A stretch of DNA of 64,000 nt, from NCBI RefSeq assembly GCF_041146795.1, contig NC_135182.1, positions 3,806,501 through 3,870,500 of the forward strand, written 5' to 3'. Under the pieces are notes generated by a model that made no database searches, was not told where the DNA came from, and saw only the letters and a list, made by a program, of their open reading frames with translations. The translations under genes and the position numbers were made by a program. Positions 1 to 64,000 of the stretch are shown here, one piece after another. The DNA is from Maylandia zebra. Its lineage: Eukaryota; Chordata; Actinopteri; Cichliformes; Cichlidae. Each line of letters begins with the position of its first letter. The first letter of the stretch is position 1.

Positions 1-282
1 GACTGGTAGTGCATGTTGTCAACTTCTAGGGCAGCAGATTAATATAATTGTGTTAATACCTCTGTATGTTTTGCTCTGTTTTTTTTTTTTTTTTTTAATG
101 TTGACAATGCTTGACTGGCCTGATCTTTGCTCAAAATAGGTAAAATAGTCTGCATTAGTAAAAATCTAAGAGCTGAGAAAATCAGGACCTGTTTCAGGAC
201 AGGGATGGACTTTATTTCAGCTTTGAGGGACAAACTGAACAGTTAACTATTTGTGATCATTGTTTTCTCTTTGTGATTTCAG

Positions 283-391
283 GAGCTGCCCTCCGATTCA
301 GAGCCCAGCAGCACACAGAGACGACATGGGCAAATCATTCTACGTGTCTAGTTCTTATACTGAACACACTTGTTTTTATATTGTAAATAAA
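283..391 (+). other. Possible terminal coding exon with poly(A) signal, gene unknown
   Basis: A pyrimidine-rich AG acceptor ends at 282. It is followed by 22 open codons and a TAG at 349-351, then an AATAAA at 386-391. That order (acceptor, short coding tail, stop, poly(A) signal) is what a last exon looks like. The peptide (begins ELPSDSEPSS) matches nothing I recognise and does not resemble the UBXN4 stretch that should precede the UBX domain. It may be the end of an upstream gene or chance. The rest of 1-1809 shows only AT-rich sequence and a T-run at 79-97. Confidence 0.2.
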
Positions 392-1809
392 TCTAATTAC
401 CAAATACATCAAATGTATGTAATGTATGTATATATTAAAATTAAGTGATACCTTAAATATAAGTCATGACAAAAGCACGTTATGAGCTGTCAGTAGAAAC
501 TGTAGTTTCACCAACAAAATAAAAGAGAAAAAATTCAATAGGGATTAAATATGTTAATATCATCATTATATATCCACACGTACTCTGCTTCTCCTACTTT
601 TGTATTTTAGGAGTATAAACTGTGATTTGGTGTTTAACAAAAAAAAATCCACTGTTACAAGCCGAAAAGTTGCTAATCTAAATGGGCTTGTGTCTGATAC
701 AAGTATGTTTTGAGAAAAATTAAAGCTGCAGAATAGCTGACACATAAATGTTAAAATAATGATGAAAGCTCTTTTCTTATAGCCTTCTGTAGGAAATTAG
801 TTGAAAAGGAAATTTTCCACTAATAAGTGTGATGGCTGAAACCCAGTGGTGTTTCCCACTTGAGTTGTCATTCTTTTAATATTTTATCTAATTCTTTTCT
901 GTTGATGCCGCTTTCTCCTGTAAAATGCACCGTGAAACAGCACAAATGTCATGCAGTAGTGTGCAGTGAAACAAAATCTAAAATATCCACTGATTCTTTA
1001 GATGACTTGGTTTGGAAATCTTTGACTTGGCTAAGTTTGGCCACAATGAAAGCGAGGATGATCACCCTCTTCATGTAAAACAGAGTTTGGTGCTCATGAC
1101 ATTTGTATCCTGTTGGGACTAAATGATGTGAATTTGAAACTGTAAACATTACCTGATTGTGTTAGGAATAATTGCTGCTTTTTAATCACTGTGAGGGAGG
1201 GAGAGTGTACTTTATGTGTCTGAAAATGTGAAGAGTAGTTAGATAACAACTCACGCATTTCAGTTTGTGTAAATGTGAAGGTCTCGCCTCGTCACACCAC
1301 CGCCACCGCTGAAAGCCTTCTATAAGTGATGTCACCAATGGATGGATGTTGCACGTATTACACAACAAAAGTGAATGAGACATGAGGCAATTACAGAAGA
1401 TTTAAAAAAAATGTTAAGACTGAATCCAAAAAACTAATGTGAAAGTGGAGAAATTATGTGTTTTTGTTTTTAGTGCAACTATAAATTAGTATGAAAATGT
1501 ATCAAGTTGAGTTTACTTTAGGTAACCACGTGGAGTTTCCACAGCTTGCATTATTTCAATAGATAAACTACTATTATAGCAATTTGCTAACTTGAATTGT
1601 TAAAAGTCAATATAATGCATATCGAAAACATGACTAATTCATACGTGTACAATACAAAGTTCCCAGGCTCTGGCCCTAAAAAGTGGTTTCCCCTTCAGCA
1701 GGACTAACCTTTGCTTGACTGTAGCTTCCAGCAGTTCTGTGAACAGTCTGATGTGCATGTGTATATGCATATGCTGCTCAAATTTTATCCTCTCCTCGCT
1801 CTTCTTCAG

Positions 1810-4800
1810 TACCATAGCAAGGATCCAGTTCCGCCTCCCAGACGGCTCCTCCTTCACCAACCAGTTCCCCTCACAGAGTAGACTGCAGGAGGCTCGAAAC
1901 TTCGCTGCTCAGGTCTGTCTTGATTCTTGAATTTCACATCCTCTCTGCTCTTGTTGAGCAGTCCAGATATCCTAATATATAGATATTGGGATCAGGTTAT
2001 CTTTGTCACAATCGGCTCAAAGGATATGACAACTGGGAGACCACACACAGGCTTTTAAAGGCTGTAAGATATATTAATGAAATAAAGTAAAGAAACTCAA
2101 ACACAGTTTAATTGTTACAAAGGCCATAACAGAACATAACCAAGGGAGCATAATGAGCCACAGACGGGGAGAGACAGAGGTTCAGTCAAAGTGGCTTTAT
2201 AATGCACCATGACTGGATTTCTCTGGTGTGCTGCATCTGTAATTGGGTCAGCTCCTGAGACTTAAAACATGCGGTTGAACTACTAAAAGCAGAAGACAAA
2301 TCAATAGGTCTGGCAGGACACCTCTCTCTTTCCAAGTGTTTAAGGAGCAAGTTAAGATATGTAGCATCTTCCACTCCTCTGTGGGGCTTGTAAGCAAACC
2401 GTAGAGGATCCAACATAAAGTCTCTTGCCTGGATGACTGTGGGACAATTACAGCATCCTCCCAGACACTAAGGAGATGTTGTCATTTTAAGGACTGATTA
2501 AAGATGTTGTGAAACACTGGACTCGGCTCCTTCGCACACTGTTTAAGGAGCTGTCCACTTATATTGTCTGGTCCACGGCACTTTTTACCTGAATGTGAAG
2601 AAATTTCTCACAACTGTTATAAAAGCAGTTTAGAGCATTGACAAATTCTGTGTGAATTAATACCCTCTAAAATATCCTGAGCACTGGTCTTTGCATCCTG
2701 GATTCCTACAGTGTTTTTTTTTTCTTTTCTTTTGCAATACCAAGCCAAGTCCAGGTTATTGCAGACGTTTTATTTTTGAAGAGGAAAAAAAAAGTCTTTG
2801 TTCACAGCCAGCTGGATTTCTCCTCCTCAAATTTCTGCGGATCGATGAAAGGCTTGTCGGCTTGTTTAGCCTTTAGGATTTCTCCTTTCAGCTCTTTGGT
2901 AGCTGTCTGCAGCTCTGATGCCTCATTCTTTAAATTGTGGACAAAACTGCCCAGATTGCTTGAAGACATCCCATTCAGTGCATTGGAAACAGCCCCACAG
3001 GCAGAGCACTGCTTCCTCATTCCAGTTCTTAATGTACATGATTTGGACTTTTTCCCTCCTGACAAAAGTTTTATAGCTAGGCAGATGTACACAGTTATGA
3101 TGTGTCGATCCCAGAGGTGGGAATCTGAGGGATTTAAGAAAGACATGCTGATAAAGGTTAATGTTTTTGGGTGTTTTTTAAGACATACATGATTATAATC
3201 ATCCAAAATAAAAATTCGGGGCACCAGGGATAGTGTTTGCACAGTGTTAACAACTAGAGACAGAGGCAGGCCTTCTGGTGAATGTACACTGTGGTACTAA
3301 ATGTATCGTTTTCAGCTGTAGTGTGTAATGTATGTGTGGTTGCGCTGCATTTTTGCTAATTCAAGCATCAGGATGATTTTCTGCTTGCTGATTTTTGTAG
3401 CCTGTGTGTTAAACAAAGCTCTTCATTATTCAGAGTATGTTAAAGCATGTCACCCAGCACTGTATCACTTCATGCTAAGTCACTGTAAAATGTTTGTCCT
3501 GGTGTCCTCAGGAAGTTGGCAACCGCTATGGAAACTTTTCCCTCGCAACCATGTTCCCTCGGCGCGAGTTCACCAGTGAAGACCTAAACAAGACTCTGCT
3601 AGAACTGGACCTGGCTCCAAGTGCTTCTGTTGTTCTTTTGCCAGTGAGTAGTCTACTTTTTAGTAGTTAGTTACTAAGTTACTCAGAGAGTTTCATATTC
3701 AGCCCAGGCCTTGGCCTTAACAGGTTTCCTTGGCAACAATTGAAGTTTCACCTCAGCGGGTTTAGCAGAACGTGGAAATCCCTGCGAAACCTAAAAAAAA
3801 AAAGTTTCTTTCTACAAACCTTGACTAAATTAAAAACTGCAGATTTCTTTTATGGTTGGCAATATGTCTGTGAAGGTTTATGGTTTATGGTTGGCAAACA
3901 TTTACAATACTCAAATGTCTTGAGTCACTTGTCATTGTTTTTCTGAAGGAATGTATTACCTTGTAACTTTTTACCCCTCAGCCATAAAAGGCTTGTATTG
4001 TCATCCTGGACGGACACAAACTTGGACGTCCAAGTTTGTGAATGTGATAACTAAGAACAAAGTGATTTAGTAGTTTCGAATTGATACTATAGGTGAAAAA
4101 TCTCAGATAAGTTTAAATCTCAGGCCAAGGTTAGAGCTCAAATTTTCTGAAAGTCTTGTAAATGTCATAACTTGAGAACAATGGGACCATTGGCAGTATT
4201 TTTAAAGTGGTCTTGAACAGTAGTTCTCCAGGCTTAAGAAATTACTTTCAAGTCAAGTCATCTTTATTTATATAGCACATTTAAAAGACATCAAGTGTCG
4301 GCCAAAGTGCTGAACAGAGGGATAATATAATAAAATAATTAAAATAGAAAGAAAACATTTTAAAAAAATAATTGTAAGACATGTAAGAGTATATAGCATA
4401 TAATGTACATGCATATATGCACATACATATACAAAACTGTACACATTCACACACAAGCACACATATGTGAACATAATGTATATACACATACAACACCATC
4501 CAATAAGATAAGAGACCAAATAGACAGAATCAAAAAGATATCAAAGTCCCGTTTTTTTCAGGGTTTGCTGTGGTGGTATTTTTATGTTAAGTATTCTATT
4601 ATACGGGGGGCTTTCCAGTACAGTGAGTGGATCTGGGCAGGTAAGCTGACCCTGAACCACTCTCGCCTCAAGGCACTTTATGTTGCAAGGTAGACCCTAA
4701 ATAATACGCACAGAGAAAAAGCAAACAATCATGACCCCCTATGAGCAAGCACTTTGGCATCAGTGGGAAGGAAAAACTCGCTTCTAACAGAAAATAACCT

Positions 4801-4982
4801 CCAGCAGAACCAGGCTCAGGGAGGGGCGGGGCCATCTGCTGTGACGGTTGGGATGAGAGAAGAAAGACAGGATAAAGACATGCTGGTGAAGAGAAACGCA
4901 GATTAACATGTAGAGGGAGCCATGAAATTCTCTGAAATTTTCTTTGACTTATGCACAAACTCAGTTTAACATAGAAAAGTGT

Positions 4983-5059
<77 letters not shown>

Positions 5060-6281
5060 TGCATGTTTGAAAAGGTGAATCCTTTTTAAATGCGCCTCCT
5101 GTGACAGTGTATGAACTCTTCTTCTCAGCAATCAGGCAGGCCTGCAAACACAGTGGTCCAGTCCTCTGGTGGTGGCATTTGGGCAGTTCTGGGTACACTC
5201 CTCTACCCTCTGCTGGCTGTATGGAGATTTCTCAGTTCCTTTGTGTTTGCAACACCACCCCCCTCTGCAGCATCTGTCCAGCCCAGGGGTCCCGCTCAAC
5301 AGTCCAGCTCTTACAACAGCTCATCAGCCTCAAACAAGGCAAAGAGGTGAGGGCCATTTTGCAGTCTCCACACATGTAGAAGCACACATCATTAATGCGC
5401 ATATAATGCGACTTTAATGAGGTTCTTCTTAGGGCTAACATTGAATCCCTGATTTTCTGTATTTTTTTCTTGCAGAAATTCACATTAAAGGCCTTGACAC
5501 CTGTGTGTAACATTTGTGCAGATATTTCCTATTTTTAAAAAATTTTTTTGTACTTAATTGTTCTTAACGCAGTCTTTCATATCCAGCGCTTAGTGTCATT
5601 AGACATATTTGCAGCATTTCTTTTTTTGACCCAAGCTTTTTTCCACAGTATTTCTGATCTGACCAATCAGACCACTGTATTTGACAACAAGTGTGCAGGT
5701 AGCACAAAACATGCGCTGCTACTGAATATACAAATAGTTTTAAGTCAGACACACAGTTACATGCTGCTCCGGGTCACTCAGCTTCGTGAAATTACTTCTC
5801 TGCCTCCTCAGATGTGCACTGAAATATGTACAAAAGCTTCCATGATGTTCCTGCTGAAGCCTCCTGTTGGGAATCGGATGACCCAGAATCTCAGTTTTTT
5901 CTTTTCTTGTCTAAAAACATCAAGACCAACTCATTATCGCTTGATGTCGACTTCCTTTTTCTTTCTTCATTTTCAAGTTTGGATCGGGAAAATTGTAAAT
6001 GTTGTTGCATTTTCACGACGTGTGATGGCCTTAATATAATGACATTTTTAGACATCAGATGTATTGTTTCTTTTTCTTGATTTGGAGAGTTTATGTTCTG
6101 AATGTGGTAACTGGCTTACTGTCCTGTTATTTTCCATTTCAGGGGAAATCTCTCCAAACACACGTTGGAGAACCGTCCCAAGGAATTCAAGAAAGATGGT
6201 AAAGTCTGTAGGCTCAGGACTCAGGAGGACAGTGAGGATGACAACAACACTTGGAATGGAAACTCCACCCAGCAGATGTAG
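1810..6281 (+). CDS. ubxn4: UBX domain-containing protein 4, C-terminal half (4 coding exons, 5' end outside window)
   Basis: UBXN4 (erasin) is an ER-membrane hairpin protein that recruits p97/VCP for ER-associated degradation. Exons are 1810-1912, 3512-3643, 5129-5346 and 6143-6281, each with AG acceptors and GT donors and compatible phases. Exons 1 and 2 encode the UBX domain (QFRLPDGSSFTNQFPS, then GNFSLATMFPRREF). Exon 3 encodes the hydrophobic ER-anchoring stretch (IWAVLGTLLYPLLAVWRF). Exon 4 ends in the conserved acidic tail NNTWNGNSTQQM before TAG at 6279-6281. The thioredoxin-like and coiled-coil N-terminal part was not found, so it must lie left of the window. Strong identification by family motifs along the whole C-terminal half. 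Confidence 0.93.
2186..2620 (-). pseudogene. Decayed LINE reverse transcriptase fragment in UBXN4 intron
   Basis: Read on the minus strand, two frames give pieces of a non-LTR reverse transcriptase: a GPDNISGQLLKQC-like palm entry near 2570 and an LDPLRFAYKPHRGVEDATYL segment near 2405. These are typical of fish CR1/Rex1-group elements. Frames change within about 150 bases, so it is dead. It lies in the intron between the first two UBXN4 exons of the window. Confidence 0.65.
2802..3242 (-). other. Unrecognised 146-codon ORF, Cys pair plus coiled coil
   Basis: An uninterrupted minus-strand frame inside a UBXN4 intron. Its middle carries a C-x2-C pair (KQCSACGA). The C-terminal 50 residues are heptad-like and charged (NLKNEASELQTATKELKGEI). 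It is upstream of, and on the same strand as, the LINE reverse-transcriptase fragment at 2186-2620, so it could be the ORF1 remnant of that LINE. Against that, I cannot match it to a named ORF1, and its first 70 residues look like random translation. Confidence 0.25.
4248..4935 (-). repeat. L2-type LINE 3' UTR/tail sequences
   Basis: Two adjacent minus-strand tails. 4248-4330 contains the fish LINE/SINE tail that reads, on the minus strand, as a TATATAAATAAAG end. 4640-4935 is the common fish L2-type 3' UTR, with the CTGCTGGAGGTTAT and CCTTGAGGCGAGAG style blocks read on the minus strand. Between them is AT-rich sequence with CATA-type simple repeats. They interrupt the third UBXN4 intron of the window. 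Confidence 0.6.
4985..5056. repeat. (AC)n microsatellite
   Basis: Thirty-six AC units, perfect by eye, about 70 bases upstream of UBXN4 exon 3. The long Val/Cys open frame crossing it is a repeat artefact. Confidence 0.98.
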
Positions 6282-6901
6282 TACATTCAGTAACAGCAGC
6301 TTCTCCTTCCTCTCACTCTGTTGCTGTGAATTAGTTCAGTCTGACCAGTTCCAGATTTCTGCTGCACGTAGACCTGATCTATTTTTCGTTTTCTCTTACT
6401 GTGTTCCAGCCCTATGCTCTGCACCATGGGTAGCTCGGTTATAATAATCCACAGAGCCTCCTTTGGGCTTAATCTCAGTGCTTTGTGTTAATTTTGACAT
6501 GATTCTGACACTTAATTAGGCTCCGATTTTAGCAGGTTGAAACCCCTGCGACCATAAAAGACTACACCAGCACCACCTCTTTCACTTACAGCTCCTATGT
6601 GATTACTGTTAAGTACATGAGACTGTTAAACCAAACTGACTTTGTGGAGAAAATGACAGAAAAGAGTTGACCTACAGGTCTTGTAATCTGAGTCCAGCTT
6701 TATGTTTTGGAGTCACTGCGTTTTGAAAAGCGCGCACTGGTATGTCTGCTGCTGCAGTCAGAGTTCTACCAAGTGAGACGCAGCACACCTTCACAGGACT
6801 GTTGGGATTAGTTGGCAGTGGGTGACTGTTGTAGTTCTTCTAATTCAACATTAAAAATCAAAGCAGCTTGGTTTTGTTTTGTTTTGGGTTTTTTTTTTTT
6901 T

Positions 6902-6907
6902 AATAAA
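6902..6907 (+). terminator. Candidate poly(A) signal of UBXN4
   Basis: AATAAA follows a T-run about 620 bases after the UBXN4 stop and is the first canonical signal on this strand after the stop. The 3' UTR between 6282 and 6900 holds no other feature. Confidence 0.5.
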
Positions 6908-7195
6908 ATCACTTAAACTGTGTCTGACTGCTTTAGTGATGTCATCTGAATTCAGACAAACTGGTTCAACAGACTCACTGTACTGTGGTTGCTTTTAAAA
7001 CTGGAAGCGACCTGGTGACCAGAGACCACAGAATGAATATTTGCCTGTACGTAGTTTAGCATTTGTCGGCAATTTACCCAATTTAAGTGGATAAATTTTG
7101 GGACCCTTGCAAACTTAACTTTGCAGGAGCTGCAGTCTTTGAAGCTGACTTCTTGTGCCCCTCTTTGTTTAAAATTCAGTCATTTTCAAGTTTCA

Positions 7196-7925
7196 CTCTT
7201 CCATTCACATTAAAATATGAAGAAGGGCATGAGAGAGTTAAAAAGTCAGCTTAATATGTATATAAAAACATATCAGAGAGGGGAAACAAATTGGCCCAGC
7301 CACTGCTACAGATATGCGGACGACACCTGGGTCAAAATCAAAACTCAAGAAGTATCCTTCACTGCAAACATCAACGCTGTGGATAAAAACAAAGTTCACC
7401 AGGGAAGACATAAAGAATAACTGTTTGCCAATCCTGGACTGTGCCGTGCACATTGAAGGGAATGGAAACCTCAACATTAAAGTTTACTAGAAGCCCACAC
7501 ATACGGACTAGTACCTCCTCTTTTACTCCCACCACCCTCTGGAACACAAACGTGGAGTAATCCGGACCCTACAACACCAGGCAAAAATATTCCCTCTAAG
7601 CCTGAAGGGGAAAAGAGGTAACGCACACCTGTAAAGAAAGCGCTTAAAACGTGGTTATCTTAACTGGGCTTTTATCAAGTCAGCAAAGATGCACAGAAAA
7701 GAAGATCAGACACCAACTAAGGATAAGAAGAACAATTGGAACAAAATTGTCATCCCCTATGTAGCAGGTTTATCAGAGAAACTCAGGAGTTTTCTCCAAG
7801 CACGACATCCCAGCTTACTTCAGACCCATCCACAAACTCAGACAAAAACTGGTTCATCCCAAAGACAAAACTCCTAAACACAAACTTAACAACGTAGTGT
7901 ATGATGTACAGTGTCGCGAGGAATG
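7196..7925 (+). pseudogene. Penelope-like retroelement fragment (reverse transcriptase and linker)
   Basis: The segment 7300-7345 encodes a YADDTW reverse-transcriptase catalytic motif. Downstream frames give the block leading to a GIY-YIG endonuclease: KEDQTPT, then IVIPYVAGLSEKLR at 7738-7785, then KTPKHKLNN at 7869-7895. The order and motifs match the minus-strand copy at 47.2-48.1 kb. Several frame changes and a stop show it is dead. It breaks off at 7925, just before the GIY motif, where a different repeat begins. Confidence 0.75.
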
Positions 7926-7934
7926 CCCAGACCC

Positions 7935-8078
7935 AGGGCTGGACTGGGACAAAAAATCAGCCTGGGCATTTTGACTAGAGACTGGTCCACCAGGTATTAT
8001 AGGAAAAACCATAAAGCCTTTGAATGAAAACAAACGTCGTTGTGACAGTGATGTACACTGTCTTGTACACTGTCTCTA
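7935..8078 (+). repeat. Terminal-repeat-like dispersed repeat fragment
   Basis: Begins CAGGGCTGGACTGGGAC, a start that resembles the CAG-type ends of fish DNA transposons. No matching inverted end was found in the window. The class is uncertain. Confidence 0.3.
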
Positions 8079-8290
8079 ATATTAGGGGACTTTAATCATG
8101 TCTCGCTGGACTCCACACTGCCCACCTTCACCCAGTATGTGACCTGCCCCACCGTAGGCAATAAAACATTGTACTTAATGTATGCCAATGAAAAAGTGGC
8201 ATACAGTTCATCACCTCCCCCTGCCCAGGGAAGATCCGATCGTAACCGAGTGCGTCTTGTCCCTGTGTGCAGCCCTTACTGTGCAGGGAG
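8079..8290 (+). pseudogene. LINE endonuclease fragment
   Basis: Plus-strand frame with GDFNHVSLDSTLPTF, NKTLYLMYAN and the GRSDRN block that ends the apurinic endonuclease domain of fish L2/CR1-type LINEs. Only about 65 codons are present and both ends are truncated. Confidence 0.65.
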
Positions 8291-9551
8291 CCACTAATCA
8301 CCCACACAGTGCAGAGATGGTCCGCGGAGGGCATATAAATAAATAATAAAAGCAAGTAAATGACAGTATGCTCTTTCTGAAACAAACAAAAGGAGACCTT
8401 AACTTTTATGAAAATACCGCTTTACTCAGTTTAAAGTAATACCACTGTATAATAGCCTTCAAATTTAATAATGTTAACAGTATCTCAGGAATATTTTTCA
8501 AATCTCACCTTTTCCCCTTATTTTTCAGAGATTACAAGTTCATGTGTGACATTTATTTAAACCACCATGTAGCTAAAAGTAAAAACAAACACTGTAGAAG
8601 CACTTGTGGCTGTGTCCTTTGTGAACACACATTAGGGAAAATGAAAAACATTCATTTATAGAGTGTTTGATCTATAAACATGTACCACTGTGTAATCCTG
8701 TTTTTGGATGAACTGAGGCTTAAAAATATAGGCTAGAAAACGACTGTTCATTTCAGGGATTTTGGTTCCTTATCAGCGGAGTCAGACAGCATGAATATGA
8801 TGAGGCTTGTAGAGATGACAGTAGGCAAGCAGACAAGTTTCCTGAGGTTGGGCTGAATGAACCTAGAACACAGGAAGAAACCTAAACAAGCATAAGGAAC
8901 TTTAGCTAAATATATTGTCACGTACAGCCAAATGACAGTAATAAAGAAGGTAAGCCGTGACCATAGAAAAAGCAAAGCAATCACTGGATTGACTGTCCAA
9001 ATTGCTACACACTTTTTAAGCATCGTTCACCAACAAACTGAGTCTAACAAATCATTTTCTTTACTTTGGTAATTACAGTTATTGCCTTATGTATAAAATA
9101 TAATTTTAATACCAGTGTTCATTATCTTGACATTATTTTTTTACAAAAAACACTAGCTTTACAGCCATCATCTCTTACATAATTCTACCACAATACTACC
9201 AAATTCTACCACATTTACATAATTGATTTTTAACCAGGTTATAGTAAAAGGCCAGGTGCCAATCTCAGAGTTAACGCCGGAGTTTAAAGTCAGTTTGTTA
9301 AAACTGCTTTGTTCTCGAAAGCAGTAAAATTAATTCATAACTTTTAATTCTGAGTTGAGATGGATTCTTCAGTTCTTGGTTTGAGAACAGATGAGGGTAA
9401 ATTCATTTAACCTTTTACCTTGACTTAAGCACATAATTGTACTTCATAGCCCTCGTCAATGGAACCCAATACCAGTATTTGACAGTAACAGGTAAGCCTC
9501 AAATTTAATTTTTAAATAGACAAGACACCATGAGAACTGACATTACAATAT
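8291..9551. other. Region without a recognisable gene
   Basis: AT-rich sequence downstream of the HECT gene. It holds one hydrophobic minus-strand frame of 91 codons (8748-9023) with about two membrane-like stretches and no splice context or homology that I recognise. I see no terminal repeats and no coding exon. Confidence 0.5.
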
Positions 9552-9557
9552 TTTATT
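9552..9557 (-). terminator. Candidate poly(A) signal of the HECT gene
   Basis: AATAAA on the minus strand, about 425 bases after the HECT stop codon. The 3' UTR in between contains an AAAT tandem run at 9617-9640. Confidence 0.5.
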
Positions 9558-9981
9558 TTACAAAAGTCAGTGTCTTTTAGTTCAAAGTTTGTCTGGCATC
9601 TCTTGTACATCTTGAAAATAAATAAATAAATAAATAAAAAAACCCACACTCTATGCAGTGTACTATAATTGAACATAAACAACAATTTTCCAAAAGAATA
9701 TTTCTAGATGAATTGTCATTTGAACTATTTCCTGGAAACTTTCTGAACACCACTTATTTTGCATGGCTTGATGCATGAATACCCTAGTTGTCTTAACTGG
9801 ACTATAAATATAACTATATACACAATGAACAGTCATTTGTAAAAACACTTTTAAAATGTAAAATCTTTAAGAAGCCTGAGTGCCAGGAGCAATCCCCTTT
9901 AAGAACACTTACAATAACAACTTCATCCCAAAAGGCCACAGGTTTTAACCACAGCTTCCCAGCATCAGTTCATGTATGCAG

Positions 9982-12900
9982 CTACACCTTTCCAAATCCC
10001 AGGGATCCTTTTAATGCATCGTTCATAAGATCTTTGAATTGATCTTCATCTGCAACACCTCTTGGGAGATACAGGGATAAGCTGCACATTGATTTGTATG
10101 GGAAGCGCCACATCCCTGACTCCTGATCGTAAAAGTCTATGTTGCAGGACTGTGGGAACCCCAGTGGTGGAAGTAAGTCAGCCCCAGTTATAAAGACCAG
10201 CAGCTCTTCAAATGTGTGGTCCACCTCTTGCTCTGTTAAAATACATACAAGTGTTAAATAAGGTGCAATGTGTAGATTTATAATCAGTTACACTGACTGC
10301 ATAGTAGAGCAGTTGCGTTAATGACTATTTTGGAGTCAAAAACAGGTTTTTAGGCAAAACCATTATTGCAAAGCATTGTATTAAAAAAAAAAAAATACTC
10401 AAAGCAATCCTGCCCTCCTAAGACAGGAAATTAATTTTGGTCCTCCAAGTCAGACCTATATGTCAAGGACTGTTTATGCAATGTGTATTTTTTTTTTAAA
10501 GTTATTCATTCTGTCCTTGCAAGAGTACATTGGCTTTCTAGTGATGTCACATTTGCGTGGGTGTTGTCATTGCACCACTCGATTACCCTAGGACACTAAT
10601 ATACAGGAGGTTTCGTTATAGTCAATGGAATACCTGAAGGTTCTTCTAGTTAGGCAGTGCATCTAATTAACAAATGACACAAATAACACAATTTGAAACC
10701 TGTCTTAAACACTGCAAAAATACTGGGGGTGATCGTGGCTCAAGAGTTGGGAGTTCGTCTTGTATTCGGAAGGTTGCCGGTTCGAACCCCGGCTCGGACA
10801 GTCCCGGTTGTTGTGTCCTTAGGCAAGACACTTCACCCGTTGCCTACTGGTGGTGGTCAGAGGGCCCGGTGGCGCCAGTGTCCGGCAGCCTCGCCTCTGT
10901 CAGTGCGCCCCAGGGTGTCTGTGGCTACAATGTAGCTGCCATCACCAGTGTGTGAATGTGTGGATGACTGCTTTAGTAAAGCGCTATACAAATACAGGCC
11001 ATTTACCATTTACTTAATTCTCAGATGTGCTAATACAATTGAATCTTAAATTTTACCATATTTTAAATACAAGTATGTAATATAACTATTTAATATTTTA
11101 GTGTTAGGAGATGTTTTCGGTCATGTAATAAAAATAATGTTTTACCAGAAATCACAATGAAAATCAAATTACGTCCTATCAGTCTAAACAAGATCTGGTA
11201 GAGATGACAGAGGATAAAAGAAATAATCTTCAAAAAATATTTGTTGTAGGTGGTTTCCTTTCAAATACCTCACCTAAAAGGTAAAATAGTCAAAAACTTC
11301 CTCATATGCTCTAAGAAGGGGTGGATTTTGCAAAGTTCTAAGGTTTTATTGCACCCAAGTGTTGTTTCGATTTAGTTGTCTGTATTTTGTATTGTGGACA
11401 CTGTATTTAACATGAAATGCCTGAAGCAATTCAAACAGAAACAAGACATGTGTTGTATTCTATGTACTCACCCTGAATGGCCATAAGCCACCATTCCCAC
11501 TGAAAGATGGTGGCTTTTTCACGTCTGTCACTTCCAGCTGGACTCCATCCAATGGTGAAGAGATCCTGGAAGCTGTTTCTTGTAAGTTTATTTCCTGCAA
11601 TTGTAAATACAGGAAGGAACTGCTTCCAGCATCTCTTCACCATTTGCCAGAACCGACCACACGAGTCCATACCGGCAACAAACTGCTGAATCATGCTGGC
11701 AACCCTGTTGACCACAGATTGTACTCTCAATTCATACAACATAGCAAAATTGTGAAACAAAACAAAAAGTTTTGTCAAAACAAAAAGTTTTGTTTTGTCA
11801 ATTTAAACACCACCTTAACTGCAATACAGATATCAACTCAGCAGATTGATGATTTGTTTAAGTGTTAACTATTAGGGGGGAACACAATGGGAAGATGAGC
11901 CCTGACCAGGAAACTACTTTGGAATTTTCTAGCAAATTCTCACCTGTGAAATGCAAAATGAGATACAATCTTGCCCCTTATCCTCTTAACATCAAGTAGT
12001 GTGGCAGTGTAGATGTCAGGGATACCACAGCCTGCAATCCAGTCCCCAAGGTGACTTTTCAAGTCTGCCAGGTCTTCTAGGGTGCTGAAGTTGGAAACCT
12101 TGAAAATCAGGCACCTCCATAAATACATACGTTTAAAGCATTCACTAAGTGCACTTACATTTTGAGACGTTCCACTTATGAGTTAAGCTATGCATCGTTT
12201 CATTGAATTTAATTACACCTCAGCATGCACACAGCTTTACCTTTTCTATGTTCTGTTTGATGTCTTCGTCCATGAAGACCTCTACATCGAAGTCATCAAG
12301 AGATGTCTTCTGGCCACACATCATACAGAACAGGTGTCTGTTGATACACCGTGGCCCTGGCCCATTGTGTGCTATCGACCAAGCAATCAGTTTACCAGCC
12401 GTATAAAACTTGTTGCTTGACAGCAACTGCTGGCTATAGCTGAACAACAGACTGCCAGGCTTCCCCTCAAAAATCCCTAGGGAATTCTGAGTTTCGACCA
12501 TAAGTAAGCTGCAGGAAAAGATAGTAAAAAATAAAAAAAATTGAGTCAAATTGTGATTTCATCTTTGCAACAACAAAAAACACATTCACACATTCTATTA
12601 TTGTGTGGGAGAGATGGGAATGGGTTACCGAAAAAATTCCTGCCTTGGGCCTCCATAATCATCGGCCATTTCACCAACAAATTCAATATTTGGCAATTTA
12701 TGCCAGGCAAAATATGACTTAGAAAGTGCCATGCAGGCACTATGTAGGATTTTCCTTCGTCTGGCTATTATTGTACAATAATTGCTGGTGTCAAGATGTG
12801 TTTCCTGGAAATCTTTCAACACAGTCGCAAGGTCCATCTCGTCCTGAAGAAAAGGGGGGGGGGAGAGAAAGGTCATGACTACATGAAACACATACACAGC

Positions 12901-15900
12901 AGTTCTGGCAGTGTTGTTCATGAGACATACATGTGAATCATTTCGTTCAGGGGAAGCCAGGACAGCCTCATCCAGGTCTGATACTTCTGACTCTGCAGAG
13001 TCGATGTAAAACTCTTCCCTAAACAGAACAAATGCATTTGATTTTTTTAATATCATGTGTACATACTGAAATGGAATGACTCATATGATAAAAGAATCTG
13101 ATTTCACATTCTTTTACTGTATAGATACAGGCACTTAAAATGGCCATGTGGTCCTTGATTGCATCTGTTGGAGCCCTTTGTCTTTTAACAAATTTCAAAA
13201 TATTAAAATATAAAGTTTGTTGTTAGTTTACTTCTATTTTTGGGCTAATCATTTTTTATTTGTAGGTTAATGCTCATTCCATTGTTTTGTTGTTTATCTT
13301 ATCAAGTCAGCCAGGAAGAATTTCAGGGCTATTTTTGATAACTTAAGAGACTGGTATAAGACCAGCATGCACTGAGATGGGCCTTTTGTTTTGTTTTGTT
13401 TTTAATTCGAGAGACAAGCAGCATGAAGCAACAAAAATGGATCTTGTTATTGGTTGCCAAAATGGATCAATAAACTATACAATGCAACTTTCAAGTTTTG
13501 ACAGTGCAGTTTTCACCTGCGCACAAAAGATTATCACAGGGCAGCAGTGTCTTCTTTTCCTTTTTTTGTGAAACATAAGGAACTGCCACTACAGGGCCCA
13601 TTTACTGGGAATAGTTTGGGTGATTTGTAGTTCCAAGTGTCTGAATGGTCAGGCTGACTAAAGTGTTATCGATGCATTTTCAGCAATTAAAAATACCAAT
13701 ATCATGACATCAACAAATCAGAAAAACATGAAAAAGCAAAACAGAAACCGAATGAGGCAATTAAACCATTGGTCTATATTCAGGGCACATAAATGTTATC
13801 AGTTCAATACATGCAACCTTTAAAATTTTAATATTCGCTGGTCTCACCCCGTATATTGTACTAATTGAGTGTCTATTTACCTATGGTGTGTGCTTTATAA
13901 GTTCCAGTTTACACTTAAGTTTTGGCATGTTATTCAACAACTACCACTTGCCTGTTAACCTCTGGTTCCTGGAGACCATGCCTACTAGAATGAGCTGTAT
14001 GGTTTTCATGCAGACCACTGCAAAGGAATAGCAGAAATATTTCATAGCAGGAAGAGGACCCCAATGCAGATATTTATTGATCTAGACTACACAAAATGAT
14101 CCAAGTTATAATAATGATAGAATTAGTTTGTACAACAGTTGTTTTACCAAAAAATAAAATAAAATCGTGCAATAGTTTAAGATTAAAATTCCAACTCATA
14201 AACAAACAGAGTGCCATTTACCTGATAACCTCTGGCTCCTGTACATTGTGCCTGCCATGGTCAGGTGTCTCGGTGTCATGCAGCACACTGCAATATGGTA
14301 AATATTGATGATGAGAGGGTGTAATGCATTTACAGTGCTACAGTCCAAAGGCAGTTGTCAAACACTTACATTGTCATTTCAGACTGCACAACTTCTCCAC
14401 CAGTTGAGTCCTCATTGGCTTCTGTAATCTAAAACACCAGAGTATTAAAATATAAAAGAAATGGAACAACAAATGACAAACAAGAACAGAGGACAAGTCA
14501 AAGACAAGAACCAAAACAGCCACACCTAAAATGAATGAAAGCATAACCACAGAAGATCAGTCTTTGGGTAGGTATAACTTAGGATAACTGAGGGGGGAAA
14601 ATAAATAAATAAATAAATAAATAAAGCAAAGGTTAAGGACATTAACAAAAGACAATGAAAAAGCCAAAACCCAGGAAACTGGGATTACAAGAACAAAATG
14701 ACCCTAACCCTATGTTGGGGGAAAACTGTAAAAGACCCAGGAGAAATAAAGACACAATGAGACAAAGTTACTTTCTTTATCAAACGTGTACACGGGTGAG
14801 CTGCAAAGAACAACTCACACCATGCACAGTGGCTTGGTAATTTTTATAGGCACAGAGCACAGAGACAGTGAGAACAGGATAACAAATAATAAACAGATAA
14901 AATAAAACAACTCCATATATGGTGCTAGCTCGTCAGCAGAGAGCTAGGGAAGATAAAACAATCTAAAACAATATGTCCCAGAAACAAGATGTGTTTGCTG
15001 GGAAAGTCTAAAAAAGATAATTCTAAACTAATCTAACCATAGGCAGAGGGCAGACAAAAGGCATCTTTGTACATTTAAAAGAAGGTAAAGAAACATAGAA
15101 TCATTTTTCCTGTAACATTCCCTCCTGTTTTAACTTATTTTAAATGTATACAACAATTGTCTGTGAAGGTTATTTATTAAGTATCTTAAGCAATTTTTTA
15201 ATTTTCAAAATGTCAGCATAGCAGAAATGGAAGTCATTTGGTCTAAAGAATAAAACAAAAGAAAATAATAAAAAGAAAAACATAGTAAATGAAAATCATA
15301 GTAAATGAAATAACAAGTGGAATAAACAAGAAAAAATAATAAAACTAAAACTACAAAAAATAAAGGATAAAAACTAAAATGAAAACTTTGTATTTAAAAA
15401 TGATGAAAACCTAATATGTAAAATGAAAACTTCAAAAAATACAAGGATGAAAACCTTATATTTAAAATGATGCAAACCTTAAATTGAAAACTTTATATGT
15501 AAAATGATGAAAACTTCATATTTAAAATGAAAAACGTTATGTTTAAAACTGAAAACTTCAAAAAATAAAAGGATAAAAACCTGCATAACCTACTAATGTT
15601 TTAATCAGTGCGTGATCACTTGACAAGTCATTTTTAATCACCACGTCATTTATTAGCAGTTATTACAAGTTCTCCTCTAACAGAATTGCAACGGGATGCT
15701 GGTCTTCTTCAGGCACGGCAACATAAGCAGTCATTGTAGTTGTTATCATCTTTGAAATCATTACTCTTAGGCATGGCAACACACACAACACTAATATGAG
15801 CAGTGCTATCATGATGAGACCTAGAAGGAAAAATGGCTTTGCTACAGCAGCCAGCCATGAACCGCTGAACAGCCAGTCCAGCCAGCCTTGTGCTGTAGCT

Positions 15901-18900
15901 GCTCCAGGTGTGTGGTCAGTGACATATTTTTGCAGACCGGTCAAATTCTGCAAAGCTTCATAAATGTCTCCTCCAGTTTCGTATCCATCAGGGATAAAAG
16001 TGCAACATGTTTCCCCGATCAGCTTGCAAACTCCTCCTTGTGATGCTGTTAGCAGGTCTAGTGTCAGTCTGTTCTGCAGCACCATCGTTCTGATGGCCTT
16101 CTGTTCTCCTGCTAAAGCCGGTCCCAGGGTCTTTGTCAAAGTTGATGTTTCGTAGCAGAGCATATCGGTTGACCTCCACATGATCCCGCACCTCGGCAGC
16201 TCCAATGCCGGGGATCAAGCTCTGTAAGAATTTCACTCCTCCTCAGATGCGAAACTCTGGTTCCTTTACTGCTTGGTGCCGTCCGTGCACATCCTGTCTG
16301 GTACTGAGTCTTTGTTTGTAGTGGCATCCGGTAGATAGGTGAGTAGGCAGCTCCCCCACTGCCCGCGATCCATTGTTCATCACACATACTGGCAGTTGCG
16401 CTGCGTTCAGCTTGTTCAGTAGAATTACATCAGGCAGTGGGTCTGAGACTTGGGGCCAGGTCAGTAGGTAGGTCTGTCCGGAACAGTTCACATTTGTGGG
16501 TGATGATGACCTCCAGGTTGCTTTTGCTGGGATGCTGTAGTTGGCCTTGGACCAAAGAGTACCGTAGCCTGGATGTGTTGCCAGGCCCAACAGACACCAA
16601 CTGCGATCTTCAGGTATGCTGTACGGCCACAGGCCAGACGTCTGCGAGGATAGGGGCATATGGGTACATGCATAGCAGTCAGTTTTATTATTCCAGTGAG
16701 CTGTAGTGTTCATAAACTGCCACCAAAAGTTAGTGGCGTAGCCATGGGGAAACTTGGTGTACTGTCCTTTGTCATACAGTGTCTGCTTTTTCTCCATATA
16801 GCGTGACTTGTTGTCCCTCACGGAAGCAAAGGTGAGGAGCCCAGCCATGGTCAGGGCCGCTGCAGTTGTTAAGAGCCACCACCTCATGACGACGGGACAC
16901 ACCCTCCTGTCGCGAGTAGACCCCCTGGCCAGGAAAGCTGACCCCTCCACCGGGCGAGATCACAACAAGCCTGCCGTCAGCTGTGTTTAGATGGCTTCAC
17001 TGACTCGCCTGCAGTGACTCTGATGGATCCAGGATGGTCGTTCCGCTATTTTGCAAGCTCCAATTTTTCCTTTGGAGCACTTTGATCAGAACCCAGTCAC
17101 CGGGCTGTGATCTGCAAGACACTTGATAGACATCATTACATTCTTCGTCATTTACAATCATCTCTTTATTTTCCTACAACTTAGACATACATTTTGCTAC
17201 TGAAATTGTATCTGCCTTTTTCACTGGGTAGATTTCTGGCCACTTTGAGAATACATCTATAACCACTAGGGTGTATTTTTACCCTTGGCATTCATTTAGC
17301 TCAATAAAGTCCATATGGATTGTGTGGTCTCAGGTTTCCCTGAGCATTATATTTTTGACACGTCATGCACGTTCTGACAAATTGTTTTGCTGAGGTTTCA
17401 AAATTTACAGTGTAGAATTTACAGTGTAGAAATGAGAGTTGACAATACTGGTCAGTCCCCCCGTTGACAAATGCGTACAGCCATGAGTCACTAATGCCGC
17501 CATTTTGTGGAGGAATTTTGGCAACACTAGCTTGCCATAACACATCATTAAGTCGTTTGTCAGAACTGCACCGTGTTTTAGCCATTTTGCCTGCTCTGCT
17601 GTGCTTGCTGCTTTTTGTTCATTTTTCAACACATCCAGTGTAATCTGATGTGTGTTTACTGCCATCAATGTGATGTTTGTCTTTTGTGCCGCCTATTTTG
17701 CTGCTCTGTCAGCAAAATTGTTGCCTGTAGTAATGAAAGAGTCAGTAGGCGTTGTAAGAGGTTGGCATGGTGAACCGGTTTTCCAGTTGGTGTAATCATT
17801 CCTCTGTTATGCCAAATTTTTTGCAAAATGATGCACAGCAGAGAAAACATACTGGCTGTCTGTATGTATGTTTATTAGTTTGTCTTTGTGTATTTAGCTT
17901 TCGCGTATCACAGCTATCAGCTCAGCGCTCTGTGCAGAACATGAAGAAGAAAATGGTTTTGCTTCTATTATTTTACTATCTGTGGTTACTGCGTAACCTA
18001 CACAATTTCGGCCTGTGCTGTAAGGTCAAATGCTAATACCAGAAAAGAATGGCATGACTGCTATCTTAAGTTTTGTCAGAGCGTCTCTACCTAGCAAAGT
18101 TACTGGACACGACGGATCATATGCATTTAATAAAGCACCTGCGGCCACTTGCTGTATGTACTAGTTCTAAAGGGGCAGTTAATTGTTGTACAGTTGTGTG
18201 GCCTGCAGCTGACTTTACAACTAATTTGTCCTTTGAAAACTGTCAGTTTAAGTGGCTGCCTCAAAACTGTTTTGCATTATTTCTCTGTGGCCTACTCCTA
18301 CAATCTCGTGGGAAGTGACCTTCCTCTCCACGGTTCTAGCAGGCGTTGTCTCTATGTTATCTGCTGTTTCTGCGTGGCTGTCTGCAGCCTTGGTGTTTGT
18401 GACTTTGCTCGCCTCTCTGTTCCTGATAGCCACCTGCGGATTAGTGTTTTAGTCTGTTGTCAACACATCAGCCTTATTTTGAAGTTACAGAATGCTTCTT
18501 CTTTTTTTTCTTGGTTTGGGAGAATAGATGCAACACTACATTTTCACTTAAGGCAATTTTAAATAATTTCTAGTTTTTCAAACAATTCATGGATCTCACA
18601 CATTTCAAACTTTCAAGTTAGGGTTGTTTCCCATTTATACAAATATATATATATTTAACTTTGCATTCCTCACAGCTCATAGCTCACAGCTCTAAACCTA
18701 GGCATTTTTCAATCATATGCCTAATCACTATGTGTCACTGTGATTCTCAAGTATTGTCACAAGTTCGTTTAAATTCGTTTCCAAAACCAACAAAATAATC
18801 AAACAAAAACAAAAAACATAAACGTGTCAGGACACAAAAGAAAAAGAAAAATGCTGCCACCCGAACAAGGCAGAAGTCTGCATATGTTGGCTTTTAATAG

Positions 18901-21900
18901 CATGCAGCTTGTAACATGGTAGACTAATGTGCCTGTGTTAATTCAGCTCCATATTATTGTGTGAAGTTGCACTGGGTTGGGAGTGGTTTTGTGGTTGTCA
19001 CATTTTTGGTGAGCCAATGGCTGGAATGGGGTTGGACTAATTAGAGGCAGGTGTACTTGATTGCACTGATACACTGGTCTACATATAGCCCACACTACAA
19101 ACACTGCTGTGTTGTTTTGTCTCTCTGTGCAGTCCAGGGCCTATTATATGCCACAGCCTAAAGGCAGCAGAGTTCCAGAGGCTTGAGTGACCACTGACTA
19201 TATGCTTGCAGGGTGGTGGGTCTCCAAGGACAACTTCTAACCCTGTTAAAGGCAACATGTGGAGTGCAACTTGGCTGTGTGGCATAGCTGGCTCTGGCCT
19301 TGGGACTGTGTGTTTTTATACAATTCTTAAGTGGGACACTGGACTGTTTTATCTTTTATCTCTTGATATATTTTTTGTCAATAAATTATCTTTTAGAATT
19401 TTATTGACTGACATCTTTTTGCCCATGACTGAAACGGTTGGTCAGACCTAGAGTCTTTCTTTGGGTGTGTTACAGCAGCTTCTGCTCTAAAAGAAACAAA
19501 TAAATAAAAAGAAAAGAAAATGTGGAACATGCTCATCAGCTTAGCAGTGTCTACATATTTAATTCAGCTTCTCAATCCTGTAGTTGTAGCTGTTGTCTAC
19601 AGGGTTTTGCTTATTGGTTGTTATTATAGGTGTGCTCTATATCTCAGCAATGTGTCATTCTAGGATGATAAGTTTCAAGCTGGTCAAGTGCCTCTATGCA
19701 CTTCATTAGTTTAGTTATTCTCTGTATTGTCTTCATCTCACATGTCATTACACTGAGTTTCAGCAAACCTTAAGCTTGATGCAGACTACTGCTTAACAAT
19801 TATCCACCTCACATCATAACCGATTAAGGTGCCTCTTCATATTAATATTATGTCATTGTTAATATTATCCTCTTTGTCTTATATAACAGCAATAGCATAT
19901 TATAATATTTTATCAGTGTGTACCATTATACTACTACTGAGCCAATTTGTTAGTTAGGATCATCTTATTCAGCAAACAGATAATTTTGAATTCATCCAAT
20001 CTGCGGTCACATTTGTTCTCTCTGTTGCATGGCGGAACAGGCAGTTCTATTATAATATATTATTTATATTTTATTTTGTATCCATCAAGGGCTTCAGATG
20101 ACCTGCAGAATCATCCTTTTCCCAAGGTGGAGACAGTTACCTTTTCACACACTGTCCTTGGCTGAACAGTGACACAGCCTTAATATACTTTATTTATGTT
20201 ATTAAAATATTTTCGTGTGAATTATTTGCTTTATATTCATTTTATACATTGTGGGCATGGTCATCATGCCAACTGTGTTTCATTGATAATATCACTTTAC
20301 AGGTTGTTATCCTTGGTATTATTAATTTCAAATACTCTAAAGATAATTTCTACTGTAATTTTCCCTTTGTTTATCTTTATTTCGTACTTTTTATATTTAT
20401 ATCTACTCAGTGGGGTCTGTTTTCAACCCTTTTAAACTACCTCAAACTACTTTGATCTCTAGTTTTCACTTAATAAGGGATTATTATGTTCTTCCTGATA
20501 TGGGTGTTGCTGCACATGCGGCTGCAGGAATGAGTGATGGTTTACTAAAAGGATTGTGGACACTGCACAGTGTCTCGTCTTCTGGTTTTACTAAACTGGC
20601 AGTTGGATTCTGTTCTTCTGACTGTTTATATTTTGTTTTCTTAAATCTCTCTCTGTTTTTGTCCGGCGTCTGGACTTTTCTTTTCTCACCACTGCTCGTC
20701 AGCAGGAATGAGTTTTAATTTCACTTGCTTGATTACCCATCTTATTTATGTATTTACTTATTTTTGTTTATTAAGTAATATATACACGATACAGCTGCTA
20801 TCACCTTCGCTGGTATTAGAGACGAGAGTGGTTGCTCACACGCCCTTCTACTTTCGGACTATTTCCAAAAGCGGTGTGAACTTTACGAGACGGAACTCGA
20901 CCGTTCTCTCAACTCACCAGCACGTCAGTGAATAGCAGTAAAAGAAAAACACAGTAGGAGCAGCTCAGTCTCTTATTGGACCGTGAAAATTCAGCTTGCT
21001 CCGTTAATTAAAACAATACACACACACACATTCACATTCACACCTATTCGCGCGATCGGAACCCTTATCATAAGGGGAGCTGCCAGTCTTTCTATAGACG
21101 AGCTACTTATTCCCTAGACCCTGTCTAGACCCAGCTGGGGGAGCTACCCAGAGCTCCAAACCTAACCCACAGAAGTGGGGAGCTTCCAGTCGACGAGCTC
21201 CAAGCTACCAGCCGACGAGCTACTTTAAACCCACAGAGGTGGGGAGCTTCCAGTCGCGACGAGCTACTTTCGCTATTTTAAATTCCCTGAATTTAAAACA
21301 CGCTTTTACGCAAGATTGTGTCAGTGTGTCTGTATCTACCTGGTCGGTGTCGCCGGGTCTGGTCCACCTCGATCGGGCCCCACCACCGTGGGTCGCTTTC
21401 TAAGACATTGGCCAAGACCCGAATTTAACGCTCTTGGTCTTTTTCCACACACCTGGTGTGTGGGCTGTCGACAGGCGAACAACGTGGACTGGTCACGGAG
21501 ATGGGACACGATGGAGGTGCTCCGGCTCCGAAGGACCAAGAAATGTTGGGGGAAAACTCTGTAAAAGACCCAGGAGAAATAAAGACACAATGAGACAAAG
21601 TTACTTTCTTTATCAAACGTGTACACGGGTGAGCTGCAAAGAACAACTCACACCATGCACAGTGGCTTGGTAATTTTTATAGGCACAGAGCACAGAGACA
21701 GTGAGAACAGGATAACAAATAATAAACAGATAAAATAAAACAACTCCATATATGGTGCTAGCTCGTCAGCAGAGAGCTAGGGAAGATAAAACAATCTAAA
21801 ACAATATGTCCCAGAAACAAGATGTGTTTGCTGGGAAAGTCTAAAAAGATAATTCTAAACTAATCTAACCATAGGCAGAGGGCAGACAAAAGGCATCTTT

Positions 21901-23389
21901 GTACATTTAAAAGAAGGTAAAGAAACATAGAATCATTTTTCCTGTAACACCCTAAAATACTGTTAGACCACAGTTCAAGCTTGCTCTACTGCATTTCTGT
22001 TATTAACAGTGAATCAACTGAGGGGGAATTATTTAAGCATAGCCATCTGGCATAGTGATCAGATGAATGTCTCAAATCCTTTTGGGAAAATCACAGCATT
22101 TATTATTCTGAGCAGTAACATGTTAAAGATGTCTTATACAATACTAGGTTGACTGGAGCGCCACTGAGTTACAGTAATAGTGACAATTATGCCATATCAG
22201 CCACCCGAGTGGAACATTTGAATACCTTTGGACGGACATAAAGATTGGAGCGACCCAGTAGGTTTCTTGCTCTAATTTCTTGGGGCGTCTCCTCTTCAAG
22301 AGGAAGAATGAGCCGCTGTCCATTCACTTTGCATAGATCGAACTGCAAAGGTATGTCTGCAATATTGTCCCGTAGTGCCTGCCTGAATTCAGTTGCATTT
22401 AGGTTTACAGGAACGACCACTCGAGTAGCAGGAGTGGCATCTGTAATCAAATTTAAACCAAATTAGCTTTCCCTAAAAACGGAAAAGGGTAAATTGTCAC
22501 ATTGTAGTGTCTCAACATCAACTTATTGGTGCAAGGAAATAAAGATTACAAAGGTGCTAAAAATCTAATGCCAAATTCTACAATTTGTAAACAACTGACA
22601 CCATGATGTAATTCTCTTTTTTCAAACCCATCACTCCAAATAATTAATATTAATATAAATATTGATTACCCCTATGGGATCGGTAGTGTGTCAGTGTCGG
22701 ATTCCTTAGTTCTGACACCTTAAACGTTAACTGGCGATGTCTGGTTCTCCCGCCTCTTGGTCTGCGCACTGGTCCACCTCCGTGCTGTTGGCGGAAAACT
22801 CCAAAGCTATCATTAGACCATGAGATAATTTAAGTCAAACTAATGACACAGAGACCCCCCCCCCCCCCCCAAGAAAAAAAACGAAAAGAAAAAAAAAACC
22901 ACCCAACACACTTAGAGTAAGGAATGAGTGTTCAACACATCGGTGTTTATTGTATGCATTTTTCGATTGTCTCGCAAATTAAATGCTCCCTGAAACTATG
23001 GGATATGCTACATTTATAAACTAAAATCTTTATGCATAAATGCACATAACAGGGATTAAAATGACTGTCATTTGAAGTCGTCGATCTAGGATAGATATTT
23101 ATGATTACAGAATTTGTTGTTAAATGCTGTCGATTGAATTGTAACAGATAATTAGTAAACGAGCCATTTATTATTTAAAAATGTTAAAGTTATTTCGTTT
23201 TGCAAGAACAAAGAAGGCGCAAAGCTAAAAGCTTGCTAATAGAGTAACCACCACCAAAGCATTTCACCTTTGTAGAAGAGATGTCCCCTCTTCACTGTCA
23301 TCTTGATTCAGTAGCCGGTTAAATTGGGCATTCATTCTGTCTCTGATATCAGTGAGTCTCCGTCGAAATGCAGCGCTCCGTTCAGACAT
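9982..23389 (-). CDS. HECT-type E3 ubiquitin ligase, G2E3-like, 12 exons, 624 codons
   Basis: Predicted HECT ligase that accepts ubiquitin from an E2 on a cysteine. Exons on the minus strand: 23389-23268, 22806-22670, 22440-22226, 14428-14370, 14287-14222, 14017-13952, 13018-12931, 12843-12629, 12508-12241, 12098-11944, 11704-11472 and 10232-9982. The summed length is 1875 bases, exactly 624 codons plus TAG, with all phases compatible. The HECT domain covers about residues 252-624. It includes the N-lobe signature YGGPRQEFF at the exon 8 end, the [10 protein letters not shown] block, and [10 protein letters not shown], where the predicted catalytic Cys591 is encoded at 10084-10086. Residues 1-250 have no domain I can name. 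Intron 3 carries an 8-kb insertion region. An in-frame ATG at 23425 would add 12 residues. It belongs to the large fish family annotated as G2/M-phase-specific ligase-like. The target is unknown. Confidence 0.88.
10725..11010 (+). mobile_element. tRNA-derived SINE
   Basis: It has a tRNA-like head with A-box-like GTGGCTCAAGAGTTGGG and B-box GGTTCGAACCC, then a conserved core, and a GTAAAGCGCTATACAAATAC tail of L2 type, which suggests mobilisation by an L2-like LINE. It lies in the last HECT intron, antisense to the gene. A related copy is at 54,166-54,421 on the minus strand. Confidence 0.85.
13952..14287 (-). repeat. Tandem duplicated 66-bp coding exons of the HECT gene
   Basis: Exons 14287-14222 and 14017-13952 are both exactly 66 bases, both phase 2 to phase 2. 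They encode related peptides: [18 protein letters not shown] and [18 protein letters not shown]. Their introns are therefore symmetric, and either exon could be skipped without a frameshift. The second has a GC donor (AG|GCAAGT) instead of GT. Confidence 0.85.
14599..14626. repeat. (AATA)n microsatellite
   Basis: About seven AATA units in HECT intron 3, just left of the provirus. Confidence 0.9.
14713..15117 (-). repeat. 3' LTR of the endogenous retrovirus
   Basis: 405 bases, TG...CA ends on both strands, preceded on the minus strand by the purine tract at about 15118-15131 (AAAACAGGAGGGAA). An ATTTATTT-type signal region lies near its 3' end on the minus strand. Confidence 0.92.
15200..15600. 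repeat. A-rich degenerate tandem repeat between env and 3' LTR
   Basis: Irregular repeats of AAAATGAAAACTT-like units, roughly 12-30 bases long, fill the segment between the env end and the purine tract. Confidence 0.7.
15663..16950 (-). pseudogene. Broken gamma-type retroviral env
   Basis: The surface-subunit frame runs 16950-16243 with an N-terminal hydrophobic signal-like stretch and several N-glycosylation sites. One in-frame stop lies near 16243. The same frame then continues toward the fusion-peptide region, and a frame change near 16.12 kb leads into the transmembrane-subunit frame, which ends at 15663. That part carries the C-x6-CC motif (CKLIGETCC) that marks gamma-type Env with a covalent subunit link, and a membrane span near 15830-15760. 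One stop and one frameshift make it non-coding as it stands. Confidence 0.85.
16993..18330 (-). pseudogene. Retroviral pol 3' remnant (RNase H and integrase pieces)
   Basis: Minus-strand frames show an RNase H segment (about 18050-17650), the integrase HHCC zinc-binding region (His near 17480, CMTCQ near 17360) and the start of the integrase core near 17300-17200. A C-terminal integrase-like segment at about 17140-17040 follows almost directly, so most of the catalytic core appears to be missing. Stops and frame changes are frequent. It cannot give a working enzyme. Confidence 0.7.
18400..21050. other. Non-retroviral-looking interior of the provirus
   Basis: Here gag, protease and reverse transcriptase would be expected on the minus strand, but no frame over 70 codons resembles them. 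On the plus strand 18960-19420 looks promoter/terminator-like: a CATATAGC box near 19081 and CAATAAATT near 19380. 19450-20940 is AT-rich with no coding signal that I recognise. Confidence 0.4.
21166..21265 (-). repeat. Direct repeat in the retroviral leader
   Basis: 34-36-base units at 21166-21199 and 21230-21265 share a CCCACAGARGTGGGGAGCTT core and the GACGAGCT end. Further GAGCTAC copies lie at 21101-21125 and near 21150. The core is self-complementary (CCCAC...GTGGG), so each unit can form a hairpin. The position between primer-binding site and gag start is where packaging signals lie in retroviruses. Confidence 0.6.
21521..21538 (-). other. Retroviral primer-binding site
   Basis: TGGTCCTTCGGAGCCGGA starts with the TGG expected for pairing with a tRNA CCA end. 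It resembles the 3' end complement of tRNA-Tyr with one extra base. The tRNA assignment is inference. Confidence 0.6.
21544..21949 (-). repeat. 5' LTR of the endogenous retrovirus
   Basis: 406 bases, matching 14713-15117 except for two short indels. It is immediately followed on the minus strand by a 5-base spacer and the primer-binding site. Confidence 0.92.
22855..22895. repeat. C-run and A-rich simple sequence
   Basis: About sixteen consecutive C bases, then an A-rich stretch, in HECT intron 1. Confidence 0.9.
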
Positions 23390-23420
23390 GACTGTCCACA
23401 AAAAGTCCGCCAAAAGGCTG

Positions 23421-23423
<3 letters not shown>

Positions 23424-23497
<74 letters not shown>
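23424..23497. repeat. (TA)n microsatellite at the HECT 5' end
   Basis: About 37 TA units start immediately upstream of an in-frame ATG (23425) and 35 bases upstream of the chosen ATG (23389). Extending the frame gives an artefactual Tyr-Ile repeat. Confidence 0.97.
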
Positions 23498-23539
23498 CAT
23501 CCCGAAAATTCAAAGTACGGCGGGAGAAGGTACATTGTT

Positions 23540-23631
23540 TGTGATTGGATCAGCAAGACTGAAAGTTGTGGGGTTTTTTTAATCCACCCCTTACCACAAC
23601 CTGTGATCAGAATTTGTGGTAACCAATCACA
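23540..23631. promoter_or_regulatory. Inverted CCAAT boxes between the divergent genes
   Basis: TGTGATTGG at 23540-23548 and its perfect inverse CCAATCACA at 23623-23631, about 150-240 bases upstream of the HECT ATG. Paired CCAAT boxes are bound by NF-Y in many TATA-less and bidirectional vertebrate promoters. Function here is inferred. Confidence 0.4.
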
Positions 23632-23983
23632 GTCAACCTCATTTTTATGTTGTCTCAATCAAGCTATGTGCAACAACCTACATACAGGTGAATGGATACG
23701 AAATCTCTGCACCAACAAAAAACACCGTAAGTACCCTAGTTAATCTCAATTACTGTTCAACTTTGCTAACTAAAAGCTAAGCGATGATTCAGAAACATTG
23801 CTTTGTCCTTTTAAGCGCATGTTACATGTTAGCTTTGTAGTAAGCGAAAAAAAAAAAGTCATGCTAACCTTGGTCCGTTAGGAATGTTGCCAACATGCCA
23901 TTTTAGGTGAGGCATGTTAATAAGGTCTTTAATATGGTACTCCGTTTAGCCACTTTATATTATTTAAAATACGGTTTTATAAC

Positions 23984-24375
23984 GGGGCAGCACGGTGGCA
24001 CAGTGGTTAGCACTGTTGCCGCACAACAAGAAGGTCCTGAGTTCAATTCCACCATCAGGCCGGGGTCTTTCTGTGTGGAGTTTGCATGTTCTCCCCGTGT
24101 TTGCGTGGGTTCTCTCCGGGTACTCCGGCTTCCTCCCACCGTCCAAAGACATGCAGCTTGTGGGGATAGGTTAATTGATTAATCCAAATTGTCACTAGGT
24201 GTGAATGTGTGAGTGAATGTGAGTGTGAATGGTTGTCTGTCCCTGTGTGTTGGCCCTGCGACAGACTGGCGACCTGTCCAGGGTGTACCCCGCCTTTCGC
24301 CCTATGACAGCTGGGATAGGCTCCAGCGCCCCCCGCGACCCTGAAAAGGATAAGCGGAAGCGAATGGATGGATGG
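23984..24375 (+). mobile_element. SINE-like retroposon with 13-bp target duplication
   Basis: Starts GGGGCAGCACGGTGGCACAG, contains a B-box-like GAGTTCAATTCC, and ends in an ATGGATGGATGG tail. The 13-base direct duplication ACGGTTTTATAAC flanks it exactly (23971-23983 and 24376-24388). It has the design of fish SINE or short LINE tails mobilised by a LINE. It sits between the two divergent genes. Confidence 0.85.
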
Positions 24376-24547
24376 ACGGTTTTATAACACTTGTTACATT
24401 AGCCGGATTAGGCTAAACGGTACTGCACTGCCATCCCAGATAGCAAGACGACATTGAATTGATGTTGATTCTATAAAGTACCGGAGAAAGTAGATTGAAT
24501 GTTCTTTTGTTATCACTGATTTATGGTCTAGTTACAGTTCACCAGCT

Positions 24548-24808
24548 ATGTCGACGTGCAATTTATGTATATCTGACCGGGAAATTAAAGCAGCGATCAC
24601 TTGGACTGTTCCGTATCACCCCTCTTACAGTGGTACATCCCTCCAGGTAACCATTCACAAGTCTTGTACAGTAGAGCGGGAATTACTCTCAGCGGAATTG
24701 AGAGGAGAAAGTGGATGCAAGCTACCGTTAAACTTGACTGAAGAAGAAGAGAGGAGAAAGCATATAAGTTCATGCACTCCACTGGCCTGCACCACGATTA
24801 GTATAAGG
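24548..24808 (+). other. Possible 5' exon upstream of the integrase gene
   Basis: An 87-codon frame from ATG 24548 runs into a strong donor (AAG|GTAAGA at 24808). Joining to the next acceptor (26876) would hit a stop after the integrase ATG in another frame. So it would be a 5' UTR exon or an unrelated frame. The peptide has two Cys pairs near its start (C-x2-C-like) and no family I recognise. Confidence 0.3.
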
Positions 24809-25384
24809 TAAGAATGAATGAATTATATTCTATTCTTTATTTATAGGTTGTTTACAGTACAGTAAAAAAAAAAACTCGTTAATATACAGTTTCGGACAAA
24901 ATGTGTAAGCCCGAAATTGTGTCTACTTTCATCTTATAGTCCGGCAACAAATAAATTGCACTGCGAACGCAGTCCATCAACAAAGAAAACATTTTCGTTT
25001 CATACTTTTCCACTAAGCTAAGGCTTCGAGGGTTCCTTTGTTAGCCTTGTCGTCGCCTCGGCCACCATTGACCCAGACTGTAGCTCTGTGGTTGCTTTTT
25101 TTGCATAGTACTAAAAAAATGTAAATCTGTGATAAATGGTAGGTAAACGTAAAGGTAACTGTATAAATGTGTTCAATGACTTTGTTACTTTTGATGATTG
25201 GAAAGCACCCGCTTCAGTTCGCACACGAAAACTTTAGACTCAGTTCGATTGCTCACGCGGCATGCCCACGTGACTTTACTTCGCAAGCTCACCGGAAAAA
25301 TCAATGCGCAATTATGTGAGGTAAAAACTATAACTTTAATCTCAGCCAAACCCATTTACTCAGGAACAAATACAATAGTTTAAA

Positions 25385-26172
25385 AAGCCAAACAATAACA
25401 TTTTTAAGTTATCTAAGTGACTTATATATATTTAACCTGAGTAGCGAAAGACGGCGGTGGGTTTGAAAACAATTTGCCGGGAGTCCGGTGTTCTCACGGC
25501 TCTAGCACTCGCATCCCCAGGCTTCTACCTTTCTACCTATAAAACCCGGAGAGCAGCCAAATGGCTGGTAGGCTTTTAGCTAAACTTTAGCTTCAGCCAA
25601 GTGGAAGCTTAATTGGCTTGTCATTCATATGTATATTAGGTTGTTACCTGGGAATTCTGGAGGGAGGGGAGTGGGGGTGTGTGATTGAGGGGGTGGGGGA
25701 GCTGCTAAAAGCTGTGCACTTCCTTTTGTGTTTCATCTTGATGCATTCTCAATCATCCAGGGAAATAAATCTCCAAAAGTCACCAACTTGGAGTGTTTCA
25801 GTTTGCCATCTTAGGGAGAAATCAACACACATGGGTGTATGTCCTTTGTTGCTGAGATTTATTGATAAAAACAGTACAAAAAACCAACCATTTTTACACA
25901 TATTTACAAATAATAATAAAAAGTGAGTGAGTACATTTCAACATTTTCAGCAATCACTCACAATCCTGGCACTGCCATGGTATCTGTAGTCTGCATTTAC
26001 CACATGTGTATCTGTTGCAGTGATATTTGAGGTTTATACAGCTATATTTCATCCTGAAAATATGTTAAATGTTTATTTTGTGACCCAGAAAGAATAATCA
26101 GAGTAATATTAAAACTAACTAGCTGCCGCCATTGTTGGAAACTGAGCAGGGCTGCGCTATGAATTCTGGGAC
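25385..26172 (+). repeat. Dispersed repeat, copy 1
   Basis: Segments 25385-25505, 26068-26100 and 26101-26172 recur in the same order at 46732-46830, 46848-46872 and 48316-48400. The right part contains GCCGCCATTGTTGG, close to a YY1 site. The middle (25506-26067), which has no counterpart in copy 2, carries an H-box-free unique sequence and a G-rich stretch at 25660-25700. Confidence 0.6.
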
Positions 26173-26884
26173 AGAGCTACTACTTCTTCGGGGTTTAACG
26201 GCAGCTGGCATCCTTGTACATGCAGTGCTGCCATCTTCTGTTTCAGTCCATTATTACACTCTTAAATCCACAACGAGTAAAGAAATGAATAAAGAACAGT
26301 ATATGCAGAAAATAAATAATAAAGTTAAAAGACAGCATGGTCTTCATGAACCCAGGGTACAATACAAAAATGTCGTTTTATTTAAGTGAACAAAACAATG
26401 TAGACCATGTTCATTTTGTTAATAAGTTGGAAAAAAAAACTAATGACAGCATTTAAAATAAACAAAGATAAATAACATAGATGGGAACATTTGACAATGG
26501 AATTGGAACATTATCAAAAATGATTTTTCAGATATGCAGAGTAGAAGATGCGGAGATTCAAATTTTTAACTTGGGTGTGTGTTTGAAATATGAAAATATT
26601 GGTTGACATCATTGACATACTGTTATTAAAGATAGGAATATGTATGAAACGTAGATTCAAAAGCTCTATTAACAGAACTATAACCTGTTAGAATCTGACA
26701 TTTATTTCAGATGCATTCTGTAACTGTTCACAGTCCCAATACTTAGTGATGACAGAGTGTTTCCAAAAGTGCTCAGTCACAATTTTCAGAAGACTAACAT
26801 GAAATTTTTTGATTTATTTAAATATATAAACCTGTTGAAGGTAATAATTTAATTTTTTGTCTTTGTGGGATCACAGTACAAAGT

Positions 26885-29154
26885 ATGGCCTGGAGGATTT
26901 TCATCTCAAGGTGCAAGAACATTCTTAATGACTGTACACGGCGGCTGCTGATGGACGATGTTGGGCCAGATGTGCTACAGTTAGCGTTAAGGAGGTATGA
27001 TCAAAGCATGATGGAAAACATTTAACATTTTAACTTGCATAAAATGTTTAAGGGGAATATGGCCTGAAAATATAACATGAATTAAGAAGTAATTTTTTGA
27101 TATCTTTGAGGTTGGAGACAATGCAGAGAAGCCTTCGGTGGGCAAGAGGAAGACTGATCAGTGTAACTGCAGCAGATCAACTTCTGCGTGACTTGGCTGA
27201 ATTGATTCAGGAGGTCGAACTGTCTACTCAGCATGGCCAACAAGGTAAGCACATATTGTGTCGATTCCTTGACTCATCAAAAGTGTGAAATAAATTATGA
27301 CTCTGTCTTAACCTATTTTCCAAATACACCAAACGCTTATATATTTTCAGGCTCTTTTGGATACCAGGCACCAGTGGTTTTCAACAGAGGTAGAGGCAGA
27401 TCCCTTTACCTTATCACTCGGGAACAGCTTTCATTCCTGAAGTCATGTGGATTCACTGCACCTCAGATGGCTGATATTTCGAATGTTTCACTTCGTACAA
27501 TTCGAAGACGTCTGCGGTCAGTGACTTTTGAAACCAGTGTGACTTTCAGTTCTTTTGTGACACACACCCACTGTTTATTCAAATTAAATGGTATTGTGAA
27601 ATTGTAAAAATTAGTATATTTGAATGTGCACTAACTAGTCAAGTAATGATGTATGTTGTTATGGCAGTGATAAAATACTCATGTTTTTTTTGTCTGATTT
27701 CAGACAGTATCATTTCACCCGTGCATCAATGTATGCGGAACTGACTGACAGTGCGCTGGATGAACATGTGCAGGACATTGTCGCTGGCAATGAACAAATT
27801 GGTCCTGAGGCTGTCAGAGCCTCCCTGCGAGTACGTGGACTACAGCGAAGGAGGGTTCGAGCAAGCATGCTACGGATAAATCCTGGAGCAGCTGCCATAA
27901 GAGCAGTTTTGCGGAGACCAGAACGAAGAACATATCAGGTTGCAGGTCCAAACTTATTGTGGCACATTGATGGAAATCACAAGCTGATAAGGTAACCAAC
28001 CACACTGATTTGTTGAACACCTATTTTGACCAAAGTGAAATTCAGCATTACATCAAATATAATTGTTGAACAGTGAGACACGTCCAATAGAGCCAGGCCC
28101 TGGGATGGGCAGTCCTCTAACACAACTGGTTATGTTTAAAGGGGAAGATCAGAGAACACAGAGAGCGCAAGCAACGTACAGAGAAAAATTCAAACTTGAC
28201 ATGCAATAGTGCCATGTAAATCAATTAAGACTGTGTTTTCCATTGTTTCAATAACAAAGCAGAAATAATATTTTTCTTCTTATGGACCACGGTTTTAGGT
28301 GGAGGATAGTCATTCATGGGGCTATTGATGGATACAGTCGTCTTGTGGTCTTCCTTCATGCCTCAAACAACAACCGTAGCAGCACTGTTTTATCAAGTTT
28401 CATCAGAGCCGTGGTATCCTATGGTGTACCCTCGAGGGTCCGGACAGACAGAGGAGGGGAAAACAATGCTGTCTGCCTGATGATGAACATTTTCAGAGGC
28501 TTTGATCGTGGAAGTGCCCTAAGAGGAAGGAGTACCCATAATCAGAGAATTGAGAGGCTCTGGGGTGATCTGTGGCGAGGAATGACCAATGTGTACTGTG
28601 ATTTATTTCACCACCTGGAGGAGGAAGGCATCATTGACATTGACAATGAAATGCACCTTTGGGCTCTCCATTACATCTATCTCTCAAGGATCAACAGAGA
28701 TTTGAAAGACTTCACTCAACAGTGGAACAATCATGGCTTGCGGACAGAGAGACACTTGAGCCCATTACAGATTTTTGTCCGAGGCAGCCTCCAGCAACAG
28801 GGCCGAGCCTCAACTGCCATGCAGGACATCTTTCAGACCAGAGCAGCTGCTGCTGATGGGACTATTGGTGGGACAGCTGATGGTAGTGTGACAGCCACTG
28901 AGAGTGAGACGACTGCTGCTCAGGGCTCAGGTGCAGATTCTGGTGGTGGTGGTGGTGCTCATGGTACAGATGAGCTGGGATTGCTGGTTGACTGGCCTGA
29001 GAGGATTACTGCGCCAGACATTGAATTTACTCTGGACAGAACGGTGATGGAGCAAGTGGTAGAACTATTTAATCCACTAAGTGGCACCAGAGGGAGTCAT
29101 GGTATTGAACTCATATCTGGCTTAATATACTTTCTGGACTCCACATATCACTGA
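26885..29154 (+). CDS. DDE integrase-core protein, five exons, 517 codons
   Basis: Predicted polynucleotidyl transferase of the retroviral-integrase fold. Exons: 26877-26994 (ATG 26885), 27111-27244, 27351-27516, 27704-27991 and 28299-29154. Coding length 1554 bases, exactly 517 codons plus TGA, with all splice phases compatible. A helix-turn-helix-like block lies at about residues 105-137 (TAPQMADISNVSLRTIRRRL). The catalytic triad reads as D226 (WHIDGNHK), D283 (VRTDRGGEN) and E318 (NQRIERLW), a D-D(35)-E spacing. The split between D226 and the next strand falls at the last intron. A Ser/Gly/Thr-rich linker follows residue 390, then a conserved-looking tail (LLVDWPERITAPDI). Family: the intron-bearing integrase-core genes found in many copies in fish. 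It could be a transposase or a domesticated one. Confidence 0.85.
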
Positions 29155-30355
29155 GACAGGCGTGTCACAAATTTAGAGGAGAAATAGTTTGCTGCTTTAT
29201 AAGAAAGCCCTCCGCAAAGCCAGAACATCTTACTATTCATCACTGATTGAAGAAAATAAGAACAACCCCAGGTTTCTCTTCAGCACTGTAGCCAGGCTGA
29301 CAAAAAGTCAGAGCTCTTTTGAGCCAACAATCCCTTTAACATTAACTAGTAATGACTACATGAACTTCTTCACAAATAAAATTTTTATCATTAGAGAAAA
29401 AATTACCAGTAATCATCCCACAGATGTAATATTATCTACAGCTACTCTTAGTACCATTGATGTTAAGTTAGACTCTTTTTCTCTAATTGATCTTTCTGAG
29501 TTAACTTCAATAATTACTTCCTCCAAACCATCAACGTGTCTTTTAGACCCCATTCCTACAAAACTGCTCAAAGAAGTCCTGCCATTAATTAATTCTTCGA
29601 TCTCTAATGATCGGCTATGTACCACAGGCCTTCAAGCTAGCTGTAGTTAAACCTTTACTCAAAAAGCCATCTGTAGACCCAGCAGTCTTAGCTAATTATA
29701 GGCCAATCTCCAACCTTCCTTTCATATCAAAAATCCTTGAAAGAGTAGTTGTCAAACAGCTAACAGATCATCTGCAGAGGAATGGCTTATTTGAAGAGTT
29801 TCAGTCAGGTTTCAGAGCTCATCACAGCACAGAAACAGCTTTAGTGAAGGTTACAAATGATCTTCTTGTGGCCTCTGACAGTGGACTCATCTCTGTGCTT
29901 GTCCTGCTAGACCTTAGTGCAGCATTCGATACTGTCGACCATAATATCCTATTAGAGCGATTAGAACATGCTGTAGGTATTACAGGTAGTGCACTGCAGT
30001 GGTTTGTATCATATCTATCTAATAGACTCCAATTTGTTCATGTAAATGGAGAGTCCTCTTCACACACTGAGGTTAATTATGGAGTTCCACAGGGTTCAGT
30101 GCTAGGACCAATTCTGTTTACATTATACATGCTTCCCTTAGGCAGCATCATTAGAAGACATAGCATACATTTTCACTGCTATGCAGATGACACCCAGCTC
30201 TATCTGTCCATGAAGCCAGATAACACACACCAATTAGTTAAACTGCAGGAATGTCTTAAAGACATAAAGACCTGGATGGCCGCTAACTTTCTGCTTCTTA
30301 ATTCAGCTAAAACTGAGGTTATTGTACTCGGCCCTGAAAAGCCTAGAAATATGGT

Positions 30356-33300
30356 TCTGCTGCCCTCAGGTGAATGTATGGCTATTCACCCTATGCAGCG
30401 AGCTTAACATAAGAGGAGATGGTTCCAGGAACGACAGGACACATCGCTTTGTCTTTGTGTCTTTAACTGAAGACCGTTTTTTCCTCTTTTAATTTGTAAG
30501 ACTGTGAACATACAGTAAAATAATACGTAGCATCAGTATCAACATATTTTGTAAACAAGACAGAAGTTAGCAACATAGCTTTCCTTATGCTTTACATTCA
30601 CCATTAACATCTTTCCTTATACGTTCAAATAACCTTTTAAGTAACATGAAAGTAACAATCTTACAGAAAATGAAGTTAGACATTGCTTACTTACAGATTA
30701 TGGCTCAACAAACTCCCCAACGATGTAAACTGGGCTTAAAGTTGTGCAGCTTGTTTTCTGCTCCATGCATTTTCTCACACTGCCCGCGTGAACTTTGCCT
30801 GCTGCTTACAACACATCACCAAAGGGGGCAGTGTAGCGCACACCAAACAACCAAAGAAGAAGCCACAAAATGAAGGGGTAATACTGCCCACTATTGGGAA
30901 ACCTGAGAAATGCGCCAGCCAAAGAAACCCAACAAAGTAACAACCGAGGGGCAGAATACTCCCCGCCTGACATCCATGGAATGTCACCCTCAACTAACAT
31001 GTAAAAGGCAAGTGACATACAATGAAACAAAGTTTCTGCTTCTAAGTACAATCCTTAGACACCAATAGCACAACCTCACTTATAGGCCTTATGTAGCACT
31101 TGTTTTCACCCTTGCGGAAAATCCTCACCTCTATCTTCCTTACAAGCCCATCCTCACTGGGAAAGGTTTTGGTGATAAGTCCAAGTGGCCAGTTGTTCCT
31201 ATGTTCGAGTGTCTCTCTTAAAAGAACAACATCTCCTGTTTGTAGGTTAGGCTTTACTGTTTTCCATTTGCGGCGGTCCTGAAGTCCTGAGATGTATTCC
31301 TTTTTCCATCGTCTCCAGAAGACATCAGCGAGATATTGTACGCGCCTCCATTGAGCTTTGAACAGATCACTGTTTCCAAACTGACCTGGTGGGATTGGTG
31401 GGGTCGTAACCTTTTGCGTGAGCAGCATGGCTGGGGTAAGGATGACTGGGTTATCTGGATCTGCAGAAACTGCTGTTAACGGACGAGCATTCACTATTGC
31501 AGTGACTTCAGCCATTAAGGTCACTAGTATTTCATGGGTAAGCTTTGCATTCCTGTGTTCTAGGAGCATTGCATCAAGGATTTTGCGTGTGACCCCAATC
31601 ATTCGCTCCCAGGAGCCAGCCATATGCGACGCATGTGGGGGGTTGAATAGCCATTTGCAGCCAGAGTCTTCAAGAAAGCTGTTTAGTTTGCTGTTGTAGC
31701 AGCCCTGTTTGTCTATTTGCAGCTCTTTGCAGGCACCCACAAAATTTGTCCCACAATCGGACCTAAGAAGTTTGACTGCACCTCTGATGGCAAAAAAACG
31801 ACGCAGGGCATTGATGAATGATGACGTGTCCATTGATTCTATAACTTCAATGTGAATGGCCCGTGTACTCATGCACGTAAATATGACTGCCCATCGCTTT
31901 GCATCCGCTTGCCCACCACGCGTTTTTCTGACAGTGACAGACCAGGGACCGAATACATCAAGCCCTACATGTGTGAACGGAGGGTCAGTGGACAGCCTAT
32001 CCTCTGGTAGCTCAGCCATAATCTGTTCCTGCTGTCTGCCTCTTAGTTTTCGACATGTCACGCAGCTGAATATCATTTTGCTTATTGCTCTTTTTCCTCC
32101 CACAATCCAAAAGCCTGCAGCTCTGACTGCTCCTTCAGTAAAATGTCTGCCCTGATGGCATACTTTCACATGGAAGTGTCTTATAATGAGCTGGGCAAGG
32201 TGGTGTTTGGCAGGGATGAGGATCGGATTTGTTTCATCTGAAGTCAACTGTGCTCGTCTTAGTCTCCCACCCACTCTGAGGATTCCATTTGTGTCAAGAA
32301 ATGGGTTCAGTTTGCTAAGTGGGCTTGAACTTTTGAGGGGCATACTCTTTTCAAGCTGTCTTATGTCTTCTGCATAGACTTCTCTTTGGACAGTGCGAAT
32401 GATAATGATCTTAGCTTGATCGAGCTGCTTTTCAGTTGAATGCTCACTACAGCTGTGCCAGCCCTGACAGGTGCCTTCTATGTTCTGCTTAAAGGACTGA
32501 ACAATGTGTCGGAGTCTAGATATAGCCTTCAGTAGTACATTCCAACTAGAAAACCTTTCGAATCTGGCACTACTGAGAACATTCTTTGCAAGAGTGGTAA
32601 CACAAGTAGTTACCTCCTGACGCAGTTCGTGGTCAGTCTCTGGGTCTACAAGATCAAATGACTCTGCCTGAGACTGACCTGTTTCTGACTTGGTAAGAAA
32701 AGCGGGTCCACTGAGCCATGTGGAGGTAGAAAGGTGCTCAGCAGGTAATGCGCGCGTGGCATGATCAGCAGGATTTAAGTGAGTGGGCACATAATGCCAC
32801 TGGTGAGCTTGTGTGGATCGCCTGATGCGTTCCACTCTGTTGTGCACATAGATGTAAAAACGCCTCTTTGTGTTGAAGATGTAACCAAGGACTACTTTGG
32901 AGTCTGAATAGAAGCTCACCTGATCAACTGCGATGTCCAGCTCATCCACGACCAACTCTGCCACCTCGACAGCCAGGACCGCTGCACAGAGCTCAAGTCT
33001 GGGTATGGTGATGTCTGGTCTTGGGGCAAGCCGTGCCTTGCGAGAAGGAAGCCCACTTCATTATGACCATCTCTGTCTGTGAGTTTAAGGTAGGCAACAG
33101 CGGCCACTGCCTTGGTAGAGGCATCGCAGAAAACATGGATTTCCTTAGTTACTGCTGCAGAGAGTGGTATTGAGGTGAACATTCTGGGAATCTCAAGTTG
33201 TTGTAGATGTTTGAGAGAGTGTTTCCACTGTTGCCACTGTTGTAATTTGTCTTTAGGGAGTTCAGTGTCCCATTCACGAATGTCAGTGGAAATGTCTCTG

Positions 33301-36300
33301 AGTATGACCCTGCCCTCTACAATGACAGGGACAGCAAAGCCGAGTGGGTCGTACACACTATTAACGACTGACAATACTCCACGCTTGGTAAAGGGCTTCT
33401 CATTGACGGTTATCTGGAACCTGAACAAGTCTGTAGACAGGTCCCAGCCCAAGCCCAAGCTTCGCTGCATGGGTGTCTGCCCAAGGTCAAGGCCCTGCAT
33501 GTCAGCTGCAAGGTCCTCACTTGGAAAAGCGTTTGTGATGGTAGGACAGTTGGATGAGATTTTATGCAGGCGTATGTTACACTGAGCCAGCATCTTTTGA
33601 GCCCCACAGAGAATGTTGATGGCCTCATCAGTGGAAGGAAATGATTTTAGTCCATCATCCACATAAAAGTGGCGTTCAATGAACTCTCTTACATCATTGC
33701 CGTGTTCTTTTTCTCCCTCCATCGCTGTTCGTTTCAGTCCGTAAATGGCCACTGATGGGGAGGGGCAGTTCCCAAACACGTGGACTCTCATCCTGAATTC
33801 CTGTACTTCTCCATCCAGATCATGGTTTTTGAACCACAAGAAGCGAAGGTAGTTGCGGTGGTCTTCTCTGACAACAAAATTGTAAAACATTTGCTCCACG
33901 TCGGCCATGACTGCATATGGGTCGGACCTGAAACGCATCAGAACTCCCACAAGAGTATTATTGAGATCTGGCCCTTTTAGTAGCACATCATTGAGAGAAA
34001 CATTGTTGTATTGCGCACTTGAATCAAAAACCACCCTAATTTTTCCTGGCTTCTGAGGGTGATAAATGCCAAAACTAGGGAGATACCAGCATTCTTGTTC
34101 TGGAGCTAAAGCTGGAGCTGGTTCAGCGTGGCCCTTACTGAAAGTTTTGTCTAAAAACTCAACGTAATGTTCTTTCATTTCAGGTTTCTTTTTCAGTGTT
34201 TTGCGGAGCGTCATTAAGCGACTGAGGGCTTGGTCCCTATTGTTGGGTAAACGCTGTCTGGGGGAGCGGAATGGGAGTGGAGCTACCCAATTGTTCGCCT
34301 CATCTTTAGTAAAGTCTCTGTGCATAATTTCCAGGAATAATGCATCTTCTACTGACAGAGCCGTTTTGTCATCATCTGCTGTTTGCTGGAAAATGTGTCT
34401 GCCTACTTCTGCTTGTGTCTTCTCGAATTTAGGACAGCTTTCTGTGTATTTGTCTTTTATATAGATTTTGCTTGCACAGGGGCTAAGGAAGGTAGGGCGC
34501 CCGTTATTCAGAATGTCTGTCTTGAAAGAGTTTACTGTGGGTTTGTGGGCACCTGAGAGGCAGACATCGCCTACAACCACCCATCCCAGATCGAGGCGTT
34601 GGGCATAAGGTGCACTGTTTGGACCATTTACCTGACTGCGAACCTTGTGAGCTTGGATGATGTCCCGGCCCAAGAGGAGGAGAATGTCCGCGGCTGGGTC
34701 CAGAGGAGGGATCTGTGAAACGAGTGCGTGTAGATGAGGGTGAGCTGACACAGCCTCCTTGGTGGGTATCTCATCTCTATTATCTGGAATGTGATCACAT
34801 TCTGTTAGTGTGGGCAGCACCATGGACACTTCCCCATTTACATCCTGAATAACGAAATTAGTTGCTCTGCGTCCTCCAGCCTCTGACAAACCTGCACATG
34901 TTTTCATGGTGTATGGGAGCATAGCGCTTTTTACATTAAACATGTCGAAGAAAGCAGACCTGGCTAAGGATGAGTTGCTTTGATCATCCAACATGGCGTA
35001 CATCCTCCTTTTCTCTTCAGGATTTGTGCGGGGATACACGTCGACTAAACAAATCTTAGAGCACGATTTGCCTTTCAGAGCTGGGCCACACACCTCTGTG
35101 CAAGCAGTTGTGGTTACAGGGCTTGAAGGATCAGACTCCCCGCCGTGGCTTTGAGGCAGGAGGTTAGAGTCCTTGGTTGTCCACAGAGGTGGACCAGCAT
35201 GCATAGCAGACACATGAGCGTCACTATTACATTCCGAGCATTGGATAATGGCTTTGCAATCGTTAGCTCGGTGACCTGTGGAAGAACAACACTTATAACA
35301 AATAGCATGTTCTTTGAGGATGCTTTTCCTTTCATCTAGTGTTTTTGACCTAAAACCCCTGCATTTGGCAAGTGAATGGGGCTTGTGGTGAATAGGACAT
35401 TGTCTGTCTGGGTTGAGAACTGACGTTCGAGTTGTGACATTTGTTTGACTAATATCTGTTCTGTTCACTGCAACCGCACCTCTGTATTTAGTTGGTTTCA
35501 ACAATGGCTTATCAGGTTTTGGAGCTACTATGTTTGGACTTTGTAACATAAAGCTAGGATCTGTTTTCATTTCTGCATAATCATTTATAAACTGAACAAA
35601 ATGTGAGAAAGGTGGGTAAACTGCACCGTTGTCCCTTTTGTATTTTGTCCCCTGTTTCACCCAGGACTCCTGGAGTCCGTAGGGGAGCTTTTCCACTATC
35701 GGGTTTATCCCCCTTGGGGTGTCCAGAAAGCTAAGGCCGGGTAGATAATTTTCACTTTGTGCATACTCTAACTCCAACAGGAGATCTGCAAGCTCCTGCA
35801 ATAAGTGAGTGTCCTTATTAGATATTTTTGGAAAAGACTGTAAGCGTTGGAAAAGTGACGCTTCGACTACCTCTGGAGAACCAAAACTTTTGTCCAGGCG
35901 TTGCCACAAACGTTGAAGACCTGCGTGTGGGTTGTTCACATGGACCGCCCTGATCCTCAGCGCATGTTGTAGTGACTCCCCGCTGAGCCACTTCGTGAGA
36001 AGGTCAAGCTCTTCGCTGAACTTGAGGTTGAGGCCTTCTATGGCGTTGCGGAAAATGGACTTCCAGGACAAGTAAGACTCAGGACGGTTGTCAAAAACCT
36101 TGAATCCCGCTGTCAGCAGATCACGGCGTGCTAGATAGGCTGTGAGATCTGAGAGTTCAGTCTTTGGAGGCAATGAAGATTTAGGCTCGGTTGAAATGTC
36201 AGTTTTTCTGTTTATAGGAGGGGACTTTGGTTGCTTCTGATTTACAAAGTCAGTGAGACGTTCACCTGGAGAGGAGGCAACTGGTGGTTGACTCTGTCGT

Positions 36301-37394
36301 AGATGCTGAGCGTCGTTATTACCAACCAGTTGTCCTGTATCAGGCTTTCCGTCTTCATTAACTACCAAGCTGCGGTTAGCGAAGTGAGCGTTCACATAAT
36401 CTTGAGCGCGTCTGATGGAAGGAGGTGTTTTAGAGGAGACTCCTTGTTCTGTGAGGTCAACGGCGTCATGCTCCTCATCGGCTGCCGCTTCCAGGACATG
36501 AGCTGCGGCGAGCGCTGCTTCAGCCTCACCCTCCTTCTTTAGAGCGTTTAGTGTTGCCTCGATGCGTGCCTTCTCAACCTCCATGTCGATCTGGCGTTTG
36601 GCGTACTGTGCTCTAGTGCGGGCGGCTTCTGCTTCTGCTCTGGCTCGGGCTGCAGCTTGACTGGTGGATGAACGACGTGAAGAGCGTGAAGAGCGTGAGT
36701 GGCACTCTGACCGGACCACCATCTGGGAGAGAGGCGGTGACGCCTCAGGCTGAGACATCTTGGGTGCTTGATAGGTAGATAATCTTCTTACTCTGCTGCC
36801 CTCAGGTGAATGTATGGCTATTCACCCTATGCAGCGAGCTTAACATAAGAGGAGATGGTTCCAGGAACGACAGGACACATCGCTTTGTCTTTGTGTCTTT
36901 AACTGAAGACCGTTTTTTCCTCTTTTAATTTGTAAGACTGTGAACATACAGTAAAATAATACGTAGCATCAGTATCAACATATTTTGTAAACAAGACAGA
37001 AGTTAGCAACATAGCTTTCCTTATGCTTTACATTCACCATTAACATCTTTCCTTATACGTTCAAATAACCTTTTAAGTAACATGAAAGTAACAATCTTAC
37101 AGAAAATGAAGTTAGACATTGCTTACTTACAGATTATGGCTCAACAAACTCCCCAACGATGTAAACTGGGCTTAAAGTTGTGCAGCTTGTTTTCTGCTCC
37201 ATGCATTTTCTCACACTGCCCGCGTGAACTTTGCCTGCTGCTTACAACACATCACCAAAGGGGGCAGTGTAGCGCACACCAAACAACCAAAGAAGAAGCC
37301 ACAAAATGAAGGGGTAATACTGCCCACTATTGGGAAACCTGAGAAATGCGCCAGCCAAAGAAACCCAACAAAGTAACAACCGAGGGGCAGAATA
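30356..37394 (-). mobile_element. Full-length BEL/Pao retrotransposon
   Basis: Two 603-base LTRs (30356-30958 and 36792-37394) that look identical by eye, with ends TCTGC...GCAGAATA read on the plus strand. A 5-bp duplication ATGGT flanks it (30351-30355 and 37395-37399), which fits the BEL class. A purine tract (GGCGGGGAGT on the minus strand) borders the 3' LTR at 30959-30970. The insertion is very recent. Confidence 0.93.
31042..36758 (-). pseudogene. BEL/Pao Gag-Pol polyprotein, one frameshift
   Basis: The long frame 36758-32916 (1280 codons) gives, in order, an Ala/Glu/Arg-rich coiled coil in Gag, a Cys-His knuckle region near residue 485, a protease-like MLDDQSNSS, a reverse transcriptase with YVDD near residue 1030, and the start of RNase H (FCDAST, near residue 1209). 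The rest lies in a second frame, 32964-31042 (640 codons): the remaining RNase H, an HHCC zinc domain, and the integrase core with its terminal GSWERMIG block. The shift is near 33.04 kb, consistent with loss of one base. No other stop is seen. The start codon is about 30 bases inside the 5' LTR. Confidence 0.9.
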
Positions 37395-38168
37395 ATGGTA
37401 TCTAACCAGATTCTTACTCTGGATGGCATTACCTTGGCCTCCAGTAACGCTGTGAGGAACCTTGGAGTCATTTTTGACCAGGACATGTCCTTCAATGCAC
37501 ATATTAAACAAATATGTAAGACTGCGTTCTTCCATTTGCGCAACATCTCTAAAATTAGAAATATCCTGTCTCAGAGTGACGCTGAAAAACTAGTTCATGA
37601 ATTTATTACTTCCAGGCTGGACGACTGTAATTCATTATTATCAGGATGTCCAAAAAACTCACTGAAAAGCCTTCAGCTAATCCAAAATGCTGCAGCAAGA
37701 GTACTGACAGGGACTAGAAAGAGAGAGCATATTTCTCCTGTTTTGGCTTCCCTTCATTGGCTTCCTGTTAAATCCAGAATTGAATTCAAAATCCTGCTCC
37801 TGACATACAAGGTCTTAAATAATCAGGCCCCATCTTATCTTAATGACCTTGTAGTACCATATCACCCTATTAGAGCACTTCGCTCTCGCTCTGCAGGCCT
37901 ACTTGTTGTTCCTAGAGTATTTAAAAGTAGAATGGGAGGGAGAGCCTTCAGTTTTCAGGCCTCTCTTCTGTGGAACCAGCTTCCAGTTTGGATTCAGGAG
38001 ACAGACACTATCTCTACTTTTAAGATTAGGCTTAAAACTTTCCTTTTTGCTAAAGCATATAGTTAGGGCTGGACCAGGTGACCCTGAATCCTCCCTTAGT
38101 TATGCTGCAATAGACGTAGGCTGCCGGGGGATTCCCATGATGCATTGAGTTTTTCCTTTCCAGTCACC

Positions 38169-38217
38169 TTTCCGCCACTCGGATGGCACCCTGAACGCAC
38201 CATCCGAGTGGCGGAAA
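38169..38217. repeat. Perfect 18-bp hairpin at an element junction
   Basis: Arms 38169-38186 and 38200-38217 are exact reverse complements (CCGCCACTCGG core) around a 13-base loop. It sits exactly where the L2 3' UTR stops. Confidence 0.95.
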
Positions 38218-38511
38218 AAGCGGCGTTTGTTGGAACTGAACGCCGGTTTTTTCGGCGTTTTGAATGATTGAACGGCGTTTTTTACGCCATTTCTTAACCA
38301 AACGGGTTAGAAAAGTGGCGATTTTTGGCACTAATGGCTTGCCATAGTTTGCATCGTCAAAACGCGTGAAACGCGTTTCGCAAGTACCACTCGAGTTGGA
38401 AAAATCTGAACTCCAGCGTCAAATCGCGCCGCGACAACCAATCAGCAGCCTGGTGACGTGGTTGTGACCTAGGTCAAAGAGGCAGATCCAGCCAAAGCCC
38501 TTCATTCTTCA

Positions 38512-39743
38512 ATGGAGGGAAGGCTAATCAAAGCTGTAGCAAACAACCCGGAGCTGTACGACACCAGCTGCTTTCTGTACCGAGACAGGAATATAAAGGA
38601 CCGAGCTTGGAGGAAGATATGTGAAGAGATCGGGCAACCTGGTAAGTTCATTCATTTGTCTTTTTTACATTTTTGACTGACCCGGGGAAGCCGCACAAAA
38701 GCTAGCAAGCCACCACTATTTTCCCACTGACGTACAAATACCGTTCTGCTTTTATGCATGTTGTCATATAGGAATATATTTTGTTCATTAATAAACAGCG
38801 CACAGTAATCCCGCTCATCCGCCACTGCTTCGCTGTTTTGCTGATTTTTTATTGCACCGTACAGCATTGCATTCTGCAGCCTAATTGACAAATCTCCTCC
38901 GTGTCGTGTCTCCTGCGCTTGCCCAATTTATCATGTTTGGTTTTAATAACCATCATGTCCAATAGAAAAAACAGCACAAAAACACCCATAACTATGACCC
39001 TCATTCGGAAATAGACACCTGCACCGGCGCACGAAAGTGGCAGGCAGATGAAGACAAAACGCGGCATAATAATACTTTTACGTTTTGCAATCTACAAAGG
39101 TTTGCACTTTGAGAATCAGTTGTGAGAACTGTGACTAATGTTCGTGTGTGTGTGGAAAAAAGTGTATAAAGTGAAGTGTGTGGCGAGGGGCTAGTTATTC
39201 TGAGAACCCCTGATGCAGTAAATGAGGGACCACTGTATATACTTTCTCTAATTATATTCAACCTGTTAACATTTAATACTGTATTGATAGAACCAACTGA
39301 TTCTGCAGCAGAGCATCCCCTGTTGTTTCTCATGGCTCCCCAGTCCCTGAGCTCCTGCTGCTGCACCCACAGGTAGTCAATTGTAGCATCAGATGTACAG
39401 CACGCACTGATAGCTTTGTACTCGGTGGGATTCCCTTGTGATCACCTTTACTAAATATCCACAACAAAACTGATTATATCCTGTTTTTTTTTGTTTTTTG
39501 ATGTTGAAATTAAAATCTAGTAGCAGCCTTCTCATTTCTTTGTGTTTTGTGCTGTGTTTTACAGGCCCACAGAGGAGGACGGCTCTGAGACAGATGAGGG
39601 ACGGGTCCCAGGACGGTCCATCGGCGGTGGAGCTGGCCATCCTGGTGAAGAGGCCACACCAGTCTCCAATGGAGCATTTCCTCCTCAGCCTTGTTCCTGC
39701 TCTGGAGAGCAGCTGGGTCCTTTTTATTCCTGTCTCTCTGTAA
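38512..39743 (+). pseudogene. MADF-BESS protein of the Harbinger element, probably incomplete
   Basis: Exon 38512-38641 encodes the first half of a MADF (Myb/SANT-like) domain (LIKAVANNPELYDTSCFLYR, then AWRKICEEIG) and ends in GT. Exon 39565-39743 begins after a good acceptor, in frame, and carries a BESS-like motif (FLLSLVPAL). The second half of the MADF domain is not visible between them, so an exon is lost or unrecognised. In PIF/Harbinger elements this protein brings the transposase to the DNA and the nucleus. Confidence 0.6.
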
Positions 39744-39914
39744 ATACTTATATTTTATATATTTATGTTTAATGTTTTTCTGTTTGAGAATTTTAATATT
39801 ATTTCAAATTTTTATAATGACTAATGTCTCAGTTCTACTACACAGCAAATGTTGGCACACGACTTGACACATGTACAATTTATTTCTTATTATACTAATG
39901 ACAAAATACACTAA

Positions 39915-40145
39915 TACAGTGGGATGCAAAAGTTTGGGCAACCTTGTTAATAGCCATTATTTTCCTTTATAATGGCTATTATTGTTGGTTGTTACAATAA
40001 AAAATGTCAGTTAAATATCATACAGGAGACACACACAGTGATATTTGAGAAGTGAAAAGAAGTTTACTGGATTTACAAAAAGTGTGCAATAATTTTTTAA
40101 ACAAAATCAAGCAGGTGCATAAATTTGGGCACCACAAAAAAAGAA
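39915..40145 (+). repeat. Tc1/mariner-type MITE fragment
   Basis: Begins TACAGTGGGATGCAAAAGTT, the common fish mariner-like end, and includes an internal hairpin (TAATAGCCATTA...TAATGGCTATTA). The opposite terminus is missing. Confidence 0.5.
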
Positions 40146-40168
40146 TTGAAATAAACATTTAGTGTATA

Positions 40169-41525
40169 TCAATGTGTGTGTCTCCTATATGATATATGGG
40201 GTGCCTTTGTCTGGACGTGCTTCCCATCCAGAGCTGCACAGCACAGAGGAAAGTTCCAGCGCTCCTGGAATCCCTCTGTGATGGACCGCCAGTCTCCAGG
40301 TGAAGGCACAGCCATGAAGTCGTCCACTAGACAGTCCCAGATGGCCGCCGCTACCTGTGGGGTGATCTGGCTCACCGTGGACACACCGACTCTGAAACTG
40401 AACGCGATGGTCCTGAAGGAGTCCCTGGTGGCAAGGAACCTGGACAAAATTGTTTAAAATTAGTATTATGTGTACTGCAGTTACAAAATACATTATTCAA
40501 ATTCCAAAATACTTTTGTGATGTCAGATTTAAATTACAAATCATCAAATTTATAAAAAAAAACATTTTGCAATTATAAGGATAATTACATAATATATATT
40601 AGATATAAAACAGTCAGTTGTGTTTTGTTTTAACTTTAACATATCATAATGTGATTTGACTTTCACCCCTACAGTGAGCCAATCACTCATAATTCCTAAA
40701 CATGTCAATCAGGTAGGGATGAAGTAAGACATTAATAGAAATAAAGAGTTGTATGTTGACATGTAGCCCTTTCCTTGCTTATATCATTGTTAATATTTTT
40801 GAAAAATTAACCTGTGATAAGACAGCATATCAAGATAGAATATGCTAGATAGAACCAAACTGTTCACAGTTTTATCAAACTCTCAGTTTAAAGAAAGGCT
40901 GGTGACCCCTGTTATAGAGTCTGACAGCTGCAGGGATTATATACAAATATTCAACTATACCAGAATTAAATCAGGTCTAAATAAAAAGGAGTGAGTATCA
41001 CTACAAAGATTAACCCACAGTGGTCCTCGTACCAGTTTGATATCAGCAAACACTGAGAGCATATATTGATATGACACCACAGCCATGCTATCATTGCAAA
41101 CACTGATAACAGCATAAATTGAATTAAATTGGGACTTGATGAGACCTTTCGAGTATCACTAGAAATATTATAAACAGTCGTCTCCATACCACAGTTTGCT
41201 ATCAGTAAACACCAACGGCATTCATTGATAGCATACCACATCCATGTTAGCAGTCTATAAACGATAGTTTAGCATATATTAGCACAGGTATCAATAAAGG
41301 ACTACCGTATTAAACACTTTTACTAACCTCAGGCAGATGGACAGGCGCTCTGCAGGTGGGATTGAGCGCCTGTAGTTGGTGTCTAGCGGGCGATGCTTGG
41401 ATCAACGCGGGACAGCAGGTCCTCAAACTGGGCGAGGGAAAGACGGCAATATCGCTGAAATGAACGTCATCCAGGCGCAGCTCCTGGAGCAAGTGGTGTG
41501 ACAAGGGATTTCTTAAAATCACCCT
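40169..41525 (-). pseudogene. HARBI1-like transposase fragment
   Basis: Exon 41525-41328 (N-terminal part, ends in a GT donor) shows the LRLDDVHF start and then changes frame twice. Exon 40439-40169 gives FRTIAFSFRVGVSTV, the HTH, and the LCCAALDGKHV block holding the first catalytic Asp. The rest of the DDE domain is gone. 40500-41300 between them is AT-rich with no gene. Confidence 0.75.
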
Positions 41526-42214
41526 GTAATTCTTCAGCTAAGACACCTGAGTTAGAAAACACAAACACTGCAGTCGTCTTTACACGCGTGGGCAGTGACG
41601 CACACTCTGCGATCTGTGTCTGCGTCTGCCTGTGTACTTTATTTATACATGTCTGTATGTCTGTGTGTGTGTGTGTACAAAAATAACAACGTCACTCACT
41701 TTCTTCTCTACAGCTAACTGTTCTCTGAAAACAGGAAGTGGTTTAGTAGCTGAATAAGTTCATCACAAAAGTTATTTGGTGAAAAGTCACATAGATATGT
41801 AGATTACTTAGTAAACAGAAAAAGCACATTTCATGAAGCTGATCAAATTATATAAAAAAAAATACTTTGACATGGTGAAACTCACCAAACTGCTCACACT
41901 TCAGGAGGACCTGATGGATCCAGGTATGGCGAGGACGTCCTTAACGCCGCTGCTCTGCTCTCCACAGTAAATAGAGCAGGGAGACTCTCTCTTCAAACGC
42001 TAGCTCGACAGCTGCCATCTAGCAAAGATACCGGTCTGGCACAACTTCCTCCCACATCCCTCCACATTTCCGGTTCACGCGCGTCAAAATATGCAATTTT
42101 GAGGCGCGATGGATTTTTCTTGGACACGCGTCGAGGTGCGAATATGCACGCGTCAAATTAGGGGCGTTTGGGGCGTTTTCGCTCGCGTCTATCGCGTTCG
42201 GTGTGAACACACCG

Positions 42215-42360
42215 TAAGAGGTCTGTGGGTCTCTTGTAAAAGGACAACATCTGCCTGTAGTTTTTTGAGTTGGTAAAATATTTTTAACCTCTTTTCTCTG
42301 GAGCCAGCTCCATTTATATTCCATGTAACGAACCTTAGTGCACCCATAGATGTCTGTGTA
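42215..42360 (-). pseudogene. L1-type LINE endonuclease, first codons
   Basis: The minus strand reads RFVTWNINGAG and, after one more block, LQETHRP, the start of an L1/Tx1-group apurinic endonuclease. It stops at the Harbinger end. Confidence 0.65.
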
Positions 42361-42489
42361 TAACTAGGGGTGTATGCTGTGTGCGTCGCTTAGACAGGTG
42401 GAGAAAATACATCACTTGTTCATAAATAAAGAGAAGGAGAGAGAGAAAGAATGTGTGGCGAGAAATCACACTTAAGAGTCGCCCGTCCA

Positions 42490-43908
42490 GCTTCAAGCCA
42501 AGTTAGCTGGTGGGTCCGAGGAGCCCACCCAGCACCACGCCTCATCTGCTGGGGGTCCTGGAGGACCCAGCCAGCACATCCTCATGTCAACTGACGGTCC
42601 GGGGAAGTCTGTTCAGCCGTCACCTGCTGAATAATCCCCCGCGACTTCTACACCGTCACCTGCAGCATTCACATCACCGCCTGCAGCCTCACCGCCTGCT
42701 GCATCCACATCACCGCCTGCTGCATCCACATCGTTGCCTGCAGCATCATTGCCTGCAGCATCCACATCGTCGCCTGCAGCATCATCGCCTGCAGCATGGC
42801 CACTGTCAGGTTCCGCAGCCGCCACGCTGCCGTCAGGTTTCGCAGCAGTGTCTTCATCTATGCCTGCAGCGTCAGCCTCATCCACACCTGGTCCTGCCTT
42901 GTCAGCTTCATCCACGCCTGGCCCAGCCTCTGTGTCTTTATCCACGCCTGGTCCTGCCTCGGTTGCTTCAGCCTCGTCTGGTCCTGCCTCGTCTGCTTCA
43001 GCCTCATCTGCTTCAGCCTCGTCTGCTTCAGCCTCGTCTGCTTCAGCCTCGTCTGCTTATGCCTCGTCTGGCCCTGCCTTGTCTGGTCCTGCCTCATCTG
43101 CTCCTGCGGTTGCCACACCGTCATTGGACCCAGGTCGTCCTGTTCCACTTCGCCTCTGCCAGCCGCTTTCCAGGCCTCTAGTTGGGCATTATGGCCATCA
43201 AGGCCGGCCTCCGGAGAGAGTTCGTCGCCACCGCTGGCTTCGCTGCCGGCCTCCGCACCTGCTCAGTGGCCACCACTGCCTTCCAAGTGGCCGGCCTCCT
43301 GATAGGTTTTGTCTGCGCCGTTGCTGTGTGCACGGTTGGCCCCCAGAACTGTTTGCCCGTCGCCGCCGTTGCTGTCCGCACAGCCGGCCCCCTGAACTGT
43401 TTTTTGCACTGTGCTGTCGACCTCCGGGTTGACCCCCTGAACTTTTCATGGACTCTTGTTGAGCTCTAGTTTGGTTTTTTTGTTAATCTCTTTTCCTGTG
43501 TTCTGGACTCTTGTGCTTCTTTTTTTTTTGTTTGTTGTCTTGTCTCGTTAATTACTCCCAGCTGTGTCCACCACCTGTGTGTAATCCCCCTGTGTTTCTC
43601 TGTGTGTATTTAAGTTGTGTCTTCTGTCATTGTAGTTGCTGGTCCGTCTGTGTATCCACCATGTTTCATTCGTGTGTCCCCTGCCGTCATCATCATGTAC
43701 CATCATCTTCCTTCCTTTATGTCCAGGTTTGTGTTCTTGTTCATGCTCAGTAGTTTAGTTGTCCCAGTATAGTTTAGTTCTCCGTTTTGCCGTTTGCCTA
43801 TCTATATTTCGTGTTCAATAAATCACCTTCACACCTTCACGACTGCCTGCGTTTGGATCCTCCTTTACCTTTTCCGCACGGCTCTTCTCACTCGCCGTGA
43901 CACCTGTC
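42490..43908 (+). repeat. GC-rich minisatellite and retroelement tail
   Basis: 42656-42795 repeats CCTGC-agc/tgc-ATC-type units of about 18-21 bases. 42986-43060 is five 15-base units of GCCTCRTCTGCTTCA. 43190-43470 encodes, in one frame, a Pro/Arg-rich RPPE-type repeat ending in TLVEL and a stop. 43470-43908 looks like an LTR or 3' tail: TATTTAAG near 43611, TTCAATAAATC near 43816 and a final GTGACA. Open frames of over 100 codons occur on both strands because of the repeats. Confidence 0.55.
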
Positions 43909-44516
43909 ATAGGTTACATTTTCTTGAGAACAAGAAAATCTTGAACGCTCTCTTAGCTAAGCTTATAAGCTATATTAATAGATCAAAGTGTCTTCAAGGT
44001 TTACAGTAGCTCAGTTTGTTTTATTAAGTCTGTTGTTGTATTACCATCTTTTAGAGTTATCACAAGTTAACTTTTACTTTGGGTCATCTATAAGTTATGG
44101 ATTTTTGGAATTTTATGGAATTTTGCTTTGCTTACATAAATTCTAAACAACCCTTCAACTATAGTATTGAAGTTACGTTAATCATTGATGGTTCTCATTT
44201 ACATGACCTGCAGTAGGAGTTTATCTTCTGGAAACTGTTGCTTCAATATGGCAGACATCACACTGTAAGTGTAATCAGATTCCCTGACCACCACACTTCT
44301 CTTTTCCTAAGTTATGACTTAAACATTAAAATAATAATAACCACTTTAAGCACTCATATTTTTTGCTTTCCAGGCATTTGATAATACTTTTCCTCAGTCT
44401 TCATGGACATAAAAAAATTACCTCATCCTGATAGAACAAACTACCATGTTACAATTTAAAGCTAAAACTGCAAAGCAATTATAATTAGATCATCTTTAAG
44501 AAACTGCACAGAGGTT
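43909..44516. other. No gene seen
   Basis: AT-rich sequence between the retroelement tail and the lectin stop codon. It should include the lectin 3' UTR. Confidence 0.5.
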
Positions 44517-45750
44517 TTATGGGTTTTTTTCACAGATCCACTTATAAGAAGTTGAACACGAGCGATCATTCCAAGTCTTCTTCGTATCAGTTCTGACATG
44601 AACACAGTCCTCTTCACCCCAATATGAACTTCCGCCACCATTATCAGGTTGATCTTCTGCCCAGTTCCCAGCAGGTCTGTGATGACATTATACTATTATT
44701 AGTAAGAAAACGTTTTGACATTTGTTGTGGGTGTGTCAAAGCTCCTAAGTAAGCTAACTTTTCCATCAGCAGCTTTTATAAGCACACTGTAAATTATGAT
44801 TGGAATATTTTAGATAGTCATGGCATGGTGGTTGTTAAAGAAGCCTACACAACGTATACAGTTAGTCAAACACAGTCAAACCTGCATGGATATCATGTCT
44901 TGAGTATCTTGTTTTCCCCCAATGTGGCCAAAACAAGTCATCTTACATCACACATCTTTAAGCTTTTGGCCTTGCAGTTTGGCTTAACCCACTGGCATGT
45001 AAGCTAACCACTGTGGATACAGCTGCATGATCTATAGATTTAACAAATATCTTTTGGAAAGTTAAGTAAAAAATGAACCAAGCTGAAAACTTACATCAGA
45101 GTCAGTGGAGTTCCATCTACCCATTTCCATGTTCCCTCCTGTTCTTTATCATTCAAACCAATCCAAGCTGCTGCTGTGGCAATATTTGAGACGGCAGTCT
45201 GTTTAACACACAAAAAAACCTATTTTATTATAGTTTAAAATGACAATTTTAGTCTATGCAGTTTATCCCACTTTTATAAATGTCACAGTTCTGGGTCTTT
45301 TTGACCCAGCATTTTCAGTTTCTTGTGTTTTGGTATTTTTCTATATTATGATTTATGTTCCGATTCTTTAGTTGTGCTGTTTTTATTAATATTGTAGGTT
45401 TAGTTCAATGACAAGTTTGCGTCTTTGTGATTTGTTTCTTGTTTCCGATTTTATTTTGATAGTCCCAGTCCTATGTCAGTGTATTCAGTTTTACCTCCTC
45501 ATGTCTCGTTAGCCCTAATCTCTCCCAGCTGTGTCTCCCTCCTGTTTCCCATTCCCTGATTACTCCCCTGTGTATACGCCCTGTGTTTTTCTTTGCTGTC
45601 TGTCATGTCGTACTTTCTACTTGCTGTGTATTTGTCATGTTCCAGTGTTTCAGTTCCTCTGTTCTGAGGAACACACACACACATAAAACATATTAAGGAT
45701 TGTACATTAACATAAAACTGTTGTCGGAACCATACTGAATTTCACCAGAG

Positions 45751-45800
<50 letters not shown>

Positions 45801-48800
45801 GAAGAGAGAGAGAGAGTATACATAGTATGCAAACAGCTACCAAACAGCCATCATAATTCGTCATAGAACAGGACAAATCAACAATTGACAATGACTAATT
45901 AATATTAAAATCTGTAACATAATGTATTGTTTGGAGTTTAGTCTGTTACTGTTACTATTTTTACCATTTCTTTTTGGAGCAACTGTAATCCACATTATTT
46001 CCTTAGGGATTAATAAAGTATTCTGATTCTGATTGTTTCAGGATGACCTGCCATTATCCAGTGACACATCTGCTCATTTCTCTTCCTCTTCTTTTCTCTT
46101 TTTTCTAAACTGAGGACCTGATGGCTTTGAATTTTTCTTGTCCATCTTCCACTGGTTTTAATTTTGCACTCCAGTATGAACACAAATCCCCCAACTCGAG
46201 GATCACCACAACATAACCTAATAGACCGACACCTTAGTTCAGAGATTCACTTTGTCTAAGGTGTATTTCTGGGATTTCACACAACCCAGGATTCAGATCA
46301 TGAATACATAATGGGCTTGGATTTATATCATTATAAATGAAATGTGCTCTAGTAAATAACAATCACCTAATGTTGTTCATGAGACTAAAGTCATCTTACT
46401 TTGGTAATGTAAATATAATATGGCCAATATTAAAGTTATTATTTCAATCATTATTAGTTATCACAGCAGTGAATGAACTCTGTTTCAAATACTGAGCTTC
46501 AGTAAAGATTCAAGCTGCATTTATTTATATTTCCTGTCACCTTAAATCTTCCCTCAAAGACAGGTTCTTTTGACACTGTATATATAAATGTATTATATGT
46601 AAGAGACAAATATTGTTCTTTTAATATGTTGGCATTACTAAATTTCTCTCAGTGCTTACTTTAAATATCCATGAAATCATCACATTCTCTGTAAAATTAA
46701 GGTCAACTATTGAACAAATAAAACACTGAAGAAGCCAAACAATAACATTTTCAAGTTATCTAAGTGACTTATATATCTTGTTCAACCTGAGTAGCAAAAG
46801 ACCACGGGGAGTTTAAAAACGATGTGCCGGGAGTCTTAAAAGTTTATTTTATGACCTAGAAAAAGTAATGAGTGTTAGGAGGAGTTTTATAAAAAGTTGT
46901 CATTGTTGTACTTAAATTTGTAAACATTGTCTTGAACTGCATGTTCCCCTACACATCTAGGATGGTGAGGGATGCTATTTGCTATAGTGTTTAACTGCAG
47001 GCACACTGCGTGTAAGGTCCTGGGTTTCCTTATTTGGTAAGGAATGTTTACTTCCTGCCCTTTAGTCAAAGGAGCTTGCAAAGAAAAGCGTCTGGACTTC
47101 TTTAAGTTACTTGAAGACGTTTCAACTCTCATCCGAGAAGCTTCTTCAGTTCTAAGGTCAAATGGTGGGGAGTCCCAGATTTAAACCTAGTGGGAGTATC
47201 CCCCCACAGAGGGACCAAAGGACCCCCTGATGATCCTCTAATCGCCTGAGCCAAGGTGTGAAACTGTGTGTGGGTCCCAATCAGCCAGAGTTTCGGGTGT
47301 GTTCATTGTGAAACCTGGCCCCACCTTATCATGCGAATTCCTGAGGTCAGATGGCCCAGGATGTGAGTGGGCGTTAAGGGGCCTGGGGAGGGAACTCAAA
47401 ACTGGATTATAGATGGCAGAGAGTTGGTGTCGTAAACCCCCGCCTCTGTTCAAAGATGGTCGCTCACAGTGGACATAGATGGCTTCTTTTACTCCTCTTT
47501 CAAACCATCTCTCTGTCCAAAATGTGAACATTGGCATCCTCGAAAGAGTGTGCTTTATCCTTAAGATGCAGATGGACTGCTGAGTCTTGTCCTGTGGAGG
47601 TGGCTCTTCTGTGTTGTGCCATGCACTTGTGAAGTGGCTGTTTGGTCTCTCCAATGTAGAGGTCTGGGCATTCCTCGCTGCACTGTACAGCATACATCAC
47701 ATTGTTAAGTTTGTGTTTTGGAGTTTTGTCTTTCGGGTGAACCAGTTTTTGTCTGAGCGTGTTGCTGGGTCTGAAATGCACTGGGATGTCATGCTTGGAG
47801 AAAACTCTCCTGAGTTTTTCTGATACACCAGCTACATAGGGGATGACAATGTTGTTGCGTCTGTCCTTCTTATCCTCCCTCGCTGGTGTCTGGTCTTCTT
47901 TTCTGTGCCTCTTTGCTGACTTTAAGAACGCCCATTTAGGATAGCCGCACGTTCTGAGTGCTTCCTTTACATGTGTGTGTTCCTTCTTTTTCCCTTCAGG
48001 CTTAGAGGGAACACGTTCTGCCCGGTGGTGTAGGGTCCAAAAAAAAAAGAAGGAACACACACACACAGTGCATTTAACTTTCATGACACACCACAAGGTT
48101 GTACAATGGGTGTTTGGGTAACTGTTTGTCACTGAATAAAAGGTGGCAAGGGGACACTGTTTTTTTGGAGTCAACTGAGTGCGGTTGCAGAGCTTGCTGC
48201 TCTGAGATTCCGACCGGGCTCCCCTTGCAAGTTAAAATGGATCGAGCTCTGTCTTGCTTTGTTCACCGTGGATATGTCTCTGAACCAGCGGGGGCCTGCG
48301 AGTGCAGACCTAACAATGAGAGTAATATTAAAACTAAGTAGCTGCCGTCATTGTTGGAAAGTGGAATTGGCTGGGCTGCACTATGAATTGTGGGATAGGT
48401 TGGGCCACGAAGGATGCACCCGACCAATCCTTCAAATCTGGGGATATGAAGGACGCATTTGGAGGAGTCTAAGAATTTAGACAGCCTTCGTCGCTGCCTA
48501 CAAATGCAGCCTCAGAGGGATGCAGCCTCTGAATTTGGACACAGCTAGTGCTGTTGAGTAAGGTGAGGGAAATAATGGGGAAGGGCTCCTCTTGAAGTCC
48601 ACTGTCTTCTTTACAGCTTTGTGCATATTTTTTCTGACTGCAGCACAGTAAGAACAACCTATGCATACAGGCATGTGGTTGAACACGCTTGCATGTATTT
48701 AACCACATATCTGCATGCAGGCTCATCACCATCCTTGATGAGTCTGATGTCATGTCATCTGGAAACTTTACGATTCTAACAGTCCTTTGAGGTTTTAATC

Positions 48801-51800
48801 CAATTCTTAGCTTCATTTTTTTCATATTTTTGTTCAGCATGGGAAGAGTCATTTACATACAAAATTATGAGTTTAAATTTCCATATTCATTTACAAACAC
48901 AATAACACACACATACATAAACACTGTACCTGATCCTCTGGGCTGTCAATAACCACCAGATCTGCTCCTCTGTCTCTGCAGTCCTTTCTGGCTGCATCCC
49001 AGGAAGCAGACCTTTCAGAGAGGAGATAGCAGCTACAACTGAATCTGCTCCATCCTGCAGGGCATGTTTTATCTGGAAGAAATTACAAAAACAAAAATTT
49101 TACATTAACAAATTCCTGGGGCCCATTTTCCTGGCCACCTAAGTAATAAAATAGCCATTTTATCAAGACAAAGGACCTGACAGAGGAGAGCTGCCGTTAA
49201 TGAGTGTAGCTTTTAACTGTACTTAATTATCAGGGTTGTTAGTTAGTTGCATCATCACACTGAAAAAAGGCCATGTTGGATTTACTTGATTCAATAGTGG
49301 ACATTGGTTGCACACAACTGCACGACTTTTAACTGTGGGAAGAAACCAGAATACCCAGAGAGAACCCAGTGCAAACTAGCCAGATTGTGGATTTGAACCC
49401 CAGATCTTCTTACTGTGAAGCAACAGCACCAACCACCATGCCACCAATCCAGCCTTAACAAAAGTAGGAAAGCTATGATTTCAAGGCTTGATGCAGAATT
49501 TTTTTGTACGTTTTGTGATTTTCCTACAGTTTGATATCTCGTGCAATCTTGTGAATTTCATGAGTTTAGCAACTAACCACTCTTACTAGATTGTATCATG
49601 TCATCTCAACAAGGACAAATTAAGTTGTTGAATTTCGTACAGATCCTTCATGATTTAATTACGTTCATAGAAGCATGAAATGATTGTGTTTAAATTACAA
49701 GTTAGACTTTTTTAAGGTAACAAACACCCAATTTACTTTTTTCAGTATACCAAAAAAAGTAGTGGAGGCAACTCGATTTGACTGAGATGGATGCCTTCCT
49801 GAAACCACGATCCAAAGCATACGGGACTGAAAGTTATTGACTTACTTCACTCGAACATGATATGAACAATTTAATCTAGCCTCTCTGCATATCATGTAGT
49901 TTCTACACCAGGGGTGCCCAATCCCGGTCCTCGAGAGCTACCGTCCTGCAGCTTTTAGATGCATCCCTACTCCAACACAGCTGAATCAAATGGTTTGATT
50001 ACCTCTTCAGCATGCCATCGTGTTTGGCAAAGGCCTGATAACAAGCCATTCATTTGATTCAGCTGTGTTGGAGTAGGGATGCATCTAAAAGCTGCAGGAC
50101 GGTAGCTCTCGAGGACCGGGATTGGGCACCCCTGTTCTACACTATATAGTTACACTTAACTTTAAAGCATGAGGCACTTATGTTAAATACACGCAAGATG
50201 CTTACGTAAATCCAAGAGTTGGCCAATCCCTTTTTTTCAGTGCAGAGGACAGCGGGATTGTTATCCTAATGTAGGCCTGCTAGAGCTAGCTAGAATCAGA
50301 AACTATAGGATAACTGGATCTAACATCTTCATGTGTTTGTGGAAGGAATATATTTTATCCTTATTGTATCAATCGGATTTTTCTTGTAAATGTGAATTTG
50401 TGATGAGCACTTCTACAATGCAGCTTTATATTGAATAGCAAAGATTAAAGAATACTGAAAACATAAATCATTATTCCTATGATAACGTTTTTTTAAAACT
50501 GAATTATTGAATTTCTGAGTAAAACACGCAACAGCTCACACAAGGACTCACTCTGATTGGACAAACAGAGCAGCCTTTTCAGCTCTTTGGTCTTTTCAGT
50601 CAGCAGGTCTCTCTCCTTGATCATCGAAGAAAGTTGACTACTCATAGCTGAGAGTTTCGTATTCAGAAGGTGTCTCTCCACAGTAATCGAAGAAAGATTG
50701 TTACTCACAGTAGAGAGATTTGCATTCAGAAAGTCTCTCTCCTCACCCATGGAGGAAAGTTGGTTATTCATTTCCGACAGCTGTTTAGCGGAATCATATA
50801 CGCAGTTTTGGTCTGAAATGAAGAGAAATAACATTCATTTTTTTGACACACAAAAATTTAAGTTTCATTTTGAGATTTAGATTCATTTTATTTTAAAAAT
50901 ATATTTAAAATTTGCCAGTTGGTAATGAAACATGTGTAAGGTCTAAACTCACAGACCTCGCTGTCTTAGAGAACTGTTACTGTGAACCAAGCAAGACACT
51001 CAATTCAGTTCAATTCAATTCAATTTTATTTATAAACCACCAAATCACAACAAAAGTTGCCTCAAGGCGCTTTATGTAATATAATATGATAACTCAGAGC
51101 TCAATCGGTTTTACTTGCCAGCAAGGGCAGTGTCCAGTAGAGCACAAACCTGACTTCCCTCTTTGCCTCTTTTTATTGACAACAATAATGGATTGCATTT
51201 ATATAGCGCCAGTGGCGGTCCTAGCCTGTTTGGCGCCTGGTTTTAATTTTGCATTCCAGTATGAACACAAATCCCCCAACTCGAGGATCACCACAACATA
51301 ACCTAACAGACCTACACCTTAGTTCACAGACTCACTTTGTCTAAGGTGCATTTCTGGGATTTCACACAACCCAGGATTCAAATCATGAATACATAATGGG
51401 CTTGGATTTACAACATTATGAATGAAATGTGCTCTATTTGGAAGCAGCCGGCCCCTCCCCTGTATGTGTGAGACTTTAAATCATCAAAGTGTAAATTATA
51501 AATTTTAAATTGTTATTGATCGCTTTACCCCGAGTTCTAATCTGTATATTTATTTTCTTACTCTTCTTATATATATTGCTTGTTTACTTGTACTGCTGTA
51601 ACTGGAGCCTCATCGTCTCGTCTCTCTATATACTGGACTGTAGCGTAGATGACAATAAAGTTTACTTTGACTTCAGCAGCGAGCAGGCTCACCGAGGGCT
51701 CTCGCGCTCACTTTTCGCATATAGAATTTCTAAAAAACATCGGTGCAAATTATAAGTCTGTATCATGATGTCTAGTGTTTTTGTGTTTGTTGTTTTGTTT

Positions 51801-54800
51801 TTTATTTTGTTTTATTTTGCGAGTTGGTTATTAGATGCTGCTCCAGCTGGTCAGAGAATCCCCCGCCGCCCCGCCCTCTCCTCCCTGTCCCGCAAGCAGC
51901 AGGCGCACCTCGCAAACGGAGGGCGCCCTTACTCCCAGTAAATGGGCGATAGAAAACCGATCGGTGCCTATGCCATTCCCAATATGCGCTGGCTGATGTT
52001 GGGGCAGCACGAGTACGAGCAATTTTTTATTTTTTTTGCCGATGCCCGTGATGCCGCCCCGGGCAACCGCCCGTGTCGCCTGTATCAAAAAACGCTACTG
52101 TAGGCTTGGGAGAACCCGATTGTCCTGCAGAGACGTTTGCTGCTGGATACTCGATGGTCGGTTGCGTTGTGTGTCTGGTAACACTCTCGACGGAGGACAT
52201 TGAACGACATGTACCAATTTGGAACCACAATAACAGAGTTCAGGCTGATTGGAGCTGGCTTGGACCTGGCTTATCGAAGAACAAGAACAAAATCCCATAA
52301 GGCTGGCCGACATGATAGACGATTGGCAGGGCTGTGAGTACTCAGACTGTGTTTTGAACGCAATATGGATAGGATCTTGGAGAAGCTCATGGCTCTGCAA
52401 TATGGATAACATATTGTAGAAGAACAACGGGAATTGAGATAATTGGTGACCAGCAGAGATGGGCAGTAACGCGTTACAAGTAATGCGTTACTGTAATCTG
52501 ATTACTTTTTTCAAGTAACGAGTAAAGTAAGGGATTGCTATTGCAAAATCGGTAATTAGATTACCGTTACTTTCCCGTAGGAACGCTGTGGGAGTATCAG
52601 CTTTCCACGTGTAGATATTTCTGTTGCATTTTTGTAAATAATACTTTGAATTGCGTTACTAAAACCGTGATTTTTTTGCGAGAATGTCTCATGACAGTGA
52701 TGTAAGCCAGTGCGCCGTTAGTGACAACAGCTGTGTGCAGATCAACAATGGATCACATATGATTGTGGGAAGTACTGACCTTACTTTGAGTTTGATTCCA
52801 TAAAAAGTGACAAAAACATTAGCGTCCGTTGTGCGTGGGAAGAAAACTTCTTTTTACAGCGAAAAAAACCCCTAAACTTCCAAGCAAGCACCAAGTGCGC
52901 AACGACATAATGGGAAACTCACAGAGAAACTCGCGGATTCTTCAACTGACCGCAGCACACCTGCACCAGGGTAAACCTCCGCCTACCGTAGTCCTGCTTT
53001 ACAGGTGAAAATAGAGCAACAGGACCGCTGAGTCTTTGACTTTATTTATTTTCTGCTGTGTTTTACTTGCATCTATTTGAAAGAGTGAGTGTAAACAAAA
53101 AAAATATTTTATTTTATGTGCTGGAATGGGCAGAAAATAGGTTTAAATGTTATACTAATTTATTCAAGTCAGAGAATGTTGCATATAATTACATTTTTGC
53201 TTGATGCATAAAGTTAAAAGATTAAAACTGATAAAACAAGTAAAAAAAAGAGACTTTTCCATTTGATTACATTTTGTATGATGATTTATGCAGAAAAAGT
53301 AGAATTGGGCTGAAAGCTCTATCACTTTATCACCTATTCAGGTTGTAAATCGTGTTTTTTAAAAAGTAACTAAGTAATTAAGTAATTAATTACTTTTGAA
53401 AATAAGTAATCAGTAAAGTAACGGGATTACTTTTTTGGGGAAGATTACTTTTTTCAAGTAACTTGACCAACACTGGTGACCAGTGATGGACATTAGACAA
53501 ACTGTAAAAGTTGGATGCAGTTGTTCACACTAAACATAAAAATTCACCATCTTCACTCGTGCGGCTATCCCACTGGCGCCAGCTGAAGGCCTGCCAAGGT
53601 CGAAGTTGACTGCAACAACAAATTCTTCCCATGATAACAGGATTGTTGTCAGAACTCTTTGTACCTCCTTCAAGGCCACCTGGGTCCATTGGAGACTGTT
53701 GACCTTCGCTTAACCAGGCGTGGTGACACTTTCTCTCAGCTGAACACGGGATACACACACAAACATGCACATGCACGAAACATGTACACTGATACTAATA
53801 CGCCCTCACTATCATCCTCCCTCCGCCGAATCCAACGCCTCCTCCCATGCTTACCTCACATCCGATGTGGACACCGGATCAGCTGGAGGTACAATCGAAG
53901 ATTGCAGCGGACCCAGATCAGCTGTACACACTGGAATACTCTCCCATGTTGCTTGTCTGTGTTTTATTGTGTTATGGTGTATTGATATCTGTGCATTCCT
54001 GGATTATCCTTCTGTGTTACACATTTCAATGTTTTTTTCCCTTGCTACCTAACCTGACCTGTCTCCCCAATGTGATGTTTGTGTATTGTATGTACGGTCA
54101 GCAAGGTCTGTCATCTCGATTGTGGCCAACTGCAACTGACAAATAAAGGCTATCTCATCTCATCAAAGCGCTTTACAATTCCACTATTCATTCACTCTCA
54201 CATTCACACACTGGTGGAGGCAGCTACAGGTGTAGCCACAGCTGCCCTGGGGCAGACTGACAGAAGCGAGGCTGCCATATCGCCCCTCTGGCCAACACCA
54301 GTAGGCGGTAGGGTAAAGTGTCTTGCCCAAGGACACAACAACCAGGACAGAGAGAGCTGGGGATCGAACCGGCAACCTTCCGATTACAGATGAGCTTCCC
54401 AATCCCCCTGAACCACGGTCGCGCGTGTGTGTGTGTGTCTGCGTGCGTGCGTGTGTGTGTGTGTGTGTGTGCCAACATGTACAAAAAACTGTAAAAAGCA
54501 GAAGTCCTGCTAAAACAGGAACTTGTAGCTGGCTATGCTTGCCATAAAAAATTACCAAAGCTGAAAATAAATCTTCTAATCATCTAGCTCCTTCTGCACA
54601 ATGACAACCATATTAGGACACATAGAAGCAATGGTCATGTGACTTTGCACAAATGACAATCTCAAAAGAATCAACTCTAACAACATGTTAAATATGTACA
54701 TCAGTTTTATGCTAGTGTATGAGAATAAGGAGCCACTGTTGCTATGCTCTCATCATCTTGGTGTAGTTACTCTTGTTTGTCAACTTTTAGTAGAAGTGAC

Positions 54801-55009
54801 AACTGAATTGAATTGTATTGAACTGAATTGAATATTTGCCTTTTTACTGTGGCTGATGGTGGCTGCTGGTCAGTGGAGCAAGTATTGATGAAAAACATGC
54901 AACTCACAGAAGAAACCGAGAGTGATCAGTCCAGCCAGAAGGAAAACACTCAGCAAGCTCAGAGAGAGAATAACGCCCAGATAAAAACTTCTCTTAGAGC
55001 TCCTTGGAC
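44517..55009 (-). CDS. Type II membrane C-type lectin with QPD motif (5' end not found)
   Basis: Exons on the minus strand: 55009-54908 (membrane span, LGVILSLSLLSVFLLAGLI), 50812-50552 (coiled-coil stalk with four repeats of a 20-residue unit, LSSM-ERDLL type), 49072-48930, 45198-45095 and 44676-44517 (the three-exon lectin domain). All phases match and the stop is TAA at 44517-44519. Lectin-domain marks are CPAGWSRFSCSCYLL, AWIGLNDKEQEGTW, WVDGTPL, then AEDQPDN and TWNDRSC. QPD with WND points to calcium-dependent binding of galactose-type sugars rather than mannose (EPN). About 257 residues are covered. The cytoplasmic first exon was not found and may lie beyond the insertions at 55-59 kb. 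It resembles ASGR/CD209-like fish lectins on the cell surface. Confidence 0.85.
45285..45690 (+). repeat. LTR-like retroelement fragment
   Basis: Starts TGTCACAGTTCTGGGTC with a short GGGTC...GACCC palindrome, then T-rich sequence and a CCCAGCTGTGTCTCCCTCCTG block also found at 55,590-55,610. Truncated on the right. It lies in the second-last lectin intron. Confidence 0.5.
45752..45797. repeat. (AC)n microsatellite
   Basis: About 22 AC units followed by a short GA run at 45804-45815. Confidence 0.95.
45850..46045 (+). repeat. LINE 3' tail
   Basis: Ends TTAGGGATTAATAAAGTATTCTGATTCTGATT, the usual tail of a fish LINE with a short terminal repeat. No coding part remains. Confidence 0.5.
46147..46352 (+). 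repeat. About 205-bp duplicated segment, copy A
   Basis: About 90% identical to 51236-51440, in the same orientation. Both start at TGGTTTTAATTTTGCA and run to GAAATGTGCTCT. The class is unknown. Confidence 0.75.
46873..48315 (-). mobile_element. Penelope-like retroelement insertion, 5' truncated
   Basis: Inserted exactly between the two halves of the dispersed repeat. A 5-bp duplication ATGAG flanks it (46868-46872 and 48316-48320) and its ends are TGTTAGG...CCTAACA. It contains the GIY-YIG pseudogene below. Confidence 0.7.
47238..48060 (-). pseudogene. Penelope-like GIY-YIG endonuclease domain
   Basis: The frame ending at 47500 gives ALRTCGYPKWAFLKSAKR, IVIPYVAGVSEKLRRVF, KTPKHKLNN, then the endonuclease itself (DLYIGETKQPLHK, AQHRRAT, VHLHLKDKAHSF). 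It shifts frame near 47515 into the WFERGVKEAIYV...SLNRGGGLRHQ end. Upstream reverse transcriptase is missing. Confidence 0.85.
49909..50134. mobile_element. hAT-type foldback MITE
   Basis: 226 bases with 84-base inverted repeats (49909-49992 and 50051-50134) that look perfect, starting CAGGGGTGCCCAATC. The 8-bp duplication TTCTACAC flanks it (49901-49908 and 50135-50142). No coding capacity. Confidence 0.95.
51003..51090 (-). repeat. L2-type LINE tail
   Basis: Repeated TCAATTCAATT followed by a GCCTCAAGGCGCTTTATGTAA block, the terminal part of the same L2-type 3' UTR seen at 4.6-4.9 kb and 38.1 kb. Confidence 0.7.
51208..52110. repeat. Possible hAT remnant containing the copy B repeat
   Basis: Left end CAGTGGCGGTCCTAGCC and right end ...AAAAAACGCTACTG are roughly inverted (CAGTGGCG against CAGTAGCG). 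Copy B of the 205-base duplicated segment occupies 51236-51440. No target duplication was found. Confidence 0.35.
52112..54155 (+). repeat. Unclassified retroelement tail, split by a hAT insertion
   Basis: 52112-52453 and 53476-54155 read as one repeat. It ends with a GACAAATAAAGGCTATCTCATCTCAT tail containing AATAAA and a short terminal repeat, typical of a fish LINE 3' end. No intact frame. Confidence 0.45.
52454..53475. mobile_element. Non-autonomous hAT element
   Basis: Ends CAGAGATGG and CCAACACTG (imperfect inverted termini), with subterminal TAACGCGTTAC and AGTAATTAAGTAATTAATTAC palindromes. An exact 8-bp duplication GTGACCAG flanks it (52446-52453 and 53476-53483). No transposase. 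Confidence 0.9.
54166..54421 (-). mobile_element. tRNA-derived SINE, second copy
   Basis: Minus-strand counterpart of 10725-11010: B-box GGTTCGATCCCC near 54360-54371 and an AAGCGCTTT tail at the left end. Followed on the right by a (GT)n run at 54424-54472. Confidence 0.85.
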
Positions 55010-56021
55010 CTGAAAAAACAAAGAAAGGAAAACAGGGAATCCAATAAAATGTACACAGTAATAACAGACGTTAAAATACCTATTTTCCTATGTGTGTTAC
55101 TTCTTCCTTTCCTGTGTTGATTTGTTGCTTAAAACATTTGACCTTGATGTATATTTAGTACATTGCATGCAAGGATGGATGGATTATTTCTAACTGTTAG
55201 GGTCCCTGGGTCGTTGACCCAGTGTTTTGTGTTTTTGGTTCTTTGATTTTGTTATTTCATTATATTCTAGCTTTGCTTTATGGGTTTTAGGATCATTCTT
55301 AGTTTAGGTTCTCTGGGTGGGGTTGGTTAGAGTTTTAGTGTTCTGGTTTTCTGTCTGTGTTCCTTAGTTGCTGTCTGCCCTGTCTGCTGTATCCCCACAT
55401 CCAGTCAGTGTCTGTGTCTGTCCTGGTCCCACGTCTCTGTTCCCTCTGTAGTAGTGCTTGCATGTGAGTCTGTGTCTTTTGTTCAGTCTGTGTTTTGGGT
55501 TTCCTGTTTTACTTTGAAAGTCCATGTCTCATGTTAATGTGTTTGGTTTTGCTTCTCCTTTGTCTCGTTAGGCCTGATTTGCCCCAGCTGTGTCTCCCTC
55601 CTGTTGCCCATTCCCTGATTGCTCCCTCTGTGTATTTAAGCCCTGTGTTTCAGTTTGTCAGTGTCGCGATCTACCGTTTATTTTGCTGTGTGTTCTGTCT
55701 GTGTAAAGTTTACCTTGGAGTCTCAGTTTTGTTACTTTTTTGGAGTTCAGCATTAAAGCTGTATTTAAATTCACCTTTGATTTCCGTGAGTCTGCATTTT
55801 GGGTCCTTCATATCACCACCCCTGCGTAGGGATGGGTATTGATAAGATTTTAACGATTCCGATTCCATTTTCGATTCTGTTTAACGATTCGATTCCTTAT
55901 CGATTCTCTTATCGATTCTTTTTTTTTTTTTTTAAAGGAGAACACTAAAGTCGATTAGCTTAGAACTGTGTTTTATATCTTCTCTTTGAACAAGATAGAA
56001 ATTTAGGAGTAACATGGCCTT

Positions 56022-56650
56022 TGTTGAAAACACGCAGTTCTTTGAATCTTTGGGCTGAAGGAAGGACAATACTCGGTGTATCAATGCTCAATCAACAATC
56101 ATTTATTTCCATACAATTCAACAATAAGAGCATTACAACGTCCGGACGGGAGAGATGCTACCAGAGGGTCAGGCACATGTCTCTAAATGGTGACGGGTTG
56201 CTCAGCTTTTTATAGTCTCTAGTGGCCCCCAGCTAGTCGTAAAAGCCAAAACATCACATTTTTTCTCTGTTACAGCGCCTAAGTTATGACCTCGGCAGTT
56301 GTTTCTCTGCTTTCTGTAAGGTGGGGGTGTGGAATGTGGTCTATCTATCTCCCCTGTCTTTAGACACAGAGTCTCCTGCTTACAACCTTCTCTTCATGAT
56401 TCAACAATTAAGCATGTCAAGAAAACAGTGTAACACATTCCCAGCAGATCAAGGATACAGAGTGATGCACATTTATCTAATGAACTAATATGTGACTATG
56501 TTCTGTTAACTCAAAAGTATAATGAGAACTAAACTACATACAGCTCACACACTCTATATTAAAGGGTATAATGTGATCTACAGCAGTATTCTAATTCAAC
56601 TACTTTGATTACATATATAAGATAACATAAAATAACAGAATAATTTAATA
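56022..56650 (-). repeat. Retroviral LTR-like segment nested in the hAT element
   Basis: On the minus strand it has a purine tract AAAAGGGGGAATT (56651-56662) at its upstream edge, CTATAAAAAGC near 56200, AATAAATG near 56103 and an AACA end at 56022. A second LTR was not found. A similar purine tract (AAAAAGGGGGAG) lies at about 57626-57640. Confidence 0.55.
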
Positions 56651-56662
56651 ATTCCCCCTTTT

Positions 56663-57640
56663 GATCTCTGAAAGAGATCACTTACAACATGCACTCCAGG
56701 GTCGCAAGGTCCAGGTTTTCTTGATCCTGAGGCCCTCTGTCCCCCTTTAACGGGTGGACCATATGTGGGATGACCTCTGTGTTCACGCAGTTCAGATGCA
56801 AGCAAAGTTAGATTTACAACCATAACAGCAGTTACAGATGACACTCCCATCATTCCCAATTTTCCCACAGCTTTATTTTGGTGCTCCAGTTTTCCACTCC
56901 CATTTTAATGCCCCCTTATACCTTTCAAATGTACTTAGACTAGAACCTCTGTCTAAGGAGCTTTTAACCTTTATTTTTATTGCTGCAGCTACCAGTGTCT
57001 TCCAGTTGGGTGATTCTCAGCTTCTTTCTTCGACCTCCGGGGTTAGACCACCCTTTAGTCATTGCACAGTTCTGGGGATTATTCTGCCCCGATTTCAAAC
57101 AAGGATCTGTGTGTTTTGGGGTCACCGGCGTGTCCCCCTTTTTGCCAAGAGCCTCTCGAACCTCGTTGGTCTGGTGTTCCTGGTTTTCGCCAACCCCTTC
57201 ATGGTTATTGCTGTGTTTGTGGGATCCATCTTCTCCAGGAGCCCAAACGTCATGACACTTGACCCCAGTTGCTGTCTCGGCAGTCCCTACATCTGTCCCT
57301 ACTGTGAAGGGTCCTCACATCTCCGGGTCCCCGTCTGGTGTCTGTTCTTTTCTCTGCAAGAGACAGAAAACCAAAACACCTCTCTCCCTAGCCTTGATAA
57401 TCTAATATTGTTATCCATTGTTCTTCTAATGATTCAAATTTGGTTTAAAATATTATGTTCAGGACCTATTCTAATCATAATCTATGTGTGTGTAAAAGAA
57501 ATCAAAAATTAATGAACCATTTCTAAGTCTACCACATTATAAGCTTAAGTTTTACCATAGCTAAATTATTAAACACACAAATAAAGTCATAAAATGTTCA
57601 TAACACCATTGTTTGATGTTCGGACTCAACTCCCCCTTTT
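56663..57640 (-). other. Degenerate retroviral interior, opposite strand carries a 224-codon frame
   Basis: Between two purine tracts. On the minus strand only broken frames occur, including one with a membrane-like start and a SELREHRGHPTYG tail (56596-56868). The plus-strand frame 56838-57512 is long and hydrophobic but has no promoter, splice or family signal, so I treat it as the antisense of dead retroviral sequence. Confidence 0.35.
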
Positions 57641-58442
57641 TGACACACTCCCATGTGTCAATTCATTGGAGCTAGACACTTAAAAGAGAAGGTTAGTGAC
57701 ATCATATCTGGTAACTGGTCCATCCAGAGCTGTAACATTTTGAAATGTACATACAACAAGCCAAACCACACCTTGGTCACACCAACCCTTTTCTGCCCCG
57801 AAGATGTCCAATGCCATCCTAGTATGGACTGTCAAAAGTGGCTTTAACGCTGACTATCCTGACAATCCATTTTATAACGTTTCCTGGTCAGATTTGCCAA
57901 TCTCTGCACCAGGGTTTTAAACTTTTCGCCATTTCCATTAGTTGTTATTTTTATTTAGTTTCGACTCCAGATTTTCAATTTTTACCAGTGAGATCTTAAG
58001 AGAGCCACAGCCTACGGCTCTTCAATGGGGTGTCACAGGGTCCCCAGGAAAAAAAATGTATATGTAAAATAATAAAATAAATATTCTCCTGTAGCAATAA
58101 CAAAGTTTAACATAAATTATTCTGTAGCAATTACACAAGAATATCCAGTAATGTCCTGCCTACAATTAAACACATTCACTTACCAAAGTGAAATCGGGGC
58201 ATCTGCTGTGGCAAATGGGTGCAAGCCTTTGACCACAAACTTAGACACTGCTCGGTGACATTCGTCTATCCTGGCCTGAAAGGAGACGCTACCGGTAGAC
58301 TGCAGCGAGAACTGCCAGCATCTGAGCCAGCCAGACTCTGTCTCTCTCATCATGGTTATCTAAATGCAACGCACAGTAATAGCAGGTTTTGTAATAAGGT
58401 AAATCGCGCTAACATAATATGCAATGCTAATTGATTAGTTAC

Positions 58443-58788
58443 CTGCAGTATTAACGGGAGAGGACGTGGAAACGCTACCGCTGCTGCTGGGTTGAGCTTC
58501 ACTAGTCCGGAGCGGATCAAAAACACGACATTCGTTGAACGCAATCGCGTGTTTTTTGAGCAAATGCTTTTGCATATTCGTAGTGTTTCCTCCCTTTGAT
58601 GAAATCTCTACTTTGCAAGTATTGCACGTTGCCCTGTTGTCATCCTTTCTCATAAAGTGTAACCAAACTTTTGAGCGTTTGTGCCGCTCAGGCGCCGTGT
58701 TTCCTACTGGGTAAAAGACGCTACTCAACGTGATGACGTCATTCGGGGCGACTGGAATCGATAAGGGAATCGTTTTTAAAAGTGGCAA
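58443..58788 (-). pseudogene. hAT BED zinc-finger exon
   Basis: From ATG 58788, or an internal start, to a GT donor at 58442. It encodes a BED-type finger with KVWLHFMRK, CNTCK and HLLKKH (C-x2-C...H-x4/5-H), then a Ser-rich linker. The following transposase exons are missing, so it is an orphan exon of a ZBED/hAT transposase. Confidence 0.8.
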
Positions 58789-58889
58789 ACGATTCCAAGG
58801 AATTGAAACAGTGGGAACCGGTTCTCAACAAGAACCGGTTTTCGATACCCATCCCTACCCCTGCGTGCACACAGCCTTCACATAACACT

Positions 58890-60240
58890 AAGAGCTCAGC
58901 TCTGCAGCACAGGTTATCTGAAGTGTTAAAGTATTACTGGTTTCAGTCTATTCTTTTTAGTTCTGAGGGAGTCACCCATTTCATATGTAGTTCATATATG
59001 GTTTATGCAGCTCAGCCACCACTGAAACTGGACCTGTTCTCAAGCTTTGTATAAACTTTAGTTGTGTGAAAGGCTACAGAAGTCAAACTTCTTTTAATAG
59101 TTTTATTAATAACTTTTAAAATAACATTTCAAGAGAAGGAAAATAGTCAAGTATAGGTTACAGACAAAGACCTTATACACACACAAACAAACACACACAA
59201 ACACAATGAGTCCCTGATGAAGGCTCTTAGGGTCCTGTTGATCTCGTACAGTTTTAGGCCTGAGAGTGCTAAAACTTGACTTCAGGTAGAGACTTGAATT
59301 GCGAAGAGTTTTTGTGTCATGACAGCAGTGGCGTCTCTGCCTGTGACCATCTTATTTTTAAAAAAGGGCAGCAGGTCATACTCGAACCCAGGCCATCAAA
59401 ATAAATAAGGACCTCTAATTTGGAACAGAGACATTTAAAAAAATGTCTAACTGCTGGCTAGTTAAAATATTAAAAATTAATATTTAATCCCATATTTGAG
59501 CACACAGTAATAAAATACTTCACATTGCAAAAGAGTGACAATTTCTGAATGGCCTTTAGTTATATTTCACAATAATGTAACAAATTAAGCATATATAATA
59601 TTTTTCAACAAGAAATTGTCTTTCACAGAAATTAAGAATTCATTCTACTCTCATGTTGGATTGAGCAAATACAGCAAGTTGGATTACAAAAGCAAAACAA
59701 TAAGCAGATAGTGAAAGCCAATCTCTTGCCCTGGAATACTATGAAATTCAGGTTAAAATCTGTTACAAAGCAAAATATGCATATATTTAACAAAATTTAA
59801 AAAAAAAGGTTTAAAACAGTGTATAATAATATTTTTCTGACCTGACACATTATGGGTGTCAGGTCACTTATTTCCTACCTGTGTGATTTGTTGAAGGTGC
59901 TGGTTTGAAACATTCAAGATTCACATATATTTCGTCCATTGCATGGAAGAATGTAGATTATTTCTGAGAAGTGAGCTCTGCAGCCAGGTCTCATGAAATG
60001 CGAAAGTATCATCAATTTTAGTCTAATCATTGTTTAGCTCTGAGGAAGTCACACATTTCATATGTGGTTTATGTGGCTATGCCACCACTGAAACTGGATC
60101 TTTTCTTAAACTGTGTATAAACGGTAGAAGTCAAAAGTCAAACAACAGAAGTGAAACTTTTTTTCCATAGTTTTGTTAAGAACTTTTAATGTTTTTAAAA
60201 AGAAATAATGTACAGTAGTATAGGTTAGACAGACAGACAA
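58890..60240. repeat. Local direct duplication
   Basis: 55090-55195 joined to 58890-59180 resembles 59865-60240 in order and orientation. Shared blocks include TTTCATATGTRGTTYAT, CCACCACTGAAACTGGA and AGTATAGGTTA. In the first copy the LTR-like repeat is inserted between the two parts. 59180-59860 between the copies is AT-rich with no gene. Confidence 0.6.
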
Positions 60241-60890
60241 AAACCTAAAATGCTGCACACACGCACACCACACACACACAACACTGCTCATTTTACTTCT
60301 CTTTTTTTTTTTTTGCCTGTCCTGTTTGGTTTTTTAGCCGTCAGAATTGATGTCTGAAAGCCAACAAAGATACCCAATGGATTTACTTTGCCAAATGGAT
60401 CATCACGGCCTTGCTGTATTGGTCCATTTGATCAACCTTTGTTGTTATTATTTATTTTATTTTATTTCATTTTCAGTTGTTACAGATGGGACAGACATGG
60501 CCGGGGATAGCAAAGGGAGAAGGAAAGATGAAGGGAAAGAAAAACAGAGGTGAAGAGTGACAGTGAGAAAGGGCACTTAAAAAGAGAAAAATCTCCTGGA
60601 ACACCTGTTGAGAGAAAAAAAAGAAGGAAAAAAGAGAAAACAAGCAAAAAAAGAGAACAACATAATAAACACAGCACCATCGCATTAATCTAAGTAACAA
60701 AAAGAACAGTAAATACTAAATATTGACTGATATTGTGCAGCACGCAGGACCAACAGTGCACAATGTGCTTTGAGGTAGCAACCAAGAAAGGTGTAGTTTG
60801 TGTCTGTGAACACCTGCATGCACACCTGTGTGGATCAGCGCGCTTGTATTAAAAAGGTTTCTCCATGTAACGATCTGCTAGAGGGTGTAG
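60241..60890. other. Simple and purine-rich sequence, no gene
   Basis: CA-rich run near 60255-60280, T-run 60301-60314, then a purine-rich stretch 60505-60670 (GGGAGAAGGAAAG and similar). Confidence 0.6.
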
Positions 60891-62330
60891 GGAGCCATAG
60901 ACCCATCCTACAGGGCATGAAGCAGGCATGGAGGAGATCCAGGCCTCAGACATTCAGAGGGCCCAGAGTGCGAGAGCCCAAGGAGGACCATCGGGGCATC
61001 CGTGCTACCCTCCTGGGAAAAGCTGAGGAGAGCCCCAGATGAGGGGTCACCCACCAGCCACGGAGCAGAAGCCAGAGGGGGGTGCAGTGGCGTGCACACG
61101 GACTCTGCCAGCAGCCAGCTGTGCCAGAGTGAACTGAACCGCAGGCCCAGAGGCCGGAGGACTGAGGGCCCCCCACACCCCGGAAGAGGCCCAACAGAGC
61201 CACAGGCGACAGCCCCCGCCATAGAGCCAACAGGAGTGAGCCGGTACATACCTGAGTGCCCGGCCCCAGACACCAAGAACCACCAACGCACCAACTTCTG
61301 AGGGCATCAGTCACACGCAGGGAGTATGGTGAGGGGAGATAGGCCTCCAGGTCCAGGTACCCTCACCCCCAAAGGAAGGAATCCCACCTAGACCCAGGAG
61401 ATGTTACCCTTTCCCCCTGGGGTGGAGACAAGCTGCCGGCCCTGCAGCAGCAGGGAGGCCCCTCATCCCAGATCCCAATCGGACGGCCAACACCGTCACC
61501 CAGCCCCTCCGCCCCAATGACTAACAGAGAACTGGGGTGTGTGAAGACCCCATACCTACCTCCTATTAGGTCCTGCGTGTTGTACTAAAGTACATTTAAA
61601 ACACGGGAGGGCATGGTGCTTCCTGCCAGAGAGCAGCAGGTGTCAGTACGGCCCCTCCCGAGAACACTCAGTGTCTACATGCATTTAAAATTGAGAGGTG
61701 GGCAGAGGTGAGGTGGAACACACAGACCGTCCTCTGGACGCCGTGTAATGTGCCCATCCCCAAGGCCCTATATGTATGAGAGTGTGAGTAATGTGGATGT
61801 CTAAGTTGTGGAGTAAAATTGAGGTACAGGTAGCCAGAAGGGAACAGAGGAGGAATGCCTCCCCTGCACCCTGGTGACACACCTGCACTCCAAGGCCCTG
61901 CATGTGTGGGTGGGTGTGGTGGAGCAGGAAGGGCGAGGGAGTTGGGGATGGGAAGGGAAGGGCAAGTAGCCCTTTCTGGGGTCTCCCCCGCTGACCCCAG
62001 TAGGAACCCCTGCCCTCTGGACCCCACCAAGGAAACGGGGCCCAGGCCCATCCAGACTGGGGCCCATGGCAGCAGCACCGCCAAGCCCCACAGGACCCAG
62101 GGCAGCCCAACTGACCCCACCGCAGAGGAAACTGTACCCACAATCAATCAATCATCAATTCAGTTATCTCCCAGGCTACACAAGACAATAGATATCCAGG
62201 TTAAGTCCATTCTCCACCTCTCCCCCACCTACAGAGTGAACTCCTGCATGGATGAAACAACCTCCCTGCCAGCTGAAGAGACCCCCAGTTAGGCTGATGC
62301 ACCAGAGGCCCCCTGTGACCCTTCCCATGA
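60890..62330. repeat. GC-rich repeat of unknown class
   Basis: A block of about 1.4 kb with clearly higher G+C than its AT-rich surroundings and sharp edges. Overlapping open frames of 86-159 codons on both strands are a composition effect. It has the look of a non-coding part of a fish retroelement (a CCCAGGCCCATCCAGACTGG block and a CAATCAATCAATCATCAATT run at 62140). I cannot name it. Confidence 0.4.
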
Positions 62331-62569
62331 GTGATTTGGGTAGAGATTTCTATCTAGTCAGATCGCCTTGTACTTTCTTTAGAAGTGGGGTGTGGTTTAA
62401 TTTAGTTAAATCTGCAAGCTTAGGAGAGACGGACGATCTGATATTCTCGTGTTGGCGTTGTTCCCACATCATCATAATTAATGTTGTTCCAGGGTCCACA
62501 TTACAAGTAACCAATCACCTTGTTGTGACGTCATACTTTTGCGACTTCGAAAAATACCCACCTTAAAAA

Positions 62570-64000
62570 AACAAATGTTCTTCGAGAAACCACCTTTTGT
62601 CCGCCGATTCAGCAATTTCAATTCCTCTCAAGATACTTTTCTTTAATAAACGGTAAGCATAATACATATGTTTTCCTTGAAATGGATAGCTGTTTGTTTG
62701 CTAGTGATAGGCTACTTGCGAACCAGTGTTCTCCAGACAGAGAATTGCGTGTCAATGTATTATGATTAATTATGAAAGTACAGGTGAATATAGCTCTCCC
62801 GTCAATATATTATGATATATAATAAATGTACAGGTGAATATAGCTGTGATAACAATGTCAGGCAAAATTGCAGTAGCTTCCCTGATCACTTTACAAACAT
62901 AAGTGAAGAGAATTTGAACTAAAAGGCCTAGACTAATGGTTGTGTGCTGAATCTATGAATCAAACTATCACCTGGAAACATAATTAACTGGTCCATAGCT
63001 GTGAAACTGGACATGAGTTCTTGATTCTATGGAGATTAACAGTAATCCAGAAATTTACAAATTTGTCCTGGGCCATCTTGTAAATGTTGTCCCTGGGACA
63101 TCGTGTTAAAGTTGCCAGACACATACCATATGAAAGTTTAGCCTCTTTTAGCCCCTGCTTGTTTAATATTATATATATATATATATATATTGTTTTAATA
63201 TTATATTTAATATTTACATTGTATTGGAAAACAACCCAAAACAAGTTAAAATGAATTAATGAATATTGACTAATTAAACCTTTGTTATTTTACCACCAGA
63301 AATGCACGATATAATTAGAAGAAGTGTTCTGAATGACGAAAAAAAAAGAACTGGAAAAGATACACAACTTTGTGTGCATGTGTCACAATGCCAGGAGGAC
63401 CCATTCAGTGTCGTGTTAGAAAAATTGAACTCATTAACCCTTCATGGACATTATAAATGTTTAAATGTGGCCTCAGGTAAAGACAGGAAAAGAGACTATT
63501 ACAAATTCAACTGCATCAGAGCTGGAAAAAAAAGTCGAAACAGCTACAGGGCAGTGGGCTGTAAGGCCTTTGTTTCATTTAAAGTACTCAAAGTACTTTG
63601 TTTTTTGCAGTACTCAAAAAACAGAGTAGGTGGATTTGCCTAAACCAGCTAAACCGGCACAGAGCATTCCTTTATAAAAGACGTGTGCAATTCCAATTTT
63701 TTTTTTAAATAATACAGTCTTGATTTAAACTTTAAATTCCTTCAATTACAGTTACTAATCATTTCAAATAACTTTTTTTCAGATTTTTCCACCGCCTGAA
63801 ATACCTTTTTTTTTTTTTTTTTTTTAATCTGGCTACAAGAATATGTGTCTGGATGATCTAATTGAAGTGCTCCTAGGGAAGGCCGACGACTGCTTCTCAG
63901 TCATAAAAACCCTGCAAGATGTGGGCCGCATGAAAAACCGGTTTGCTGACACCTTGTCTCAAATTTCAGACTCTGCTTCAAGACTGATGGAAAGTGGTTG
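62570..64000 (+). CDS. 5' part of an unrecognised gene, zinc-binding-like, runs off the window
   Basis: A non-coding first exon ends at 62652 with a good donor (ACG|GTAAGC). The intron holds a TA run (63163-63190) and ends in CCACCAG at 63299. The next exon starts with ATG 63302 and stays open to 63643. The protein has a basic start, then HGHYKCLNV, a YYKFNCIRAGKK block and GCKAFVSFK, a Cys spacing like the WRKY-GCM1/FAR1 fingers of MULE-type transposases. A second internal donor (CAG|GTAAAG at 63476) could end the exon early. From 63840 another frame is open to the window edge (DDCFSVIKTLQDVGRM). The MULE link is a weak inference. Confidence 0.4.

Follow-up and report, generated by a model that had tools for sequence, protein, structure and literature searches.

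The divergent pair of genes studied here in Maylandia zebra, encoding a HECT-type ubiquitin ligase and an integrase-like protein, is best explained, with a probability of about 93%, as an old copy of a cut-and-paste transposon family of the IS3EU/GingerRoot superfamily, in which a DDE transposase is accompanied by a HECT ligase that would aid the element. Inverted repeats of about 1.6 kb flank the two genes of the element, that for the integrase-like DDE transposase and that for the ligase. The original prediction had proposed either a large transposon or a domesticated pair; the first part is borne out by the recurrence of the pair, its shared terminal inverted repeats, a common terminal motif and, in some copies, exact 6-bp target duplications, while domestication found no support.

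The two genes and the window copy

The features of the window, by which we mean the whole stretch of 64,000 nucleotides that was analysed, are as follows.

9982..23389, minus strand: gene for a HECT E3 ubiquitin ligase of 624 aa, in 12 coding exons (gene model, PF00632, fold of a 94% identical relative)
23268-23389, 22670-22806, 22226-22440, 14370-14428, 14222-14287, 13952-14017, 12931-13018, 12629-12843, 12241-12508, 11944-12098, 11472-11704, 9982-10232, minus strand: HECT coding exons
26885..29154, plus strand: gene for an rva_4 integrase-like transposase of 517 aa, in 5 exons (gene model, PF24764, fold of a relative)
26885-26994, 27111-27244, 27351-27516, 27704-27991, 28299-29154, plus strand: integrase exons
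8075..8498, minus strand: left terminal inverted repeat, of which just the inner part is kept (95-97% identity to the repeat at the right end of other copies)
38169..38346, plus strand: the outermost 178 bp of the right terminal inverted repeat, with CCATA as the last letters at the element's right boundary
about 14713..21948, minus strand: endogenous retrovirus that is nested in a HECT intron and does not belong to the transposon; limits set by the gap against the C1 copy
29180..30407, plus strand: nested L2-like LINE fragment (name from the original prediction), which does not belong to the transposon and at which the homology with other copies breaks off
38347..40500, no strand assigned: right flank, a Harbinger-like repeat in which several more members of the family have inserted; the end is approximate

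Both gene models were re-derived and are open, in agreement with the intact multi-exon frames of 624 and 517 codons originally predicted, and the predicted key residues and divergent arrangement, with about 3.5 kb from ATG to ATG, were likewise found. In the HECT gene, alternative acceptors at exons 2 and 12 also leave the frame open, resulting in products of 601-624 aa, the 624-aa set included. The protein matches PF00632 (E=3.7e-8) and has its catalytic Cys591 near the C terminus, a residue which is invariant across 24 aligned HECT relatives. The modelled structure of one relative, P0121 (94% identical, pLDDT 75.3, residues 1-123 unreliable), has the bilobal HECT fold, its best Foldseek match being the HECT domain of Smurf1 (E=7.9e-13), followed by matches to those of HUWE1 and NEDD4 (E about 1e-12). 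N-terminal of the HECT domain, two families have putative UIM-like stretches.

The integrase matches PF24764 (E=2.6e-91) and contains D226, D283 and E318, with 34 residues separating the last two. No Pfam match to an HHCC zinc domain was found before the core up to E=10, the only matches there being helix-turn-helix models below their cut-offs. The best fold matches of the core of relative P0001 are IstA and retroviral intasomes (E about 3e-6, with low TM-scores), and one match among the integrase relatives is named InsO. An additional frame at 24548-24811 was considered as a third gene of the element; it is broken in the C1 copy and was not counted.

The window copy is old and riddled by insertions, with both frames still open. 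It is 93-98% identical to the C1 copy across the shared parts, and between its surviving ends lie the retrovirus, the LINE and other insertions; the retrovirus, which has LTRs, is absent from the HECT intron of the C1 copy. A search of the window and of the 9 kb to its left did not find the outer part of the left repeat, and the right repeat contains the terminal motif at 38315-38343 with one mismatch. Comparison with other copies thus corrects the original prediction, which had seen no terminal repeats and considered the right end lost to the L2 LINE: repeats are present on both sides, the element ends at 38346, and the predicted span of 9982-29154 covers the genes and not the whole element.

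Copies, ends and target duplications of the family

Linkage of the two genes at other loci and boundaries shared among them had been named as the way to check the original prediction, and both were observed. A genome search with each protein located the divergent pair at nine other loci (C1, C3, C4, C6, C9, C15, C19, C22 and C33). Proceeding outward from both stop codons the same sequence is reached in inverse orientation, and the inverted repeats within a copy measure 1627 bp in C1 (100% identity), 1533 bp in C3 (99.5%) and 1611 bp in C33 (99.2%), which corresponds to about 1.6 kb in the three copies measured. Homology among copies ends sharply at ..AATGGCTTGCCATA; the termini of the family are TATGG..CCATA. 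The 29-base terminal motif was detected at 30 places in 22 loci when up to 3 mismatches were allowed, and the reversed-pattern control returned none.

Eight copies are two-ended. In six of them, at C1, C3, C4, C6 (34.66 Mb), C22 (6.98 Mb) and C33 (4.30 Mb), both genes are present and the length is about 12-18 kb; the other two are about 8.6 kb (C21, 9.67 Mb) and 6.7 kb (C13, 31.5 Mb) long. Exact 6-bp target duplications flank two of the eight (TGTAGA in C33, CCTCTC in C21), in two others the duplication is one base off (one extra base in C22, one base short in C1), and a simple 6-bp duplication was not found in the remaining four (C3, C4, C6 and C13). The final TA is missing at the right end of the C3 copy and of the C6 copy at 29.4 Mb. 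Joining the C1 flanks over a single 6-bp target results in a 77-base sequence with at least 40 exact occurrences in the genome (best 40 of 256 candidates), and the C33 copy has a similar site in its flank; the C1 empty site is paralogous, not orthologous. As to coding capacity, HECT and integrase are both open in the C1 copy, and alignments of the window to the other copies evidence possible frame changes in the C6 HECT and in the C19, C4 and C22 integrases, as well as a stop in the C3 integrase.

Superfamily placement and ligase cargo

As described for the superfamily, IS3EU elements have TA..TA termini and usually 6-bp target duplications (PMC10045372), and the rust-fungus families have TAYGG..CCRTA termini, with a transposase and an alpha-kinase in opposite orientation and TET/JBP as a further accessory (PMC12730594). 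TA..TA ends were found in the window family (TATGG..CCATA), in a fourth (TACGG..CCGTA) and in a second one (TATGA..TCATA), two right ends lacking the final TA, and the window family and that of the C22 copy at 27.18 Mb fit, by their terminal letters, the TAYGG..CCRTA pattern. The termini, the duplication length and the integrase type suggest that the element belongs to the known IS3EU/GingerRoot superfamily. A Polinton/Maverick-like element would also have long inverted repeats, 6-bp duplications and a retroviral-type integrase, and the length of 12-18 kb, the repeats of about 1.6 kb and the duplications agree with it. Nevertheless, the integrase is of the rva_4 type and scores far above the rve model, the TATGG..CCATA termini agree with IS3EU, and among the open reading frames listed we noticed none that belongs to Polintons, so that we regard this identity as having next to no probability.

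With IS3EU/GingerRoot elements, as they are described in PMC10045372 and PMC12730594, the Maylandia zebra element shares a DDE transposase without HHCC domain, TA..TA ends and mostly 6-bp duplications, but it differs from them in carrying a HECT ubiquitin ligase and in the about 1.6 kb length of its inverted repeats. The rust-fungus elements likewise place an accessory enzyme gene opposite to the transposase, yet these are alpha-kinase and TET/JBP where ours is HECT (PMC12730594). The Helitron-borne deubiquitinases VTD and OTU, as presented in PMC9741609, are ubiquitin enzymes on animal transposons as well, zebrafish included, although they remove ubiquitin instead of attaching it and travel on a rolling-circle element. 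A word search for HECT in the main texts of the two IS3EU papers (PMC10045372, PMC12730594) found no occurrence, and no report of HECT together with IS3EU was found in the searched literature, though Repbase may contain an entry with HECT. The superfamily suggested for the element is a known one, while its HECT cargo was not found in print, and the original view of a ubiquitin ligase as unusual transposon cargo stands as far as searchable literature goes.

Linkage was then counted over the whole genome. The rva_4 places derive from a profile search (best 150 of 323 candidates scored, among the matches listed) and from two loci added from the integrase protein search; the HECT places derive from a profile search (best 129 of 366 candidates) and a protein search (best 103 of 129), 52 of the 82 places of the latter being entered and the other 30 being further exons of the same loci. 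Within 20 kb, a HECT cluster accompanies at least 37 of the 137 rva_4 clusters, against a chance expectation of 0.73. In each of these 37 pairs the two genes occupy opposite strands; 27 pairs are arranged tail-to-tail and the other 10, which are exactly the window family, head-to-head. Among the matches listed, 100 of the 137 rva_4 clusters and 89 of the 126 HECT clusters are without a linked partner. As a single control family, alpha-kinase was compared by eye with the rva_4 places, and none of its 8 matches at 7 loci was close to those listed.

One copy from each of two tail-to-tail groups was delimited. That at C22:6046341-6056810, of the second family, has termini TATGA..TCATA, which fit TA..TA only, and no exact duplication. 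The copy at C22:27177604-27187370, of the fourth family, has termini TACGG..CCGTA, an exact 6-bp duplication (CAGAGA) and a 450-bp repeat (91%) with tandem units of 20/40 bp. In this genome, three families or more combine HECT with rva_4, in two arrangements, and HECT cargo is common.

In other species, 768 integrase relatives were found, the 120 listed coming from fish, echinoderms, molluscs, cnidarians, sponges, one fungus and others, and the 74 HECT relatives are mostly from fish. When viral contigs were scanned with the HECT alignment, 9 pattern matches resulted, none of which was confirmed. Two proteins of Triplophysa tibetana combine HECT and integrase domains within one gene model; as predicted models they support the linkage outside cichlids, although such a fusion implies the same strand, unlike the 37 opposite-strand cases of Maylandia zebra. 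The nearest database relatives of the HECT protein are named G2/M phase-specific E3 ubiquitin-protein ligase-like. Fish genes of this kind share their name with our HECT relatives, but at least the copies in Maylandia zebra are transposon genes and not a host family.

Mobility, selection and the role of the ligase

Evidence for recent movement results from the C4 and C22 copies. Two stretches of 3861 and 3276 bp (7.1 kb together) contain a single mismatch each (99.97%), and a third of 3267 bp, with partial overlap, has one mismatch together with seven gap positions (99.76%), yet the two copies sit in different flanks. A 2-bp deletion in the integrase frame is common to both (inspected in C4; the C22 stretch is ungapped against C4). 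Near-identity, different flanks and a common frameshift together suggest recent movement, probably in trans: if the deletion kills the integrase, an outcome that splicing might prevent, the transposase of another copy must have moved one or both of the two.

Substitutions were analysed between the window and the copies, with one additional row for C15. Between window and C1, the HECT gene has 23 replacement and 26 silent changes (dN/dS 0.24, p=2e-6), and this ratio indicates that its frame is kept by purifying selection between lineages. A distinct scenario is observed for the integrase, with 12 replacement and 4 silent changes (dN/dS 0.93, p=0.55), 16 changes being too few to decide on selection; against C33, purifying selection on the integrase does not reach significance (p=0.08). 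Silent divergence between window and C1 is also higher in HECT (26 of 410 sites, 0.066) than in the integrase (4 of 367, 0.011; p=1e-4). Such a difference within one element suggests that the window copy may be a mosaic, which is the sole explanation we offer for it.

These results bear on two other accounts of the pair. In the first, the ligase would have been domesticated by fish, with the adjoining integrase there by descent; in agreement, both window frames are open despite the age of the copy and constraint is stronger on HECT than on the integrase. Yet the pair is multi-copy, near-identical young copies occupy different sites, and a single conserved locus was not identified, which makes this account very improbable. 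The second account considers HECT a neutral passenger, a host ligase gene captured once and carried without use to the element. The 100 rva_4 clusters without HECT nearby, among the matches listed, show that this integrase family manages without the ligase, and the window copy has decayed through insertions. Against this stand the purifying selection on the HECT frame, the unchanged catalytic cysteine in the aligned relatives, and the recurrence of HECT with rva_4 in several families and both arrangements, together with the Triplophysa gene model; overall, we consider a useless passenger unlikely.

We thus favour a transposon whose ligase is of use to it. The integrase gene product is predicted to be what probably does the cutting and pasting: by analogy with the superfamily, it would bind the terminal repeats, excise the element and join it to the target with a 6-bp stagger. 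The ligase would raise the success of the element, most likely by ubiquitin-tagging either the transposase itself or a host protein that acts in silencing or repair. Its role could accordingly be one of counter-defence, which we favour, or one of regulating the transposase, both being speculative. A wider and tentative proposal, to which we give clearly less than even odds, is that animal IS3EU elements keep a permanent place for a ubiquitin ligase, encoded on the opposite strand and serving counter-defence, a host silencing or repair factor being marked for destruction, much as TET/JBP is thought to act against methylation in fungal IS3EU.

Should counter-defence be the function, many fish G2/M-phase E3 ligase-like genes would be transposon counter-defence genes, and the target of the ligase would show how fish restrain DNA transposons. 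Regarding annotation, at least part of the fish genes bearing this name are to be treated as mobile-element genes. Beside the Helitron deubiquitinases, a protein-modifying enzyme of the ubiquitin system is thus seen as a recurrent passenger of animal cut-and-paste transposons as well, and since young copies have identical ends, the question of the ligase is testable in a cichlid.

A separate observation concerns the insertion sites. Flanks were read at 19 of the 22 loci, and 7 of these 19 insertions lie within about 75 bp of one Harbinger-like repeat, those in C1 and C22 (9.5 Mb) being at the same base of it. Assuming independence, this corresponds to p about 1e-15 even at 20,000 copies of the repeat, and the clustering is far from chance.

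Divergence of the two genes and a nested insertion

Comparison of the element at window positions 9982-29154 with the copy on contig C1 of the same genome evidences a silent divergence about six times higher in the HECT gene than in the integrase gene, even though both belong to the same element; a mosaic origin of the window copy is one explanation for this excess.

The copies also differ 3' of the integrase, where an insert of about 760 bp, lying 657-1416 past the integrase stop in L012 (a stretch of another locus in this genome) and having a repeated edge of 8-9 bp, is present in the C1, C4, C6, C19 and C22 copies and, among the copies compared, missing from those on C3, C33 and C6 at 29.4 Mb. 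This insert is a nested insertion marking a subfamily of the HECT/rva_4 element.

Insertion targets

One Harbinger-like repeat lies within about 75 bp of 7 of the 19 insertion loci examined, which suggests a strong target preference of the element family for this repeat.

Harbinger-like repeat at insertion loci
Window 38347-40500 (end approximate): right flank of the window element
C1, C4, C5, C6, C13 and C22 (9.5 Mb): flanks of the copies

Other HECT, rva_4 and retroelement sequences

Many regularly spaced HECT matches form a large cluster on C6 (11.9-13.1 Mb), with no rva_4 neighbours among the matches listed. Another rva_4 family, 41% identical, occurs at C8:14716839 and related places (L021-L026); no HECT gene was found there, and 39-bp tandem units lie close to the rva_4 gene.

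Retroelement sequences are also observed at these positions of the window:
14713-21948: within an intron of the HECT gene, an endogenous retrovirus that has two LTRs
31042-33057: 671-aa open frame belonging to a BEL/Pao-type retrotransposon, with matches to integrase and DUF5641
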